This document shows, piece after piece, positions 1 to 42,471 of a DNA stretch of 42,471 bases (positions are counted from its first letter, which is position 1; each line of letters begins with the position of its first letter). Location of the stretch: positions 1 through 42,471 of the forward strand of contig JASJBB010000009.1 of assembly GCA_030066735.1 (NCBI GenBank), written 5' to 3'. The notes below the pieces were generated by a model. The model saw only the letters and a list, made by a program, of their open reading frames with translations. It had not been told where the DNA came from and searched no databases. A program made the translations under genes and the position numbers. Source of the DNA: Woeseiaceae bacterium. GTDB lineage: Bacteria; Pseudomonadota; Gammaproteobacteria; Steroidobacterales; Woeseiaceae.

Positions 1-110
1 CCGGCCTCGTCGAGCGACAGGTCGTCGTTGAACGGATTGAGCGCCGCGGCCCAGATGCCCCGCATGTTCTCGCGCGCGTAGTCCTTTGCGTCCAGCTTCG
101 AGTAGTTAAT
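1..110 (-). CDS. Dihydrodipicolinate synthase family protein, N-terminal fragment
   Basis: This is the 5' end of a gene that runs off the left edge of the window. The reverse strand reads through about 36 codons containing the stretch NYSKLDAKDYARENMRGIW followed by AAALNPFNDDLSLDEA. I recognise this as the N-terminus of the dihydrodipicolinate-synthase-like aldolase family (TIM barrel, Schiff-base lysine enzymes), but the catalytic part is outside the window, so the substrate cannot be named. The start is odd. An in-frame TAA lies five codons upstream of the ATT codon at 108-110, and there is no ATG, GTG or TTG before the conserved block; the first ATG is at 63-65, inside it. An AGAGAGG Shine-Dalgarno-like sequence sits about nine bases before the ATT, so I place the start there provisionally. 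Confidence 0.55.
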   Translation of the reverse strand, partial: MNYSKLDAKDYARENMRGIWAAALNPFNDDLSLDEA

Positions 111-126
111 GGCCGTACACCTCTCT

Positions 127-132
127 TATAAT
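127..132 (+). promoter_or_regulatory. -10 box of the aldehyde dehydrogenase promoter
   Basis: A consensus TATAAT lies 31 bases before the ATG at 163. It falls inside the possible upstream extension of the reading frame that starts at 109, so a transcript from this promoter could only use the start at 163. No good -35 box is visible (TAGTTA at 103-108 is the best at 18-bp spacing). Confidence 0.4.
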
Positions 133-162
133 CACGCCACTCTATCCTACCCGACTGCTCCT

Positions 163-1599
163 ATGAGTACTTACCCGGAACTGCATCTCTACATCGACGG
201 CGAGTGGCGCCAGTGCGCCAGCGACCTGCCCGTGCTCAACCCGGCAACCGAGGAGGAAATCGGCCGCCTGCCGCGAGCCGGAATCGCCGACCTGGACGAC
301 GCGCTCGCCGCGGCAGAACGAGGCTTCGAGACCTGGCGCCAGGTCGCGCCCGTCGAGCGAGCCAAGGTACTGATGAAGGCCGCCGCGCTGATGCGCGAGC
401 GCCAGGAGGAGATTGCACTCGCGATCACGGCCGAACACGGCAAACCCCTGCCGCAGGCCAGGCTCGAGGTCATTCGCGGCTGCGAGTTCTTCGAGTGGGA
501 CGCCGGGGAGGCCACGCGTACCTATGGGCGCGTCATACCGAGCGCCCCGGGCGTGCGCTACATCGTGCACCACCAGCCGATCGGCGTCGTGGCGGCGTTC
601 TCGCCGTGGAACTTCCCGATGAGCCAGCCCTGCCGCAAGGTCGCAGGCGCGATTGCCGCGGGTTGTTCGATCATCCTCAAGGCAGCAGAGGAAACCCCGG
701 CCGGCGCGCTGCATATCGCCCGCGCGCTGCACGATGCCGGCCTGCCGCCCGGCGTAGTCAACCTCGTGTTCGGAGAGCCGGCCGAGATCTCCGACCACCT
801 GATTCGCCAGGACGCCGTGCGCCTCGTGGCGTTCACGGGTTCAACGACGGTCGGCACCCACCTGACGACGCTGGCCGCCCAGCACATGACGCCGGTGCTC
901 ATGGAGCTCGGTGGCCACGCGCCCGTTATCGTCTGCGAAGATACCGACGTCGAGGCCGCGGCGGTCAGCGGCGCCGTTCGCAAGATGCGCAATGCGGGCC
1001 AGGTCTGCACCTCGCCGACCCGGTTCTTCGTTCACGAGAGCATCTTCGACGAATACACCGACATCTTCGTCCGTCGGGCAGCCGAGACCGTTGTAGGCAA
1101 CGGCATGGATGCGGGCGTCGAAATGGGCCCGCTTGCCAACGAGCGCCGGCCGGCCGCGCTCACCGAACTGGTCGAAGACGCGGTCGCCCACGGCGCCGAA
1201 CTCCGGACTGGCGGCAAGAAGCTGGGCGAAAAGGGCTATTTCTTCGAACCGACCGTACTGGCCAACGTTCCGGATGCGGCGCAGGTCATGCAGGTCGAGC
1301 CTTTCGGGCCGCTGGCCATCATCAACCCGGTTGCGTCGCTCGACCACGGCATCGCGATGGCGAACTCGGTGCCCTATGGCCTTGCCGCGTACGGCTTCAC
1401 CAACCGGGCGGATTACGTCGATCGCATGATCGAGGGCATCGAAGCGGGCAACGTGTCGATCAACACGCTCGAGGCGTCACTGCCCGAGACGCCTTTCGGC
1501 GGCGTGAAGTCCAGTGGCTTCGGCCGCGAGGGCGGTACCGAGGGGCTGCACAACTACATGATCACGAAGAACATCTCGCACAGCCTGGAGATCGTCTAG
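163..1599 (+). CDS. NAD(P)-dependent aldehyde dehydrogenase, succinate-semialdehyde dehydrogenase-like
   Basis: This is a 478-residue member of the aldehyde dehydrogenase superfamily, which oxidises aldehydes to acids with NAD(P)+. Seen in the sequence are the cofactor-binding segment FSPWNFP, the glycine motif FTGSTTVG, the general-base glutamate in MELGGH (about E248) and the nucleophilic cysteine in GQVCTS (about C282). The C-terminal GGVKSSGFGREGG matches the GabD-like branch. The frame is open back to an ATG at 109, but MSTYPELHLYIDGEW is the usual family N-terminus and the TATAAT at 127-132 supports 163. Its TAG stop shares the palindrome CTAG with the stop of kynA on the other strand. 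The neighbouring kynurenine operon raises the possibility of an aminomuconate semialdehyde substrate, but no ACMS decarboxylase is present, so the substrate is unknown. Confidence 0.88.
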   Translation: MSTYPELHLYIDGEWRQCASDLPVLNPATEEEIGRLPRAGIADLDDALAAAERGFETWRQVAPVERAKVLMKAAALMRERQEEIALAITAEHGKPLPQARLEVIRGCEFFEWDAGEATRTYGRVIPSAPGVRYIVHHQPIGVVAAFSPWNFPMSQPCRKVAGAIAAGCSIILKAAEETPAGALHIARALHDAGLPPGVVNLVFGEPAEISDHLIRQDAVRLVAFTGSTTVGTHLTTLAAQHMTPVLMELGGHAPVIVCEDTDVEAAAVSGAVRKMRNAGQVCTSPTRFFVHESIFDEYTDIFVRRAAETVVGNGMDAGVEMGPLANERRPAALTELVEDAVAHGAELRTGGKKLGEKGYFFEPTVLANVPDAAQVMQVEPFGPLAIINPVASLDHGIAMANSVPYGLAAYGFTNRADYVDRMIEGIEAGNVSINTLEASLPETPFGGVKSSGFGREGGTEGLHNYMITKNISHSLEIV

Positions 1600-2441
1600 A
1601 GGTCCGTGCGGATCGCGAACAGCTCCGGGAAAAAGCTCGTTTCGATCGCCTTCTTGAGGAACGGCACGCCCGATGAGCCGCCCGTGCCGGGCCGGCTGCC
1701 GATGATGCGCTGCACCGTGTACATGTGCTTGAAGCGCCAGTTCTGGAACGCATCCTCGATGTCGACCAGCTTCTCGGCCAGCTCGTAAAGCTCGAAGTAC
1801 TTCTCGGGGTCGCGATAGATCGCGAACCACGCCGCCTGCACCGATTCGTCGCGCTCGTAGGGTTCGCTGAAATCGCGCTCCAGTTTGCCCGGGTCGATCG
1901 CGAATCCGTCACCGGCCAGCTTGCGCAGCACCACGTCGTACAAGCTGGGCGCCTCGAGCACGGCCTTGAGTTCGTCGTAGACACCGGGGTCGTGGCGGTG
2001 CACTTCGACCAGCCGCTTGTTCTTGTTGCCGAGCAGGAATTCCAGCTTGCGGTAGGAATAGGATTGAAACCCCGATGCCGGCCCGAGCTTGTCGCGAAAC
2101 TTCAGGTAGTCAACCGGCGTCATCGTGGACAGGATCGACCACGACTGCGTGAGCTGCGTCAGAATCAGCTTGACGCGGGCAATGACCTTGAACGCATGCC
2201 GGAAGTCGTGCTCCTCGACATTGCGAATGGCCGCCTCGACCTCGTGCCCTGCCAGCTTCAGCCACAGCTCGCTCGCCTGGTGGATGATGATGAACAGCAT
2301 CTCGTCGTGCTCGTCCGACAGCCGGTCCTGCGCGTTGAGGATGTCATCCAGGCGCAGGTACTTGCCGTAAGTCAGCCGATCCTCGAGATCCGTATGGATG
2401 CTCTTCTCCAGCTCCCGGTAATTCTGCGGTTGATCACTCAT
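1596..2441 (-). CDS. kynA: Tryptophan 2,3-dioxygenase
   Basis: This heme enzyme opens the indole ring of L-tryptophan with O2 to give N-formylkynurenine, the first step of the kynurenine pathway. The protein has 281 residues, the usual bacterial length. The distal histidine lies in IIIHQASELW (H54). The proximal heme histidine is in FKHMYTVQR (H239), followed by the family's GTGGSSG loop, which binds the amino acid. It is the last gene of the minus-strand operon. Its ATG overlaps the kmo stop codon by four bases (ATGA), which implies translational coupling. Its TAG stop lies in the CTAG shared with the convergent aldehyde dehydrogenase. The next pathway enzyme, kynurenine formamidase, is not encoded in the window. 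Confidence 0.96.
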   Translation of the reverse strand: MSDQPQNYRELEKSIHTDLEDRLTYGKYLRLDDILNAQDRLSDEHDEMLFIIIHQASELWLKLAGHEVEAAIRNVEEHDFRHAFKVIARVKLILTQLTQSWSILSTMTPVDYLKFRDKLGPASGFQSYSYRKLEFLLGNKNKRLVEVHRHDPGVYDELKAVLEAPSLYDVVLRKLAGDGFAIDPGKLERDFSEPYERDESVQAAWFAIYRDPEKYFELYELAEKLVDIEDAFQNWRFKHMYTVQRIIGSRPGTGGSSGVPFLKKAIETSFFPELFAIRTDL

Positions 2442-3799
2442 TGCCGATCTCCGAACCTCGCCGCCGCCAGCTCGTGCAGCCGGTCCATGACGTGTTGTTC
2501 ATTCCAGGTGTTCTCGATGTCCGGCAGCTGCATGATGCGGTCCATGACGGCTTTCTGCTCGTCGCCAACGCGCAACGCCTCGGCATACGGCACCTCGGGC
2601 GAAAACGTCACCATCGAATACAGCGGTGTCCAGAGCTCGGGGTGCGCGTCGTGGAACTTCGCCTCGATCTTTTTCTGCAGCTGGAAGCGCTTGTCGCCGG
2701 ACAGGTCGCTCATCTCGACGAAGTTGCGCTTCGAGAGCTCGGCGATCGCGTCGCCGTTGGGCTTGCGGGCGTTCTCGTAAGCCGGAAAGATCTTCGTCCA
2801 GTCGTGATCGTGCTGCGCGATCAGCCGGTTCAGTTCCGCACAGTCCTCGAAGCCACAGTTCATGCCCTGGCCGTAGAACGGCACAATCGCGTGCGCGGCG
2901 TCGCCGATCAGCCCGACCTTGTTGTTGAACGACCACGGAAACACCTGCACGAGGAACAGCGGTGATGCGGTCTTCGCCATGAACGTGTCAACGGGATCCT
3001 CGAGGTGATCCATGGCGTCGCCGAAGTTGTCGCCGAAAAAGCGCTCCACGGCGTCGCGCTCCCGCAGCGACTCGAACGACGGATCGCCCGAGTGATTCAT
3101 GAACAGGGTGCAGGTGAACGTGCCGTCGGGATTCGGCAGCGCGATCAGCATGAAGTCCTTGCGCGGCCAGATGTGCAGCGCGTTCTTCTCGAGCCGGTGC
3201 GAACCGTCCGCGTTTGCCGGGATATTGAGCTCGATATAGCTCTGCGGCATGTAATTCTGGCTGTAGCTGAATCGCGGCAAGTCGTGAGCGAGGCGGCGAA
3301 CTTTCGAACTCGCGCCGTCAGCGCCGAACAGGTAGTCGGCCTCGACCGTGACCTCGGTGTCGCCGAGCCTGAACAAGGCTGCCGCCGTCTCGAAGTCCAC
3401 GTCGACGAGGCGGTGTTCGAAGAACGTCTCCACATCCGGTTCGTCCTCGGCAATATCGAGCAACTGCTGGTTGATGCCGCCGCGCGAGACCGACCAGATC
3501 GCCTGGTCCTCCTTGCCATACGGAATCTCGCTCAGCGCGCCGTCAACATCGTGGATCGCGCGGCGGTACATCGGGATGGCCTGATCTTTTGCGTCCGGCC
3601 CGACGCCGATCTGTTGCAGTGAATGCCAGCCGCGATCCGACAGCGCGATATTGATGGACCGGCCCTGGTAGATGTTGGTCATGCGCGAGTCGGGCCGGCC
3701 TTCGTAAAGACCGACGCGGTAGCCGTGCCGCGCGAGCACGATCGCCAGCAGTGAACCCACCGGGCCGCCGCCCGCAATCGTGAATGTGCCTCTTGTCAT
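2438..3799 (-). CDS. kmo: Kynurenine 3-monooxygenase
   Basis: This FAD-dependent hydroxylase converts L-kynurenine to 3-hydroxykynurenine with NADPH and O2. The 453-residue protein opens with the FAD dinucleotide fold (IAGGGPVGSLLA), followed by the conserved block GRSINIALSDRG. The second FAD motif GDAAHAIVPFYGQG leads into the family signature MNCGFEDC. The ATG at 3797-3799 is chosen because the dinucleotide fold follows it directly. The frame stays open far upstream, but that part overlaps kynU and has no homologous character. The gene lies five bases after the kynU stop and overlaps kynA by four bases. This is the step that commits kynurenine to quinolinate rather than to the anthranilate branch. 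Confidence 0.95.
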   Translation of the reverse strand: MTRGTFTIAGGGPVGSLLAIVLARHGYRVGLYEGRPDSRMTNIYQGRSINIALSDRGWHSLQQIGVGPDAKDQAIPMYRRAIHDVDGALSEIPYGKEDQAIWSVSRGGINQQLLDIAEDEPDVETFFEHRLVDVDFETAAALFRLGDTEVTVEADYLFGADGASSKVRRLAHDLPRFSYSQNYMPQSYIELNIPANADGSHRLEKNALHIWPRKDFMLIALPNPDGTFTCTLFMNHSGDPSFESLRERDAVERFFGDNFGDAMDHLEDPVDTFMAKTASPLFLVQVFPWSFNNKVGLIGDAAHAIVPFYGQGMNCGFEDCAELNRLIAQHDHDWTKIFPAYENARKPNGDAIAELSKRNFVEMSDLSGDKRFQLQKKIEAKFHDAHPELWTPLYSMVTFSPEVPYAEALRVGDEQKAVMDRIMQLPDIENTWNEQHVMDRLHELAAARFGDRQ

Positions 3800-3804
3800 C
3801 GTGT

Positions 3805-5085
3805 TTACCCTTGCGCCAACAGTTCGCGCATGACCCGCCCGAACGTGTGCACGTCTTCGAACGAGTTGTACAAAGGAACCGGGGCCATGCGAATGATGCA
3901 CGGCTCGCGAAAGTCGGCGATGACCCCCAGGGCCAGCATTTCGTCGTACAGCTCGCGTTCGCGGCCGGCGCAGTTGATCGACAGCTGGCAGCCGCGCTGC
4001 GTCGGATCGCGCGGTGTGATGACGCCGATGCCCGCGTCTGGAAACCCGGCGGACAACTGGTCGACCGTGTACTCGAGATAACCCGTCAGTTTCTCGCTCT
4101 TCGCCCGCAACGCCGGCATGCCGGCCTCGGCAAACAGCTCGAGCGACGCTTTCATCGCCGCCATGCCGAGTATGGGCACGTTGCTGAGCTGCCAGCCTTC
4201 GGCGCCCTCCATGGGCTGGAAGCCGGGCTGCATCTGGAAGCGCGTGGCCTTGTCGTGGCCCCACCAGCCGCCGAAGCGGGGCAGGTCGAAGCGGCGGCCG
4301 TGTCGCTCGTGTACGAAGATGCCGCCCACGTTGCCCGGGCTCGAGTTGAGGTACTTGTAAGAACACCACGCCGCGAAGTCGACGTCCCAGTCGTGCAGCG
4401 CCAGCGGCACGTTGCCCGCCGCGTGCGCCAGGTCAAACGCCGCGATTGCGCCGGCGGCGTGCGCCGCGCCGGTCAGCTTCGGCATGTCGAACAGCTGCCC
4501 GGTGAAATAATTGACGCCGCCGAAAAACACCATCGCGAGCTCGTCCGCGTGCTGCTCGATCGCGGCGAGTATGTCTTCTTCGCGAATCAGGAACTCGCCG
4601 TCGGGCGGGGCAATCTCGATAATCGCGTCGTCGGGATCGAAACCATGGAATTGCGCCTGCGTCTCGAGCAGGTAGCGGTCCGACGGGAACATCTTCGCTT
4701 CCGAGATGATCTTGTAGCGCTCGGCGGTCGGGCGGTAGAAAGACACGAACAGCAGGTGGATGTTCGTCGTCAGCGAGTTCATGCAAACGACTTCGGACTC
4801 CTTGCCGCCGACCAGATCCGCCATCGCTGGCGTCAGCAGTTCGTGGAAACTGAGCCAGGGATTGGTCGAATGGAAGTGACCCTCGACGCCGTACTTCGCC
4901 CACTCGTCAAGCTCGAGTTCGACGGCTGCCCGCACGGTCTTCGGTTGCAGGCCGAGCGAGTGGCCCGAGAAGTACGCCATCTCGCGCGTGCCGAGCGCCG
5001 GGAAATGAAACTGCTCGCGATAGCCACCGAGCGGATCGGCCGCGTCGCACTCGCGCGCGAATTCGAGTGTCGGTTCGTAATCCAC
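3805..5085 (-). CDS. kynU: Kynureninase
   Basis: This PLP enzyme of the aminotransferase class V fold hydrolyses 3-hydroxykynurenine to 3-hydroxyanthranilate and alanine. The PLP-binding lysine is visible in [11 protein letters not shown] (about K244). Other family motifs are [12 protein letters not shown] near the N-terminus, MNSLTTNIH for the phosphate site, and [10 protein letters not shown] with the aspartate that contacts the pyridine nitrogen. I place the start at the GTG at 5083-5085, one base after the haaO stop, giving 426 residues with the usual N-terminus. Longer frames up to 5190 run inside haaO and carry unrelated sequence. The Shine-Dalgarno is weak, so translation may depend on coupling to haaO. 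Confidence 0.93.
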
Positions 5086-5086
5086 G

Positions 5087-5680
<594 letters not shown>

Positions 5681-6478
5681 CTAGATGACGATGGTCGATG
5701 CGGTCCTGATTATCTCACGCACCACGCTCATTGCCGCAAGGGCCGAAGAGCGTGGGTTATCCGGCAGCGATCTGCCCTCGACGCAAAACTCGAAGCGCCC
5801 GAAGTCACCCTCGGCAATGACTTCGTGGATATTGCGCTCGACACCCGGGTCCGCGATCAGCTCAACGGTTGTCTCGTCAAGGCCGGTACCCGCCAGGGCC
5901 ACGGCTGCGGCGACGTTGGCGTTCTTGGGATACTCGAGAGCAGCGTCGCGTGCGCTGCCGGAAAAGTGCACCGCCGGCTCGGTGAGCGCGGCAAGATCGA
6001 GCTTGTCCTCGGCCGGCGAACCGCGCCAGCCCCGGGGCGGTTTGCGGCCGCGGTAGGTCACGGTCGCCAGGTTGCCAATGTCGGCCGATGCCAGCACGTC
6101 CAGCGCGCCGATGGCGCCGGAGACGACGCGCAATTGCGATTCCCCCTGCCGGGCTGCTGACGCGAGTCGCTCGTACAAATCGGCATCGCCCAGCGCGCCT
6201 GCCGACACCGTGATGAGATCGGTGCCGCGCGACAGGATCGCTGCGCCGTGCTGGCGCAGGGCCGGGTGGCCCGCGCAGTCCACGGCAAGATCGACGGTGA
6301 CGCCGATGTCGTCGATGCCGTGCCCCAGCGCGACGTCGTCGCCGAAAACTCCGCGCGCCGCCGCCTCGGTGCCGGGCTCGACGATCGCCGCGGCCACCGC
6401 GACAGCCTCGTTGCCGGCCAGGTAACGGACGACCGCCTCCGCAATCGCGCCGCAGCCGATGATCAGGATTGTCTGCAT
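5681..6478 (-). CDS. nadX: L-aspartate dehydrogenase family protein
   Basis: The 265-residue protein begins with a Rossmann fold (ILIIGCGAIAEAV) and continues with the family motifs SGAIGALDVL and YPKNANVAAAVALAG. RNIHEVIAEGDFG holds the catalytic histidine region of aspartate dehydrogenases. The family oxidises L-aspartate to iminoaspartate with NAD(P)+; iminoaspartate is the substrate of quinolinate synthase. As first gene of the kynurenine operon it would add a second supply of quinolinate precursor, or an NAD-linked role on another amino acid. The ATG at 6476-6478 is used because MQTILIIGCG begins the fold; an ATG at 6568 adds 30 residues with no family resemblance. The Shine-Dalgarno is weak (GGGAA). 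No nadA or nadC is in the window. Confidence 0.85.
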   Translation of the reverse strand: MQTILIIGCGAIAEAVVRYLAGNEAVAVAAAIVEPGTEAAARGVFGDDVALGHGIDDIGVTVDLAVDCAGHPALRQHGAAILSRGTDLITVSAGALGDADLYERLASAARQGESQLRVVSGAIGALDVLASADIGNLATVTYRGRKPPRGWRGSPAEDKLDLAALTEPAVHFSGSARDAALEYPKNANVAAAVALAGTGLDETTVELIADPGVERNIHEVIAEGDFGRFEFCVEGRSLPDNPRSSALAAMSVVREIIRTASTIVI

Positions 6479-6579
6479 GGGTGGGTTCCCGTGGTCCCGG
6501 ATACCGCCATCTTGCGCGCAAATCGAGCTTCTGGCTACTGCGCATTTCGTACAAAACCCAGTATTCATGCGGCCTGTAC

Positions 6580-6585
6580 AGTATA
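6580..6585 (-). promoter_or_regulatory. Possible -10 box for the kynurenine operon
   Basis: The minus strand reads TATACT here, about 100 bases before the nadX start. No convincing -35 box is seen at the right spacing, so the call is weak. A perfect 8-bp palindrome CTGTACAG overlaps it at 6574-6581. It is two bases from the -35 box of the divergent efflux promoter, so a protein bound at 6589-6612 could affect both directions. Confidence 0.25.
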
Positions 6586-6586
6586 T

Positions 6587-6615
6587 TTGAATATCGTAAT
6601 ATTGCGATATACAAT
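6587..6615 (+). promoter_or_regulatory. Promoter of the RND efflux operon
   Basis: The -35 box TTGAAT (6587-6592) is followed after exactly 17 bp by the -10 box TACAAT (6610-6615), each matching four or five of six consensus positions. The segment is strikingly AT-rich against its GC-rich surroundings. The tolC-like start codon is 44 bases downstream. Confidence 0.6.
6589..6612. promoter_or_regulatory. 24-bp palindromic operator, likely site of the ArsR-type repressor
   Basis: The half-sites GAATATCGTAAT and ATTGCGATATAC are inverted repeats matching at 10 of 12 positions, with ATATCG...CGATAT as the core. The palindrome fills the space between the -35 and -10 boxes and overlaps both, where a bound repressor would block RNA polymerase. 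ArsR/SmtB proteins typically bind AT-rich 12-bp inverted repeats of this kind, and such a gene is third-position coding DNA of the same operon (7939-8262). Assigning the site to that protein is an inference. Confidence 0.6.
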
Positions 6616-6658
6616 CCTTTTCCCCGACTGCTACAGAGACCCTGAACGGACGAACACC

Positions 6659-7939
6659 ATGACATTGACGAGGTTGCTGTTGCTAACGGCCTGTGCCCTG
6701 CCGGGCCCCGTATTCGCGGAAACGCTCGAGGGGGCCTGGGCCGACGCGCTGGCCTCACACCGCCAGATCGACGCGGCCGGGGCCATGCACGACGCCGCGA
6801 ACTACGAACTCGAGCAAGCGCGTGGCGCGCGATTACCGCAGCTCGGTCTAACGAGTGGTTATACCCGGTTCGATTCGGCGCCAGGATTCGAGCTCGGTCC
6901 GGTCACGACGGACCCGATATTCAAGGGCGATGACACCCTGAGCGCGGGCGTGCAGGTGCAGGTCCCGATCTACTACGGTGGCGGCGTCAACGCACGCATC
7001 GACGCGGCCGAATTCGGCGCGTCGGCCGCCGGCGACCGGCTGGCTGCCGTCATCCAGGACATCAAGCTCGGCGTCGCCGAGCACTACGTTGGCGTACTGC
7101 GGGCCGAGCGCGCGGTTGCCGTCGCCGAGTCCTACGTGGCATCGCTCAGTTCGCATACCGAGAACGCCCGCAGCCGTTACGAGTTCGGAGACGTACCGCA
7201 GAACGACTACCTGGCGGCCAGCGTCACCCTCGCGGACGCCGAGCAACGCCTGCTGCAGGCCACGAACCACCTCGACTACGCCAGGGCCGCGTACAACCGC
7301 TTCCTGGGCCGGCCGCTGACGGACGCCGTCGCGCTCGATCCGCAGCTGGCGATCGACGAATTCATACCGGCCGCAGCGACACTCGATGAACTGATGACCC
7401 GGGCGCACGGCGGTCGCAGCGAACTGCGTGCGCTCGATGCGCAGGAACAGGCGCTGCTCAGCCAGGCCGACAGCGTTCGCGCCAGCGCGCGTCCGCAGCT
7501 GGCGCTGACCGGGGGTTACATGTACCTGGAGAACGAGTTCCTTACCCAGGACGAGTTCTGGATGGCCGGCGTCTCGTTGAACTGGAACCTGTTCGACGGC
7601 GGCCAGGCTCGCAAACGGTCGCACTCGATCGAGCGCAAAGCCGCCGCGGTCGGGCACAACCGCGACGACCTGCAGTCGATGGTCGACCTGCAGGTGCGAA
7701 GAGCATGGAACGACCGCGGCGAGGCCGACAGCCGGCTGCAGGTTGCCAGGCGCGCCGTGGACCAGTCCGCGGAGAACCTGCGCGTCGTCCGCAATCGTTA
7801 CGCGGCCGGCGCCAGCACGAATACCGAGGTGCTCGATGCCGAAGCCCTGCGCGAGCAGAGCCTGAGCAACCTGGACAATGCCCGCTTCGAGGTGGATCTT
7901 GCCAAGTTGCGGCTGGCGCGGGCGATCGGAGCGCTCTGA
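6659..7939 (+). CDS. TolC-family outer-membrane efflux channel protein
   Basis: The 426-residue protein has a cleavable signal peptide (MTLTRLLLLTACALPGPVFA) and the repeated helical-hairpin layout of TolC-type channels, which form trimeric outer-membrane exit ducts for efflux pumps. Recognisable are the first repeat (AWADALASHRQIDAA), the strand-rich segments QVQVPIYYGGG and VSLNWNLFDGGQARK that mark the equivalent barrel segments of the two halves, and long heptad-like helices between them. The ATG at 6659 is set by the signal peptide and by the promoter just upstream, although the frame stays open further 5'. It is the first gene of a four-gene operon and overlaps the repressor gene (TGATG). 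Confidence 0.92.
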   Translation: MTLTRLLLLTACALPGPVFAETLEGAWADALASHRQIDAAGAMHDAANYELEQARGARLPQLGLTSGYTRFDSAPGFELGPVTTDPIFKGDDTLSAGVQVQVPIYYGGGVNARIDAAEFGASAAGDRLAAVIQDIKLGVAEHYVGVLRAERAVAVAESYVASLSSHTENARSRYEFGDVPQNDYLAASVTLADAEQRLLQATNHLDYARAAYNRFLGRPLTDAVALDPQLAIDEFIPAAATLDELMTRAHGGRSELRALDAQEQALLSQADSVRASARPQLALTGGYMYLENEFLTQDEFWMAGVSLNWNLFDGGQARKRSHSIERKAAAVGHNRDDLQSMVDLQVRRAWNDRGEADSRLQVARRAVDQSAENLRVVRNRYAAGASTNTEVLDAEALREQSLSNLDNARFEVDLAKLRLARAIGAL

Positions 7940-8262
7940 TGGCCGTCAGGATCGATACCCGGGCAATGCAGGCGCAGGCTAACAAGGCGAGCGCCGTGCT
8001 GAGCGCGCTCAGTAACGAGAAGCGACTGGTCATACTGTGCCAGCTCGTCGACGGCGAGCGCTCCGTCAACGACCTGACGGAGTTGCTCGATGCGCCGCAG
8101 TCGACGATCTCCCAGCACCTCGGCGTGCTGCGCCGTGAAGGCCTCGTGCAGACGCGTCGCGATGCGCAAACCCTTTACTACTCGCTGGCCGGCAATGAAG
8201 CCCGCGCCATTCTTGAAACCCTGCAGGCGCTTTACTGCCCACCGCAATCCGTGGATGCCTAG
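7939..8262 (+). CDS. ArsR-family repressor of the SqrR/BigR two-cysteine type
   Basis: This 107-residue winged-helix protein has the ArsR recognition helix in QSTISQHLGVLRREGLV and the wing in TRRDAQTLYYSL. It has only two cysteines: C34 in LVILCQL and C100 in LQALYCPP. Their 66-residue spacing and sequence surroundings match the pair (C41 and C107) that forms a polysulfide bridge in the persulfide sensor SqrR and its relatives BigR and YgaV. Metal-binding motifs of ArsR or CadC (CVC-type) are absent. The protein probably represses its own operon from the palindrome at 6589-6612 and releases DNA when oxidised by reactive sulfur or another oxidant; both points are inferred. It is unusual in lying between the channel and adaptor genes; its ATG overlaps the upstream stop. 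Confidence 0.85.
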   Translation: MAVRIDTRAMQAQANKASAVLSALSNEKRLVILCQLVDGERSVNDLTELLDAPQSTISQHLGVLRREGLVQTRRDAQTLYYSLAGNEARAILETLQALYCPPQSVDA

Positions 8263-8265
8263 ACC

Positions 8266-9321
8266 ATGAACACCCTGATTCAACGACCGCTACGGCGCTT
8301 ACCGATTCTCGCTATCGCTGCTTTCGTACTGCCGGCCTACGCCGACGAGTTGCCGTTCGGCACGACCACGGTCCGCAAGGACACGGCCCCCGTCGAGCGG
8401 CTGCTCGACGGCACGGTCGAAGCCGTCAACCAGGCCACGATGTCGGCGCAGACGTCGGGCCGTATCGCCCAGGTCTACTACGATGTCGACGACTACGTGG
8501 AACCGGGCAGCCCCATCGTACGTTTCACCGACGTCGAACAGCAGTCGGCGCTGCGCCAGGCCAGCGCCGCGCTGGCCGAGGCCGTCGCACGCCAGAAGCA
8601 GGCCAACGAGGAGTTCGACCGGGTGCAGGGCCTGTTCGAGTCCGGCTCCGCATCGAAACGCGAGTACGACCAGGCACTGGCTTCGCGCGAGGCGGCGAAC
8701 GCTCGCGTCACCGCGGCGCGCTCGGCCGAAGAAACCGCGCAGCAACAGGTGGAGTACACGCTGGTGCGTGCGCCGTATGCCGGCATCGTCACCGAGCGCC
8801 ACGTGCAGGTGGGCGAAACGGTCGGTGTTGGCCAGCCGCTGATGAGCGGGCTGTCGCTCGAGACGCTGCGCGTCGTCGTCGACCTGCCGCAGCAGGCCGC
8901 GGCTGACGTGCGCGAGCACCTGACGGCCTACATCGTGACCGGCCAGGGCCGCATCCAGGCCGACAACGTCACGATTTTCCCGTATGCGCACAGCGCGAGT
9001 AACACGTTTCGCGTGCGCCTCGACCTGCCGGCCGGGCAGTTCGACCTGTATCCCGGCATGTTCGTCAAGGTCGCGTTCATCGTCGGCGAGTCACAGCGCC
9101 TGCTGATCCCCGACAGCGCGCTGCTTCGCCGCAGCGAAGTCACGGGCGTCTATGTCGTGGACGTTGAAGACCGCGTGCGCCTGAGGCAGGTGCGCGTCGG
9201 TGGCGCCTATGGCGATCGCGCCGAGATCCTCGCCGGGCTGCGACCCGGTGAGCGTATCGCAACGGACCCGGTAAGCGCCGCCATCTACCTGAAGGCTCGG
9301 AGCGCCAGGAACGATGACTGA
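8266..9321 (+). CDS. RND efflux periplasmic adaptor (membrane fusion protein)
   Basis: The 351-residue protein has an N-terminal signal peptide ending near LPAYA and then the standard adaptor order. A first lipoyl half (MSAQTSGRIAQVYYDVDD) is followed by a short alpha-helical hairpin (about residues 95-160) and the second lipoyl half (YTLVRAPYAGIVTERHVQVGE). A beta-barrel domain and a C-terminal membrane-proximal domain (GVYVVDVEDRVRLRQVRVG) complete it. Such proteins join the inner-membrane RND pump to the TolC duct. No lipobox is seen, so it is likely soluble or anchored by its signal sequence. It starts three bases after the repressor stop and overlaps the pump gene by eight bases. Confidence 0.92.
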   Translation: MNTLIQRPLRRLPILAIAAFVLPAYADELPFGTTTVRKDTAPVERLLDGTVEAVNQATMSAQTSGRIAQVYYDVDDYVEPGSPIVRFTDVEQQSALRQASAALAEAVARQKQANEEFDRVQGLFESGSASKREYDQALASREAANARVTAARSAEETAQQQVEYTLVRAPYAGIVTERHVQVGETVGVGQPLMSGLSLETLRVVVDLPQQAAADVREHLTAYIVTGQGRIQADNVTIFPYAHSASNTFRVRLDLPAGQFDLYPGMFVKVAFIVGESQRLLIPDSALLRRSEVTGVYVVDVEDRVRLRQVRVGGAYGDRAEILAGLRPGERIATDPVSAAIYLKARSARNDD

Positions 9322-12300
9322 CAGACTCGGCTTTTCCGGCGGCATTGCACGGCGCTTCCAGAACAACGCACTGACGCCGCTGCTCGCGGTCACGGCGTTG
9401 CTCATGGGGCTGTTCGCGGGCGCGATCACGCCGCGCGAAGAGGAACCGCAGATCGATGTGACACTCGCCAACGTGTTCGTGGCTTTCCCGGGAGCCAGCA
9501 CGACCGAAGTAGAGAACCTCGTCGCCATCCCCATGGAGCAGGTGCTGTCGGAGATTGGCGGCGTCGAACATACGTATTCGATGTCGCGGCCGGGCATGGC
9601 GGTGCTGACCGTGCAGTTCGAGGTCGGCGAACCGCGCACCGAGGCGCTGGTGCGGCTGTACAACGCCATCTACTCCAACCAGGACTGGCAACCGCGGGGC
9701 GTCGGCATCCTGCCGCCGCTTGTAAAGCCCAAGGGCATTGACGATGTGCCCATCGTCGCGGCCACGCTGTGGACCGAGGACGCCGAGCGCGGCAGCCACG
9801 AATTGCTCAAGGTCGCCCACTCGCTCGAGGCGGAGATCAAGCGCGTTGCGGGGACGCGTGATGTGTACACCATTGGCGGCGCGCAGAACATCGTGCACGT
9901 GCAGCTCGATCCCGAGCGGGTCGCGGGTTTCGGCCTGACGGTCGAAGATCTCGCCCACGCGCTGGCGTCGAGCAACGTCGTCACCCACGCCGGCTCGCTG
10001 CTGTCCAACAACGTCGAAGTGCCGGTCCAGGCCGGCACGTTCCTGAGCAGCGAACAGGACGTGGCGTCGATGGTCGTCGGCCTGTTCGACGGCCGGCCGG
10101 TCTATCTGAGCGACGTCGCCGACGTTCGCATGGGCGCCGACACGCCGGAACAATACACGTGGTTTGCAAGCGGCCCGGCCGCCGCGCAGATCGGCCTCGA
10201 CCCGGTCCCGCACGCTCCCTCGGTCACCATTGCGGTCGCCAAGAAGCCGGGCATGAACGCCACGCGAATCGCCAATGCGATCGACGAACGTCTCGTGCAG
10301 TTGCAGGAAACGGTCATACCGGAAGGTGTGAACGTCACGATAACCCGCAACTACGGGCAGACCGCCGACGACAAGGCGAAAAAGCTGATCCAGAAGCTCA
10401 CGTTCGCAACGTTGTCGGTGATCATCCTCGCCTGGGTCGCGCTCGGCTGGCGCGAAGCCATCATCGTCGGCGCCGCCGTCATCGTGACGCTCGCAGCCAC
10501 GTTGTTTGCCTCCTGGGCCTGGGGCTTCACGATCAACCGCGTGTCGTTGTTCGCACTGATCTTCGCCATCGGTATCCTCGTCGACGACGCCATCGTCGTT
10601 GTAGAGAACATCCACCGGCACCGCAGCCTCCACCAGGGTGAAATCGGCCGGATCATCCCGCCCGCCGTAGACGAGGTCGGCGGCCCCACGATCCTGGCAA
10701 CGTTCACGGTCATCGCCGCACTGCTGCCGATGGCCTTCGTCTCGGGCCTGATGGGCCCGTACATGAGCCCGATCCCGATCAATGCCAGCACGGGAATGCT
10801 GATCTCGCTCGCCGTGGCGCTCGTCCTGACGCCGTGGCTCAGCCATCGCTTGCTGGCCAACGCGCCCGTGCATCACGAGGACGAAGGCGGGAATTCGTGG
10901 CTGCATCGCCTGTTTGAAAAGACCATGCGGCCGTTCCTCGACCCGGAGACCGGCAAGCGTGCCCGTACGCTGCTGTACGGCGGATTGTCCGCGATCATCG
11001 TGCTCGCCATGGCTCTCGTCGCGCTGCAGCTCGTCGTGCTCAAGATGCTGCCATTCGACAACAAGTCCGAGTTCCAGGTCGTCGTCGACATGCCCGAGGG
11101 CACCGCGATCGAGGAAACCGCCCGGGTCCTCGATGATCTGGCGGCAGTCATCGAGACCGTGCCCGAGGTCACCGACTACCAGGTATATGCCGGCACGGCC
11201 GCACCGATCAATTTCAACGGTCTCGTGCGCCAGTACTACCTGCGCTCGGGCGGCAATGTCGGCGACATCCAGGTCAACCTCGTCGACAAGGGTGACCGCG
11301 ACCGCTCCAGCCATGACATTGCGCGCGACGTGCGCGACCTGCTGCGGCCGGTGGCGCAGCGCAACGATGCGTCGGTCAAGGTCGTCGAGGTACCCCCCGG
11401 CCCGCCCGTCATCTCGCCGATCGTCGCCGAGATTTACGGGCCCGACTACGAGGCGCAGAAGCAGCTCGGCCGCGAACTGCAGGCATTGTTCTCGAACACG
11501 CCCGACATCGTCGACATCGACAGCACCGTGGAATCCGGCGCGACGCGCCTCGTGATCGAAGTCGACCGGCAGCGCGCCGCGTTACTGGGCGTATCGCAAC
11601 AGAGCGTCGCGACCATTCTGGGTATGGCGCTCGACGGCCAGGACGTTACCTACGTGCACCAGGCGCGCGAGCGTTACCCGATCCCGGTCCGGCTCGAAGT
11701 GCCGGTCGCGTCGAAGTCGGATCTGCAGTCGCTGCTGGCGCTCGAGGTTCGCAGCCGCACCGGCCAACGCGTGCCAATCTCCGAGATCGCCAGCGTCCGT
11801 GAGAAGCGCTGGGACGACGCCGTTTATCACAAGGACCTGCTGCCGGTCGTGATGGTCATGGGCGACATGGCCGGCGACCTCGACAGCCCGCTGTACGGCA
11901 TGTTCGACATGGCCGGGCAGATCGGCACGCTCGGCGACGGCAGCTTCGACGTCGAGCAGCGTTACATCAGCCAGCCCGAGAGCACGCACTACTTCTCGCT
12001 GAAATGGGACGGCGAGTGGCAGATTACCTACGAGACGTTCCGCGACATGGGCATCGCCTACTCGGTCGGCCTGGTACTGATTTACCTGCTGGTCGTCGCA
12101 CAGTTTCGCTCGTACCTGCTGCCGCTGATCATCATGGCGCCGATCCCGCTGACAATCATCGGCGTGATGCCGGGTCATGCCCTGCTCGGCGCGAATTTCA
12201 CGGCGACGTCGATGATCGGCATGATCGCGCTGGCCGGCATCATCGTGCGCAATTCGATCCTGCTGGTCGACTTCATCATGGAGGAACAGCGGGCCGGCAA

Positions 12301-12529
12301 GTCGCTGGAGGAGGCCGTGGTCCGCGCTGCCAGCGTCCGCGCCAAGCCGATCGTGCTGACCGCGATCGCGGCCATGATGGGCGGATTCTTCATCCTGGAC
12401 GACCCGATCTTCAACGGACTCGCGATCTCGCTGATCTTCGGCATCCTGATCTCGACGCTGCTGACGCTGATCGTGATTCCAATGCTGTATTACAGCTTCA
12501 GGAAGGTGCTGGCGCCGGGCGCGGCCTGA
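9314..12529 (+). CDS. RND-family efflux pump, inner-membrane subunit
   Basis: The 1071-residue protein is a full-length RND transporter: a first membrane helix, a large periplasmic porter loop, six helices, and a repeat of the same plan. The proton-relay aspartates are visible in GILVDDAIVVVENIHRH (about D423-D424), the pattern of the hydrophobe/amphiphile branch (HAE-1, AcrB-like). The heavy-metal branch usually has a different motif here. The C-terminal half repeats the block AGIIVRNSILLVDF. Proton influx drives export of hydrophobic or amphiphilic compounds through the adaptor and TolC channel of the same operon. The true substrate is unknown. The gene ends nine bases from the convergent ABC permease gene. 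Confidence 0.94.
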   Translation: MTDRLGFSGGIARRFQNNALTPLLAVTALLMGLFAGAITPREEEPQIDVTLANVFVAFPGASTTEVENLVAIPMEQVLSEIGGVEHTYSMSRPGMAVLTVQFEVGEPRTEALVRLYNAIYSNQDWQPRGVGILPPLVKPKGIDDVPIVAATLWTEDAERGSHELLKVAHSLEAEIKRVAGTRDVYTIGGAQNIVHVQLDPERVAGFGLTVEDLAHALASSNVVTHAGSLLSNNVEVPVQAGTFLSSEQDVASMVVGLFDGRPVYLSDVADVRMGADTPEQYTWFASGPAAAQIGLDPVPHAPSVTIAVAKKPGMNATRIANAIDERLVQLQETVIPEGVNVTITRNYGQTADDKAKKLIQKLTFATLSVIILAWVALGWREAIIVGAAVIVTLAATLFASWAWGFTINRVSLFALIFAIGILVDDAIVVVENIHRHRSLHQGEIGRIIPPAVDEVGGPTILATFTVIAALLPMAFVSGLMGPYMSPIPINASTGMLISLAVALVLTPWLSHRLLANAPVHHEDEGGNSWLHRLFEKTMRPFLDPETGKRARTLLYGGLSAIIVLAMALVALQLVVLKMLPFDNKSEFQVVVDMPEGTAIEETARVLDDLAAVIETVPEVTDYQVYAGTAAPINFNGLVRQYYLRSGGNVGDIQVNLVDKGDRDRSSHDIARDVRDLLRPVAQRNDASVKVVEVPPGPPVISPIVAEIYGPDYEAQKQLGRELQALFSNTPDIVDIDSTVESGATRLVIEVDRQRAALLGVSQQSVATILGMALDGQDVTYVHQARERYPIPVRLEVPVASKSDLQSLLALEVRSRTGQRVPISEIASVREKRWDDAVYHKDLLPVVMVMGDMAGDLDSPLYGMFDMAGQIGTLGDGSFDVEQRYISQPESTHYFSLKWDGEWQITYETFRDMGIAYSVGLVLIYLLVVAQFRSYLLPLIIMAPIPLTIIGVMPGHALLGANFTATSMIGMIALAGIIVRNSILLVDFIMEEQRAGKSLEEAVVRAASVRAKPIVLTAIAAMMGGFFILDDPIFNGLAISLIFGILISTLLTLIVIPMLYYSFRKVLAPGAA

Positions 12530-12538
12530 GCGACGGGC

Positions 12539-13789
12539 CTATTCCGATTGCAGCGCCTGCACGGGGTCGAGGCGCGCCGCGGACAGCGCCGGGTACACGC
12601 CGAAGCCGACCGCGATGCCGACGCAGACAAGCACGGCCAGCACAATCACGAGCAGTGACCACGCGACGGCCCACCCCGCGAACGTCGCGATCGTATAGGC
12701 GAGGACGATCCCGAGCAGCACGCCGATGCCTGCACCGATCAGGGCGATGACCGTCGCCTCGACCAGGAACTGGCGGACGATGTCGACTTCGCGGGCGCCG
12801 ACTGCCCGCAGCAGGCCGATTTCCGACTTACGCTCGAGCACGCTGGCCAGCATGATGTTCATGATGCCGATGCCGCCAACGAGCAGAGAAATGCCGGCGA
12901 CGGCCGACATCACGATCGTGAAAATCCGCTGCGTCTGCTGGTGCTGCGCCAGCAGCCGGGCCGGGACCGTCACCTCGTAGTCGTTCTGCTCGCCGTGGCG
13001 CCGCGACAGCAGCGCATCCACCGCCCCGGCGGCCTGCACGGGCCGAATATCGGCCACGAGACGAAGCTTCAGCTCGTCGAGCTCGGCGCTCAGCTCTTCC
13101 TTTTTCAGCCGGGTCAGCCCCGTGAGCAGCGGCAGGTATACGTGGTTGGCTTCGCCCCCGATCTCGCGGCCCTCGAATTCGTTGTCGGCGAGCTGCCGGT
13201 CGCGCAGCACGCCGATGACCTCGAGCCAGAGGTGATTGACCTTGATGTGTTTGCCGATGGCATCGCCGTTGGGAAACAGGTCGCGCGCGGCCTCACTGCC
13301 AATGACGGCAACCTGCGCGAAAGAACGGTCGGCCGACTCGTCGAAGAGTTCCCCCCGCGCGGCCTCGAGGCTCGTCAACGCAAAGTAGCTCGGGCTGACC
13401 GCAAAGACGCTGGCGCGGCTCTGGCCCTCGCGGCTGAACAGCGTCCAGGTGCGAAACTGGCGGCTGCCGGCCCAGCCCTCGACGAACGGCAGGGTCGCGC
13501 CGATCGACTCGGCATCGCGGATCGACAGGCCGGCCGAGTACTTGCGCACCTCCTTGAGTGACTGGCTGTCCAGGTCGCGCGCTTCGACGATCAGGTTCCT
13601 GAGACCCATGCCCTCGATCAGTTCGAGCGCCTGGCGTTTACCGCCTTCGCTTACCGCCAGCATCGCAATGACCGCGCCGACCCCGAACACCATGCCCAGT
13701 AAGGTCAACGCCGTGCGCAGACGGTGATGGGCGAGCTGGCCCAGCGCCTGGCGCACGTCGAGGGACAGGTTGGCGAGGCGTTGATCCAT
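12539..13789 (-). CDS. ABC transporter permease, MacB/FtsX type
   Basis: The 416-residue protein has one N-terminal membrane helix (LTLLGMVFGVGAVIAML), a periplasmic MacB-type domain of about 220 residues, and three C-terminal helices of the FtsX domain ending in the typical YPALSAARLDPVQALQSE. Unlike MacB itself it has no fused ATPase; the nucleotide-binding subunit is the separate gene at 17070-17747. MacB-like systems work as mechanotransmitters that push periplasmic substrates through a TolC-type duct. The ATG shares one base with the stop of the upstream adaptor gene (TGATG). It is the last gene of the operon. Confidence 0.92.
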   Translation of the reverse strand: MDQRLANLSLDVRQALGQLAHHRLRTALTLLGMVFGVGAVIAMLAVSEGGKRQALELIEGMGLRNLIVEARDLDSQSLKEVRKYSAGLSIRDAESIGATLPFVEGWAGSRQFRTWTLFSREGQSRASVFAVSPSYFALTSLEAARGELFDESADRSFAQVAVIGSEAARDLFPNGDAIGKHIKVNHLWLEVIGVLRDRQLADNEFEGREIGGEANHVYLPLLTGLTRLKKEELSAELDELKLRLVADIRPVQAAGAVDALLSRRHGEQNDYEVTVPARLLAQHQQTQRIFTIVMSAVAGISLLVGGIGIMNIMLASVLERKSEIGLLRAVGAREVDIVRQFLVEATVIALIGAGIGVLLGIVLAYTIATFAGWAVAWSLLVIVLAVLVCVGIAVGFGVYPALSAARLDPVQALQSE

Positions 13790-14991
13790 CAGGTCGCATC
13801 GGCCGGCGGCACCAGGCTGACGCGATCGCCACGATTCACACCGGCCGTAATCTCCACGCGGTCGGGACTGCGCCGGCCCACCGTGACGTCGCGGCGCTCG
13901 CTGCGCTGACCGCGCACCACGTAGACCCAGGCCTCGCTGACGTCGCCATGCACGGCGTGCGCCGGCACGACGAAGCCGTCATCCACACGGCCCGTAATGA
14001 TCTCGGCGCGAATCCGGTTGCCGACGCGCATCAGGTCGATGTCGACGTCGTCGATGCTGGCCTCGACCGTAAAGAACTTCTGCGGGTCCGTGCGGTTGCG
14101 CGGACTCGCCACGGGCGATACCGACAGGACCCGCGCCGTGAATTCCCGCTCGGTCGCGGCGTCGAGTCGCAGCCTCACCAGCTGGCCTTCGGCCAGGCCG
14201 ACCGCGTCGTTCTCGGGCACGAACAGGCGCGCCTGGACCTTGCCGCGGATGGGTAGCAGCCCCAGCGGCCTGCCGGGGAACACGGTTTTGCCCTTGCCGA
14301 GCTTTTCACCCCACGGCGTACGCGCATAGACGAACGTCCCGTCGGCCGGCGACCGCAGTTCCATCATGCTGAGCGCCGTGTCCTGCTTCTCGAGCTTGGA
14401 CGCTTCACCCTGGCGCTCGGCCGCGATCATGTTCTGCTCGGCCTGCGTGCGCTGGTCGAACGTGTCGAATTGCCAGTCGAGAAACTCCGCTTCGACGCCG
14501 AGGTATTCGAGATCGGACAGCGCGTCGATAATCTCGTTGCGGCTGAACAGGCGCTCGTCGACGTCTTCGAAACTCTCGGTGATTTCGCGCTCGCCTTCGA
14601 CCCGCAGCGACTCGTGGCCGATGCGGGTCAGCTCGAGATCGCTGCTGCGCTCCGTGTTGGCGAGTTTGAACTCCGACCGGGCGACGTTGAGCGCGGTCGC
14701 CTCGCGATCGAGGCGAATCTGGACGTCGTCGAAGCGCGCGATGACATCACCCTGCTTGACCTCGGAGAACTCCGGGGCCATCCAGGCGATGTTGAACCCC
14801 ATGCGGATCGTGCCCGGTATCGTAATCGGCAGCGACTCCGACGCGACCAGTTCGCCATCGGCGCGAACGAACAGCTCGGTTGACGTGTCGTCGACGACGA
14901 CCGCGGGAATGTCGGCCTGCGGCCCCGAACACGCAGCCAGGACCAGTATCGCGGCGAGGCCTGTCGCCAGTCTGGATAACCGTGTCGTCAC
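13789..14991 (-). CDS. Efflux adaptor (HlyD/MacA-like) lipoprotein, third of three
   Basis: The 400-residue protein begins with a lipoprotein signal peptide (LVLAACSGP; C21 as lipid anchor) and shows adaptor architecture. A lipoyl half (IAWMAPEFSEVKQGDVIARFD) is followed by a charged, helical segment of about 110 residues and the second lipoyl half (MELRSPADGTFVYARTPWG). A beta-barrel domain and a membrane-proximal domain ending DRVSLVPP follow. The block WMAPE-SEV-GD closely repeats that of the first adaptor (16127-17089), which suggests duplication. The start is the GTG at 14989-14991, overlapping the upstream stop by four bases. Confidence 0.85.
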   Translation of the reverse strand: MTTRLSRLATGLAAILVLAACSGPQADIPAVVVDDTSTELFVRADGELVASESLPITIPGTIRMGFNIAWMAPEFSEVKQGDVIARFDDVQIRLDREATALNVARSEFKLANTERSSDLELTRIGHESLRVEGEREITESFEDVDERLFSRNEIIDALSDLEYLGVEAEFLDWQFDTFDQRTQAEQNMIAAERQGEASKLEKQDTALSMMELRSPADGTFVYARTPWGEKLGKGKTVFPGRPLGLLPIRGKVQARLFVPENDAVGLAEGQLVRLRLDAATEREFTARVLSVSPVASPRNRTDPQKFFTVEASIDDVDIDLMRVGNRIRAEIITGRVDDGFVVPAHAVHGDVSEAWVYVVRGQRSERRDVTVGRRSPDRVEITAGVNRGDRVSLVPPADAT

Positions 14992-16130
14992 AAAGCCACC
15001 TCGTCGCCGGCCTCGAGACCGTCCTCGACAATGTGCATGCCGGCGCTGGCGCGTCCCACCGTGATCGGCGTCCAGCCCTTCCCGCGCACGACGACGCCGG
15101 GCCTGCCGTCACGATGCTCGATCGAGTCGTCGGGTACCGCGAGCGCCGCGCGCTGGGTATCGACAATGACCGTGAGCTTGGCGGACATTCCCGGCCGCAG
15201 GATGTCGATGGTCTCGTCGGGCAACGCGACCGTGACATCCCGCACCATCGCCTGCGAATACTGCGACTGGCGCCGCACGATGCTCGCGACGGCGATCACC
15301 TCGCTGTCGATTTCGCCGCTGCCCGCGGCGTCGATCACGATGGTCGCCGCTTGCCCGACATCGATGCTCGCCGCTGCATACTCGGGCACCTCGGCCTGCA
15401 CGACCAGGCGATCCGGGTCCGCCAGCTCGACGACGACCATGCCCGGGTTCACGCTGTCATTGACGTCGAGTTTCTGGCCTTCGTGATTGACGCCCACGAT
15501 CACGACGCCGTCGCGGGGCGCCCGGATCGTGAACGCCTCGAGTTCGCGCTCCGCGCCGGACAGCATGCTTTCGAGACGACGAATGTCCGCCTCCAGTTCG
15601 GCGCGCCGGGCCTCGCGGACACTCTCGACCAGGACGCTGCGCCGCTGCTCACGCTGGTAACGTTCCGCGGTGCGGTTCTTTTCCTCGACCAGCTTCCGGT
15701 ATTCGAGGTCCGCATAGACGTCGGGATCCACTTCCGCCTTGCGCAGGGCCTTTTCGGCATCGCTCTTGGCGGCGGCGAGCAGCACGATGCCCTCCTCGAC
15801 TTCGCGCGCCTGGGTCTCGAGCAGCGACTCCAGCTCGGACCGCTTGGCGTTGAGATCGCCCTTGAGTTCCCGCACCCGGTCGTCGGTCGCGCTGCCATCG
15901 AACCTGGCCAGCATGTCGCCTTCTTTCACCAGTGAGCCCTCGCGGGCAAGGTCCGTAATCGCAATGCGCCAGTTGCGCGACGGCGGCCCGCCGAATTTGA
16001 GCGCGTCGGACGAGGTGACGACCCCACCGGCCGCAATCGTGATCGGGCGGTCCATGGGCTCCACGCTGACCCACTCGTCGGCGCTGGCCACCCCGGCGCA
16101 GAGCAGCAGCGCAAGGACCCAGCGGTTCAC
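14988..16130 (-). CDS. Efflux adaptor (HlyD/MacA-like) protein, second of three
   Basis: The 380-residue protein has a short signal peptide (MNRWVLALLLCAGVASA) and a lipoyl half in LAREGSLVKEGDMLARFDG. A long, strongly charged coiled-coil hairpin covers about residues 85-200 (LKGDLNAKRSELESLLETQ and the returning helix). The second lipoyl half (FTIRAPRDGVVIVGVNHEG) and beta-barrel and C-terminal domains follow. Its hairpin is the longest of the three adaptors, so it is the best candidate to reach a TolC-type channel; that is an inference. The start is the GTG at 16128-16130, overlapping the previous stop by four bases. The frame is open upstream to 17051, but only in antisense-like arginine-rich sequence. 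Confidence 0.87.
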   Translation of the reverse strand: MNRWVLALLLCAGVASADEWVSVEPMDRPITIAAGGVVTSSDALKFGGPPSRNWRIAITDLAREGSLVKEGDMLARFDGSATDDRVRELKGDLNAKRSELESLLETQAREVEEGIVLLAAAKSDAEKALRKAEVDPDVYADLEYRKLVEEKNRTAERYQREQRRSVLVESVREARRAELEADIRRLESMLSGAERELEAFTIRAPRDGVVIVGVNHEGQKLDVNDSVNPGMVVVELADPDRLVVQAEVPEYAAASIDVGQAATIVIDAAGSGEIDSEVIAVASIVRRQSQYSQAMVRDVTVALPDETIDILRPGMSAKLTVIVDTQRAALAVPDDSIEHRDGRPGVVVRGKGWTPITVGRASAGMHIVEDGLEAGDEVAL

Positions 16131-17089
16131 TGGTCCCGCTCCGCGACGTTGCGGCTGCCCATCACGCTCATGCCGGGCATCACGCTCCGCGGAATGCCGT
16201 TCACCGGCCTCGCCAGCACCTGGAAATAGCCGCTGTCGCTCCAGTCGTCCTTGTTGATCGCCTGGTTGGACAGCCAGCTGACCTGGGTAACGAAGGACCC
16301 GACCCCCTGGGCGTCGGCGATCACGTCGATGGCGTCGCCTTCGGCGACCTCGCGGATGTCGGCCTCGTGCACCCAGAAACGGACCTGCAGGTCCTCGCGG
16401 CTTGCGATCTGGGCAATCTCGAAGCCGCTGTAGTGCGTTTCGCCCGGGAAGATCTTCTTGCCGTTCCAGGGGTTCTCGCCATAGATCATGAAACCGGCCT
16501 TCGTCGCGCGAATCTCCGTCGCGTCCAGCGCGGTCCTGATTCGATCGTAGCTCGACTCGGCCTGCTCGACGTCGAGGCGCATTTCTTCGATAACGTCCTG
16601 CAGCTCTTGCTGCTTGATCAGCAGCTGGGCCTGCGCGCGCACGCGATCCTTGCCGGCCGTCTCCAGCGCCAGTTGGAAACGGTCGAAGTCCAGCTTGGGA
16701 ATGGTGCCGAGCGGAATGGACGCGTCGAGTTCGGCGATGCGCACGGCAGATTCCGCGTCGGCCAGCAGGTTCTCGGCGTCCAGCACTTCCAGCTTCAGTT
16801 CGTCGATGCTCCGCGCCGCCGTGAGGCGGCGTTTCTCGAGGTCCGTCAGCGCCTGCTCCTCGCGCGAAATCAGGTCGCCAGGGTCGAGCCTCACCACGAT
16901 ATCTCCGGCGACGACCTCGCTGCCCTCCGGCGCCATCCATTCGATTCGCCGCTGCCAGGCCCCGGGCAGCGAAGGCATCTCGATCGTCTGCGCGCTCACA
17001 TCCTCGACGACGCCGGTCAGCAGGGTCTCGGCGCGCAGCGCCGTGGACCATAGAACGAGGACAATGAGGCTAATGATGTGTCGTGTCAT
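16127..17089 (-). CDS. Efflux adaptor (HlyD-like) protein, first of three
   Basis: The 320-residue protein has a signal peptide (MTRHIISLIVLVLWSTALRA) and a lipoyl-type half-motif (IEWMAPEGSEVVAGDIVVRLD). A helical hairpin of about 100 residues (REEQALTDLEKRRLTAARS and the returning helix) leads to the second half (ATEIRATKAGFMIYGENPW). A barrel-like domain that ends soon after MPGMSVMG completes it; it lacks most of the C-terminal domain of the other two. The ATG at 17087-17089 is preferred over one at 17131 because the signal peptide follows it. The first 20 bases lie inside the end of the ATPase gene. The exact role of a third adaptor is unknown. Confidence 0.82.
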   Translation of the reverse strand: MTRHIISLIVLVLWSTALRAETLLTGVVEDVSAQTIEMPSLPGAWQRRIEWMAPEGSEVVAGDIVVRLDPGDLISREEQALTDLEKRRLTAARSIDELKLEVLDAENLLADAESAVRIAELDASIPLGTIPKLDFDRFQLALETAGKDRVRAQAQLLIKQQELQDVIEEMRLDVEQAESSYDRIRTALDATEIRATKAGFMIYGENPWNGKKIFPGETHYSGFEIAQIASREDLQVRFWVHEADIREVAEGDAIDVIADAQGVGSFVTQVSWLSNQAINKDDWSDSGYFQVLARPVNGIPRSVMPGMSVMGSRNVAERDQ

Positions 17090-17747
17090 GCTCGATCTTC
17101 CCGTCACGCATGCGAATGAGCCGCTTGGCATGCGCCGCGATCTCCTCTTCGTGCGTAACCATTAGAATAGTCTGCCCATCGCGGTTGAGCTCACCAAACA
17201 GCCCCATGATTTCTTCAGACGTTCGACTGTCCAGGTTGCCGGTAGGTTCATCGGCCAGCAGCAGCCGCGGCGCATTGATCAACGAACGCGCAATTGCCAC
17301 GCGCTGCCGCTGACCGCCGGACAGCTGGTTGGGGCGGTGGCCAATGCGGTCTCCCAGCCCCAGCCGCTCGAGCAACTCGACACCGCGATCCTGGTCATGT
17401 GCGGTTGCATCGATCGAATAGCGCAGCGGCAACATGACGTTATCGAGCGCCGTCAGGCGCGGCAGCAGATGGAAGCTCTGAAAGACGAAGCCGATCTTTT
17501 CATTGCGGATTCGCGACAGCTGCGTGTCATCGAGCTCGGCGACTTCTTCGCCGAAGAACCGGTACCTGCCGTCGTCCGGCGTGTCTAGAAAGCCCAGGAT
17601 GTTCATCAGCGTGGACTTGCCCGAGCCCGAGGGCCCCATCACGGCCACGAAGTCGCCCTCGCCGATATCGAGGTCGACGTGATCGAGGGCATGTACCGTT
17701 GTGTCGCCGACGCGGAAGCGGCGACACAGCTTTGTTGTTGTAATCAC
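17070..17747 (-). CDS. ABC transporter ATP-binding protein, LolD/MacB type
   Basis: The 225-residue ATPase has every motif of the family: Walker A GPSGSGKST, the Q-loop in FVFQSFHLLPRLTALDNV, the signature LSGGQRQRVAIAR, Walker B LLLADEPTGNLDS and the switch histidine in MVTHEEE. The YRFFGEEVAELDD and FHLLPRLTALDNVMLPL segments are typical of the LolD/MacB/FtsE group that pairs with FtsX-fold permeases. It is the first gene of the operon that ends with the permease at 12539. The start is the GTG at 17745-17747. No clear Shine-Dalgarno is seen, though GATAAT (minus strand, 17777-17782) upstream could be a -10 box. Confidence 0.93.
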   Translation of the reverse strand: MITTTKLCRRFRVGDTTVHALDHVDLDIGEGDFVAVMGPSGSGKSTLMNILGFLDTPDDGRYRFFGEEVAELDDTQLSRIRNEKIGFVFQSFHLLPRLTALDNVMLPLRYSIDATAHDQDRGVELLERLGLGDRIGHRPNQLSGGQRQRVAIARSLINAPRLLLADEPTGNLDSRTSEEIMGLFGELNRDGQTILMVTHEEEIAAHAKRLIRMRDGKIEHDTTHH

Positions 17748-17811
17748 TGGTGCGCGCCGTATTTGGATGAACCCGGATTATCCCCGATCCATGCTGGCCG
17801 TTCGTAACTTT

Positions 17812-17841
17812 TTGTTTCGTGACCTCGAAACGTCATACATT
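17812..17841 (+). promoter_or_regulatory. Probable sodB promoter
   Basis: The -35 box TTGTTT (17812-17817) and the -10 box TACATT (17836-17841) are separated by 18 bp and lie 46 bases before the sodB start codon. Both match four or five of six consensus bases. Confidence 0.45.
17814..17831. promoter_or_regulatory. Inverted repeat GTTTCG-N6-CGAAAC inside the sodB promoter
   Basis: Six-base arms GTTTCG and CGAAAC match perfectly around the spacer TGACCT. The repeat overlaps the -35 box and the spacer of the promoter, a natural repressor site. I do not recognise it as a Fur box or another known operator. Confidence 0.4.
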
Positions 17842-17886
17842 GCCGCTATTCTCCCGCTTTCGAAATTGATGCCAGGAGTTTCAACC

Positions 17887-18495
17887 ATGTCGTTTTCACT
17901 GCCCGCGCTGCCGTACCCGGCCGACGCCCTGGAACCGCACGTTTCCGCGGAAACTTTCGGCTTCCACCACGGCAAACACCACAAGGCCTACGTCGACAAG
18001 CTGAACGCGGCGATTGCCGGATCCGGCTACGAGGGCCGGTCTCTCGAGGACGTTATCCTGGCATCGCACGACGCCGGCGATACGGCGGTCTTCAACAACG
18101 CGGCGCAAGCGTGGAACCACACCTTTCTCTGGCACAGCATGGCGCCGGGTGGTGGCGGCGCCCCAACCGGGGCCCTGGCGGACGCCATCAATGATCGTTT
18201 CGGCGACCTTGCCGGTTTCCGCGAAGCGTTCAAAGCCGCGGCGATGGGCCAGTTCGGCAGCGGCTGGGCATGGCTCGTACGCACGGGCGATGGCCTGGAA
18301 ATCGTCAGCACCGGCAACGCCGACTCGCCGCTGACGAGCGGGCTGGCACCCATCCTCACGCTCGATGTCTGGGAACACGCGTACTACCTCGACTACCAGA
18401 ACAAGCGCGACGCCTACATCGACTCGTTTCTCGACCACCTCGTCAACTGGGAATTTGCTGCCAGCAATTACGAAGCCGCGCGAATCGCCGCTTGA
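17887..18495 (+). CDS. sodB: Superoxide dismutase, iron type
   Basis: This enzyme dismutates superoxide to oxygen and hydrogen peroxide. The 202-residue protein has the four metal ligands at about H27 (in FHHGKHH), H78 (in WNHTF), D160 and H164 (in LDVWEHAYY). Iron-type marks are FNNAAQAWNHTF, where Q74 is the active-site glutamine supplied from this helix in FeSODs, and QFGSGWAWLV. There is no signal peptide, so it is cytoplasmic. The ATG at 17887 begins the conserved MSFSLPALPY; the frame is open upstream but across the promoter. It stands alone between the divergent ABC operon and the DUF4920 gene. Confidence 0.95.
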   Translation: MSFSLPALPYPADALEPHVSAETFGFHHGKHHKAYVDKLNAAIAGSGYEGRSLEDVILASHDAGDTAVFNNAAQAWNHTFLWHSMAPGGGGAPTGALADAINDRFGDLAGFREAFKAAAMGQFGSGWAWLVRTGDGLEIVSTGNADSPLTSGLAPILTLDVWEHAYYLDYQNKRDAYIDSFLDHLVNWEFAASNYEAARIAA

Positions 18496-18505
18496 TTCCA
18501 ATGTC

Positions 18506-18539
18506 AGAATTGGTACAACGGAGCCGTCAATTCTTGTAC
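18506..18539. repeat. Inverted repeats between sodB and the DUF4920 gene
   Basis: AGAATTG (18506-18512) is inverted as CAATTCT (18528-18534), and GTACAA (18513-18518) is inverted as TTGTAC (18534-18539), so two dyads interleave. The stem is AT-rich with no T-run, which makes a strong terminator unlikely. It could be an operator for the gene that starts at 18566. Confidence 0.3.
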
Positions 18540-18565
18540 TAGCACCCTGACAGGAGCGAGACGCG

Positions 18566-19093
18566 ATGTCACAACCACCGTTTACCCGATCGAGAATCCC
18601 TGTTGCTTCGTGGGCGATAGTCGCGAGTCTTCTCGTGGCAACTCAGCTGGCCCGGGCCGGCGACGAGCCCAAAGTGGTTCGATTGTCGGAACCCGTCGCA
18701 GTGACCGCCACACACGAGACGTTCGGCGCAGTCATGCCTGAAACTGTCGAGCCGGTGGCGCTCTCTGCACTGGTCGCGCAACACGATGACTACGCCGGCG
18801 ATAGCATCGTCGTCGCGGCCCGCGTGTCCCAGGTCTGCCAGAAAAAAGGCTGCTTCTTCATCGCGCAGGACGGCGACACAACGGTGCGCGTGTCTTTCAA
18901 GGACTACAGCTTCTTCGTGCCAACCGATATCAGCGGTCGGAACGTCACGCTCGTGGGCGAACTCGGGGAGGTCGAACTCAGCGCGGAACAGGCCGCGCAC
19001 CTCGAGGACGACATGGGCTCTGACGACGCCGATGTGGCGCCTGGACCTCAGCTCGAGATCATCGCTACGGCGGTCCGCATTCCGAGGAGCTAG
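18566..19093 (+). CDS. Secreted DUF4920 domain protein
   Basis: The 175-residue protein has an N-terminal export signal (VASWAIVASLLVATQLARAG) and one DUF4920 domain of about 125 residues. Its hallmark is CQKKGCFF (a CxxxxC pair) followed by VRVSFKDYSFFVP. The family has no firmly established function; the fold resembles small OB-like periplasmic domains, and the cysteine pair could bind metal or form a disulfide. It follows sodB by 70 bases on the same strand with a good Shine-Dalgarno (AGGAG, about nine bases before ATG). A link to oxidative or metal stress is only a guess from position. Confidence 0.75.
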   Translation: MSQPPFTRSRIPVASWAIVASLLVATQLARAGDEPKVVRLSEPVAVTATHETFGAVMPETVEPVALSALVAQHDDYAGDSIVVAARVSQVCQKKGCFFIAQDGDTTVRVSFKDYSFFVPTDISGRNVTLVGELGEVELSAEQAAHLEDDMGSDDADVAPGPQLEIIATAVRIPRS

Positions 19094-19123
19094 CCGGCAG
19101 CGACAGCGGCCCTGACTGACGTC

Positions 19124-20131
19124 ATGCAGAGCATCGAACTGCGCCCGCCGTACCTGATACTGATCGGCGATGACGACGATCCGACCTACGCGAAGACCGG
19201 GTTCGGGATCGTGCATTGGCGGCGGGACAGTGTCGCAGGACAGCTGCGTTTCGACGGCTGCCCGCTCGATCTCGGCGTCCCCGACATGACCGTTGCGCAG
19301 GCCGCGGCAGCCGGGGTCCGCACGCTGGTCATCGGCGTTGCGCCAATCGGGGGCGTCGTCCCCGACGCCTGGTGGGAGGTGATCGTCGAAGCCGCGGCTG
19401 CGGGGCTGGATATCGCCTGCGGTCTGCACCTCAGGCTGGCCGACGTTCCGGAGGTCCGGGATGCTGCCGCACGGTCCGGAGCAAGGCTGATCGACGTCCG
19501 GGTGCCGCCCGCCGGCATTCCGGTCGGCACGGGCAGGAAGCGAAGCGGCAAGCGCCTGCTTACCGTTGGCACCGACTGCGCCGTGGGCAAGAAATACTCG
19601 GCCCTTGCAATCCACAAGGCACTCGAGGATGCCGGCCGCAAAGCGACGTTTCGCGCGACCGGGCAGACCGGGATCATGCTGGCCGGTTCGGGCATTCCGA
19701 TCGACGCCGTCGTCGCCGACTTTGTTTCCGGCGCGGCCGAAATGCTGTCCCCGGACAACGACGGGGACCACTGGGATGTCATCGAGGGCCAGGGCTCGCT
19801 GTTCCATCCGGGCTACGCCGCGGTCAGTCTCGGGCTGCTGCACGGGTCACAGCCTGACGCCATTGTCGTTTGTCATGACGCAACGAGAAGCGAGATCGCT
19901 GGCTGGCCCGGCTACGAGCCCCCCTCGATCCCGGAGTGCAGCGAGCGAAATATCCTGCTCGGGAAACTGACGAATCCGAACATTCGCTGCGTTGGCGTCT
20001 GTGTGAACACCTCGGCACTGGATGACCAGGCGCGCAGCGATTACCTCTCGGCAATCCGGCACGCGACCGGCCTGCCCTGCTTGGACCCGGTCATCGACGG
20101 TTGCGACGCCATTGTCGGCGGCTTGGGCTGA
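19124..20131 (+). CDS. dgcN: DUF1611 / DgcN-type protein (probable D-glutamate N-acetyltransferase)
   Basis: The 335-residue protein belongs to the DUF1611 family: an N-terminal Rossmann-like domain (about residues 1-140) and a C-terminal P-loop-like domain containing TVGTDCAVGKKYSAL and GQTGIMLAGSGIPID. IEGQGSLFHPGYAAVSL is a further family block. Members named DgcN have been reported to N-acetylate D-glutamate in a marine bacterial D-glutamate degradation route, together with the enolase-superfamily partner DgcA. No dgcA is beside it here, so the assignment rests on family membership and the substrate is uncertain. It begins 30 bases after the DUF4920 gene. Its stop codon abuts that of the convergent symporter gene within TGATCA. 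Confidence 0.7.
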   Translation: MQSIELRPPYLILIGDDDDPTYAKTGFGIVHWRRDSVAGQLRFDGCPLDLGVPDMTVAQAAAAGVRTLVIGVAPIGGVVPDAWWEVIVEAAAAGLDIACGLHLRLADVPEVRDAAARSGARLIDVRVPPAGIPVGTGRKRSGKRLLTVGTDCAVGKKYSALAIHKALEDAGRKATFRATGQTGIMLAGSGIPIDAVVADFVSGAAEMLSPDNDGDHWDVIEGQGSLFHPGYAAVSLGLLHGSQPDAIVVCHDATRSEIAGWPGYEPPSIPECSERNILLGKLTNPNIRCVGVCVNTSALDDQARSDYLSAIRHATGLPCLDPVIDGCDAIVGGLG

Positions 20132-21499
20132 TCAGGACAGGTTGTAGACGAACACCGCGGCAACGGCGACCGGCGCCACGACCCGCGTCAGCAGCAGCCA
20201 GAACCTGAACAGCATCCCGTCACCCACGTCGAGTTCATAGACCAGCGTCTTGCGCGCCACGAACCAGCCCGCGAACAGTGCATACAGCATGCCGCCCAGT
20301 GGCATCAGGATGTTGGATACGAGGTAGTCGATCAGGTCGAAAGGGGTCTTGTCCGCGAAGGTGGCGAAATTGCCGAGCGGATAAACGAACTCCCACTTCG
20401 AGAACGACAACACGGTAACGAGCCCGAGCAGGAACGTGCACGCGCCGATCAGCGTCGCCGCTTTCGGTCGCGAAAGCCACGAAATCTCGCTGGCCCGCGC
20501 GGTCGTAGTCTCGAGCATCGATATCGACGATGTCAGCGCGGCAAACAGCAGCATCAGGAAGAAAGCCGCGCTGATGATGTTGCCGCCGGGCATGGCCGCG
20601 AACGCTGTCGACAAGGTGACAAAAATCAGCCCCGGACCTTCCGAGGGGTTCAGGCCGTAGGTGAAGACGATCGGGAAGATCGCCAGCCCCGCAAGCAGTG
20701 CGATGAGCGTGTCGCCGATCGCCACCGCCACGGCCGACTGCATGAGGTTGACCTCCCGTGGCAGGTACGCCGTGTACGTCAGCACCGCGCCGACGCCCAC
20801 GTTGACCGAGAAAAACGCCTGCCCGACGGCCGCGAGCACCACGCCCGGCGTGATCTTGCTGAGATCGGCGCTGAACAGGTATTGGGTGGCCGCGACGAAC
20901 TCGAAGTTGACGGCCGCGTAGACCACGAGCCCGACGAGCATGACGAACAGGCCGGGCATCAGCACCCGGACGACACGCTCGAGCCCGATGCGAACGCCCC
21001 GGGAAACGACGAAGACCGTCAGGGCCGTGAACAGGAAATGCCACAGGATCATCCACGACGGATCGTGCAGGAAGGCGTCGAAGTCGCTGCCGATCTCCGC
21101 GGGACTGAGGCCGTGCAAACCGCCACTGATCGACTTGAACAGGTAGGCCATCGTCCAGCCGGCGATCACGCTGTAAAAACTGAGTACCAGCAGTTGAACG
21201 AGCTGGCCCATCCAGCCCACGGCCTGCCACCAACCGCTGGTGCCGTTCTCGAGGGCGACCTTTTTCATCGCCGACGGCGCGCTCATCCGGGCGTGCCGCC
21301 CGATGACCATCTCGGACAGCATGATCGGCGTCGCGATCAGCAGCATGGCCAGCACGTAGATGAGCACGAAAGCGCTGCCGCCGCTGTTGCCGAGCGTATA
21401 AGGGAACTTCCAGATGTTGCCCAGCCCGACGGCTGCACCGATTGACGCGAGTATGAAAGCCGCCCGCCCGGACCAGGATTCTGTTGTTCTGCCGGCCAC
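20132..21499 (-). CDS. Sodium:neurotransmitter symporter (NSS) family transporter
   Basis: The 455-residue integral membrane protein begins with the NSS signature AAVGLGNIWKFPYTLGNSGGSAF in the first membrane segments, where sodium and substrate bind in LeuT. It continues with about eleven hydrophobic segments. Bacterial members (LeuT, MhsT, TnaT) take up amino acids or related compounds with Na+. The start is the GTG at 21497-21499, preceded by a strong purine-rich ribosome site (GGGGAGGGG). It lies 76 bases after the end of the ygf/xdh-type operon on the same strand and could import its substrate; that link is inferred from position. The gap carries a repeated CGTGATC (21514-21520 and about 21538-21546 on the plus strand). 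Confidence 0.9.
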   Translation of the reverse strand: MAGRTTESWSGRAAFILASIGAAVGLGNIWKFPYTLGNSGGSAFVLIYVLAMLLIATPIMLSEMVIGRHARMSAPSAMKKVALENGTSGWWQAVGWMGQLVQLLVLSFYSVIAGWTMAYLFKSISGGLHGLSPAEIGSDFDAFLHDPSWMILWHFLFTALTVFVVSRGVRIGLERVVRVLMPGLFVMLVGLVVYAAVNFEFVAATQYLFSADLSKITPGVVLAAVGQAFFSVNVGVGAVLTYTAYLPREVNLMQSAVAVAIGDTLIALLAGLAIFPIVFTYGLNPSEGPGLIFVTLSTAFAAMPGGNIISAAFFLMLLFAALTSSISMLETTTARASEISWLSRPKAATLIGACTFLLGLVTVLSFSKWEFVYPLGNFATFADKTPFDLIDYLVSNILMPLGGMLYALFAGWFVARKTLVYELDVGDGMLFRFWLLLTRVVAPVAVAAVFVYNLS

Positions 21500-21575
21500 C
21501 GCCCCTCCCCTTGGGCGTGATCACTGCGGCCAAGCATAGCGTGATCGACCGCCGCGTGCTTATGGCGAGTTGACT

Positions 21576-22790
21576 CTAGAGCACCGCGCGCACGGATTCG
21601 GGATTCGCGTCGACCAGCATTGGCTTGCCAGCCGGGACGGCGCCGATGTCCTTGAGGCCGTTGCCGGTGATCAGCAAGACGACGGTCTCGTCCTTGTCGA
21701 TGCGGCCATTCGCCAACAGGCGTTTGGCGGCGGCCCAGGGCGCCGCCGCTGCCGGCTCCGCAAACACTCCGGCGAGGCCGGCAAGCTCCCCGATGGCCGC
21801 GAGGATTTCGTCATCGGAAACGGTGACGGCTTCGCCACCCGACTCGATGACCGCTCGAACGGCGGCCAGTCCGTCACGAGGCTGGTCGACCGAGATCGAA
21901 TCCGCAACGGTGCTCGCGGCAACGCTCTCCACGTCGATCGTCTGCCAGTTCGGCTCCTGGCCGTCATTCCGAATGCGCTCGATGGTTCGGCAAATGGCTG
22001 CACTGCCGTCCGACTGCGCGCAGTCGATCCGCGGCAGGCGTTCGATCAGGCCGGCAGCCTGCAGATCGCGCCAGCCTTTCCAGGCGCCGCTCAGGATATT
22101 GCCGTCACCGGTCGGCACAATGACACGGTCCGGCACGCGCCCCAGCTGCTCCCAGGTCTCGAATGAACTGGTCTTCTTGCCCTCGCGCGTGAACGGGTTG
22201 AAGCCCGTGCTCCTGTTGAACCAGCCGCGCTCTGCGCACACCTGCAGGCAAAGGTCGTACGCATCGTCATAGCTGCCGCGGACGGCGAGCACCCGGGCGC
22301 CGTAGGCGAGCGACTGGGTGAGCTTGGCCGCGGGCGCCGTTTCGGGGACGAAAACTACGGCGCGCAGGCCCATGGCCGCGGCCAGGCATGCCGTCGAGGA
22401 ACCGGCGTTGCCCGTGCTGGCGACGGCCACCGTGTCGGCTCCCGTTGCCACGCCTCTCAGCAAGGCAACAGCGCTCGCCCGGTCCTTGATCGAGGAACTC
22501 GGATTGCCGGTTTCGTCCTTGAGCCACACGTTCCCGAGCCCGGCTGACGCGCCCAGCCGCTGCGCCCGGTACAGCGGCGTGCCGCCTATCGTTAACGGCA
22601 ACGTCTCGCCGGGATCCGGGCAGGGCAGCAGGGACGCGTAACGGAACATCCCCTCCCTGGCGCCAAAGTCCGGGCCGGCGGCCGCATAGTCGTAGGTGAT
22701 ATCGAGATTGCCGCCGCAAACCGGGCAGACGAATCCGGCATAGTCGGCGCCCTGTCTGGTGTCGCAGGCAATGCAGCGATATCCGTCCAT
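21576..22790 (-). CDS. Threonine synthase-like PLP enzyme with N-terminal zinc ribbon
   Basis: The 404-residue protein starts with a zinc-ribbon-like module (CIAC...CPVC within residues 6-25) and continues as a fold-type II PLP enzyme. The PLP lysine is in NPSSSIKDRAS, the substrate loop in ASTGNAGSS, and the phosphate-binding loop in VPTGDGN; LLITGNGLKD closes the domain. By sequence it would be called threonine synthase (O-phosphohomoserine to threonine). Its place as the last gene of a nine-gene catabolic-type operon, seven bases after carbamate kinase and with no hom or thrB nearby, argues for another elimination or replacement reaction, perhaps on an amino-acid product of the pathway. 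That is an inference; the family also includes ammonia-lyase-like members. Confidence 0.85.
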   Translation of the reverse strand: MDGYRCIACDTRQGADYAGFVCPVCGGNLDITYDYAAAGPDFGAREGMFRYASLLPCPDPGETLPLTIGGTPLYRAQRLGASAGLGNVWLKDETGNPSSSIKDRASAVALLRGVATGADTVAVASTGNAGSSTACLAAAMGLRAVVFVPETAPAAKLTQSLAYGARVLAVRGSYDDAYDLCLQVCAERGWFNRSTGFNPFTREGKKTSSFETWEQLGRVPDRVIVPTGDGNILSGAWKGWRDLQAAGLIERLPRIDCAQSDGSAAICRTIERIRNDGQEPNWQTIDVESVAASTVADSISVDQPRDGLAAVRAVIESGGEAVTVSDDEILAAIGELAGLAGVFAEPAAAAPWAAAKRLLANGRIDKDETVVLLITGNGLKDIGAVPAGKPMLVDANPESVRAVL

Positions 22791-22797
22791 GCTTGCG

Positions 22798-23739
22798 TCA
22801 CGGCACGATGTGCGTGCCCTTGTCTCCTTGCATCGCCGCTTCGAGGTGATGCGGCTGCGTAATGATGACCTCCTGGCCCCCGCTGTCGAGAAACGCGAGC
22901 GCCGCCTCGATCTTCGGCCGCATGCTGCCCGAGGCGAAGTGGCCTTCGTCGAGGTAGCGCCGGCATTCCGCAGCCGTCATGCGATCGATGTCGACTTGCT
23001 CCGGCGTACCGAGGTTCAGGGAAACCATGTCGACGTCGGTTGAGAAGACGAGCACGCTGGCGTCCAGTTCCTGCGCCAGCAGGCAGGATGCCGCATCCTT
23101 GTCGATAACCGCGGGCCGCGGTCGCAGCGAGCCGTCTTCTTTTCGAATAACCGGGATCCCGCCGCCGCCTGCCGCAACGACGATCGTGTCGCTGTCGAGG
23201 AGCGCGCGAATCACGGGCATCTCGAGAATTTCGAGCGGCGCCGGCGACGGTACGACCCGGCGCCAGCCGCGATTCGCATCCTCGGCGATCGCCCAGCCAT
23301 CGTCCCTGGCGCGTTGCCGAGCCTCCGCTTCGTTCATGAACGGACCGATCGGCTTGGTGGGATTGGCAAAGCTCGGGTCTTCCGGGTCGACGAGCACCTG
23401 GGTGACGACGGCCACAACCTGCCGCTCTCTGCCCAGCACCCGGAACGCATTCTGCAGGGTCTGCGCAATCTGCATGCCGATCGAGCCCTGGGTATCGGCA
23501 ACGCAGTTCGCGAGCGGCACCTGGTGGAGCACGTCGCGGGTCAGCTCGGAGCGCATCAGGATGAAACCGACCTGGGGTCCGTTGCCGTGCGTGATCACGA
23601 CCCGGTTGCCCGCCGCGATAATCGGCGCAATGTTCGCCGCCGTTTCACCCGCGGCGCGATACTGGTCCACGACCGACAGGTGCTCGGAGTCGGTGATCAG
23701 GGAATTGCCGCCGATGGCGATGACAACGAGTGGTTTCAC
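22798..23739 (-). CDS. arcC: Carbamate kinase
   Basis: The 313-residue protein has the carbamate kinase motifs AIGGNSLI, THGNGPQVG and VVAAGGGGIPV, with a conserved KDAASCLLA toward the C-terminus. The enzyme makes ATP from carbamoyl phosphate and ADP, releasing carbamate, which breaks down to CO2 and ammonia. Standing nine bases after a YgeW-type carbamoyltransferase, it would harvest ATP from the carbamoyl phosphate that enzyme releases, as in arginine fermentation. E. coli has the paralogue yqeA in the equivalent cluster. The start is the GTG at 23737-23739. Confidence 0.94.
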   Translation of the reverse strand: MKPLVVIAIGGNSLITDSEHLSVVDQYRAAGETAANIAPIIAAGNRVVITHGNGPQVGFILMRSELTRDVLHQVPLANCVADTQGSIGMQIAQTLQNAFRVLGRERQVVAVVTQVLVDPEDPSFANPTKPIGPFMNEAEARQRARDDGWAIAEDANRGWRRVVPSPAPLEILEMPVIRALLDSDTIVVAAGGGGIPVIRKEDGSLRPRPAVIDKDAASCLLAQELDASVLVFSTDVDMVSLNLGTPEQVDIDRMTAAECRRYLDEGHFASGSMRPKIEAALAFLDSGGQEVIITQPHHLEAAMQGDKGTHIVP

Positions 23740-23748
23740 GTCAGCGTC

Positions 23749-24744
23749 CTACATCGTCAGGGCCATGAGCGACTTGGCCGTGTGCAACCGGTTCTCGGCT
23801 TCGGGGTACACGCGCGACTGCGGACCGTCGATGACGGCATCGGTGACTTCGCAGCCGCGATCCGCCGGCAGGCAGTGCATGTAGATCGCGGACTCCTTCG
23901 CCCGGGCCATCATGGCCTCGTCGCAGATCCAGTGACGATACTGCTCGGCGACCTTCATCGCCTCGTCCGGTTTGCTGAACAACGCTTCGACGCCCCAGCT
24001 CTTGGGGTAGACGATATCCGCGTCGGCAAACGCGTCTTCCATGTTGTCCACGACCTCGAAGGTGCCGCCCGAAGCCGCCGCGTTTTCCTGCGCGAGCCGC
24101 ATTGGCTCTTCCATCAGCGTGTACTCGGGCGGGTGCGCCAGGGTCACGTTCATGCCGAAGCGCGTCATGAGCATGATCAGCCCCTGCGGCACGGACATCG
24201 GCTTCACGTAGCTCGGCGCATAGGCCCACGATACCGCGATCTTGAGTTCCGACAGGTCCTTGCCGAATTCCTCGCGGATCGTCATCAGGTCGGCGAGCGT
24301 CTGGCAGGGATGGTCCACATCGCACTGCATGTTGATGATCGGGATATCCGACCACCTGGCAACGTCGCGCATGTAGCTCTGCCCCTCGCCCGGCACCAGG
24401 TCGTGGCGAATCATGATGCCGTGCCCGTAGCTCGACAGGATGATTCCCATGTCCTTGGGGCTCTCGCCGTGCGCGATCTGCGAGGTCTCCGAGTCGATGA
24501 AGTGCGCGTGACCGCCGAGCTGGGTCATGCCCGCCTCGAACGAATTCCTCGTTCGCGTCGACTTGTCGAAGAAAATCAGGAATGCCGTCTTGTGGGCGAG
24601 ATGCAGCGTCGGCACCCCGTTCTTGAAATCGGCCTTGAGCTGGTCCGCGGTTTCGAGCGCGGTTTCGATCTCTTCAACCGACCAGTCCTGCGTCATCAGC
24701 CAGTCGCGACCCTTGAGGTGTGTAGGAATCGGTTTCGGGTTCAC
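23749..24744 (-). CDS. ygeW: YgeW-type carbamoyltransferase
   Basis: The 331-residue protein has the transcarbamoylase fold: the carbamoyl-phosphate loop KSTRTRNSFE (about residues 61-70), DVDHPCQTLADL, and HCLPADRG near the C-terminus. The middle block SVPQGLIMLMTRFGMNVTLAHP is almost that of E. coli YgeW and differs from ornithine carbamoyltransferase, and SQIAHGES also matches YgeW. It is, however, about 65 residues shorter than E. coli YgeW, and its C-terminus (EAENRLHTAKSLM) looks like ornithine carbamoyltransferase. The acceptor substrate of YgeW is not settled. In this operon it most likely runs in the phosphorolytic direction, giving carbamoyl phosphate for the kinase. The GTG start overlaps the ygeY stop by four bases. 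Confidence 0.85.
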   Translation of the reverse strand: MNPKPIPTHLKGRDWLMTQDWSVEEIETALETADQLKADFKNGVPTLHLAHKTAFLIFFDKSTRTRNSFEAGMTQLGGHAHFIDSETSQIAHGESPKDMGIILSSYGHGIMIRHDLVPGEGQSYMRDVARWSDIPIINMQCDVDHPCQTLADLMTIREEFGKDLSELKIAVSWAYAPSYVKPMSVPQGLIMLMTRFGMNVTLAHPPEYTLMEEPMRLAQENAAASGGTFEVVDNMEDAFADADIVYPKSWGVEALFSKPDEAMKVAEQYRHWICDEAMMARAKESAIYMHCLPADRGCEVTDAVIDGPQSRVYPEAENRLHTAKSLMALTM

Positions 24745-25955
24745 CTGGATGCCTCCTCTTCCGGAGTATTCGCAAATTCGTCGACGAGCGCGACGTAGAA
24801 TGCGGACGCACGCACGAGGTGTTCGACCTCGACCTGCTCGTTAGGCGCGTGCGCGAACTTCTCGTGGCCCGGCCCGAAGCCGATTGTCGGGAAACCGGAC
24901 ATGCCGGCGGTCGCAACCGCGTTGGTGCTGAATACCCAGAACCCCACTTCGGCTTCCTCGCCGAATGCGTTGCGGTGGGCGGCGAGCGCCGCCTGCGTTC
25001 CGGGCGCGTCGGCGGGCAGCTGCCACGTCGGATAGTACTTGCGCGTCGGGTATTCGAGTCCCGTGTAGCTCGGAACCTTGTAATCCAGCACGGTGACCGT
25101 TGCCTCTGCGGCCTTGACCGAAGGCAGCGCCTCGATTTCGGCGACCGACGTCTCCTCGGTTTCGCCCACCGTCAGGCGCCTGTCGAGGTGAATCGTGCAG
25201 CCGTCAGCGACCGCGCAGAGGCTGGGCGACGTCGAACGAATCTCGCTGATAGTCACGGTGCCCTTGCCGAGCGGCTCGCGCGGCTCGAGTCGCTCGTTCA
25301 GCGCCTCGATGTCGGCAATGATGTCCGCCATCTTGTAGACGGCATTCACGCCGCGTTCCGGCGCCGAGCCGTGACAGGACACGCCGGACGTGTGCACTTC
25401 CATCTCCATGCGTCCGCGATGGCCGCGATAGACGCGCAGGCTCGTCGGTTCGGTAATGACGACGAGTTCCGGACGAATGCCGTCCTCGTTGGCGATGTAC
25501 TGCCAGCAGAGGCCATCACAGTCCTCCTCCTGCACGGTCGCCGTCACGAGCACGGTGACGTCGTCCGGGACGCCGCGCTGGAGAATCAGCGCGCCGGCGT
25601 AGACGCTCGACGCCACGCCGCCTTTCATGTCACTTGCGCCGCGACCGTAGAGAATCCCGTCCTCGATCTCTGCAGAAAACGGTTCGCGGTCCCACAGGCT
25701 CGGATCGCCAACGTCGACGATGTCGACGTGCCCGTCCAGCGCGATGACGCGCGGACCGGAGCCGATGCGTCCGATGAGATTGCCCATCGGGTCGACGGTG
25801 ACTTCGTCGTAGCCCAGCTTTTCCATCTCCTCGCGAATGCGGGCGATGACGTTGCCTTCCTGCGAACTCAGGGACGGAATTCGGATGATGTCCTGCATGA
25901 ACGCAGTGAGATCTGCTTCGAGCGCGCGTGCGTCGCTCAGGTAGTTATTCTTCAT
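24741..25955 (-). CDS. ygeY: YgeY-type M20 metallohydrolase
   Basis: The 404-residue protein is an M20-family amidohydrolase/peptidase. The two-metal site is visible as DGHVDIVDVGD (H and D ligands), GRGASDMKGG (bridging aspartate) and QEEDCDGL (catalytic and ligand glutamates), with the lid domain in between. The closest named family is YgeY, described as a selenium metabolism-linked hydrolase because it travels with xdhD, ygfK and ssnA. Such enzymes remove an acyl, carbamoyl or similar group from an amino acid. Its ATG overlaps the end of the upstream PLP gene by 11 bases. Confidence 0.87.
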   Translation of the reverse strand: MKNNYLSDARALEADLTAFMQDIIRIPSLSSQEGNVIARIREEMEKLGYDEVTVDPMGNLIGRIGSGPRVIALDGHVDIVDVGDPSLWDREPFSAEIEDGILYGRGASDMKGGVASSVYAGALILQRGVPDDVTVLVTATVQEEDCDGLCWQYIANEDGIRPELVVITEPTSLRVYRGHRGRMEMEVHTSGVSCHGSAPERGVNAVYKMADIIADIEALNERLEPREPLGKGTVTISEIRSTSPSLCAVADGCTIHLDRRLTVGETEETSVAEIEALPSVKAAEATVTVLDYKVPSYTGLEYPTRKYYPTWQLPADAPGTQAALAAHRNAFGEEAEVGFWVFSTNAVATAGMSGFPTIGFGPGHEKFAHAPNEQVEVEHLVRASAFYVALVDEFANTPEEEASR

Positions 25956-27398
25956 TGAAAGCCTCGATCAGCCGGTCCCATTCGTCGACGACGTCCGTCG
26001 AGAAGACCCGGCCCCAGAAATCGGTGTCCCAGAGCTGTCGCAGCTCGTCGGACGACTTGCCCTGCTGCTCGACCCAGGTGAAGTACTTGAAGTTGTGCAG
26101 CGCCTTGCGGTCGGCGTAGTTCAGCTCGCGCACGTGATCGGTCGTGATGCCCTGCAGGTAGCGCGCGTAGTGGCGGTCCGCCATCTGCGCCGTGTACTCG
26201 CCCTGCGATTCGCGGATCTCGTGCATGCGTGACTCGTAGAGGTTCATGGCGTCGGTCAGCGGCACGAAGATCACATCACGTGCGTCCATGTCGAAGTAGC
26301 GCGCCGTCTTGACGGCGGCAACCAGGTTGCAGAGGCTCGACAGGCCGAGCAGCGGCAGGGACGCGAGCAGTTCCTCGTCGACGCCCTCGCGACGCAGACA
26401 CGCGTGGCCGGCCTCTTCATTGAACAGGCGCATCAGCTGCATCATCTGCTCGTCGTCGATCGCCGCGACGAAGTCCGTGTTGCGCACGTTATGGATCCAC
26501 GGAATGTGCTTGTCGCCGATACCCTCGATGCGGTGCTCGCCGAACCCGAATTGCAGGAGCGTCGGGCATTGCAACGCCTCGGTTGCCACGACGCGCAGAT
26601 CCGGATGGCGGGTTCGCAGGAAGTCGCCCGCCGCGATCGTACCCGCGGAACCCGTCGCGCTGACGTAGCCCGCGAGACGCTGCTCGCCATAGTGCGCCGC
26701 ATGGATCTCGTCGATGACCGACCCGGTGACGTGGTAATGCCAGATCGCATTGCCGAATTCGGCGAACTGATTGAAGACCACGACGTCATCGCCACGCTCG
26801 CGCACGAGTTCGTGGCACTTGTCGTAGATCTCCTTGACGTTGGACTCGGTGCCGGGCGTTGCGATGACCTCGTCGGTGCCGATCGCGTGCAGCCACTCGA
26901 AGCGCTCGCGGCTCATTCCTTCGGGCAGGATGGCGATGGCCGGACATGCCAGCAGCGCACAGTCGTAGGCGCCGCCGCGACAGTAGTTGCCGGTCGACGG
27001 CCAGACCGCTTTCTGGGTTTCCGGGTCGAAGTTGCCTGTGACCAGGCGTGGCACGAGGCAGCCGTAAGCCGCGCCAACCTTGTGGGCGCCCGTGGGAAAC
27101 CAGTTGCCCACGATACCGACGATGGTCGCGTCCACGCCGGTAATCGCCTGCGGAAACTCGATCCAGTTGCCATCGTTGTAGCCACCGCCATGCTCGACGG
27201 GCTCGTTCTTCCAGGTGATCCGGAACAGGTTGGCCGGATCGACGTCCCAGAGCCCGACATCCTCGAGCCGCTCGGCGATGCGGGCGGGCACCAGGCGCGG
27301 GTCCTTCATCTGTGCGAACGTGGGTAACTCGATACGGCGCTCTCTGGCGCGCGCCTTCGACTTGTCGAGTACGGCCTGGTTGATGTTGGGTACAAGGC

Positions 27399-27402
<4 letters not shown>
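25945..27402 (-). CDS. Fold-type II PLP-dependent lyase/synthase-like protein, function unknown
   Basis: The 485-residue protein resembles the tryptophan synthase beta / cysteine synthase group. The probable PLP lysine is K108 in GNWFPTGAHKVGAAYG. PSTGNYCRGGAYD is the asparagine/substrate loop, and SATGSAGTIAAGDF is the glycine-rich phosphate loop. A C-terminal extension of about 110 residues, rich in aromatic and charged residues, is not found in ordinary cysteine synthases. It occupies the place that diaminopropionate ammonia-lyase (YgeX) holds next to ygeY in E. coli, but it is not YgeX by sequence and is about 90 residues longer. It may catalyse a beta-elimination on a diamino acid intermediate; this is inferred from position only. 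The ATG overlaps the xdhD stop by four bases. Confidence 0.75.
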
Positions 27403-30148
<2,746 letters not shown>

Positions 30149-30152
<4 letters not shown>

Positions 30153-31060
30153 GACAACCCCTGCCTTGCGCGTTCGACGGCGCGTTCGAGGATGGCGGGC
30201 AGGAACGTGCGCACCATCTGCTCACGGTACTCGCGCGTGGCGCGATACTTGCTGGCGCGCAGCTCGACGTTCTGCAGTGCGACTGCCGCGGCCTTTGCGT
30301 ACTGGCCCGCCGTGGCCGGCTTCCCGATGAGCACGTCCATGGCCGGCTCGGCGAGATGCGGAACCGGACCTACGGGTCCCATGCTGATGCGCGCGTCGCC
30401 GATCACGTTGTCGGCGTCGAGCGCGACGCGCACGCCCATGGATATGATCGGCAGGCACAGCCCCTGCGGCCGCATGACGCGGTGGTGCGCCGAGCCTTCG
30501 CCGGGACCGGTCGGGCGAAAGCGGAGACGCGTCAGCACCTGCCGGTACCGGTCGATGAAGCTCTTGCCCGGCCCCTTGAACGATTCCTGCAGCGGCATCC
30601 AGCGAGCGCCGTCGACGCCCGCGACCTCGATCTCGCCGCCGAGCGCCAGGAGCCCGATCGTGCCGTCGCCGGCCGGCAGTGCATGCGCAACGTTGCCCGC
30701 CAGCGTGCCAACGTTCCTGACCTGCGGACCGCCAATAACGCCGCAGCTCTCGGCCAGGCACGAGCCTTGCTCGATGATGTGCGGGTTCCTGACAATCTGG
30801 CTATGCGTCACGCCGCAGCCGATGACGATGTAGTCGTCTTCAACAGCAATCTCACCCAGGCCGTCGATGTGCGTGACGTCGACCATCGCGCTAACGGGTT
30901 TGTGCAGGCCGCGCCGCGTCTCGACCAGCAGGTCGGTGCCGCCGCCGACGACCCGCGCCTCGCCGTCATAGCGCTGCAGGATTTCGACCGCCTCCTCGAC
31001 GGTGGCGGGCGTGTAATAGTGTTGCCAGCGGTTGCTCGATGCCTGCGCCATGACCGTCAC
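30149..31060 (-). CDS. ygfM: YgfM-type FAD-binding subunit of the molybdenum hydroxylase
   Basis: The 303-residue protein has the FAD-binding motifs of xanthine dehydrogenase medium subunits: VVGGGTDLLVETRRG near the N-terminus and TLAGNVAHALPAGDGTIGLLAL in the middle, followed by the C-terminal CO-dehydrogenase flavoprotein domain. It would accept electrons from the XdhD FeS clusters and pass them to NAD+ or another carrier. I use the GTG at 31058-31060, which overlaps the ssnA stop (GTGA) and has GAGG five bases before it. An ATG at 31049-31051 would shorten the protein by three residues. The gene overlaps xdhD by four bases, so the subunits are probably made together. Confidence 0.88.
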
Positions 31061-32379
31061 CGTATCCTCGACCACAGCGCGGCCGCCCGCTCGACGCAGT
31101 GCGCCCGGATGTCGTTCTCGTGCAGTTTCAGCACGTCGCCGTTCTCGACGATCACGTTGCCGCGGGCGATCGTAGTGTGTGCCCGACTGAAGCCGACGCC
31201 GAACAACAGGTGCCCGAACAGCGTTTCGGGGCGCAGCGGCGTGAACGGCACGTAGTTGTAGATCACAAGATCGGCAAGCTGCCCTTTGACGATCGACCCG
31301 CGCGGCTCGCTGAACAACCGGTTCGCGATGCGGCGATTGTTGCGCAGCAGGATGTCGCAGGACTCGCCGAATGCCAGCGTCGGATTGCGGTGCAGCGTGC
31401 GCTGGTGCATGTACATGGCCCGCGCCTGCGAGATGACGTGCGACGACATGCCGTCGGTACCGACGCCTACCAGCACGCCGTGATCGAGAAAATCGAGTAC
31501 GGGCGACACCGGCAGGCCGTTGTTCATGTTGGACTCGGGATTGCTCACGAGCATCGAATCGGTCGCGGCCAACAGCTGCATCTCTCCGGGCTCGAGATGG
31601 GTGCCATGCACGAAGATCGATTTGTGGCCCGTCATGCCGCGTTCGTGGAAGCGGTCGAGCACGCGTTTGCCATGGCGCTCTCGAGTCGTCTCGACGTCGA
31701 TCGCGTCCTCGGCAGCGTGCACGTGAACTCCGGCATCGAGTTCGCTGCAGATTGCCGCGCAGCGATCGAGCGTCTCGTCACTCAGCGTCATGGACGCGTG
31801 CATGCCGAACATCGCCGTCACCTGGTCGCTGCCGGACTCCCTGCACTTGCGAATGAAGCGCTCGTTCTCCTCGACGCCTTCACCCGGCTTGTTGCGATCC
31901 GACACTTCGTAACAGAGGCACCCGTTCAGTCCCACCTCCGTGAACGCGCGTTCCACCCAGTCGAGGCTGCCCTCACAGCAGGACGGAGACGCGTGATGGT
32001 CGATGACGGTCGTGCACCCCGCCAGCGCCGCATCCAGCAGCGCAAGCAACGCCGAGTAATACACGTCGTCGCTGTCCAGCGCGGCGTCGAGCTTCCACCA
32101 CAGGAAGCGCAGGTTCTCGTCAAAATTGGTCGCCGCCGGACCGGGCGGCGTGAAGCCGCGCGCAAACGTCGAATAGAGATGATGATGAGCAATGATCAGG
32201 CCGGGCATCAGGAGCCTGCCCCCGGCATCGATGGTCCGGTCCGGAGCCAGTGCCTCGGCATCGAGGTTGCCGACGTCGACAATCCGCTCGTCCTCGACGT
32301 AAACGCTGCCCCCGTCGATGACCCGGTTTTCGTCGTCGAGGGTAACGACCTGGGCGTTGGTAATGAGCAGCGACGTCAT
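31057..32379 (-). CDS. ssnA: SsnA-type aminohydrolase
   Basis: The 440-residue protein is a metal-dependent aminohydrolase of the amidohydrolase superfamily, the group that includes guanine deaminase. Metal-ligand motifs are visible: IAHHHLYS after beta-strand 1, VHAAED, HGTHLEPGEM and GTDGMSS (the strand-8 aspartate). SsnA is a fixed partner of XdhD and YgfK and is classed as selenium metabolism-linked. The reaction is not proven, but deamination or ring hydrolysis of a purine-derived compound is likely. The ATG and the ygfK stop overlap by four bases. Confidence 0.9.
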   Translation of the reverse strand: MTSLLITNAQVVTLDDENRVIDGGSVYVEDERIVDVGNLDAEALAPDRTIDAGGRLLMPGLIIAHHHLYSTFARGFTPPGPAATNFDENLRFLWWKLDAALDSDDVYYSALLALLDAALAGCTTVIDHHASPSCCEGSLDWVERAFTEVGLNGCLCYEVSDRNKPGEGVEENERFIRKCRESGSDQVTAMFGMHASMTLSDETLDRCAAICSELDAGVHVHAAEDAIDVETTRERHGKRVLDRFHERGMTGHKSIFVHGTHLEPGEMQLLAATDSMLVSNPESNMNNGLPVSPVLDFLDHGVLVGVGTDGMSSHVISQARAMYMHQRTLHRNPTLAFGESCDILLRNNRRIANRLFSEPRGSIVKGQLADLVIYNYVPFTPLRPETLFGHLLFGVGFSRAHTTIARGNVIVENGDVLKLHENDIRAHCVERAAALWSRIR

Positions 32380-35300
32380 GAGGCCGCGCTCCCGGCAGAC
32401 GGCAACTTCGGCGCCGAGGCCGCAATGTCCACGAGCAGCGTATCAACCGACTTGGACCCCGCTCGATCGATGTACAGCCGCGGCTTGTCGCGATACGGCC
32501 TTCCCGACGTCGGGCAAAACGTCGTGCAGTTGCCGCACTCGTTGCACAGGTCGGCAATGACCGCGACCTGGTAGCGTTGTTGCAGTCCTGACGCCCCTGG
32601 ATCGACCTCGTAGGTCTGCAGGGCGAGGTTCGGGCAGACGCTGACGCACAGGCTGCAGAACGTATCGCATTCGAGGCAACGCTCCGCTTCGGCGCGCACC
32701 TGGTTGTCGTCGAAGGTCTGCACGACTTCGTCGAAGCCCGCGCGGTGGTCGAGTGGCAGCTCGGGCGGCGGGGTACGCCATTGCCGTTGGCTCCTGCGGC
32801 GCAACAGGGTGGCAACGTCCACCTCGGATGCGCCGGGTGTCCTGGCCGCCGCCTTTCGGCCCAGTATGTGCGCGGCCATGGCCTTGCCTGCCGCGGCCGC
32901 TTTGACGATCGACGCGGGACCGGCGTTGGCCACATCGCCGCCGGCATATACGCCGGGCACCGACGTCTCGAAGGTCACCGGGTCGGTGACGATATAGCCC
33001 CGCTCATTGAGCTCGATCGGCTCGCCATCGAGGAAGTCGAGAACCGGGCCCTGGCTGATAGCCAGGATCAGCGTGTCGAGCGGAATCTCGAAATCCGAGC
33101 CGGCAATCTCGTACGGTACCTTGCGGCCCGACGCATCGCGATCGCCGCGATACTCCATGCGCCGGCAGACGAGGGCCCGCAGCTCGCCGTCGTCAACGCG
33201 TATTGCCTGCGGCTTGCATAGCTCGACAACGTCGATCCCTTCCTCGAGCAGGTGACGGATCTCTTCACGATCGGCCGGCATCTGGTCGACCGTGCGCCGG
33301 TACACGAGCGTGACATCGCCCGCGGAGATCCGCCTGGCGACGCGCGCGCAGTCCATGGCGGTGTCGCCGGCGCCGATGACGCCAATGCGCTTGCCGATGC
33401 CGACTGTCTGCTCGTCCCTGGCCTGTCGCAGGAAGGCCAGCGCGTCGATGACACCCGCACTGTCCTCGTTGTCCAGACCCAGCATCTTGCTGCGCTGCGC
33501 ACCGACCAGGACGAGTATCTTGTCGAAGCCTTCGTTTCTGAGGTCGGCCAGGGTGAAGTCGACGCCGGCGGCTTTGTTGTAATGAAAAACGACGCCGAGC
33601 GCTTCGAGCGGCTCAAGGTCTTTCCGGAAAACGCTCCACGGCAAGCGGTATTCGGGAACGACGCCACCAACCATGCCGCCCGCACGCTGACCCCGCTCGA
33701 AAACCTCGACGTGGCAGCCCGCTGCAGCCAGCTCCCTGGCCGCCGCCATGCCGCCGGGACCAGCCCCGATAATCGCGACCTTGAGACCGGCGCCGTCCGT
33801 GCTGCGCGGGACCGCTGGCGCGGGAAGGTCGGCAATGTAGCGCTTCACATCGCGAATCGCGACGGGTTCATCGAGATGATTGCGCACGCAGGTCTGCTCG
33901 CAGAGATGGTCGCAAACCCGGCCCAGCACGCAAGGCAGCGGGTTGTCGGCGCGCACGATCTCGCTCGCCAGCGCGTCGTTGCCCTGGCGCACAGCGCGCA
34001 TGTATTTCGGCACTTTCTGGCTGATCGGGCACTCGTCGACGCAGGGCGGTTTGATGCAATCGAACTCTTCGAGCTGCCGCTGTGTCTTGGTGTGCGCCGT
34101 GTCGAACGTCGCCTTTTTGTACTGCGGGTCCTGCACGACGCGGCGGGCGTAATCGTCGAGCGCCAGCCCGGACGTCTCGCGAAATTCCGCGAGCGTCTCG
34201 GCTCCGGCGTCCTCGATGGCGTCGTCGAGGCATTCGACGTACTGCAGCATGCGCAGGTAGCCGCCGGTCTTCAGCAGGTCGGAGCAGGTCGTCACGGTCT
34301 GCATGCCGCCCGCCAGCAGGTCCGGCGTATTGAAGCAGTTCGCGCCGGCCGAGAACGACATCAGCAGGTCGCCGGCGAACTCGCTATCGAGCTTGCCGGC
34401 CAGGTTGACCGTGATCGCGTGCAGCGGCCGGCCGGACAGGTACATCGTCTTTTCGGCCGGGTCGAAGACCTGTCCGAGGTTCTCGACCTCGAGGGTATTT
34501 GAAAGCTTGACGCCGAATTCGAGTTCGCAGGCATTCGCGACGGCGCGCAGGTTCGTGAGCATCGGCACGGCGTCTTCGTACTTGAGGTCGTGCCCGAAGG
34601 CCTCGTCGGGTACGACCACGTCGATGTAACCGAGATCTTCGTGAAGTATGCCGCGGAGCCGGTCGGCGCCGAGCAGCGTCGGGTTGCACTTGACCAGTGT
34701 GTGCAGGCCGCGCTCTTGCATCAGGTAAGTCGCGATGCTCTCGATTTCATCCGGCGGGCAGCCGTGCATCGTCGACAGCGTGACGTTGTCGGACAGCCGG
34801 TGTGGAACATCGAGCGTGTGTGCGTCGGCGTAGTGGCGCGCCAGGCACTCTAAGAGTTCGTCGACGTGCGACCCTGCGTCCTGCGCCTCGTCGAGGAACC
34901 ATTGCATGTTCCGCTGCCGGATGCCGTCGAGGTCATAGCCGACGCTCAGGTTGAAAACGACGTCGGGCGACTGTCCGGGGAAACCGAGTTTCCGGTGCAG
35001 CGCGTGAATCAGCACCCAGGCGCGTACGTACTCCTCGAGCGACTCGTGCACCCGGAGCTCCTGCGACCATTCGACGTTGTAACCCTCGTCCTCCATGTCG
35101 ATGCAGGGCTTCGGGACGTCGATTTCGTCCAGGGTCTGCACGGTCTTGAGCTCGATGTAGCGCGCGCCGCACAGCCATGCCGCAACAATGTTCTGTGCCA
35201 TCTGCGTATGCGGACCCGCAGCCGGACCGAACGGGGTGCCGATACGCCGGCCGAACGCGGTCGTGGCGAAGCGCTCGTCTTCCCGGGGGCGGAAGAAAAG

Positions 35301-35399
35301 CTGGCGGGGAATTCCAAAGACGGAATCGCGGGTTTCGAGCTCTCGAAAAACCCACGCAAACAGCTGATCCGCGGCTATTGGCCGGAATAGCGCAGACAT
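32376..35399 (-). CDS. ygfK: YgfK-type multidomain iron-sulfur flavoprotein
   Basis: The 1007-residue protein has three parts. Residues 1 to about 420 form a dihydroorotate-dehydrogenase-like TIM barrel (GTPFGPAAGPHTQMAQN, MHGCPPDEIES). About 445-850 are a GltD-like module: FeS cysteines in CIKPPCVDECP and CVLGRVCDHLCEQTC, an FAD fold (VAIIGAGPGGMAAAREL) and a NAD(P)H fold (IGVIGAGDTAMDCARV). The C-terminus holds further FeS cysteines (CLECDTFCSLCVSVCP and CNECGNCTTFCP). The design matches dihydropyrimidine dehydrogenase-type enzymes that reduce a ring with NAD(P)H. E. coli YgfK has been called a selenate reductase subunit and is tied to xdhD clusters. The ATG at 35397-35399 follows a strong GGAGG at eight bases; the frame runs 21 codons further up. 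It is first in the operon. Confidence 0.92.
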   Translation of the reverse strand: MSALFRPIAADQLFAWVFRELETRDSVFGIPRQLFFRPREDERFATTAFGRRIGTPFGPAAGPHTQMAQNIVAAWLCGARYIELKTVQTLDEIDVPKPCIDMEDEGYNVEWSQELRVHESLEEYVRAWVLIHALHRKLGFPGQSPDVVFNLSVGYDLDGIRQRNMQWFLDEAQDAGSHVDELLECLARHYADAHTLDVPHRLSDNVTLSTMHGCPPDEIESIATYLMQERGLHTLVKCNPTLLGADRLRGILHEDLGYIDVVVPDEAFGHDLKYEDAVPMLTNLRAVANACELEFGVKLSNTLEVENLGQVFDPAEKTMYLSGRPLHAITVNLAGKLDSEFAGDLLMSFSAGANCFNTPDLLAGGMQTVTTCSDLLKTGGYLRMLQYVECLDDAIEDAGAETLAEFRETSGLALDDYARRVVQDPQYKKATFDTAHTKTQRQLEEFDCIKPPCVDECPISQKVPKYMRAVRQGNDALASEIVRADNPLPCVLGRVCDHLCEQTCVRNHLDEPVAIRDVKRYIADLPAPAVPRSTDGAGLKVAIIGAGPGGMAAARELAAAGCHVEVFERGQRAGGMVGGVVPEYRLPWSVFRKDLEPLEALGVVFHYNKAAGVDFTLADLRNEGFDKILVLVGAQRSKMLGLDNEDSAGVIDALAFLRQARDEQTVGIGKRIGVIGAGDTAMDCARVARRISAGDVTLVYRRTVDQMPADREEIRHLLEEGIDVVELCKPQAIRVDDGELRALVCRRMEYRGDRDASGRKVPYEIAGSDFEIPLDTLILAISQGPVLDFLDGEPIELNERGYIVTDPVTFETSVPGVYAGGDVANAGPASIVKAAAAGKAMAAHILGRKAAARTPGASEVDVATLLRRRSQRQWRTPPPELPLDHRAGFDEVVQTFDDNQVRAEAERCLECDTFCSLCVSVCPNLALQTYEVDPGASGLQQRYQVAVIADLCNECGNCTTFCPTSGRPYRDKPRLYIDRAGSKSVDTLLVDIAASAPKLPSAGSAAS

Positions 35400-35407
35400 A
35401 TACTCCG

Positions 35408-35412
35408 CCTCC
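35408..35412 (-). promoter_or_regulatory. Strong ribosome binding site of ygfK
   Basis: The minus strand reads GGAGG eight bases before the ATG at 35399. It decides the start among several in-frame candidates and is among the best Shine-Dalgarno sequences in the window, as expected for the lead gene of a translationally coupled operon. In the rest of the 142-base gap I find only weak dyads (CTCCC/GGGAG at 35435-35452 and AATGA/TCATT at 35414-35429) and no clear promoter. Confidence 0.6.
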
Positions 35413-35541
35413 AAATGATTGATTTCATTGAACACTCCCGCGATACAGGGAGCCATACGCACTTGCCGAACCTGTGCGGCGGCAGCCGCAATGCGGGCGT
35501 CAGGTCGGGGAACTGGTGACGGGTGTCGTTGCGGGAAACTG

Positions 35542-36237
35542 CTACGGCGAGGCTTCGAAAACGACGTTGACGTTCGCGATGACGGTCAGGTCCCCCGCCG
35601 TGTAGGTCTGCGCTTGCGGATCGGCGATCGCCAGCGCTGCCCCCTGGTTCATCGGGATTGGCGGTCGTGTCGGCGAACCGGCATTGACCTGAACGGCGTC
35701 GCCGAGTGACAGGCCGAGAGCATCGGCAAGCCGCTCGGCGTTCTGCCTCGCGTCCTCGACGGCTTTCTCGAGCGCATCGCGGTAGACCTCCCGGCTCCGG
35801 CTGCTCATCAGCCGCGGCGGCGACACCTGGTTAACGCCGACTTCCACCGCCCGTTCGATGACCAGGCCCACCTTTTCGAGGTCGTGAACCTCGAGGCGCA
35901 TCTGGCGTTGGGCGACATACCCAATGAGGTCCTGCGTGTTGGTATCGCGGTTCCAGCGATAGTCCGGGCGGATTATTGCCGCCATCGTGTCGACACGGTT
36001 TTCGGGAATATCCATCGCGTCGGCCAGCTCGAGCACCCTGGCCGTCACCTCGGCGGCTTTCGCCTGCGCCGCCGCTACGGTGGATTCGCGAGCATCGATG
36101 GACAAAGTCAGCATCGCACGGTCCGGCGTGGTTTCGGCCGTGCCGAATCCGTTGACGGCGATCGTGCGGGCAATATCGTCATCGGCGGATACGGCAGCCG
36201 ACACGAGGACAAGGAACAGGGCGGCTAACCTGGGCAT
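35542..36237 (-). CDS. Periplasmic SIMPL-domain (DUF541) protein
   Basis: The 231-residue protein has a signal peptide (MPRLAALFLVLVSAAVSA) and one SIMPL/DUF541 domain, shown by ITVxGxG-like IAVNGFGTAETTPDRAMLTLSI near the N-terminus. The characteristic ending is AALAIADPQAQTYTAGDL followed by VIANVNVVFE. E. coli YggE of this family is linked to protection from oxidative stress, but its mechanism is unknown. The ATG at 36235-36237 has GGAGAG seven bases upstream; the frame continues upstream across the divergent gene only as shadow sequence. It lies 142 bases before ygfK on the same strand and could be read into it, but there is no functional reason to join them. Confidence 0.88.
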   Translation of the reverse strand: MPRLAALFLVLVSAAVSADDDIARTIAVNGFGTAETTPDRAMLTLSIDARESTVAAAQAKAAEVTARVLELADAMDIPENRVDTMAAIIRPDYRWNRDTNTQDLIGYVAQRQMRLEVHDLEKVGLVIERAVEVGVNQVSPPRLMSSRSREVYRDALEKAVEDARQNAERLADALGLSLGDAVQVNAGSPTRPPIPMNQGAALAIADPQAQTYTAGDLTVIANVNVVFEASP

Positions 36238-36360
36238 CGAGTCTCTCCGGAGCGACGGGTCCTGCAGGCATTCTAGCGCCTTCGCCGCCGTAATCACTCG
36301 CCACCGGTAAATGAGCACCCTGTCATAGTCCCGGGCCGCGTGGCCGGCCATACTGGTCAC

Positions 36361-37500
36361 ATGAGACTGCTCACGGCAATCGTAATCGCGCTGCTGGTCG
36401 CAACCGCGGCCGGCTGTGGCGGCGGTGGTGGCTCCAGGTCGCCCGAGCCGCCCGACCCGCCGCCCCCCGTCACTCGCGCCTTCGACATGGGCTTCACGAC
36501 CTGGCCCTATGACGCCACGGTTGCCGCTGTCAATTTCGTGTACACGGAAATCTCCGCGAGAGGCGATTTCGTCGCCCATCACCTCGACGGTGGCATCCCC
36601 TGGCAGGAAGCGCTCGATGGATCCGCCTATAACGCGGCGGTCGAGGCCGAAATTCAGGGCCGCCTCGACAATACCCCGGCGAACCAGCGCCTGTACCTGG
36701 CGATCAGCCCCTTCAGCGGCGGCCGCGACGGCCTTGCCGCGAACTGGGGCGCCGGCACCAACGAGCCGCTGCAGGCGCCGTGGGACTCGCGCGACTTCGA
36801 CAGCCCCGAGGTGATAACGGCCTACACGAATTTCGCCCGGGACATGATCACGCGCTTCCAGCCGACCTATTTCAACCTTGGAATAGAGGCCAGCGAACTG
36901 CTCGTCAACGACCTCGACCGCTTCAATCGCTACGTGACGTTCGCGACGCAGGTCGCCGCGGCGCTGCGCGCCGACTTCCCGAACCTGCGCCTGATGGTCA
37001 GCGTCGCGCTGAAATCGCCGGGCTCTGCCAGGGCGCAGACGATCGAGGCGAACATTGGCCCGTTGATCGACCTCGTCGACGTCGTCGGCATCAGCGTGTA
37101 TCCGTATGTCTTTTTCGACCACGCGGACAAGGGCGACCCGGCGAACCTGCCCGCCGACTGGTTCTCCCAGATACAGAATGTCGCCGGCGGCAAGCCGATC
37201 GCGGTCGCCGAGACCGCGTGGATCGCCGAGAGACTCGAAGTGCCCGCATTCGGCGTCGACGTCATGGCAAGCGCCCAGAACCAGGCCGACTACATGACGG
37301 AGCTGTTCAACGAGGCCGAAGCGCTCGATGCGGAGTTTATTGTGTGGTGGGCCCTGGTCGACTTCGATGCGCTCTGGGACGGCGTGCTGGCGCAGGACCC
37401 CGTCGCCCGGATCTGGCGTGACACGGGGCTGTTCGACGAGGCATTGAATACCCGGCCCGCGCTCGATACCTGGCAACAACAGCTTGCCCTGACGAAATAG
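36361..37500 (+). CDS. Lipoprotein with a glycoside-hydrolase-like TIM barrel
   Basis: The 379-residue protein begins with a lipoprotein signal peptide and lipobox (ATAAGC, C19), then a glycine/proline-rich linker to about residue 38. The remainder looks like a clan GH-A type beta/alpha barrel: DMGFTTWPY at the first strand, YLAISPFSGG, FNLGIEASELL with a possible acid/base glutamate E176, GISVYPYVFF, and IAVAETAW with a possible nucleophile E284. It is nearest in layout to GH53 endo-galactanases, but the usual Asn-Glu pair at the acid/base is Ile-Glu here, so activity is uncertain. An ATG at 36340 would add seven residues before the signal peptide. No clear Shine-Dalgarno is seen. Confidence 0.7.
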   Translation: MRLLTAIVIALLVATAAGCGGGGGSRSPEPPDPPPPVTRAFDMGFTTWPYDATVAAVNFVYTEISARGDFVAHHLDGGIPWQEALDGSAYNAAVEAEIQGRLDNTPANQRLYLAISPFSGGRDGLAANWGAGTNEPLQAPWDSRDFDSPEVITAYTNFARDMITRFQPTYFNLGIEASELLVNDLDRFNRYVTFATQVAAALRADFPNLRLMVSVALKSPGSARAQTIEANIGPLIDLVDVVGISVYPYVFFDHADKGDPANLPADWFSQIQNVAGGKPIAVAETAWIAERLEVPAFGVDVMASAQNQADYMTELFNEAEALDAEFIVWWALVDFDALWDGVLAQDPVARIWRDTGLFDEALNTRPALDTWQQQLALTK

Positions 37501-37576
37501 CGCCGGGCGATTCGGTATTCGATACGATGCTTACTGCTGAATTGAGGTCTGCCGAACCCGGTAGAGAGGATGATCA

Positions 37577-38521
37577 ATGAATCAATTGACGTACCACTGG
37601 CGCGCGCTGTTCGTGTGCCTGTTTTTCTGGCTGGCAGATTCCGGCCAGCCGGTCCATGCCGGCGCGACCGAGTGGATGGACATCCGGATCGTCAACGGAA
37701 TGATGCTGGTGGAAACCGAGGTGGCGGGCATCCCCGGGTTTTCGGTCATCGACACGGGGGCATCTCTCGAAGGGATCAATGGCCGGTTTCTCGAAGCCGA
37801 GGGGCTCGAGTACAAGAAGGACCGGAAACTGACCGTCGTGGGTGTGTACGGCAAGGAAAAACGCAGCAGCTATCGCGAGGTTGAGGCTCTTGTCTTCGGC
37901 TCCCCGGTCAAGTTCACGCGCCTCGTCGACGTGAACCTCGGGCCGCCCGAGTATCAGCTCCTGCTCGGATCGAATTTCCTGAAGAGCTACATCTTCCAGT
38001 TCGATTACACCAATGCGCGCATGCGGCTCATCACCAGGGACAGCGTCAACCTGAAGGAAATCCGGAATATCGAGAGCAAACTGGACAACGCTGACAGTTC
38101 GCTGCTGGTCAGGGTCAACCTCGACGAGAAGAACAAGGCGTGGCTGCAGATGGATACCGGCTCGAACGGCGGCATCCTGATCGACCGGCCGCTCGCCAGC
38201 AGGTTAGGCTGGATCGACGCCTATCCGAAAGTAGAAGGCGTATCTTCCGGCGTAGTAACCAGTGGCGCGATGGAGCACTTCCGAGTACCGCTGATCACGG
38301 TCGGCCCGTACGAACTCGAAAACGTGCGAGTCTCAATTCCGGCGGCCGGCGTAGACCCGGAGCTTTTCGAGACGACGACGGAGATCGGCACGAGGATTGC
38401 GAGCCGGCAAGCCTCGGCAGGTCTGCTCGGCTACGAGATCCTGCAGCACTTCGTCGTGACGGTCGATTACCACCGCGGCCACGTGCATTTCTACCCGGGG
38501 CAAAAGATCTCCGACGAATAA
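37577..38521 (+). CDS. Exported two-domain retropepsin-like aspartic protease
   Basis: The 314-residue protein has a hydrophobic N-terminal export signal (LFVCLFFWLADSGQPVHA) and two halves, each with an aspartic protease triad: VIDTGAS (D59) and QMDTGSN (D193). Each half later carries a hydrophobic-glycine block (LLLGSNFL, GLLGYEIL), as expected of two fused retropepsin-like domains that could form one active site. Proteobacterial aspartyl protease family proteins of this kind are periplasmic and mostly uncharacterised. The start has a good ribosome site (GAGAGGA, six bases before ATG). It follows the TIM-barrel lipoprotein by 76 bases, perhaps from its own promoter. Confidence 0.8.
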   Translation: MNQLTYHWRALFVCLFFWLADSGQPVHAGATEWMDIRIVNGMMLVETEVAGIPGFSVIDTGASLEGINGRFLEAEGLEYKKDRKLTVVGVYGKEKRSSYREVEALVFGSPVKFTRLVDVNLGPPEYQLLLGSNFLKSYIFQFDYTNARMRLITRDSVNLKEIRNIESKLDNADSSLLVRVNLDEKNKAWLQMDTGSNGGILIDRPLASRLGWIDAYPKVEGVSSGVVTSGAMEHFRVPLITVGPYELENVRVSIPAAGVDPELFETTTEIGTRIASRQASAGLLGYEILQHFVVTVDYHRGHVHFYPGQKISDE

Positions 38522-38566
38522 CCGCAGTTCGCCCCTGCCAGCATGCTGTTGCCGTGCAGCAGCGTG

Positions 38567-38580
38567 GCGCTCAAGAGCGC
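38567..38580. terminator. GC hairpin in the gap after the retropepsin-like gene
   Basis: GCGCTC-AA-GAGCGC is a perfect inverted repeat 45 bases after the stop codon. The very small loop and the missing T-run make it a weak candidate for an intrinsic terminator. The remaining gap (38522-38634) holds nothing else I can identify apart from a possible CAGC/GCTG dyad at about 38546-38562. Confidence 0.25.
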
Positions 38581-38634
38581 GCCGGATCTGCCGATAAACA
38601 CTTGGGATTCCATGAGGTTTGCGCAGGGAAGGCG

Positions 38635-40299
38635 ATGACAGTCATTTCAAGCCTGCAATCGCTGGCCAGCAACGTCGGCGTGACGGCCCGGGAGACGGCG
38701 CAATCGGGGCTGAGGCCTTACTCGGCCGTCGATACCGAGGCGCGCGTCGATCTGCTGCGCGCCCGCGGCCGGCTGCTGCGGCTGTTCCGGGCTCTCGAAG
38801 GGCTCGCCAGGGCGGCCGGCGTCGAGACCCGCACCCTGCTCGACATCAATGACGCCCAGTCCCAGTCGAGCATCGGGCTGGACCTGACGCGCACCGCCGC
38901 AACGCTGAATTCGAACGACGAGATCAACGCATCGCCGATGTCTTTCACACCTTTCGGCCCGAACTGGAGTGACGGCTCGAGCGCCCTGATTACGATCGGG
39001 GGCGAATATGACGGCAGCCATGGCAGCGGCAACCTGACCTTCGAAGTGCGCCGTGCCGGCACGCGAGGCGTCAATGACCTGCGCATTCGTGTCGAAGACC
39101 CGCTGGGCAATCGCATTCGCAACGTCAATGTTCGAACCTCGCACGACCTCGACCGGCAGTACGACCTGCGCAACGGCCTCTACCTGACACTCGGTTCGGG
39201 AGCGCTGATCAACCGCGATACGACGACAATCCAGGTCAGCACGACCGTCGGCGCGGCCGTCGACCCGACCAGGCCGCTGGGTGGAACGCGCAATCAGAAC
39301 CCGAACCTGCAGTTCGGCGCGCCCACGATCGCCGACGGTTCGTTCCAGCTCAACGGCACGGGCATCAGCGTGGCGACCAGCGATTCGATCAACGATGTCA
39401 TTACCCGAATCAACCAGTCCGGCGCCGGTGTTACGGCGACATTCAATGCGCTGAGCGAGCGCATCGAGTTTGTTAACAACACCGTGGGCTCGGCCGGAAC
39501 AATCGACCTGCAGGGCGACACGTCGAATTTCCTGCAGGCCGTCAAGCTCGACAGCGCCAATACCGTAGCCGGACGCGACGCCGACAATGAAAGCGTTCTC
39601 GCAGGCGTTGCCGCGTTTGCGGGCGTCCAGTCGGGCGAGTTCGTCATCAACGACGAGCGTATTGCCGTGGACTCGTCGAACGACAGTCTCGACTCGGTGA
39701 TCGACCGCATCAACGCGTCCGGCGCGGGTGTGACCGCCACCTTCGACCCTGCGTCCCTGTCAGTCAGGATCCAGGCGGAAGAAGGCGCAGGCCGGCTCGA
39801 GATCGACGGCAACGGCACCGGCCTGTTCGCCGCGCTGAACATTGCCGAAGGCCGGTACGAACACACGGCGCGCGGCCGTGGCATCGGGCGTCGCCAGGCC
39901 TACGCCATCGCGGACGAACTGGGCGGCGTGCTCGGCGAACTCAACCACCTGTTCCGCGACGCGTCATTCGAGCAGCGCGGCAGGAATGCCGGCGCGTTTC
40001 GAGGGCCGCTCGAAAGCGCGATCCGCACTGCCTTCGGCGACAGCCTGGAGAACGGCATTGACGGCCTCAGGATCGACCCGTCGGCCGACGCGCGGCGCCG
40101 TGGTGGCTATGCGGACATGGACCGCAATGAACTGACCTTGCACCTGCAGAAAGCGGCCGATCCGCTGATGAACCTGTTGCGCGGGCTGAGCGGCAACCGG
40201 GGCCTGGTCGAGCTCCTGATGAACGGCACGCAGCAAGCTGTTCGCAACGTGAACGCCCAGCTGGGCATTCGTGGCGGCATTGTCAGTACGTTTGCCTGA
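38635..40299 (+). CDS. Orphan protein with two flagellin/FliD-type IN motifs
   Basis: The 554-residue protein has no signal peptide. Two tandem repeats of about 85 residues each contain the flagellin hook IN pattern: GSFQLNGTGISVATSDSIND with VITRINQSGAGVTATFN, and GEFVINDERIAVDSSNDSLD with VIDRINASGAGVTATFD. These are known from FliD caps and flagellins. The first 70 residues are helical. Residues of about 95-200 look beta-rich, and the C-terminal 120 residues are helical with LMNLLRGLSGNRGLVELLMNG. The true family is not known to me. No flagellar gene lies within the window. The ATG at 38635 has AAGG four bases upstream; the frame is open to 38140 but overlaps the previous gene. Confidence 0.65.
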   Translation: MTVISSLQSLASNVGVTARETAQSGLRPYSAVDTEARVDLLRARGRLLRLFRALEGLARAAGVETRTLLDINDAQSQSSIGLDLTRTAATLNSNDEINASPMSFTPFGPNWSDGSSALITIGGEYDGSHGSGNLTFEVRRAGTRGVNDLRIRVEDPLGNRIRNVNVRTSHDLDRQYDLRNGLYLTLGSGALINRDTTTIQVSTTVGAAVDPTRPLGGTRNQNPNLQFGAPTIADGSFQLNGTGISVATSDSINDVITRINQSGAGVTATFNALSERIEFVNNTVGSAGTIDLQGDTSNFLQAVKLDSANTVAGRDADNESVLAGVAAFAGVQSGEFVINDERIAVDSSNDSLDSVIDRINASGAGVTATFDPASLSVRIQAEEGAGRLEIDGNGTGLFAALNIAEGRYEHTARGRGIGRRQAYAIADELGGVLGELNHLFRDASFEQRGRNAGAFRGPLESAIRTAFGDSLENGIDGLRIDPSADARRRGGYADMDRNELTLHLQKAADPLMNLLRGLSGNRGLVELLMNGTQQAVRNVNAQLGIRGGIVSTFA

Positions 40300-40308
40300 T
40301 TCCTGAAC

Positions 40309-41232
40309 TCAGCTGCCGAACAGCCATGATAGCGTGAGGCGGACGCTGTACCTGGTCGTGAACTGCAGCTGATCGTTGAGGTCGCGCGACAGCGGAATCT
40401 TCCCCGAGGCGCGCAGCGCGACCGACTCGTTGATGTGGTACTGGACGGCCGGCACCAGGTCGAGCCACTGACCGCCCGTGTTCGGGATATCGACGCCTGC
40501 TCGCTGGTCGCGTTCGGCATGCCGGAACAGCAGCTCGAGATTGAAACCCCAGGGACTCTGTGTCTGGTACGAGCCGCCGAGGCTTGCCGTGGTCGAATGA
40601 CCGAACTGGTAGTCGCGATCGTTCTCGCCATTGTAGGTATACGTCGCGCTTGCATAGATACGCGCAGCCTTTGAGTCGTTGAGCGCACGGGCCGCGTACA
40701 CCCAGAGCAACCCGGCAAAGGCGCCCGTCGATGGCTGCAGGTCTTCAGCGAGTACGATGCCGTCACGCGATGCGTCGTCCTTGCCGACCGGTATTCGCGA
40801 GCCGACGCCAAACGAGAGGGCGTTGCGCGAATACAGGTTGATGGTAGCCGGGGAGTATTTGAACATGACGATGGCGTCGCCGAGTCCCGTGACGTCATCG
40901 CGGATTCCGCCCACCGTGCGTTTGTGATTGACGCCCGCGAGCAGCGCCGAGAAGGAGAACTTCTCACCGAACCCGCGACTCAGCTCGAAAATGGCTGCCT
41001 GCGACGTGCGGTCGCGTCCTGTCTGGTCGGGCACGGTTGACGAGCCGCTGACCAGTTCGCTGATGTCATGAAATTCGTAAGTGGTCGCAAGGAACCACTC
41101 GCCGATGCCCGGCGTGGCCAGCTCCATGGTGCCCAGCAGCGGAACGCTGGCGCAGCTGCAGGTCGTGGCCGCCGCGGGTGTGGCAGCCGCCGCCAACAGG
41201 ACCGCAAGCGAGATTCTTGCGCCTGCTTTCAT
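40309..41232 (-). CDS. Outer-membrane beta-barrel protein, function unknown
   Basis: The 307-residue protein has a signal peptide (MKAGARISLAVLLAAAATPAAA) and about a dozen alternating amphipathic strands. Typical are FSFSALLAGVNHK, NALSFGVGSRIPVG, ARIYASATYTYNG and the final SVRLTLSWLF, with the aromatic end expected of an outer-membrane barrel. It resembles the broad group of transporter-like barrels annotated near MetA-pathway phenol degradation proteins, but the match is loose. A short CSCAS follows the signal peptide. Its ATG shares one base with the stop of the DUF3179 gene (TAATG), so the two are probably made together. Confidence 0.7.
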   Translation of the reverse strand: MKAGARISLAVLLAAAATPAAATTCSCASVPLLGTMELATPGIGEWFLATTYEFHDISELVSGSSTVPDQTGRDRTSQAAIFELSRGFGEKFSFSALLAGVNHKRTVGGIRDDVTGLGDAIVMFKYSPATINLYSRNALSFGVGSRIPVGKDDASRDGIVLAEDLQPSTGAFAGLLWVYAARALNDSKAARIYASATYTYNGENDRDYQFGHSTTASLGGSYQTQSPWGFNLELLFRHAERDQRAGVDIPNTGGQWLDLVPAVQYHINESVALRASGKIPLSRDLNDQLQFTTRYSVRLTLSWLFGS

Positions 41233-42299
41233 TAGTTGAAGTGAAGCTCGGTATTCTCGAAAAACGCCGCCCAGGCAAACCACATTGCGGTGAACGATGT
41301 GGTGCGCTCGAGCTGCTCGCCGGTGCGCGGTCCCGAGACGGCGATGCCGAAAATATCCCAGGTATTGCCTTCGGTGTCGGTCATGACGACGGGCAGTTGA
41401 TCCTCGAGCGCGGCGAATTCGAGAATCGTGCCGTCGCCGAGTTCCCGGCTGTAGATGGCGGCGAGGTCGAGCTCGGAGTTACCGATAACGACGATCGGGT
41501 TGCCGCCAACGTGGTCATTGATCGCCTGTGTGCTGCTGCCGAAACCGTCAACCTGGTACGCCTTGTTGCCCGTCGCTGACTGGAACCCGATGACGCGGTG
41601 CTTGGGGTGCAGCCGGGTATCGAGTTCCGGCACCGGGAACAGCAGATCGGAATTCGTCCTGTACATGCCGTAGGGGTAACCGTTGTAGCCCCGGGTAATG
41701 ACCGTATCGCCTGTGAGCACGACGCTGTCCGGGTACATGGACAGCCATGTCTGCCAGGTGGTCTCGATGACCTGGACCTGGTTTGCCCGCGCTCCTATGC
41801 GCTCACCCCATACGGACTGCTGCAGCATCTGCGACCACCGGCTGCCGGTCTCGCGGTCGTAAAGAATCAGGTTCGAAAAGTAGAGCAGGCCCGAAACGCC
41901 GTACTGGGGATTGCCCGCATTGTCAGGGACATCCCAGGCGAGCGCCGATCCGGTCAGGGGACAATAGCTGAGCACGAATGCATCACTGCCCGCCGAGTCA
42001 TTGACGACCTCGTGCCAGTCCAGGACCCGGTGTGGATAGGCATGGTACTCACCGTTCACAAACACGCCGACGACTCTTTCCGCCGGGTCGACGAACGTCG
42101 TCTCACTGGCCAGTTCGAACTGGGGATTATCGATCGAGGGAATGCCGTCCTGGCCCGGACCGCCGTCCCAGATTTCGTTTTTCGGGAGGAGCCAGTCGGG
42201 GTCGGAAGTGTTATCAAAGTCGCCCCGGCCGCCACCGCTACTACATGCGGCCAGCGACACGGTTAACGTCAATAGCAGACCGTAGTCGATGCGCTTCAT
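41232..42299 (-). CDS. DUF3179 domain lipoprotein
   Basis: The 355-residue protein has a lipoprotein signal peptide (LTVSLAACSSGGG; C19) and a DUF3179 domain that fills the rest. The family marks are GEYHAYPHRVLDWHEVVND, the block SYCPLTGSALAWD, LYFSNLILYDRETGSRWSQ and PKHRVIGF. DUF3179 proteins are common in marine bacteria and archaea and have no known function; the YCPLTGS segment corresponds to a conserved cysteine-containing turn. The start has AGGGGA eight bases before the ATG. It heads a two-gene unit with the beta-barrel gene, suggesting an envelope complex. Confidence 0.85.
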   Translation of the reverse strand: MKRIDYGLLLTLTVSLAACSSGGGRGDFDNTSDPDWLLPKNEIWDGGPGQDGIPSIDNPQFELASETTFVDPAERVVGVFVNGEYHAYPHRVLDWHEVVNDSAGSDAFVLSYCPLTGSALAWDVPDNAGNPQYGVSGLLYFSNLILYDRETGSRWSQMLQQSVWGERIGARANQVQVIETTWQTWLSMYPDSVVLTGDTVITRGYNGYPYGMYRTNSDLLFPVPELDTRLHPKHRVIGFQSATGNKAYQVDGFGSSTQAINDHVGGNPIVVIGNSELDLAAIYSRELGDGTILEFAALEDQLPVVMTDTEGNTWDIFGIAVSGPRTGEQLERTTSFTAMWFAWAAFFENTELHFN

Positions 42300-42395
42300 C
42301 GAGAATTTCCCCTATGCCCGGAACTTTGATCGATATTCAGCAGACCGGGGGAGCAGGGGATTTATTACAGAGAACCCGGACAGAATGGCCTCGCT

Positions 42396-42470
42396 GCGCT
42401 CGGAGCGCCCGACAGGATTGACTCGGGCCTGCGGCCCTCGCCCTTCGGGCGCACTCGCTTCGCTCGTGCG
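42396..42470. repeat. Run of four short GC-rich hairpins
   Basis: Four inverted repeats follow each other: GCGCT-CGG-AGCGC (42396-42408), GGGCC-TGC-GGCCC (42425-42437), CGCCC-TTC-GGGCG (42439-42451) and CGCAC-N11-GTGCG (42450-42470). The first three have perfect 5-bp stems and 3-base loops. The array lies in the 172-base non-coding end of the window upstream of the DUF3179 gene and may continue past the edge. It looks like an intergenic repeat element or a structured terminator region; no tRNA can be folded from it. Confidence 0.45.
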
Positions 42471-42471
42471 T

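What the first reader, a model, noticed from the sequence alone, without database searches (positions are those of the whole stretch)
20132..35399. Variant xdhD/ygfK operon with two unexpected PLP enzymes and a sodium symporter
Nine minus-strand genes are joined by 4-11-base overlaps or gaps under 10 bases (ygfK, ssnA, ygfM, xdhD, PLP enzyme, ygeY, ygeW, carbamate kinase, threonine-synthase-like), with an NSS symporter 76 bases on. XdhD, YgfK, YgfM, SsnA, YgeY and YgeW are the known selenium-linked set, connected in gut bacteria with anaerobic purine/urate breakdown. Here YgeX and the hydantoinase are missing and two other fold-type II PLP enzymes are present. The gene set predicts a complete route: uptake, hydroxylation, ring reduction, hydrolysis, elimination, then ATP from carbamoyl phosphate. 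The substrate may differ from that of the gut version.
Basis: partly seen in the sequence, partly recalled or inferred. Interest (0 to 1): 0.82.

Follow-up and report, generated by a model that had tools for sequence, protein, structure and literature searches.

The report
Variant purine-breakdown operon without YgeX
An uncultured bacterium carries a nine-gene set resembling the gut-bacterial route that breaks down uric acid, but two other vitamin-B6 enzymes stand where the usual last enzyme is missing, and the same pair recurs beside such genes in many unrelated bacteria.

Summary
In detail: nine minus-strand genes, ygfK-ssnA-ygfM-xdhD-PLP485-ygeY-YgeW-like carbamoyltransferase-carbamate kinase-ThrC-like, are coupled by overlaps or gaps under 10 bases. 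The order is kept in sister genomes of the genus (PLP485 in 22 of 61). The symporter is not conserved and is probably not a member. No YgeX orthologue was found in 18 of 18 operon genomes examined; a hydantoinase lies elsewhere, beside pyrimidine-degradation genes. The label 'selenium-linked' fails (YqeB over cut-off in 0 of 29 genomes).

The two fold-type II PLP enzymes are the new part. PLP485 is an OASS-fold enzyme below every NCBIfam cut-off. The ThrC-like protein has lost the phosphate pocket of threonine synthase (0 of 52 distinct sequences keep any of four residues; an Asp is invariant), and a true ThrC lies elsewhere. The pair recurs beside reductive-urate genes in many phyla, often without YgeX but not always. 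I read the operon as a variant of the 2025 reductive urate pathway in which this pair handles the C3 diamino-acid end. Substrate and reactions are inferred. Another heterocycle remains possible: XdhD differs from E. coli XdhD at its active site, and an NCS2 purine permease was found in only 1 of 18 operon genomes.

The parts
32376..35399 (-). ygfK: FMN/FAD/4Fe-4S reductase (start placed at the Met that aligns with the E. coli YgfK start; longest ORF begins at 35462)
   Evidence: TIGR03315 882 bits, over cut-off 835; aligned to E. coli YgfK
31057..32379 (-). ssnA: amidohydrolase, predicted ring opener
   Evidence: NF005540 472 bits, over cut-off 444; TIGR03314 436, under its cut-off 455.5; alignment to E. 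coli SsnA
30149..31075 (-). ygfM-like FAD subunit of the molybdenum hydroxylase
   Evidence: PF00941, PF03450; best NCBIfam XdhB 163 bits, below cut-off 310
27399..30152 (-). xdhD: fused 2Fe-2S / molybdopterin hydroxylase
   Evidence: best family TIGR03311 722 bits, below cut-off 830; motifs GGGFGGKE and AFRGFG
25945..27402 (-). PLP485: fold-type II PLP enzyme of OASS/CBS fold, unnamed family
   Evidence: Pfam PALP; all NCBIfam matches below cut-off; AlphaFold model pLDDT 91.5 matching OASS and CBS, Z 32-36
24741..25955 (-). ygeY: M20 hydrolase
   Evidence: NF009555 555 bits, cut-off 321
23749..24744 (-). short YgeW-like carbamoyltransferase with the knot-loop motif
   Evidence: best solved relative 3q98, E 1.5e-67; in the tree the Woeseiaceae form is sister to the YgeW clade
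22798..23739 (-). carbamate kinase
   Evidence: NF009007 380 bits, cut-off 266; TIGR00746 348, just under its cut-off 358
21576..22790 (-). ThrC-like fold-type II PLP enzyme lacking the phosphohomoserine pocket
   Evidence: TIGR00260 181 bits, cut-off 167; pocket residues replaced in 52 of 52 distinct sequences; model pLDDT 94.1
20132..21499 (-). NSS-family sodium symporter: adjacent, probably not part of the conserved system
   Evidence: PF00209; in 0 of 14 sister loci with downstream sequence

Best explanation
The nine genes encode a variant of the reductive (urate-type) purine degradation pathway. Inferred steps: XdhD/YgfM and YgfK use NAD(P)H to reduce an oxopurine; SsnA opens the first ring; the hydantoin ring is opened by a dihydropyrimidinase encoded elsewhere; the YgeW-like enzyme and carbamate kinase turn one ureido group into carbamoyl phosphate and ATP; YgeY removes the other; the resulting 2,3-diaminopropionate-type amino acid is broken to pyruvate and ammonia by the PLP485/ThrC-like pair in place of YgeX. 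Shown here: gene set, conservation, absence of YgeX, loss of the threonine-synthase pocket, recurrence of the pair with these genes. Not shown: any reaction, the substrate, or which PLP enzyme does what. My guess is that the ThrC-like enzyme, with an invariant Asp where threonine synthase binds phosphate, takes the diamino acid, and that PLP485 works on it or on its ureido precursor or other stereoisomer.
For: YgfK, SsnA and YgeY pass curated cut-offs; each has an assayed E. coli counterpart (PMC12507026). Nine-gene order in the genus. Outside the five Woeseiaceae-type loci, 75 PLP485 loci from many phyla (the best-scoring of at least 592 relatives): ThrC-like in 37, XdhD-like 21, YgfK 20, YgeW-type 18, SsnA 16, carbamate kinase 16, YgeY 15, HyuA 10, YgeX 1; 28 of 75 have three or more of the first eight, although many contigs are cut. 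YgeX orthologue in 0 of 18 operon genomes. Canonical ThrC elsewhere in 15 of 17 operon genomes. All four pocket residues replaced in 52 of 52 distinct ThrC-like proteins (16 Woeseiaceae-type, 36 others), Asp229 invariant. Dihydropyrimidinase-like gene elsewhere in 17 of 18 operon genomes. YgeW-type knot loop and tree position. PLP485 and ThrC-like diverge in parallel over 49 loci (Mantel r 0.46, 0 of 2000 permutations reach it; relatedness of hosts not removed). In three genomes with YgeX (L125, L123 and operon-less G037) its 19-20 kb surroundings hold no other gene of this set over 60 bits (L167-L169).
Against: The pair is not strictly a YgeX replacement. Of 61 SsnA-bearing genomes in the phylum of G516 (a Clostridiaceae record, called Bacillota here), those with close PLP485 (49% identity or more) have YgeX in 9 of 19, against 9 of 42 for the rest (Fisher p 0.067, opposite to exclusion); only when homologues at 35-44% are counted too does exclusion appear (10 of 51 against 8 of 10, p 4.6e-4). 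Three Bacillota loci hold ThrC-like, PLP485 and YgeX together (L198, L202, L209). L113 and the L120 genome pair PLP485 with YgeX without a ThrC-like gene in the stretches seen. XdhD lacks the E. coli Glu606 segment and has Glu/Arg motifs where E. coli XdhD has Gln/Gln. NCS2 purine permease in only 1 of 18 operon genomes. 22 of 75 PLP485 loci outside the Woeseiaceae type show none of the eight families. The XdhD-like matches outside the genus are about 35% and need not be XdhD proper.
Confidence: 0.52

Rival explanations
1. Same enzyme logic, different N-heterocycle: the operon reduces and opens a substrate other than urate (for example xanthine taken directly, or another oxopurine or hydantoin-forming heterocycle).
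For: XdhD has Glu (GGGFGGKE) and Arg (A[FL]RGFG), unlike E. coli XdhD, in the window and in 15 of 15 sister loci read; E. coli Glu606 falls in an insertion absent here; NCS2 permease in 1 of 18 operon genomes; no HyuA in any of the 19 sister loci.
Against: YgfK and SsnA pass the cut-offs of families whose E. coli members act on yanthine (PMC12507026). The Glu/Arg motifs are usual in cluster-borne XdhD-like proteins of other phyla too (Glu 13 of 15, Arg 15 of 15), so E. coli may be the exception. Clusters with the same PLP pair elsewhere carry HyuA, YgeW and YgeY; 8 of 38 Bacillota SsnA loci hold an NCS2-type permease and some Chloroflexota loci an ABC transporter that by eye is of nucleoside type.
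Confidence: 0.25
2. The PLP pair does not end the pathway but does something beside it, such as interconverting stereoisomers or diverting diaminopropionate into another amino acid by beta-replacement (PLP485 has the cysteine-synthase fold).
For: Pair coexists with YgeX in three Bacillota loci, and 9 of 19 Bacillota genomes with close PLP485 have YgeX; PLP485 fold is OASS/CBS; SbnA, a diaminopropionate-biosynthesis enzyme, is a weak relative.
Against: In 18 of 18 operon genomes and 17 of 21 other PLP485 genomes searched no YgeX orthologue was found (completeness of the 21 not given), so something else must cleave the C3 amino acid there if the pathway is complete.
Confidence: 0.2
3. The ThrC-like gene is an ordinary threonine synthase and PLP485 an ordinary cysteine synthase carried in the operon by chance.
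For: TIGR00260 thrC passes its cut-off; nearest solved structures are threonine synthases (Z 41-46 for the best ten apart from CapA2) and OASS.
Against: Pocket residues lost in 52 of 52; separate ThrC in 15 of 17 operon genomes; PLP485 below every NCBIfam cut-off; the pairing recurs across phyla.
Confidence: 0.03

Closest known systems
Reductive uric acid degradation cluster of E. coli / C. difficile (XdhD-YgfM, YgfK or UacX, SsnA, HyuA, YgeW or UacY, YqeA, YgeY, YgeX; PMC12507026)
   Same: XdhD-YgfM type hydroxylase, YgfK, SsnA, YgeY, a YgeW-type carbamoyltransferase and carbamate kinase
   Different: no YgeX and no HyuA in the operon; PLP485 and ThrC-like instead; short carbamoyltransferase; no YqeB; XdhD active-site motifs differ from E. 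coli XdhD
YgeX, diaminopropionate ammonia-lyase
   Same: fold-type II PLP enzyme in the same kind of cluster
   Different: neither window PLP enzyme is an orthologue: in the window genome the best YgeX-query hit is 53 bits and lies elsewhere (C14); the ThrC-like gene scores 25 bits
Threonine synthase (ThrC)
   Same: fold; N-terminal four-cysteine region by eye
   Different: Asn154, Ser155, Arg160 and Asn188 (T. thermophilus numbering) are all replaced; Asp at 188
CapA2 (9k3c) and archaeal-type cysteate synthase (TIGR03844)
   Same: CapA2 of Alistipes matches the ThrC-like model over 384 residues, Z 43.3, as well as threonine synthases do
   Different: 20% identity; TIGR03844 90 bits against cut-off 325
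O-acetylserine sulfhydrylase / cystathionine beta-synthase
   Same: fold of residues about 35-417 of PLP485
   Different: 485 residues with N- and C-terminal extensions; GDKHxPWxHN and STGNYCRGG motifs; below all family cut-offs

Membership tests
Reductive urate cluster (E. coli type) | YgfK and SsnA | tested here: met
   TIGR03315 882 bits (cut-off 835); NF005540 472 (444); TIGR03314 436 is under its cut-off 455.5
Reductive urate cluster (E. coli type) | XdhD with FAD subunit YgfM | tested here: inconclusive
   Adjacent genes of the right kind; best family TIGR03311 but 722 bits is below cut-off 830; Glu606 segment absent
Reductive urate cluster (E. coli type) | YgeY | tested here: met
   NF009555 555 bits, cut-off 321
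Reductive urate cluster (E. coli type) | YgeX | tested here: not met
   No orthologue in 18 of 18 operon genomes searched; the window genome is 85% complete, G026 is listed as 100%
Reductive urate cluster (E. coli type) | HyuA in the cluster | tested here: not met
   No match in the 19 sister loci; dihydropyrimidinase elsewhere, G000:C144, TIGR02033 602 bits
Reductive urate cluster (E. coli type) | Acts on urate through yanthine | not testable with these tools
   needs assay
YgeW (knotted carbamoyltransferase) | NCBIfam YgeW cut-off | tested here: not met
   256 of 453 and 237 of 500 bits
YgeW (knotted carbamoyltransferase) | Knot-loop motif and tree position | tested here: met
   WAYAPSYVKPMSVPQG against WAYSPSYGKPLSVPQG; Woeseiaceae form sister to the YgeW clade, support values not read; that this loop is the knot loop is recalled
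Selenium-dependent molybdenum hydroxylase set | YqeB (TIGR03309), the marker used in PMC2276186 | tested here: not met
   over cut-off in 0 of 29 genus genomes, best 21 bits against 220; SelD itself not searched
Threonine synthase | Phosphohomoserine phosphate pocket (Asn154, Ser155, Arg160, Asn188; role recalled, numbering read) | tested here: not met
   none kept in any of 52 distinct ThrC-like sequences
Cysteine synthase | NCBIfam cysK / cysM cut-off | tested here: not met
   95 bits against 351, 40 against 394

The most novel reading that the evidence does not exclude
PLP485 plus the ThrC-like enzyme is an unrecognised module of the reductive purine pathway: a YgeX-independent way of cleaving the diaminopropionate end, spread over Gammaproteobacteria, Bacteroidota, Chloroflexota, Planctomycetota, Acidobacteria and Bacillota, and hidden so far because a survey by Pfam family counts any PF00291 protein as YgeX.
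Probability: 0.42. Interest if true: 0.74.

Novelty: new variant of a known kind. Interest (0 to 1): 0.6.

Why it matters
The reductive urate pathway was assigned enzyme by enzyme only in 2025, and YgeX was given as its last step. In a sample of 61 SsnA-bearing Bacillota genomes only 18 had a YgeX match, so many genomes with the pathway's marker gene lack the published last enzyme (not all of these need be urate degraders). A conserved pair of unassigned PLP enzymes that travels with the pathway is a concrete, testable candidate. The published neighbourhood survey used the Pfam family PF00291 for YgeX (PMC12507026); the window's PLP485 and ThrC-like both match that family, so such a survey cannot tell them from YgeX. 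The finding also takes this gene set to Woeseiaceae, which I recall as marine-sediment rather than gut bacteria.

Tried and rejected
Rejected: symporter as uptake part (in 0 of 14 sister loci with downstream sequence). DgcN (D-glutamate N-acetyltransferase family, 19124-20131, plus strand, convergent) as a partner: 470.8 bits against cut-off 480 and no match in the 19 sister loci. ThrC-like as the housekeeping ThrC. PLP485 as a HyuA substitute: a PLP enzyme needs a free amine, which ureidomethyl-hydantoin lacks (chemical reasoning), and HyuA sits near PLP485 in 10 of 75 loci. Strict mutual exclusion of YgeX and close PLP485 in Bacillota: not supported.

Led nowhere: E. coli Glu606 falls in an insertion, so it does not decide specificity. 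The fold searches returned general OASS, CBS and ThrC matches that do not name a reaction; diaminopropionate ammonia-lyase structures appear for the ThrC-like model at Z about 35, level with serine racemase and threonine deaminase, and are not among the 50 rows shown for PLP485. No paper linking this pair to urate turned up; one search was too broad to be useful and one search found no paper on the threonine-synthase pocket. One search used an ill-chosen family and told nothing about the operon. No proper random-locus control for the co-localisation counts was run; the paralogue locus L041 shows none of the other families, and seven stretches of about 10-20 kb around hydantoinase, YgeX or other genes (L162-L164, L167-L170) show over 60 bits only YgfK-like matches (in L162 the PreT-type gene), a hydantoinase and the YgeX used as bait.

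Corrections made while working: G029 was first treated as lacking the operon and turned out to hold it, cut by a contig end; the counts for searches use 18 operon and 11 operon-less genomes; G029 was not searched (17 genomes). G013, G018, G025 and G036, which also hold PLP485 cut by contig ends, were not in those searches. L047 and L049 are the same contigs as those of G012 and G009 (L027, L037); they are outside the 75, and the duplicate ThrC-like sequence was dropped (53 to 52). Bacillota regions for one search were chosen partly because SsnA and PLP485 lie on one contig, so the PLP485 frequency in that set is biased upward; genome-level counts are not.
Full report
What is there. The window is one whole contig (C168, 42,471 bases) of an 85%-complete, 3.34 Mb genome. 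Titles of the closest named records are Gammaproteobacteria, Woeseiaceae and Lysobacterales; I call the genus Woeseiaceae-type on that ground. Nine minus-strand genes, 21576-35399, are coupled by overlaps or gaps under 10 bases, with an NSS symporter 76 bases further. YgfK, SsnA, YgeY and carbamate kinase each pass an NCBIfam cut-off of their kind; XdhD, the FAD subunit and the YgeW-like protein match the right families but stay below cut-off.

Conservation. PLP485 is found full length in 17 of 61 genomes of the genus (window included), cut by a contig end in four more (G036, G018, G013, G025), and as a 38-residue end in G029, where the fetched stretch shows the rest of the operon running into the contig end: 22 of 61. 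The 38 genomes of other families of the order gave only weak, cysteine-synthase-like matches (56 bits or less). Nineteen sister loci were fetched and none contradicts the order ygfK-ssnA-ygfM-xdhD-PLP485-ygeY-carbamoyltransferase-CK-ThrC-like; 11 show all nine genes. In L034 xdhD and the ThrC-like gene are each split into two frames. Flanking genes vary and the symporter appears in none of the 14 loci with downstream sequence. YgfK over cut-off was found in 2 of 398 genomes drawn from the phylum, the window's own and G264.

What is missing and what is elsewhere. With E. coli YgeX as query, 0 of 18 operon genomes searched have an orthologue (best 53 bits), against 332 bits in one (G037) and 142 in another (G015) of 11 operon-less genomes. 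A HyuA-like gene (300 bits or more) is elsewhere in 17 of 18 operon genomes (not G024) and in 7 of 11 operon-less ones, plus one partial, so it hardly tracks the operon. In the window's genome it passes the dihydropyrimidinase cut-off (602, cut-off 393) and lies between an NCS1-family transporter gene (314 bits, cut-off 353) and genes for a PreT-like protein and PreA (696, cut-off 335), which reads as an ordinary pyrimidine-degradation operon. It could serve the hydantoin step; this is inference. A class-I threonine synthase is elsewhere in 15 of 17 operon genomes, including the window's. YqeB is over cut-off in 0 of 29 genomes; five had matches of about 20 bits. The Haft and Self paper says that all TIGR03309 members it found come from species with selD (PMC2276186, passages seen), so the selenium label should be dropped here; SelD itself was not searched. 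An NCS2 purine permease is over cut-off in 1 of 18 operon genomes (G047) and 1 of 11 others.

The two PLP enzymes. Four solved bacterial threonine synthases share NSVNPxR and GNAGN; by the T. thermophilus numbering in that alignment these hold Asn154, Ser155, Arg160 and Asn188, which I recall as the phosphate-binding residues. In 52 distinct ThrC-like proteins from these clusters (53 less one duplicate; 16 Woeseiaceae-type, 36 others) none is kept: position 195 is Thr in 46 (otherwise Cys 4, Ala 1, Ser 1), 196 is Gly 35 or Ala 17, 201 is Thr 37, Met 8, Leu 6, Val 1, and 229 is Asp in 52. An acid in place of the phosphate site fits a positively charged amino group; that is inference. The model keeps the threonine-synthase fold (pLDDT 94.1; Z 41-46 for the best nine ThrC chains, with CapA2 at 43.3 among them). 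PLP485 gave a confident model (pLDDT 91.5, pTM 0.93) whose residues about 35-417 match OASS and CBS (Z 32-36 in the 50 rows shown). It is below every NCBIfam cut-off, as are four homologues scanned. Invariant in the 49 aligned sequences are Lys108, the STGN loop with Cys141 and Arg142, Glu215, and Asp297-Lys298-His299.

Recurrence in other phyla. Leaving out five Woeseiaceae-type loci, within 10 kb or the contig end and over 100 bits, 75 loci hold ThrC-like in 37, XdhD-like 21, YgfK 20, YgeW-type 18, SsnA 16, CK 16, YgeY 15, HyuA 10, YgeX 1; 53 of 75 have at least one of the eight families other than YgeX and 28 at least three; 22 have none. Several Bacteroidota loci read ygfK-PLP485-ThrC-xdhD-ssnA, some with hyuA, ygeW and ygeY near; several Chloroflexota loci hold carbamoyltransferase, CK, ABC transporter, ThrC, PLP485 and hyuA with other genes between. 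Some PLP485 loci, notably a set in Elusimicrobia, stand alone. Twelve of the 38 Bacillota SsnA loci fetched carry ThrC-like, beside PLP485 in 11.

Is it a YgeX replacement? Outside the genus, 17 of 21 PLP485 genomes searched lack YgeX. In the phylum of G516 (Clostridiaceae record; Bacillota here) 61 of 249 genomes have SsnA at E 1e-100, 59 over the family cut-off; of the 61, 18 have YgeX and 51 a PLP485-family protein at E 1e-40 or better, 19 of them at 49% identity or more. Counting all homologues, YgeX is in 10 of 51 with and 8 of 10 without (p 4.6e-4); counting only close ones, in 9 of 19 with and 9 of 42 without (p 0.067, the other way). Three loci carry ThrC-like, PLP485 and YgeX together. 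So the pair belongs with the pathway, is often there without YgeX, but is not strictly exclusive with it.

Mechanism. From PMC12507026 (parts 1-3 of 7 and searched passages read) and PMC12990295 (part 1 of 2), the assayed route is urate to yanthine (XdhD-YgfM), YgfK plus SsnA to ureidomethyl-hydantoin, HyuA to diureidopropionate, YgeW to albizziin, YgeY to diaminopropionate, YgeX to pyruvate. The commentary states that the order of ureido cleavage and the stereochemistry are open. The operon supplies a counterpart for each step but HyuA and YgeX. XdhD carries GGGFGGKE and AFRGFG, with Glu and Arg where E. coli XdhD has Gln and Gln and E. coli XdhA has Gln and Arg; the same Glu and Arg are in 15 of 15 sister loci, and in 13 and 15 of 15 XdhD-like proteins of other phyla. 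I recall these Glu/Arg positions as purine-orienting in xanthine dehydrogenase. This leaves the exact first substrate open.

Verdict. The symporter, the selenium link and the hydroxylation step do not stand. It is a new variant of a known pathway type; its importance rests on the PLP pair, to which I found no reaction assigned.

Noticed in passing
L041 (G014:C76), 391-4851: A paralogue of PLP485 (about 45% identity) adjoins transketolase and xylose-isomerase-like TIM-barrel genes, so the wider family probably has other roles.
   Followed up: partly
L203-L207: In five Bacillota loci a PLP485 homologue (46-48% to the closest reference) stands next to ssnA with XdhD-like genes but no YgeY, carbamoyltransferase or ThrC-like gene in the stretch: a possible second subfamily.
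   Followed up: partly
L079, L086, L068, L081: Two different carbamoyltransferase genes side by side in these clusters, one of each pair without the knot-loop motif; perhaps one per ureido group.
   Followed up: no
L194-L196, L199-L201, L213: A 179-185 residue protein, by eye an HTH-cupin regulator, sits next to the ThrC-like gene in seven Bacillota clusters; no family scan was run on it.
   Followed up: no
L034: xdhD and the ThrC-like gene are each broken into two frames in an otherwise complete operon (assembly error or decay).
   Followed up: no
window 19124-20131: DgcN-like gene (D-glutamate N-acetyltransferase family) convergent with the symporter, their ends abutting; no match in the sister loci.
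   Followed up: partly
window 37577-40299: An ORF with aspartyl-protease matches (37577-38521) and a 719-residue ORF with a Flagellin_IN match (38140-40299); overlapping ORFs, not resolved.
   Followed up: no
window 12539-17747: MacB-like permease, ABC ATPase and two HlyD/RND-type adaptor genes on the minus strand, an efflux-type set.
   Followed up: no
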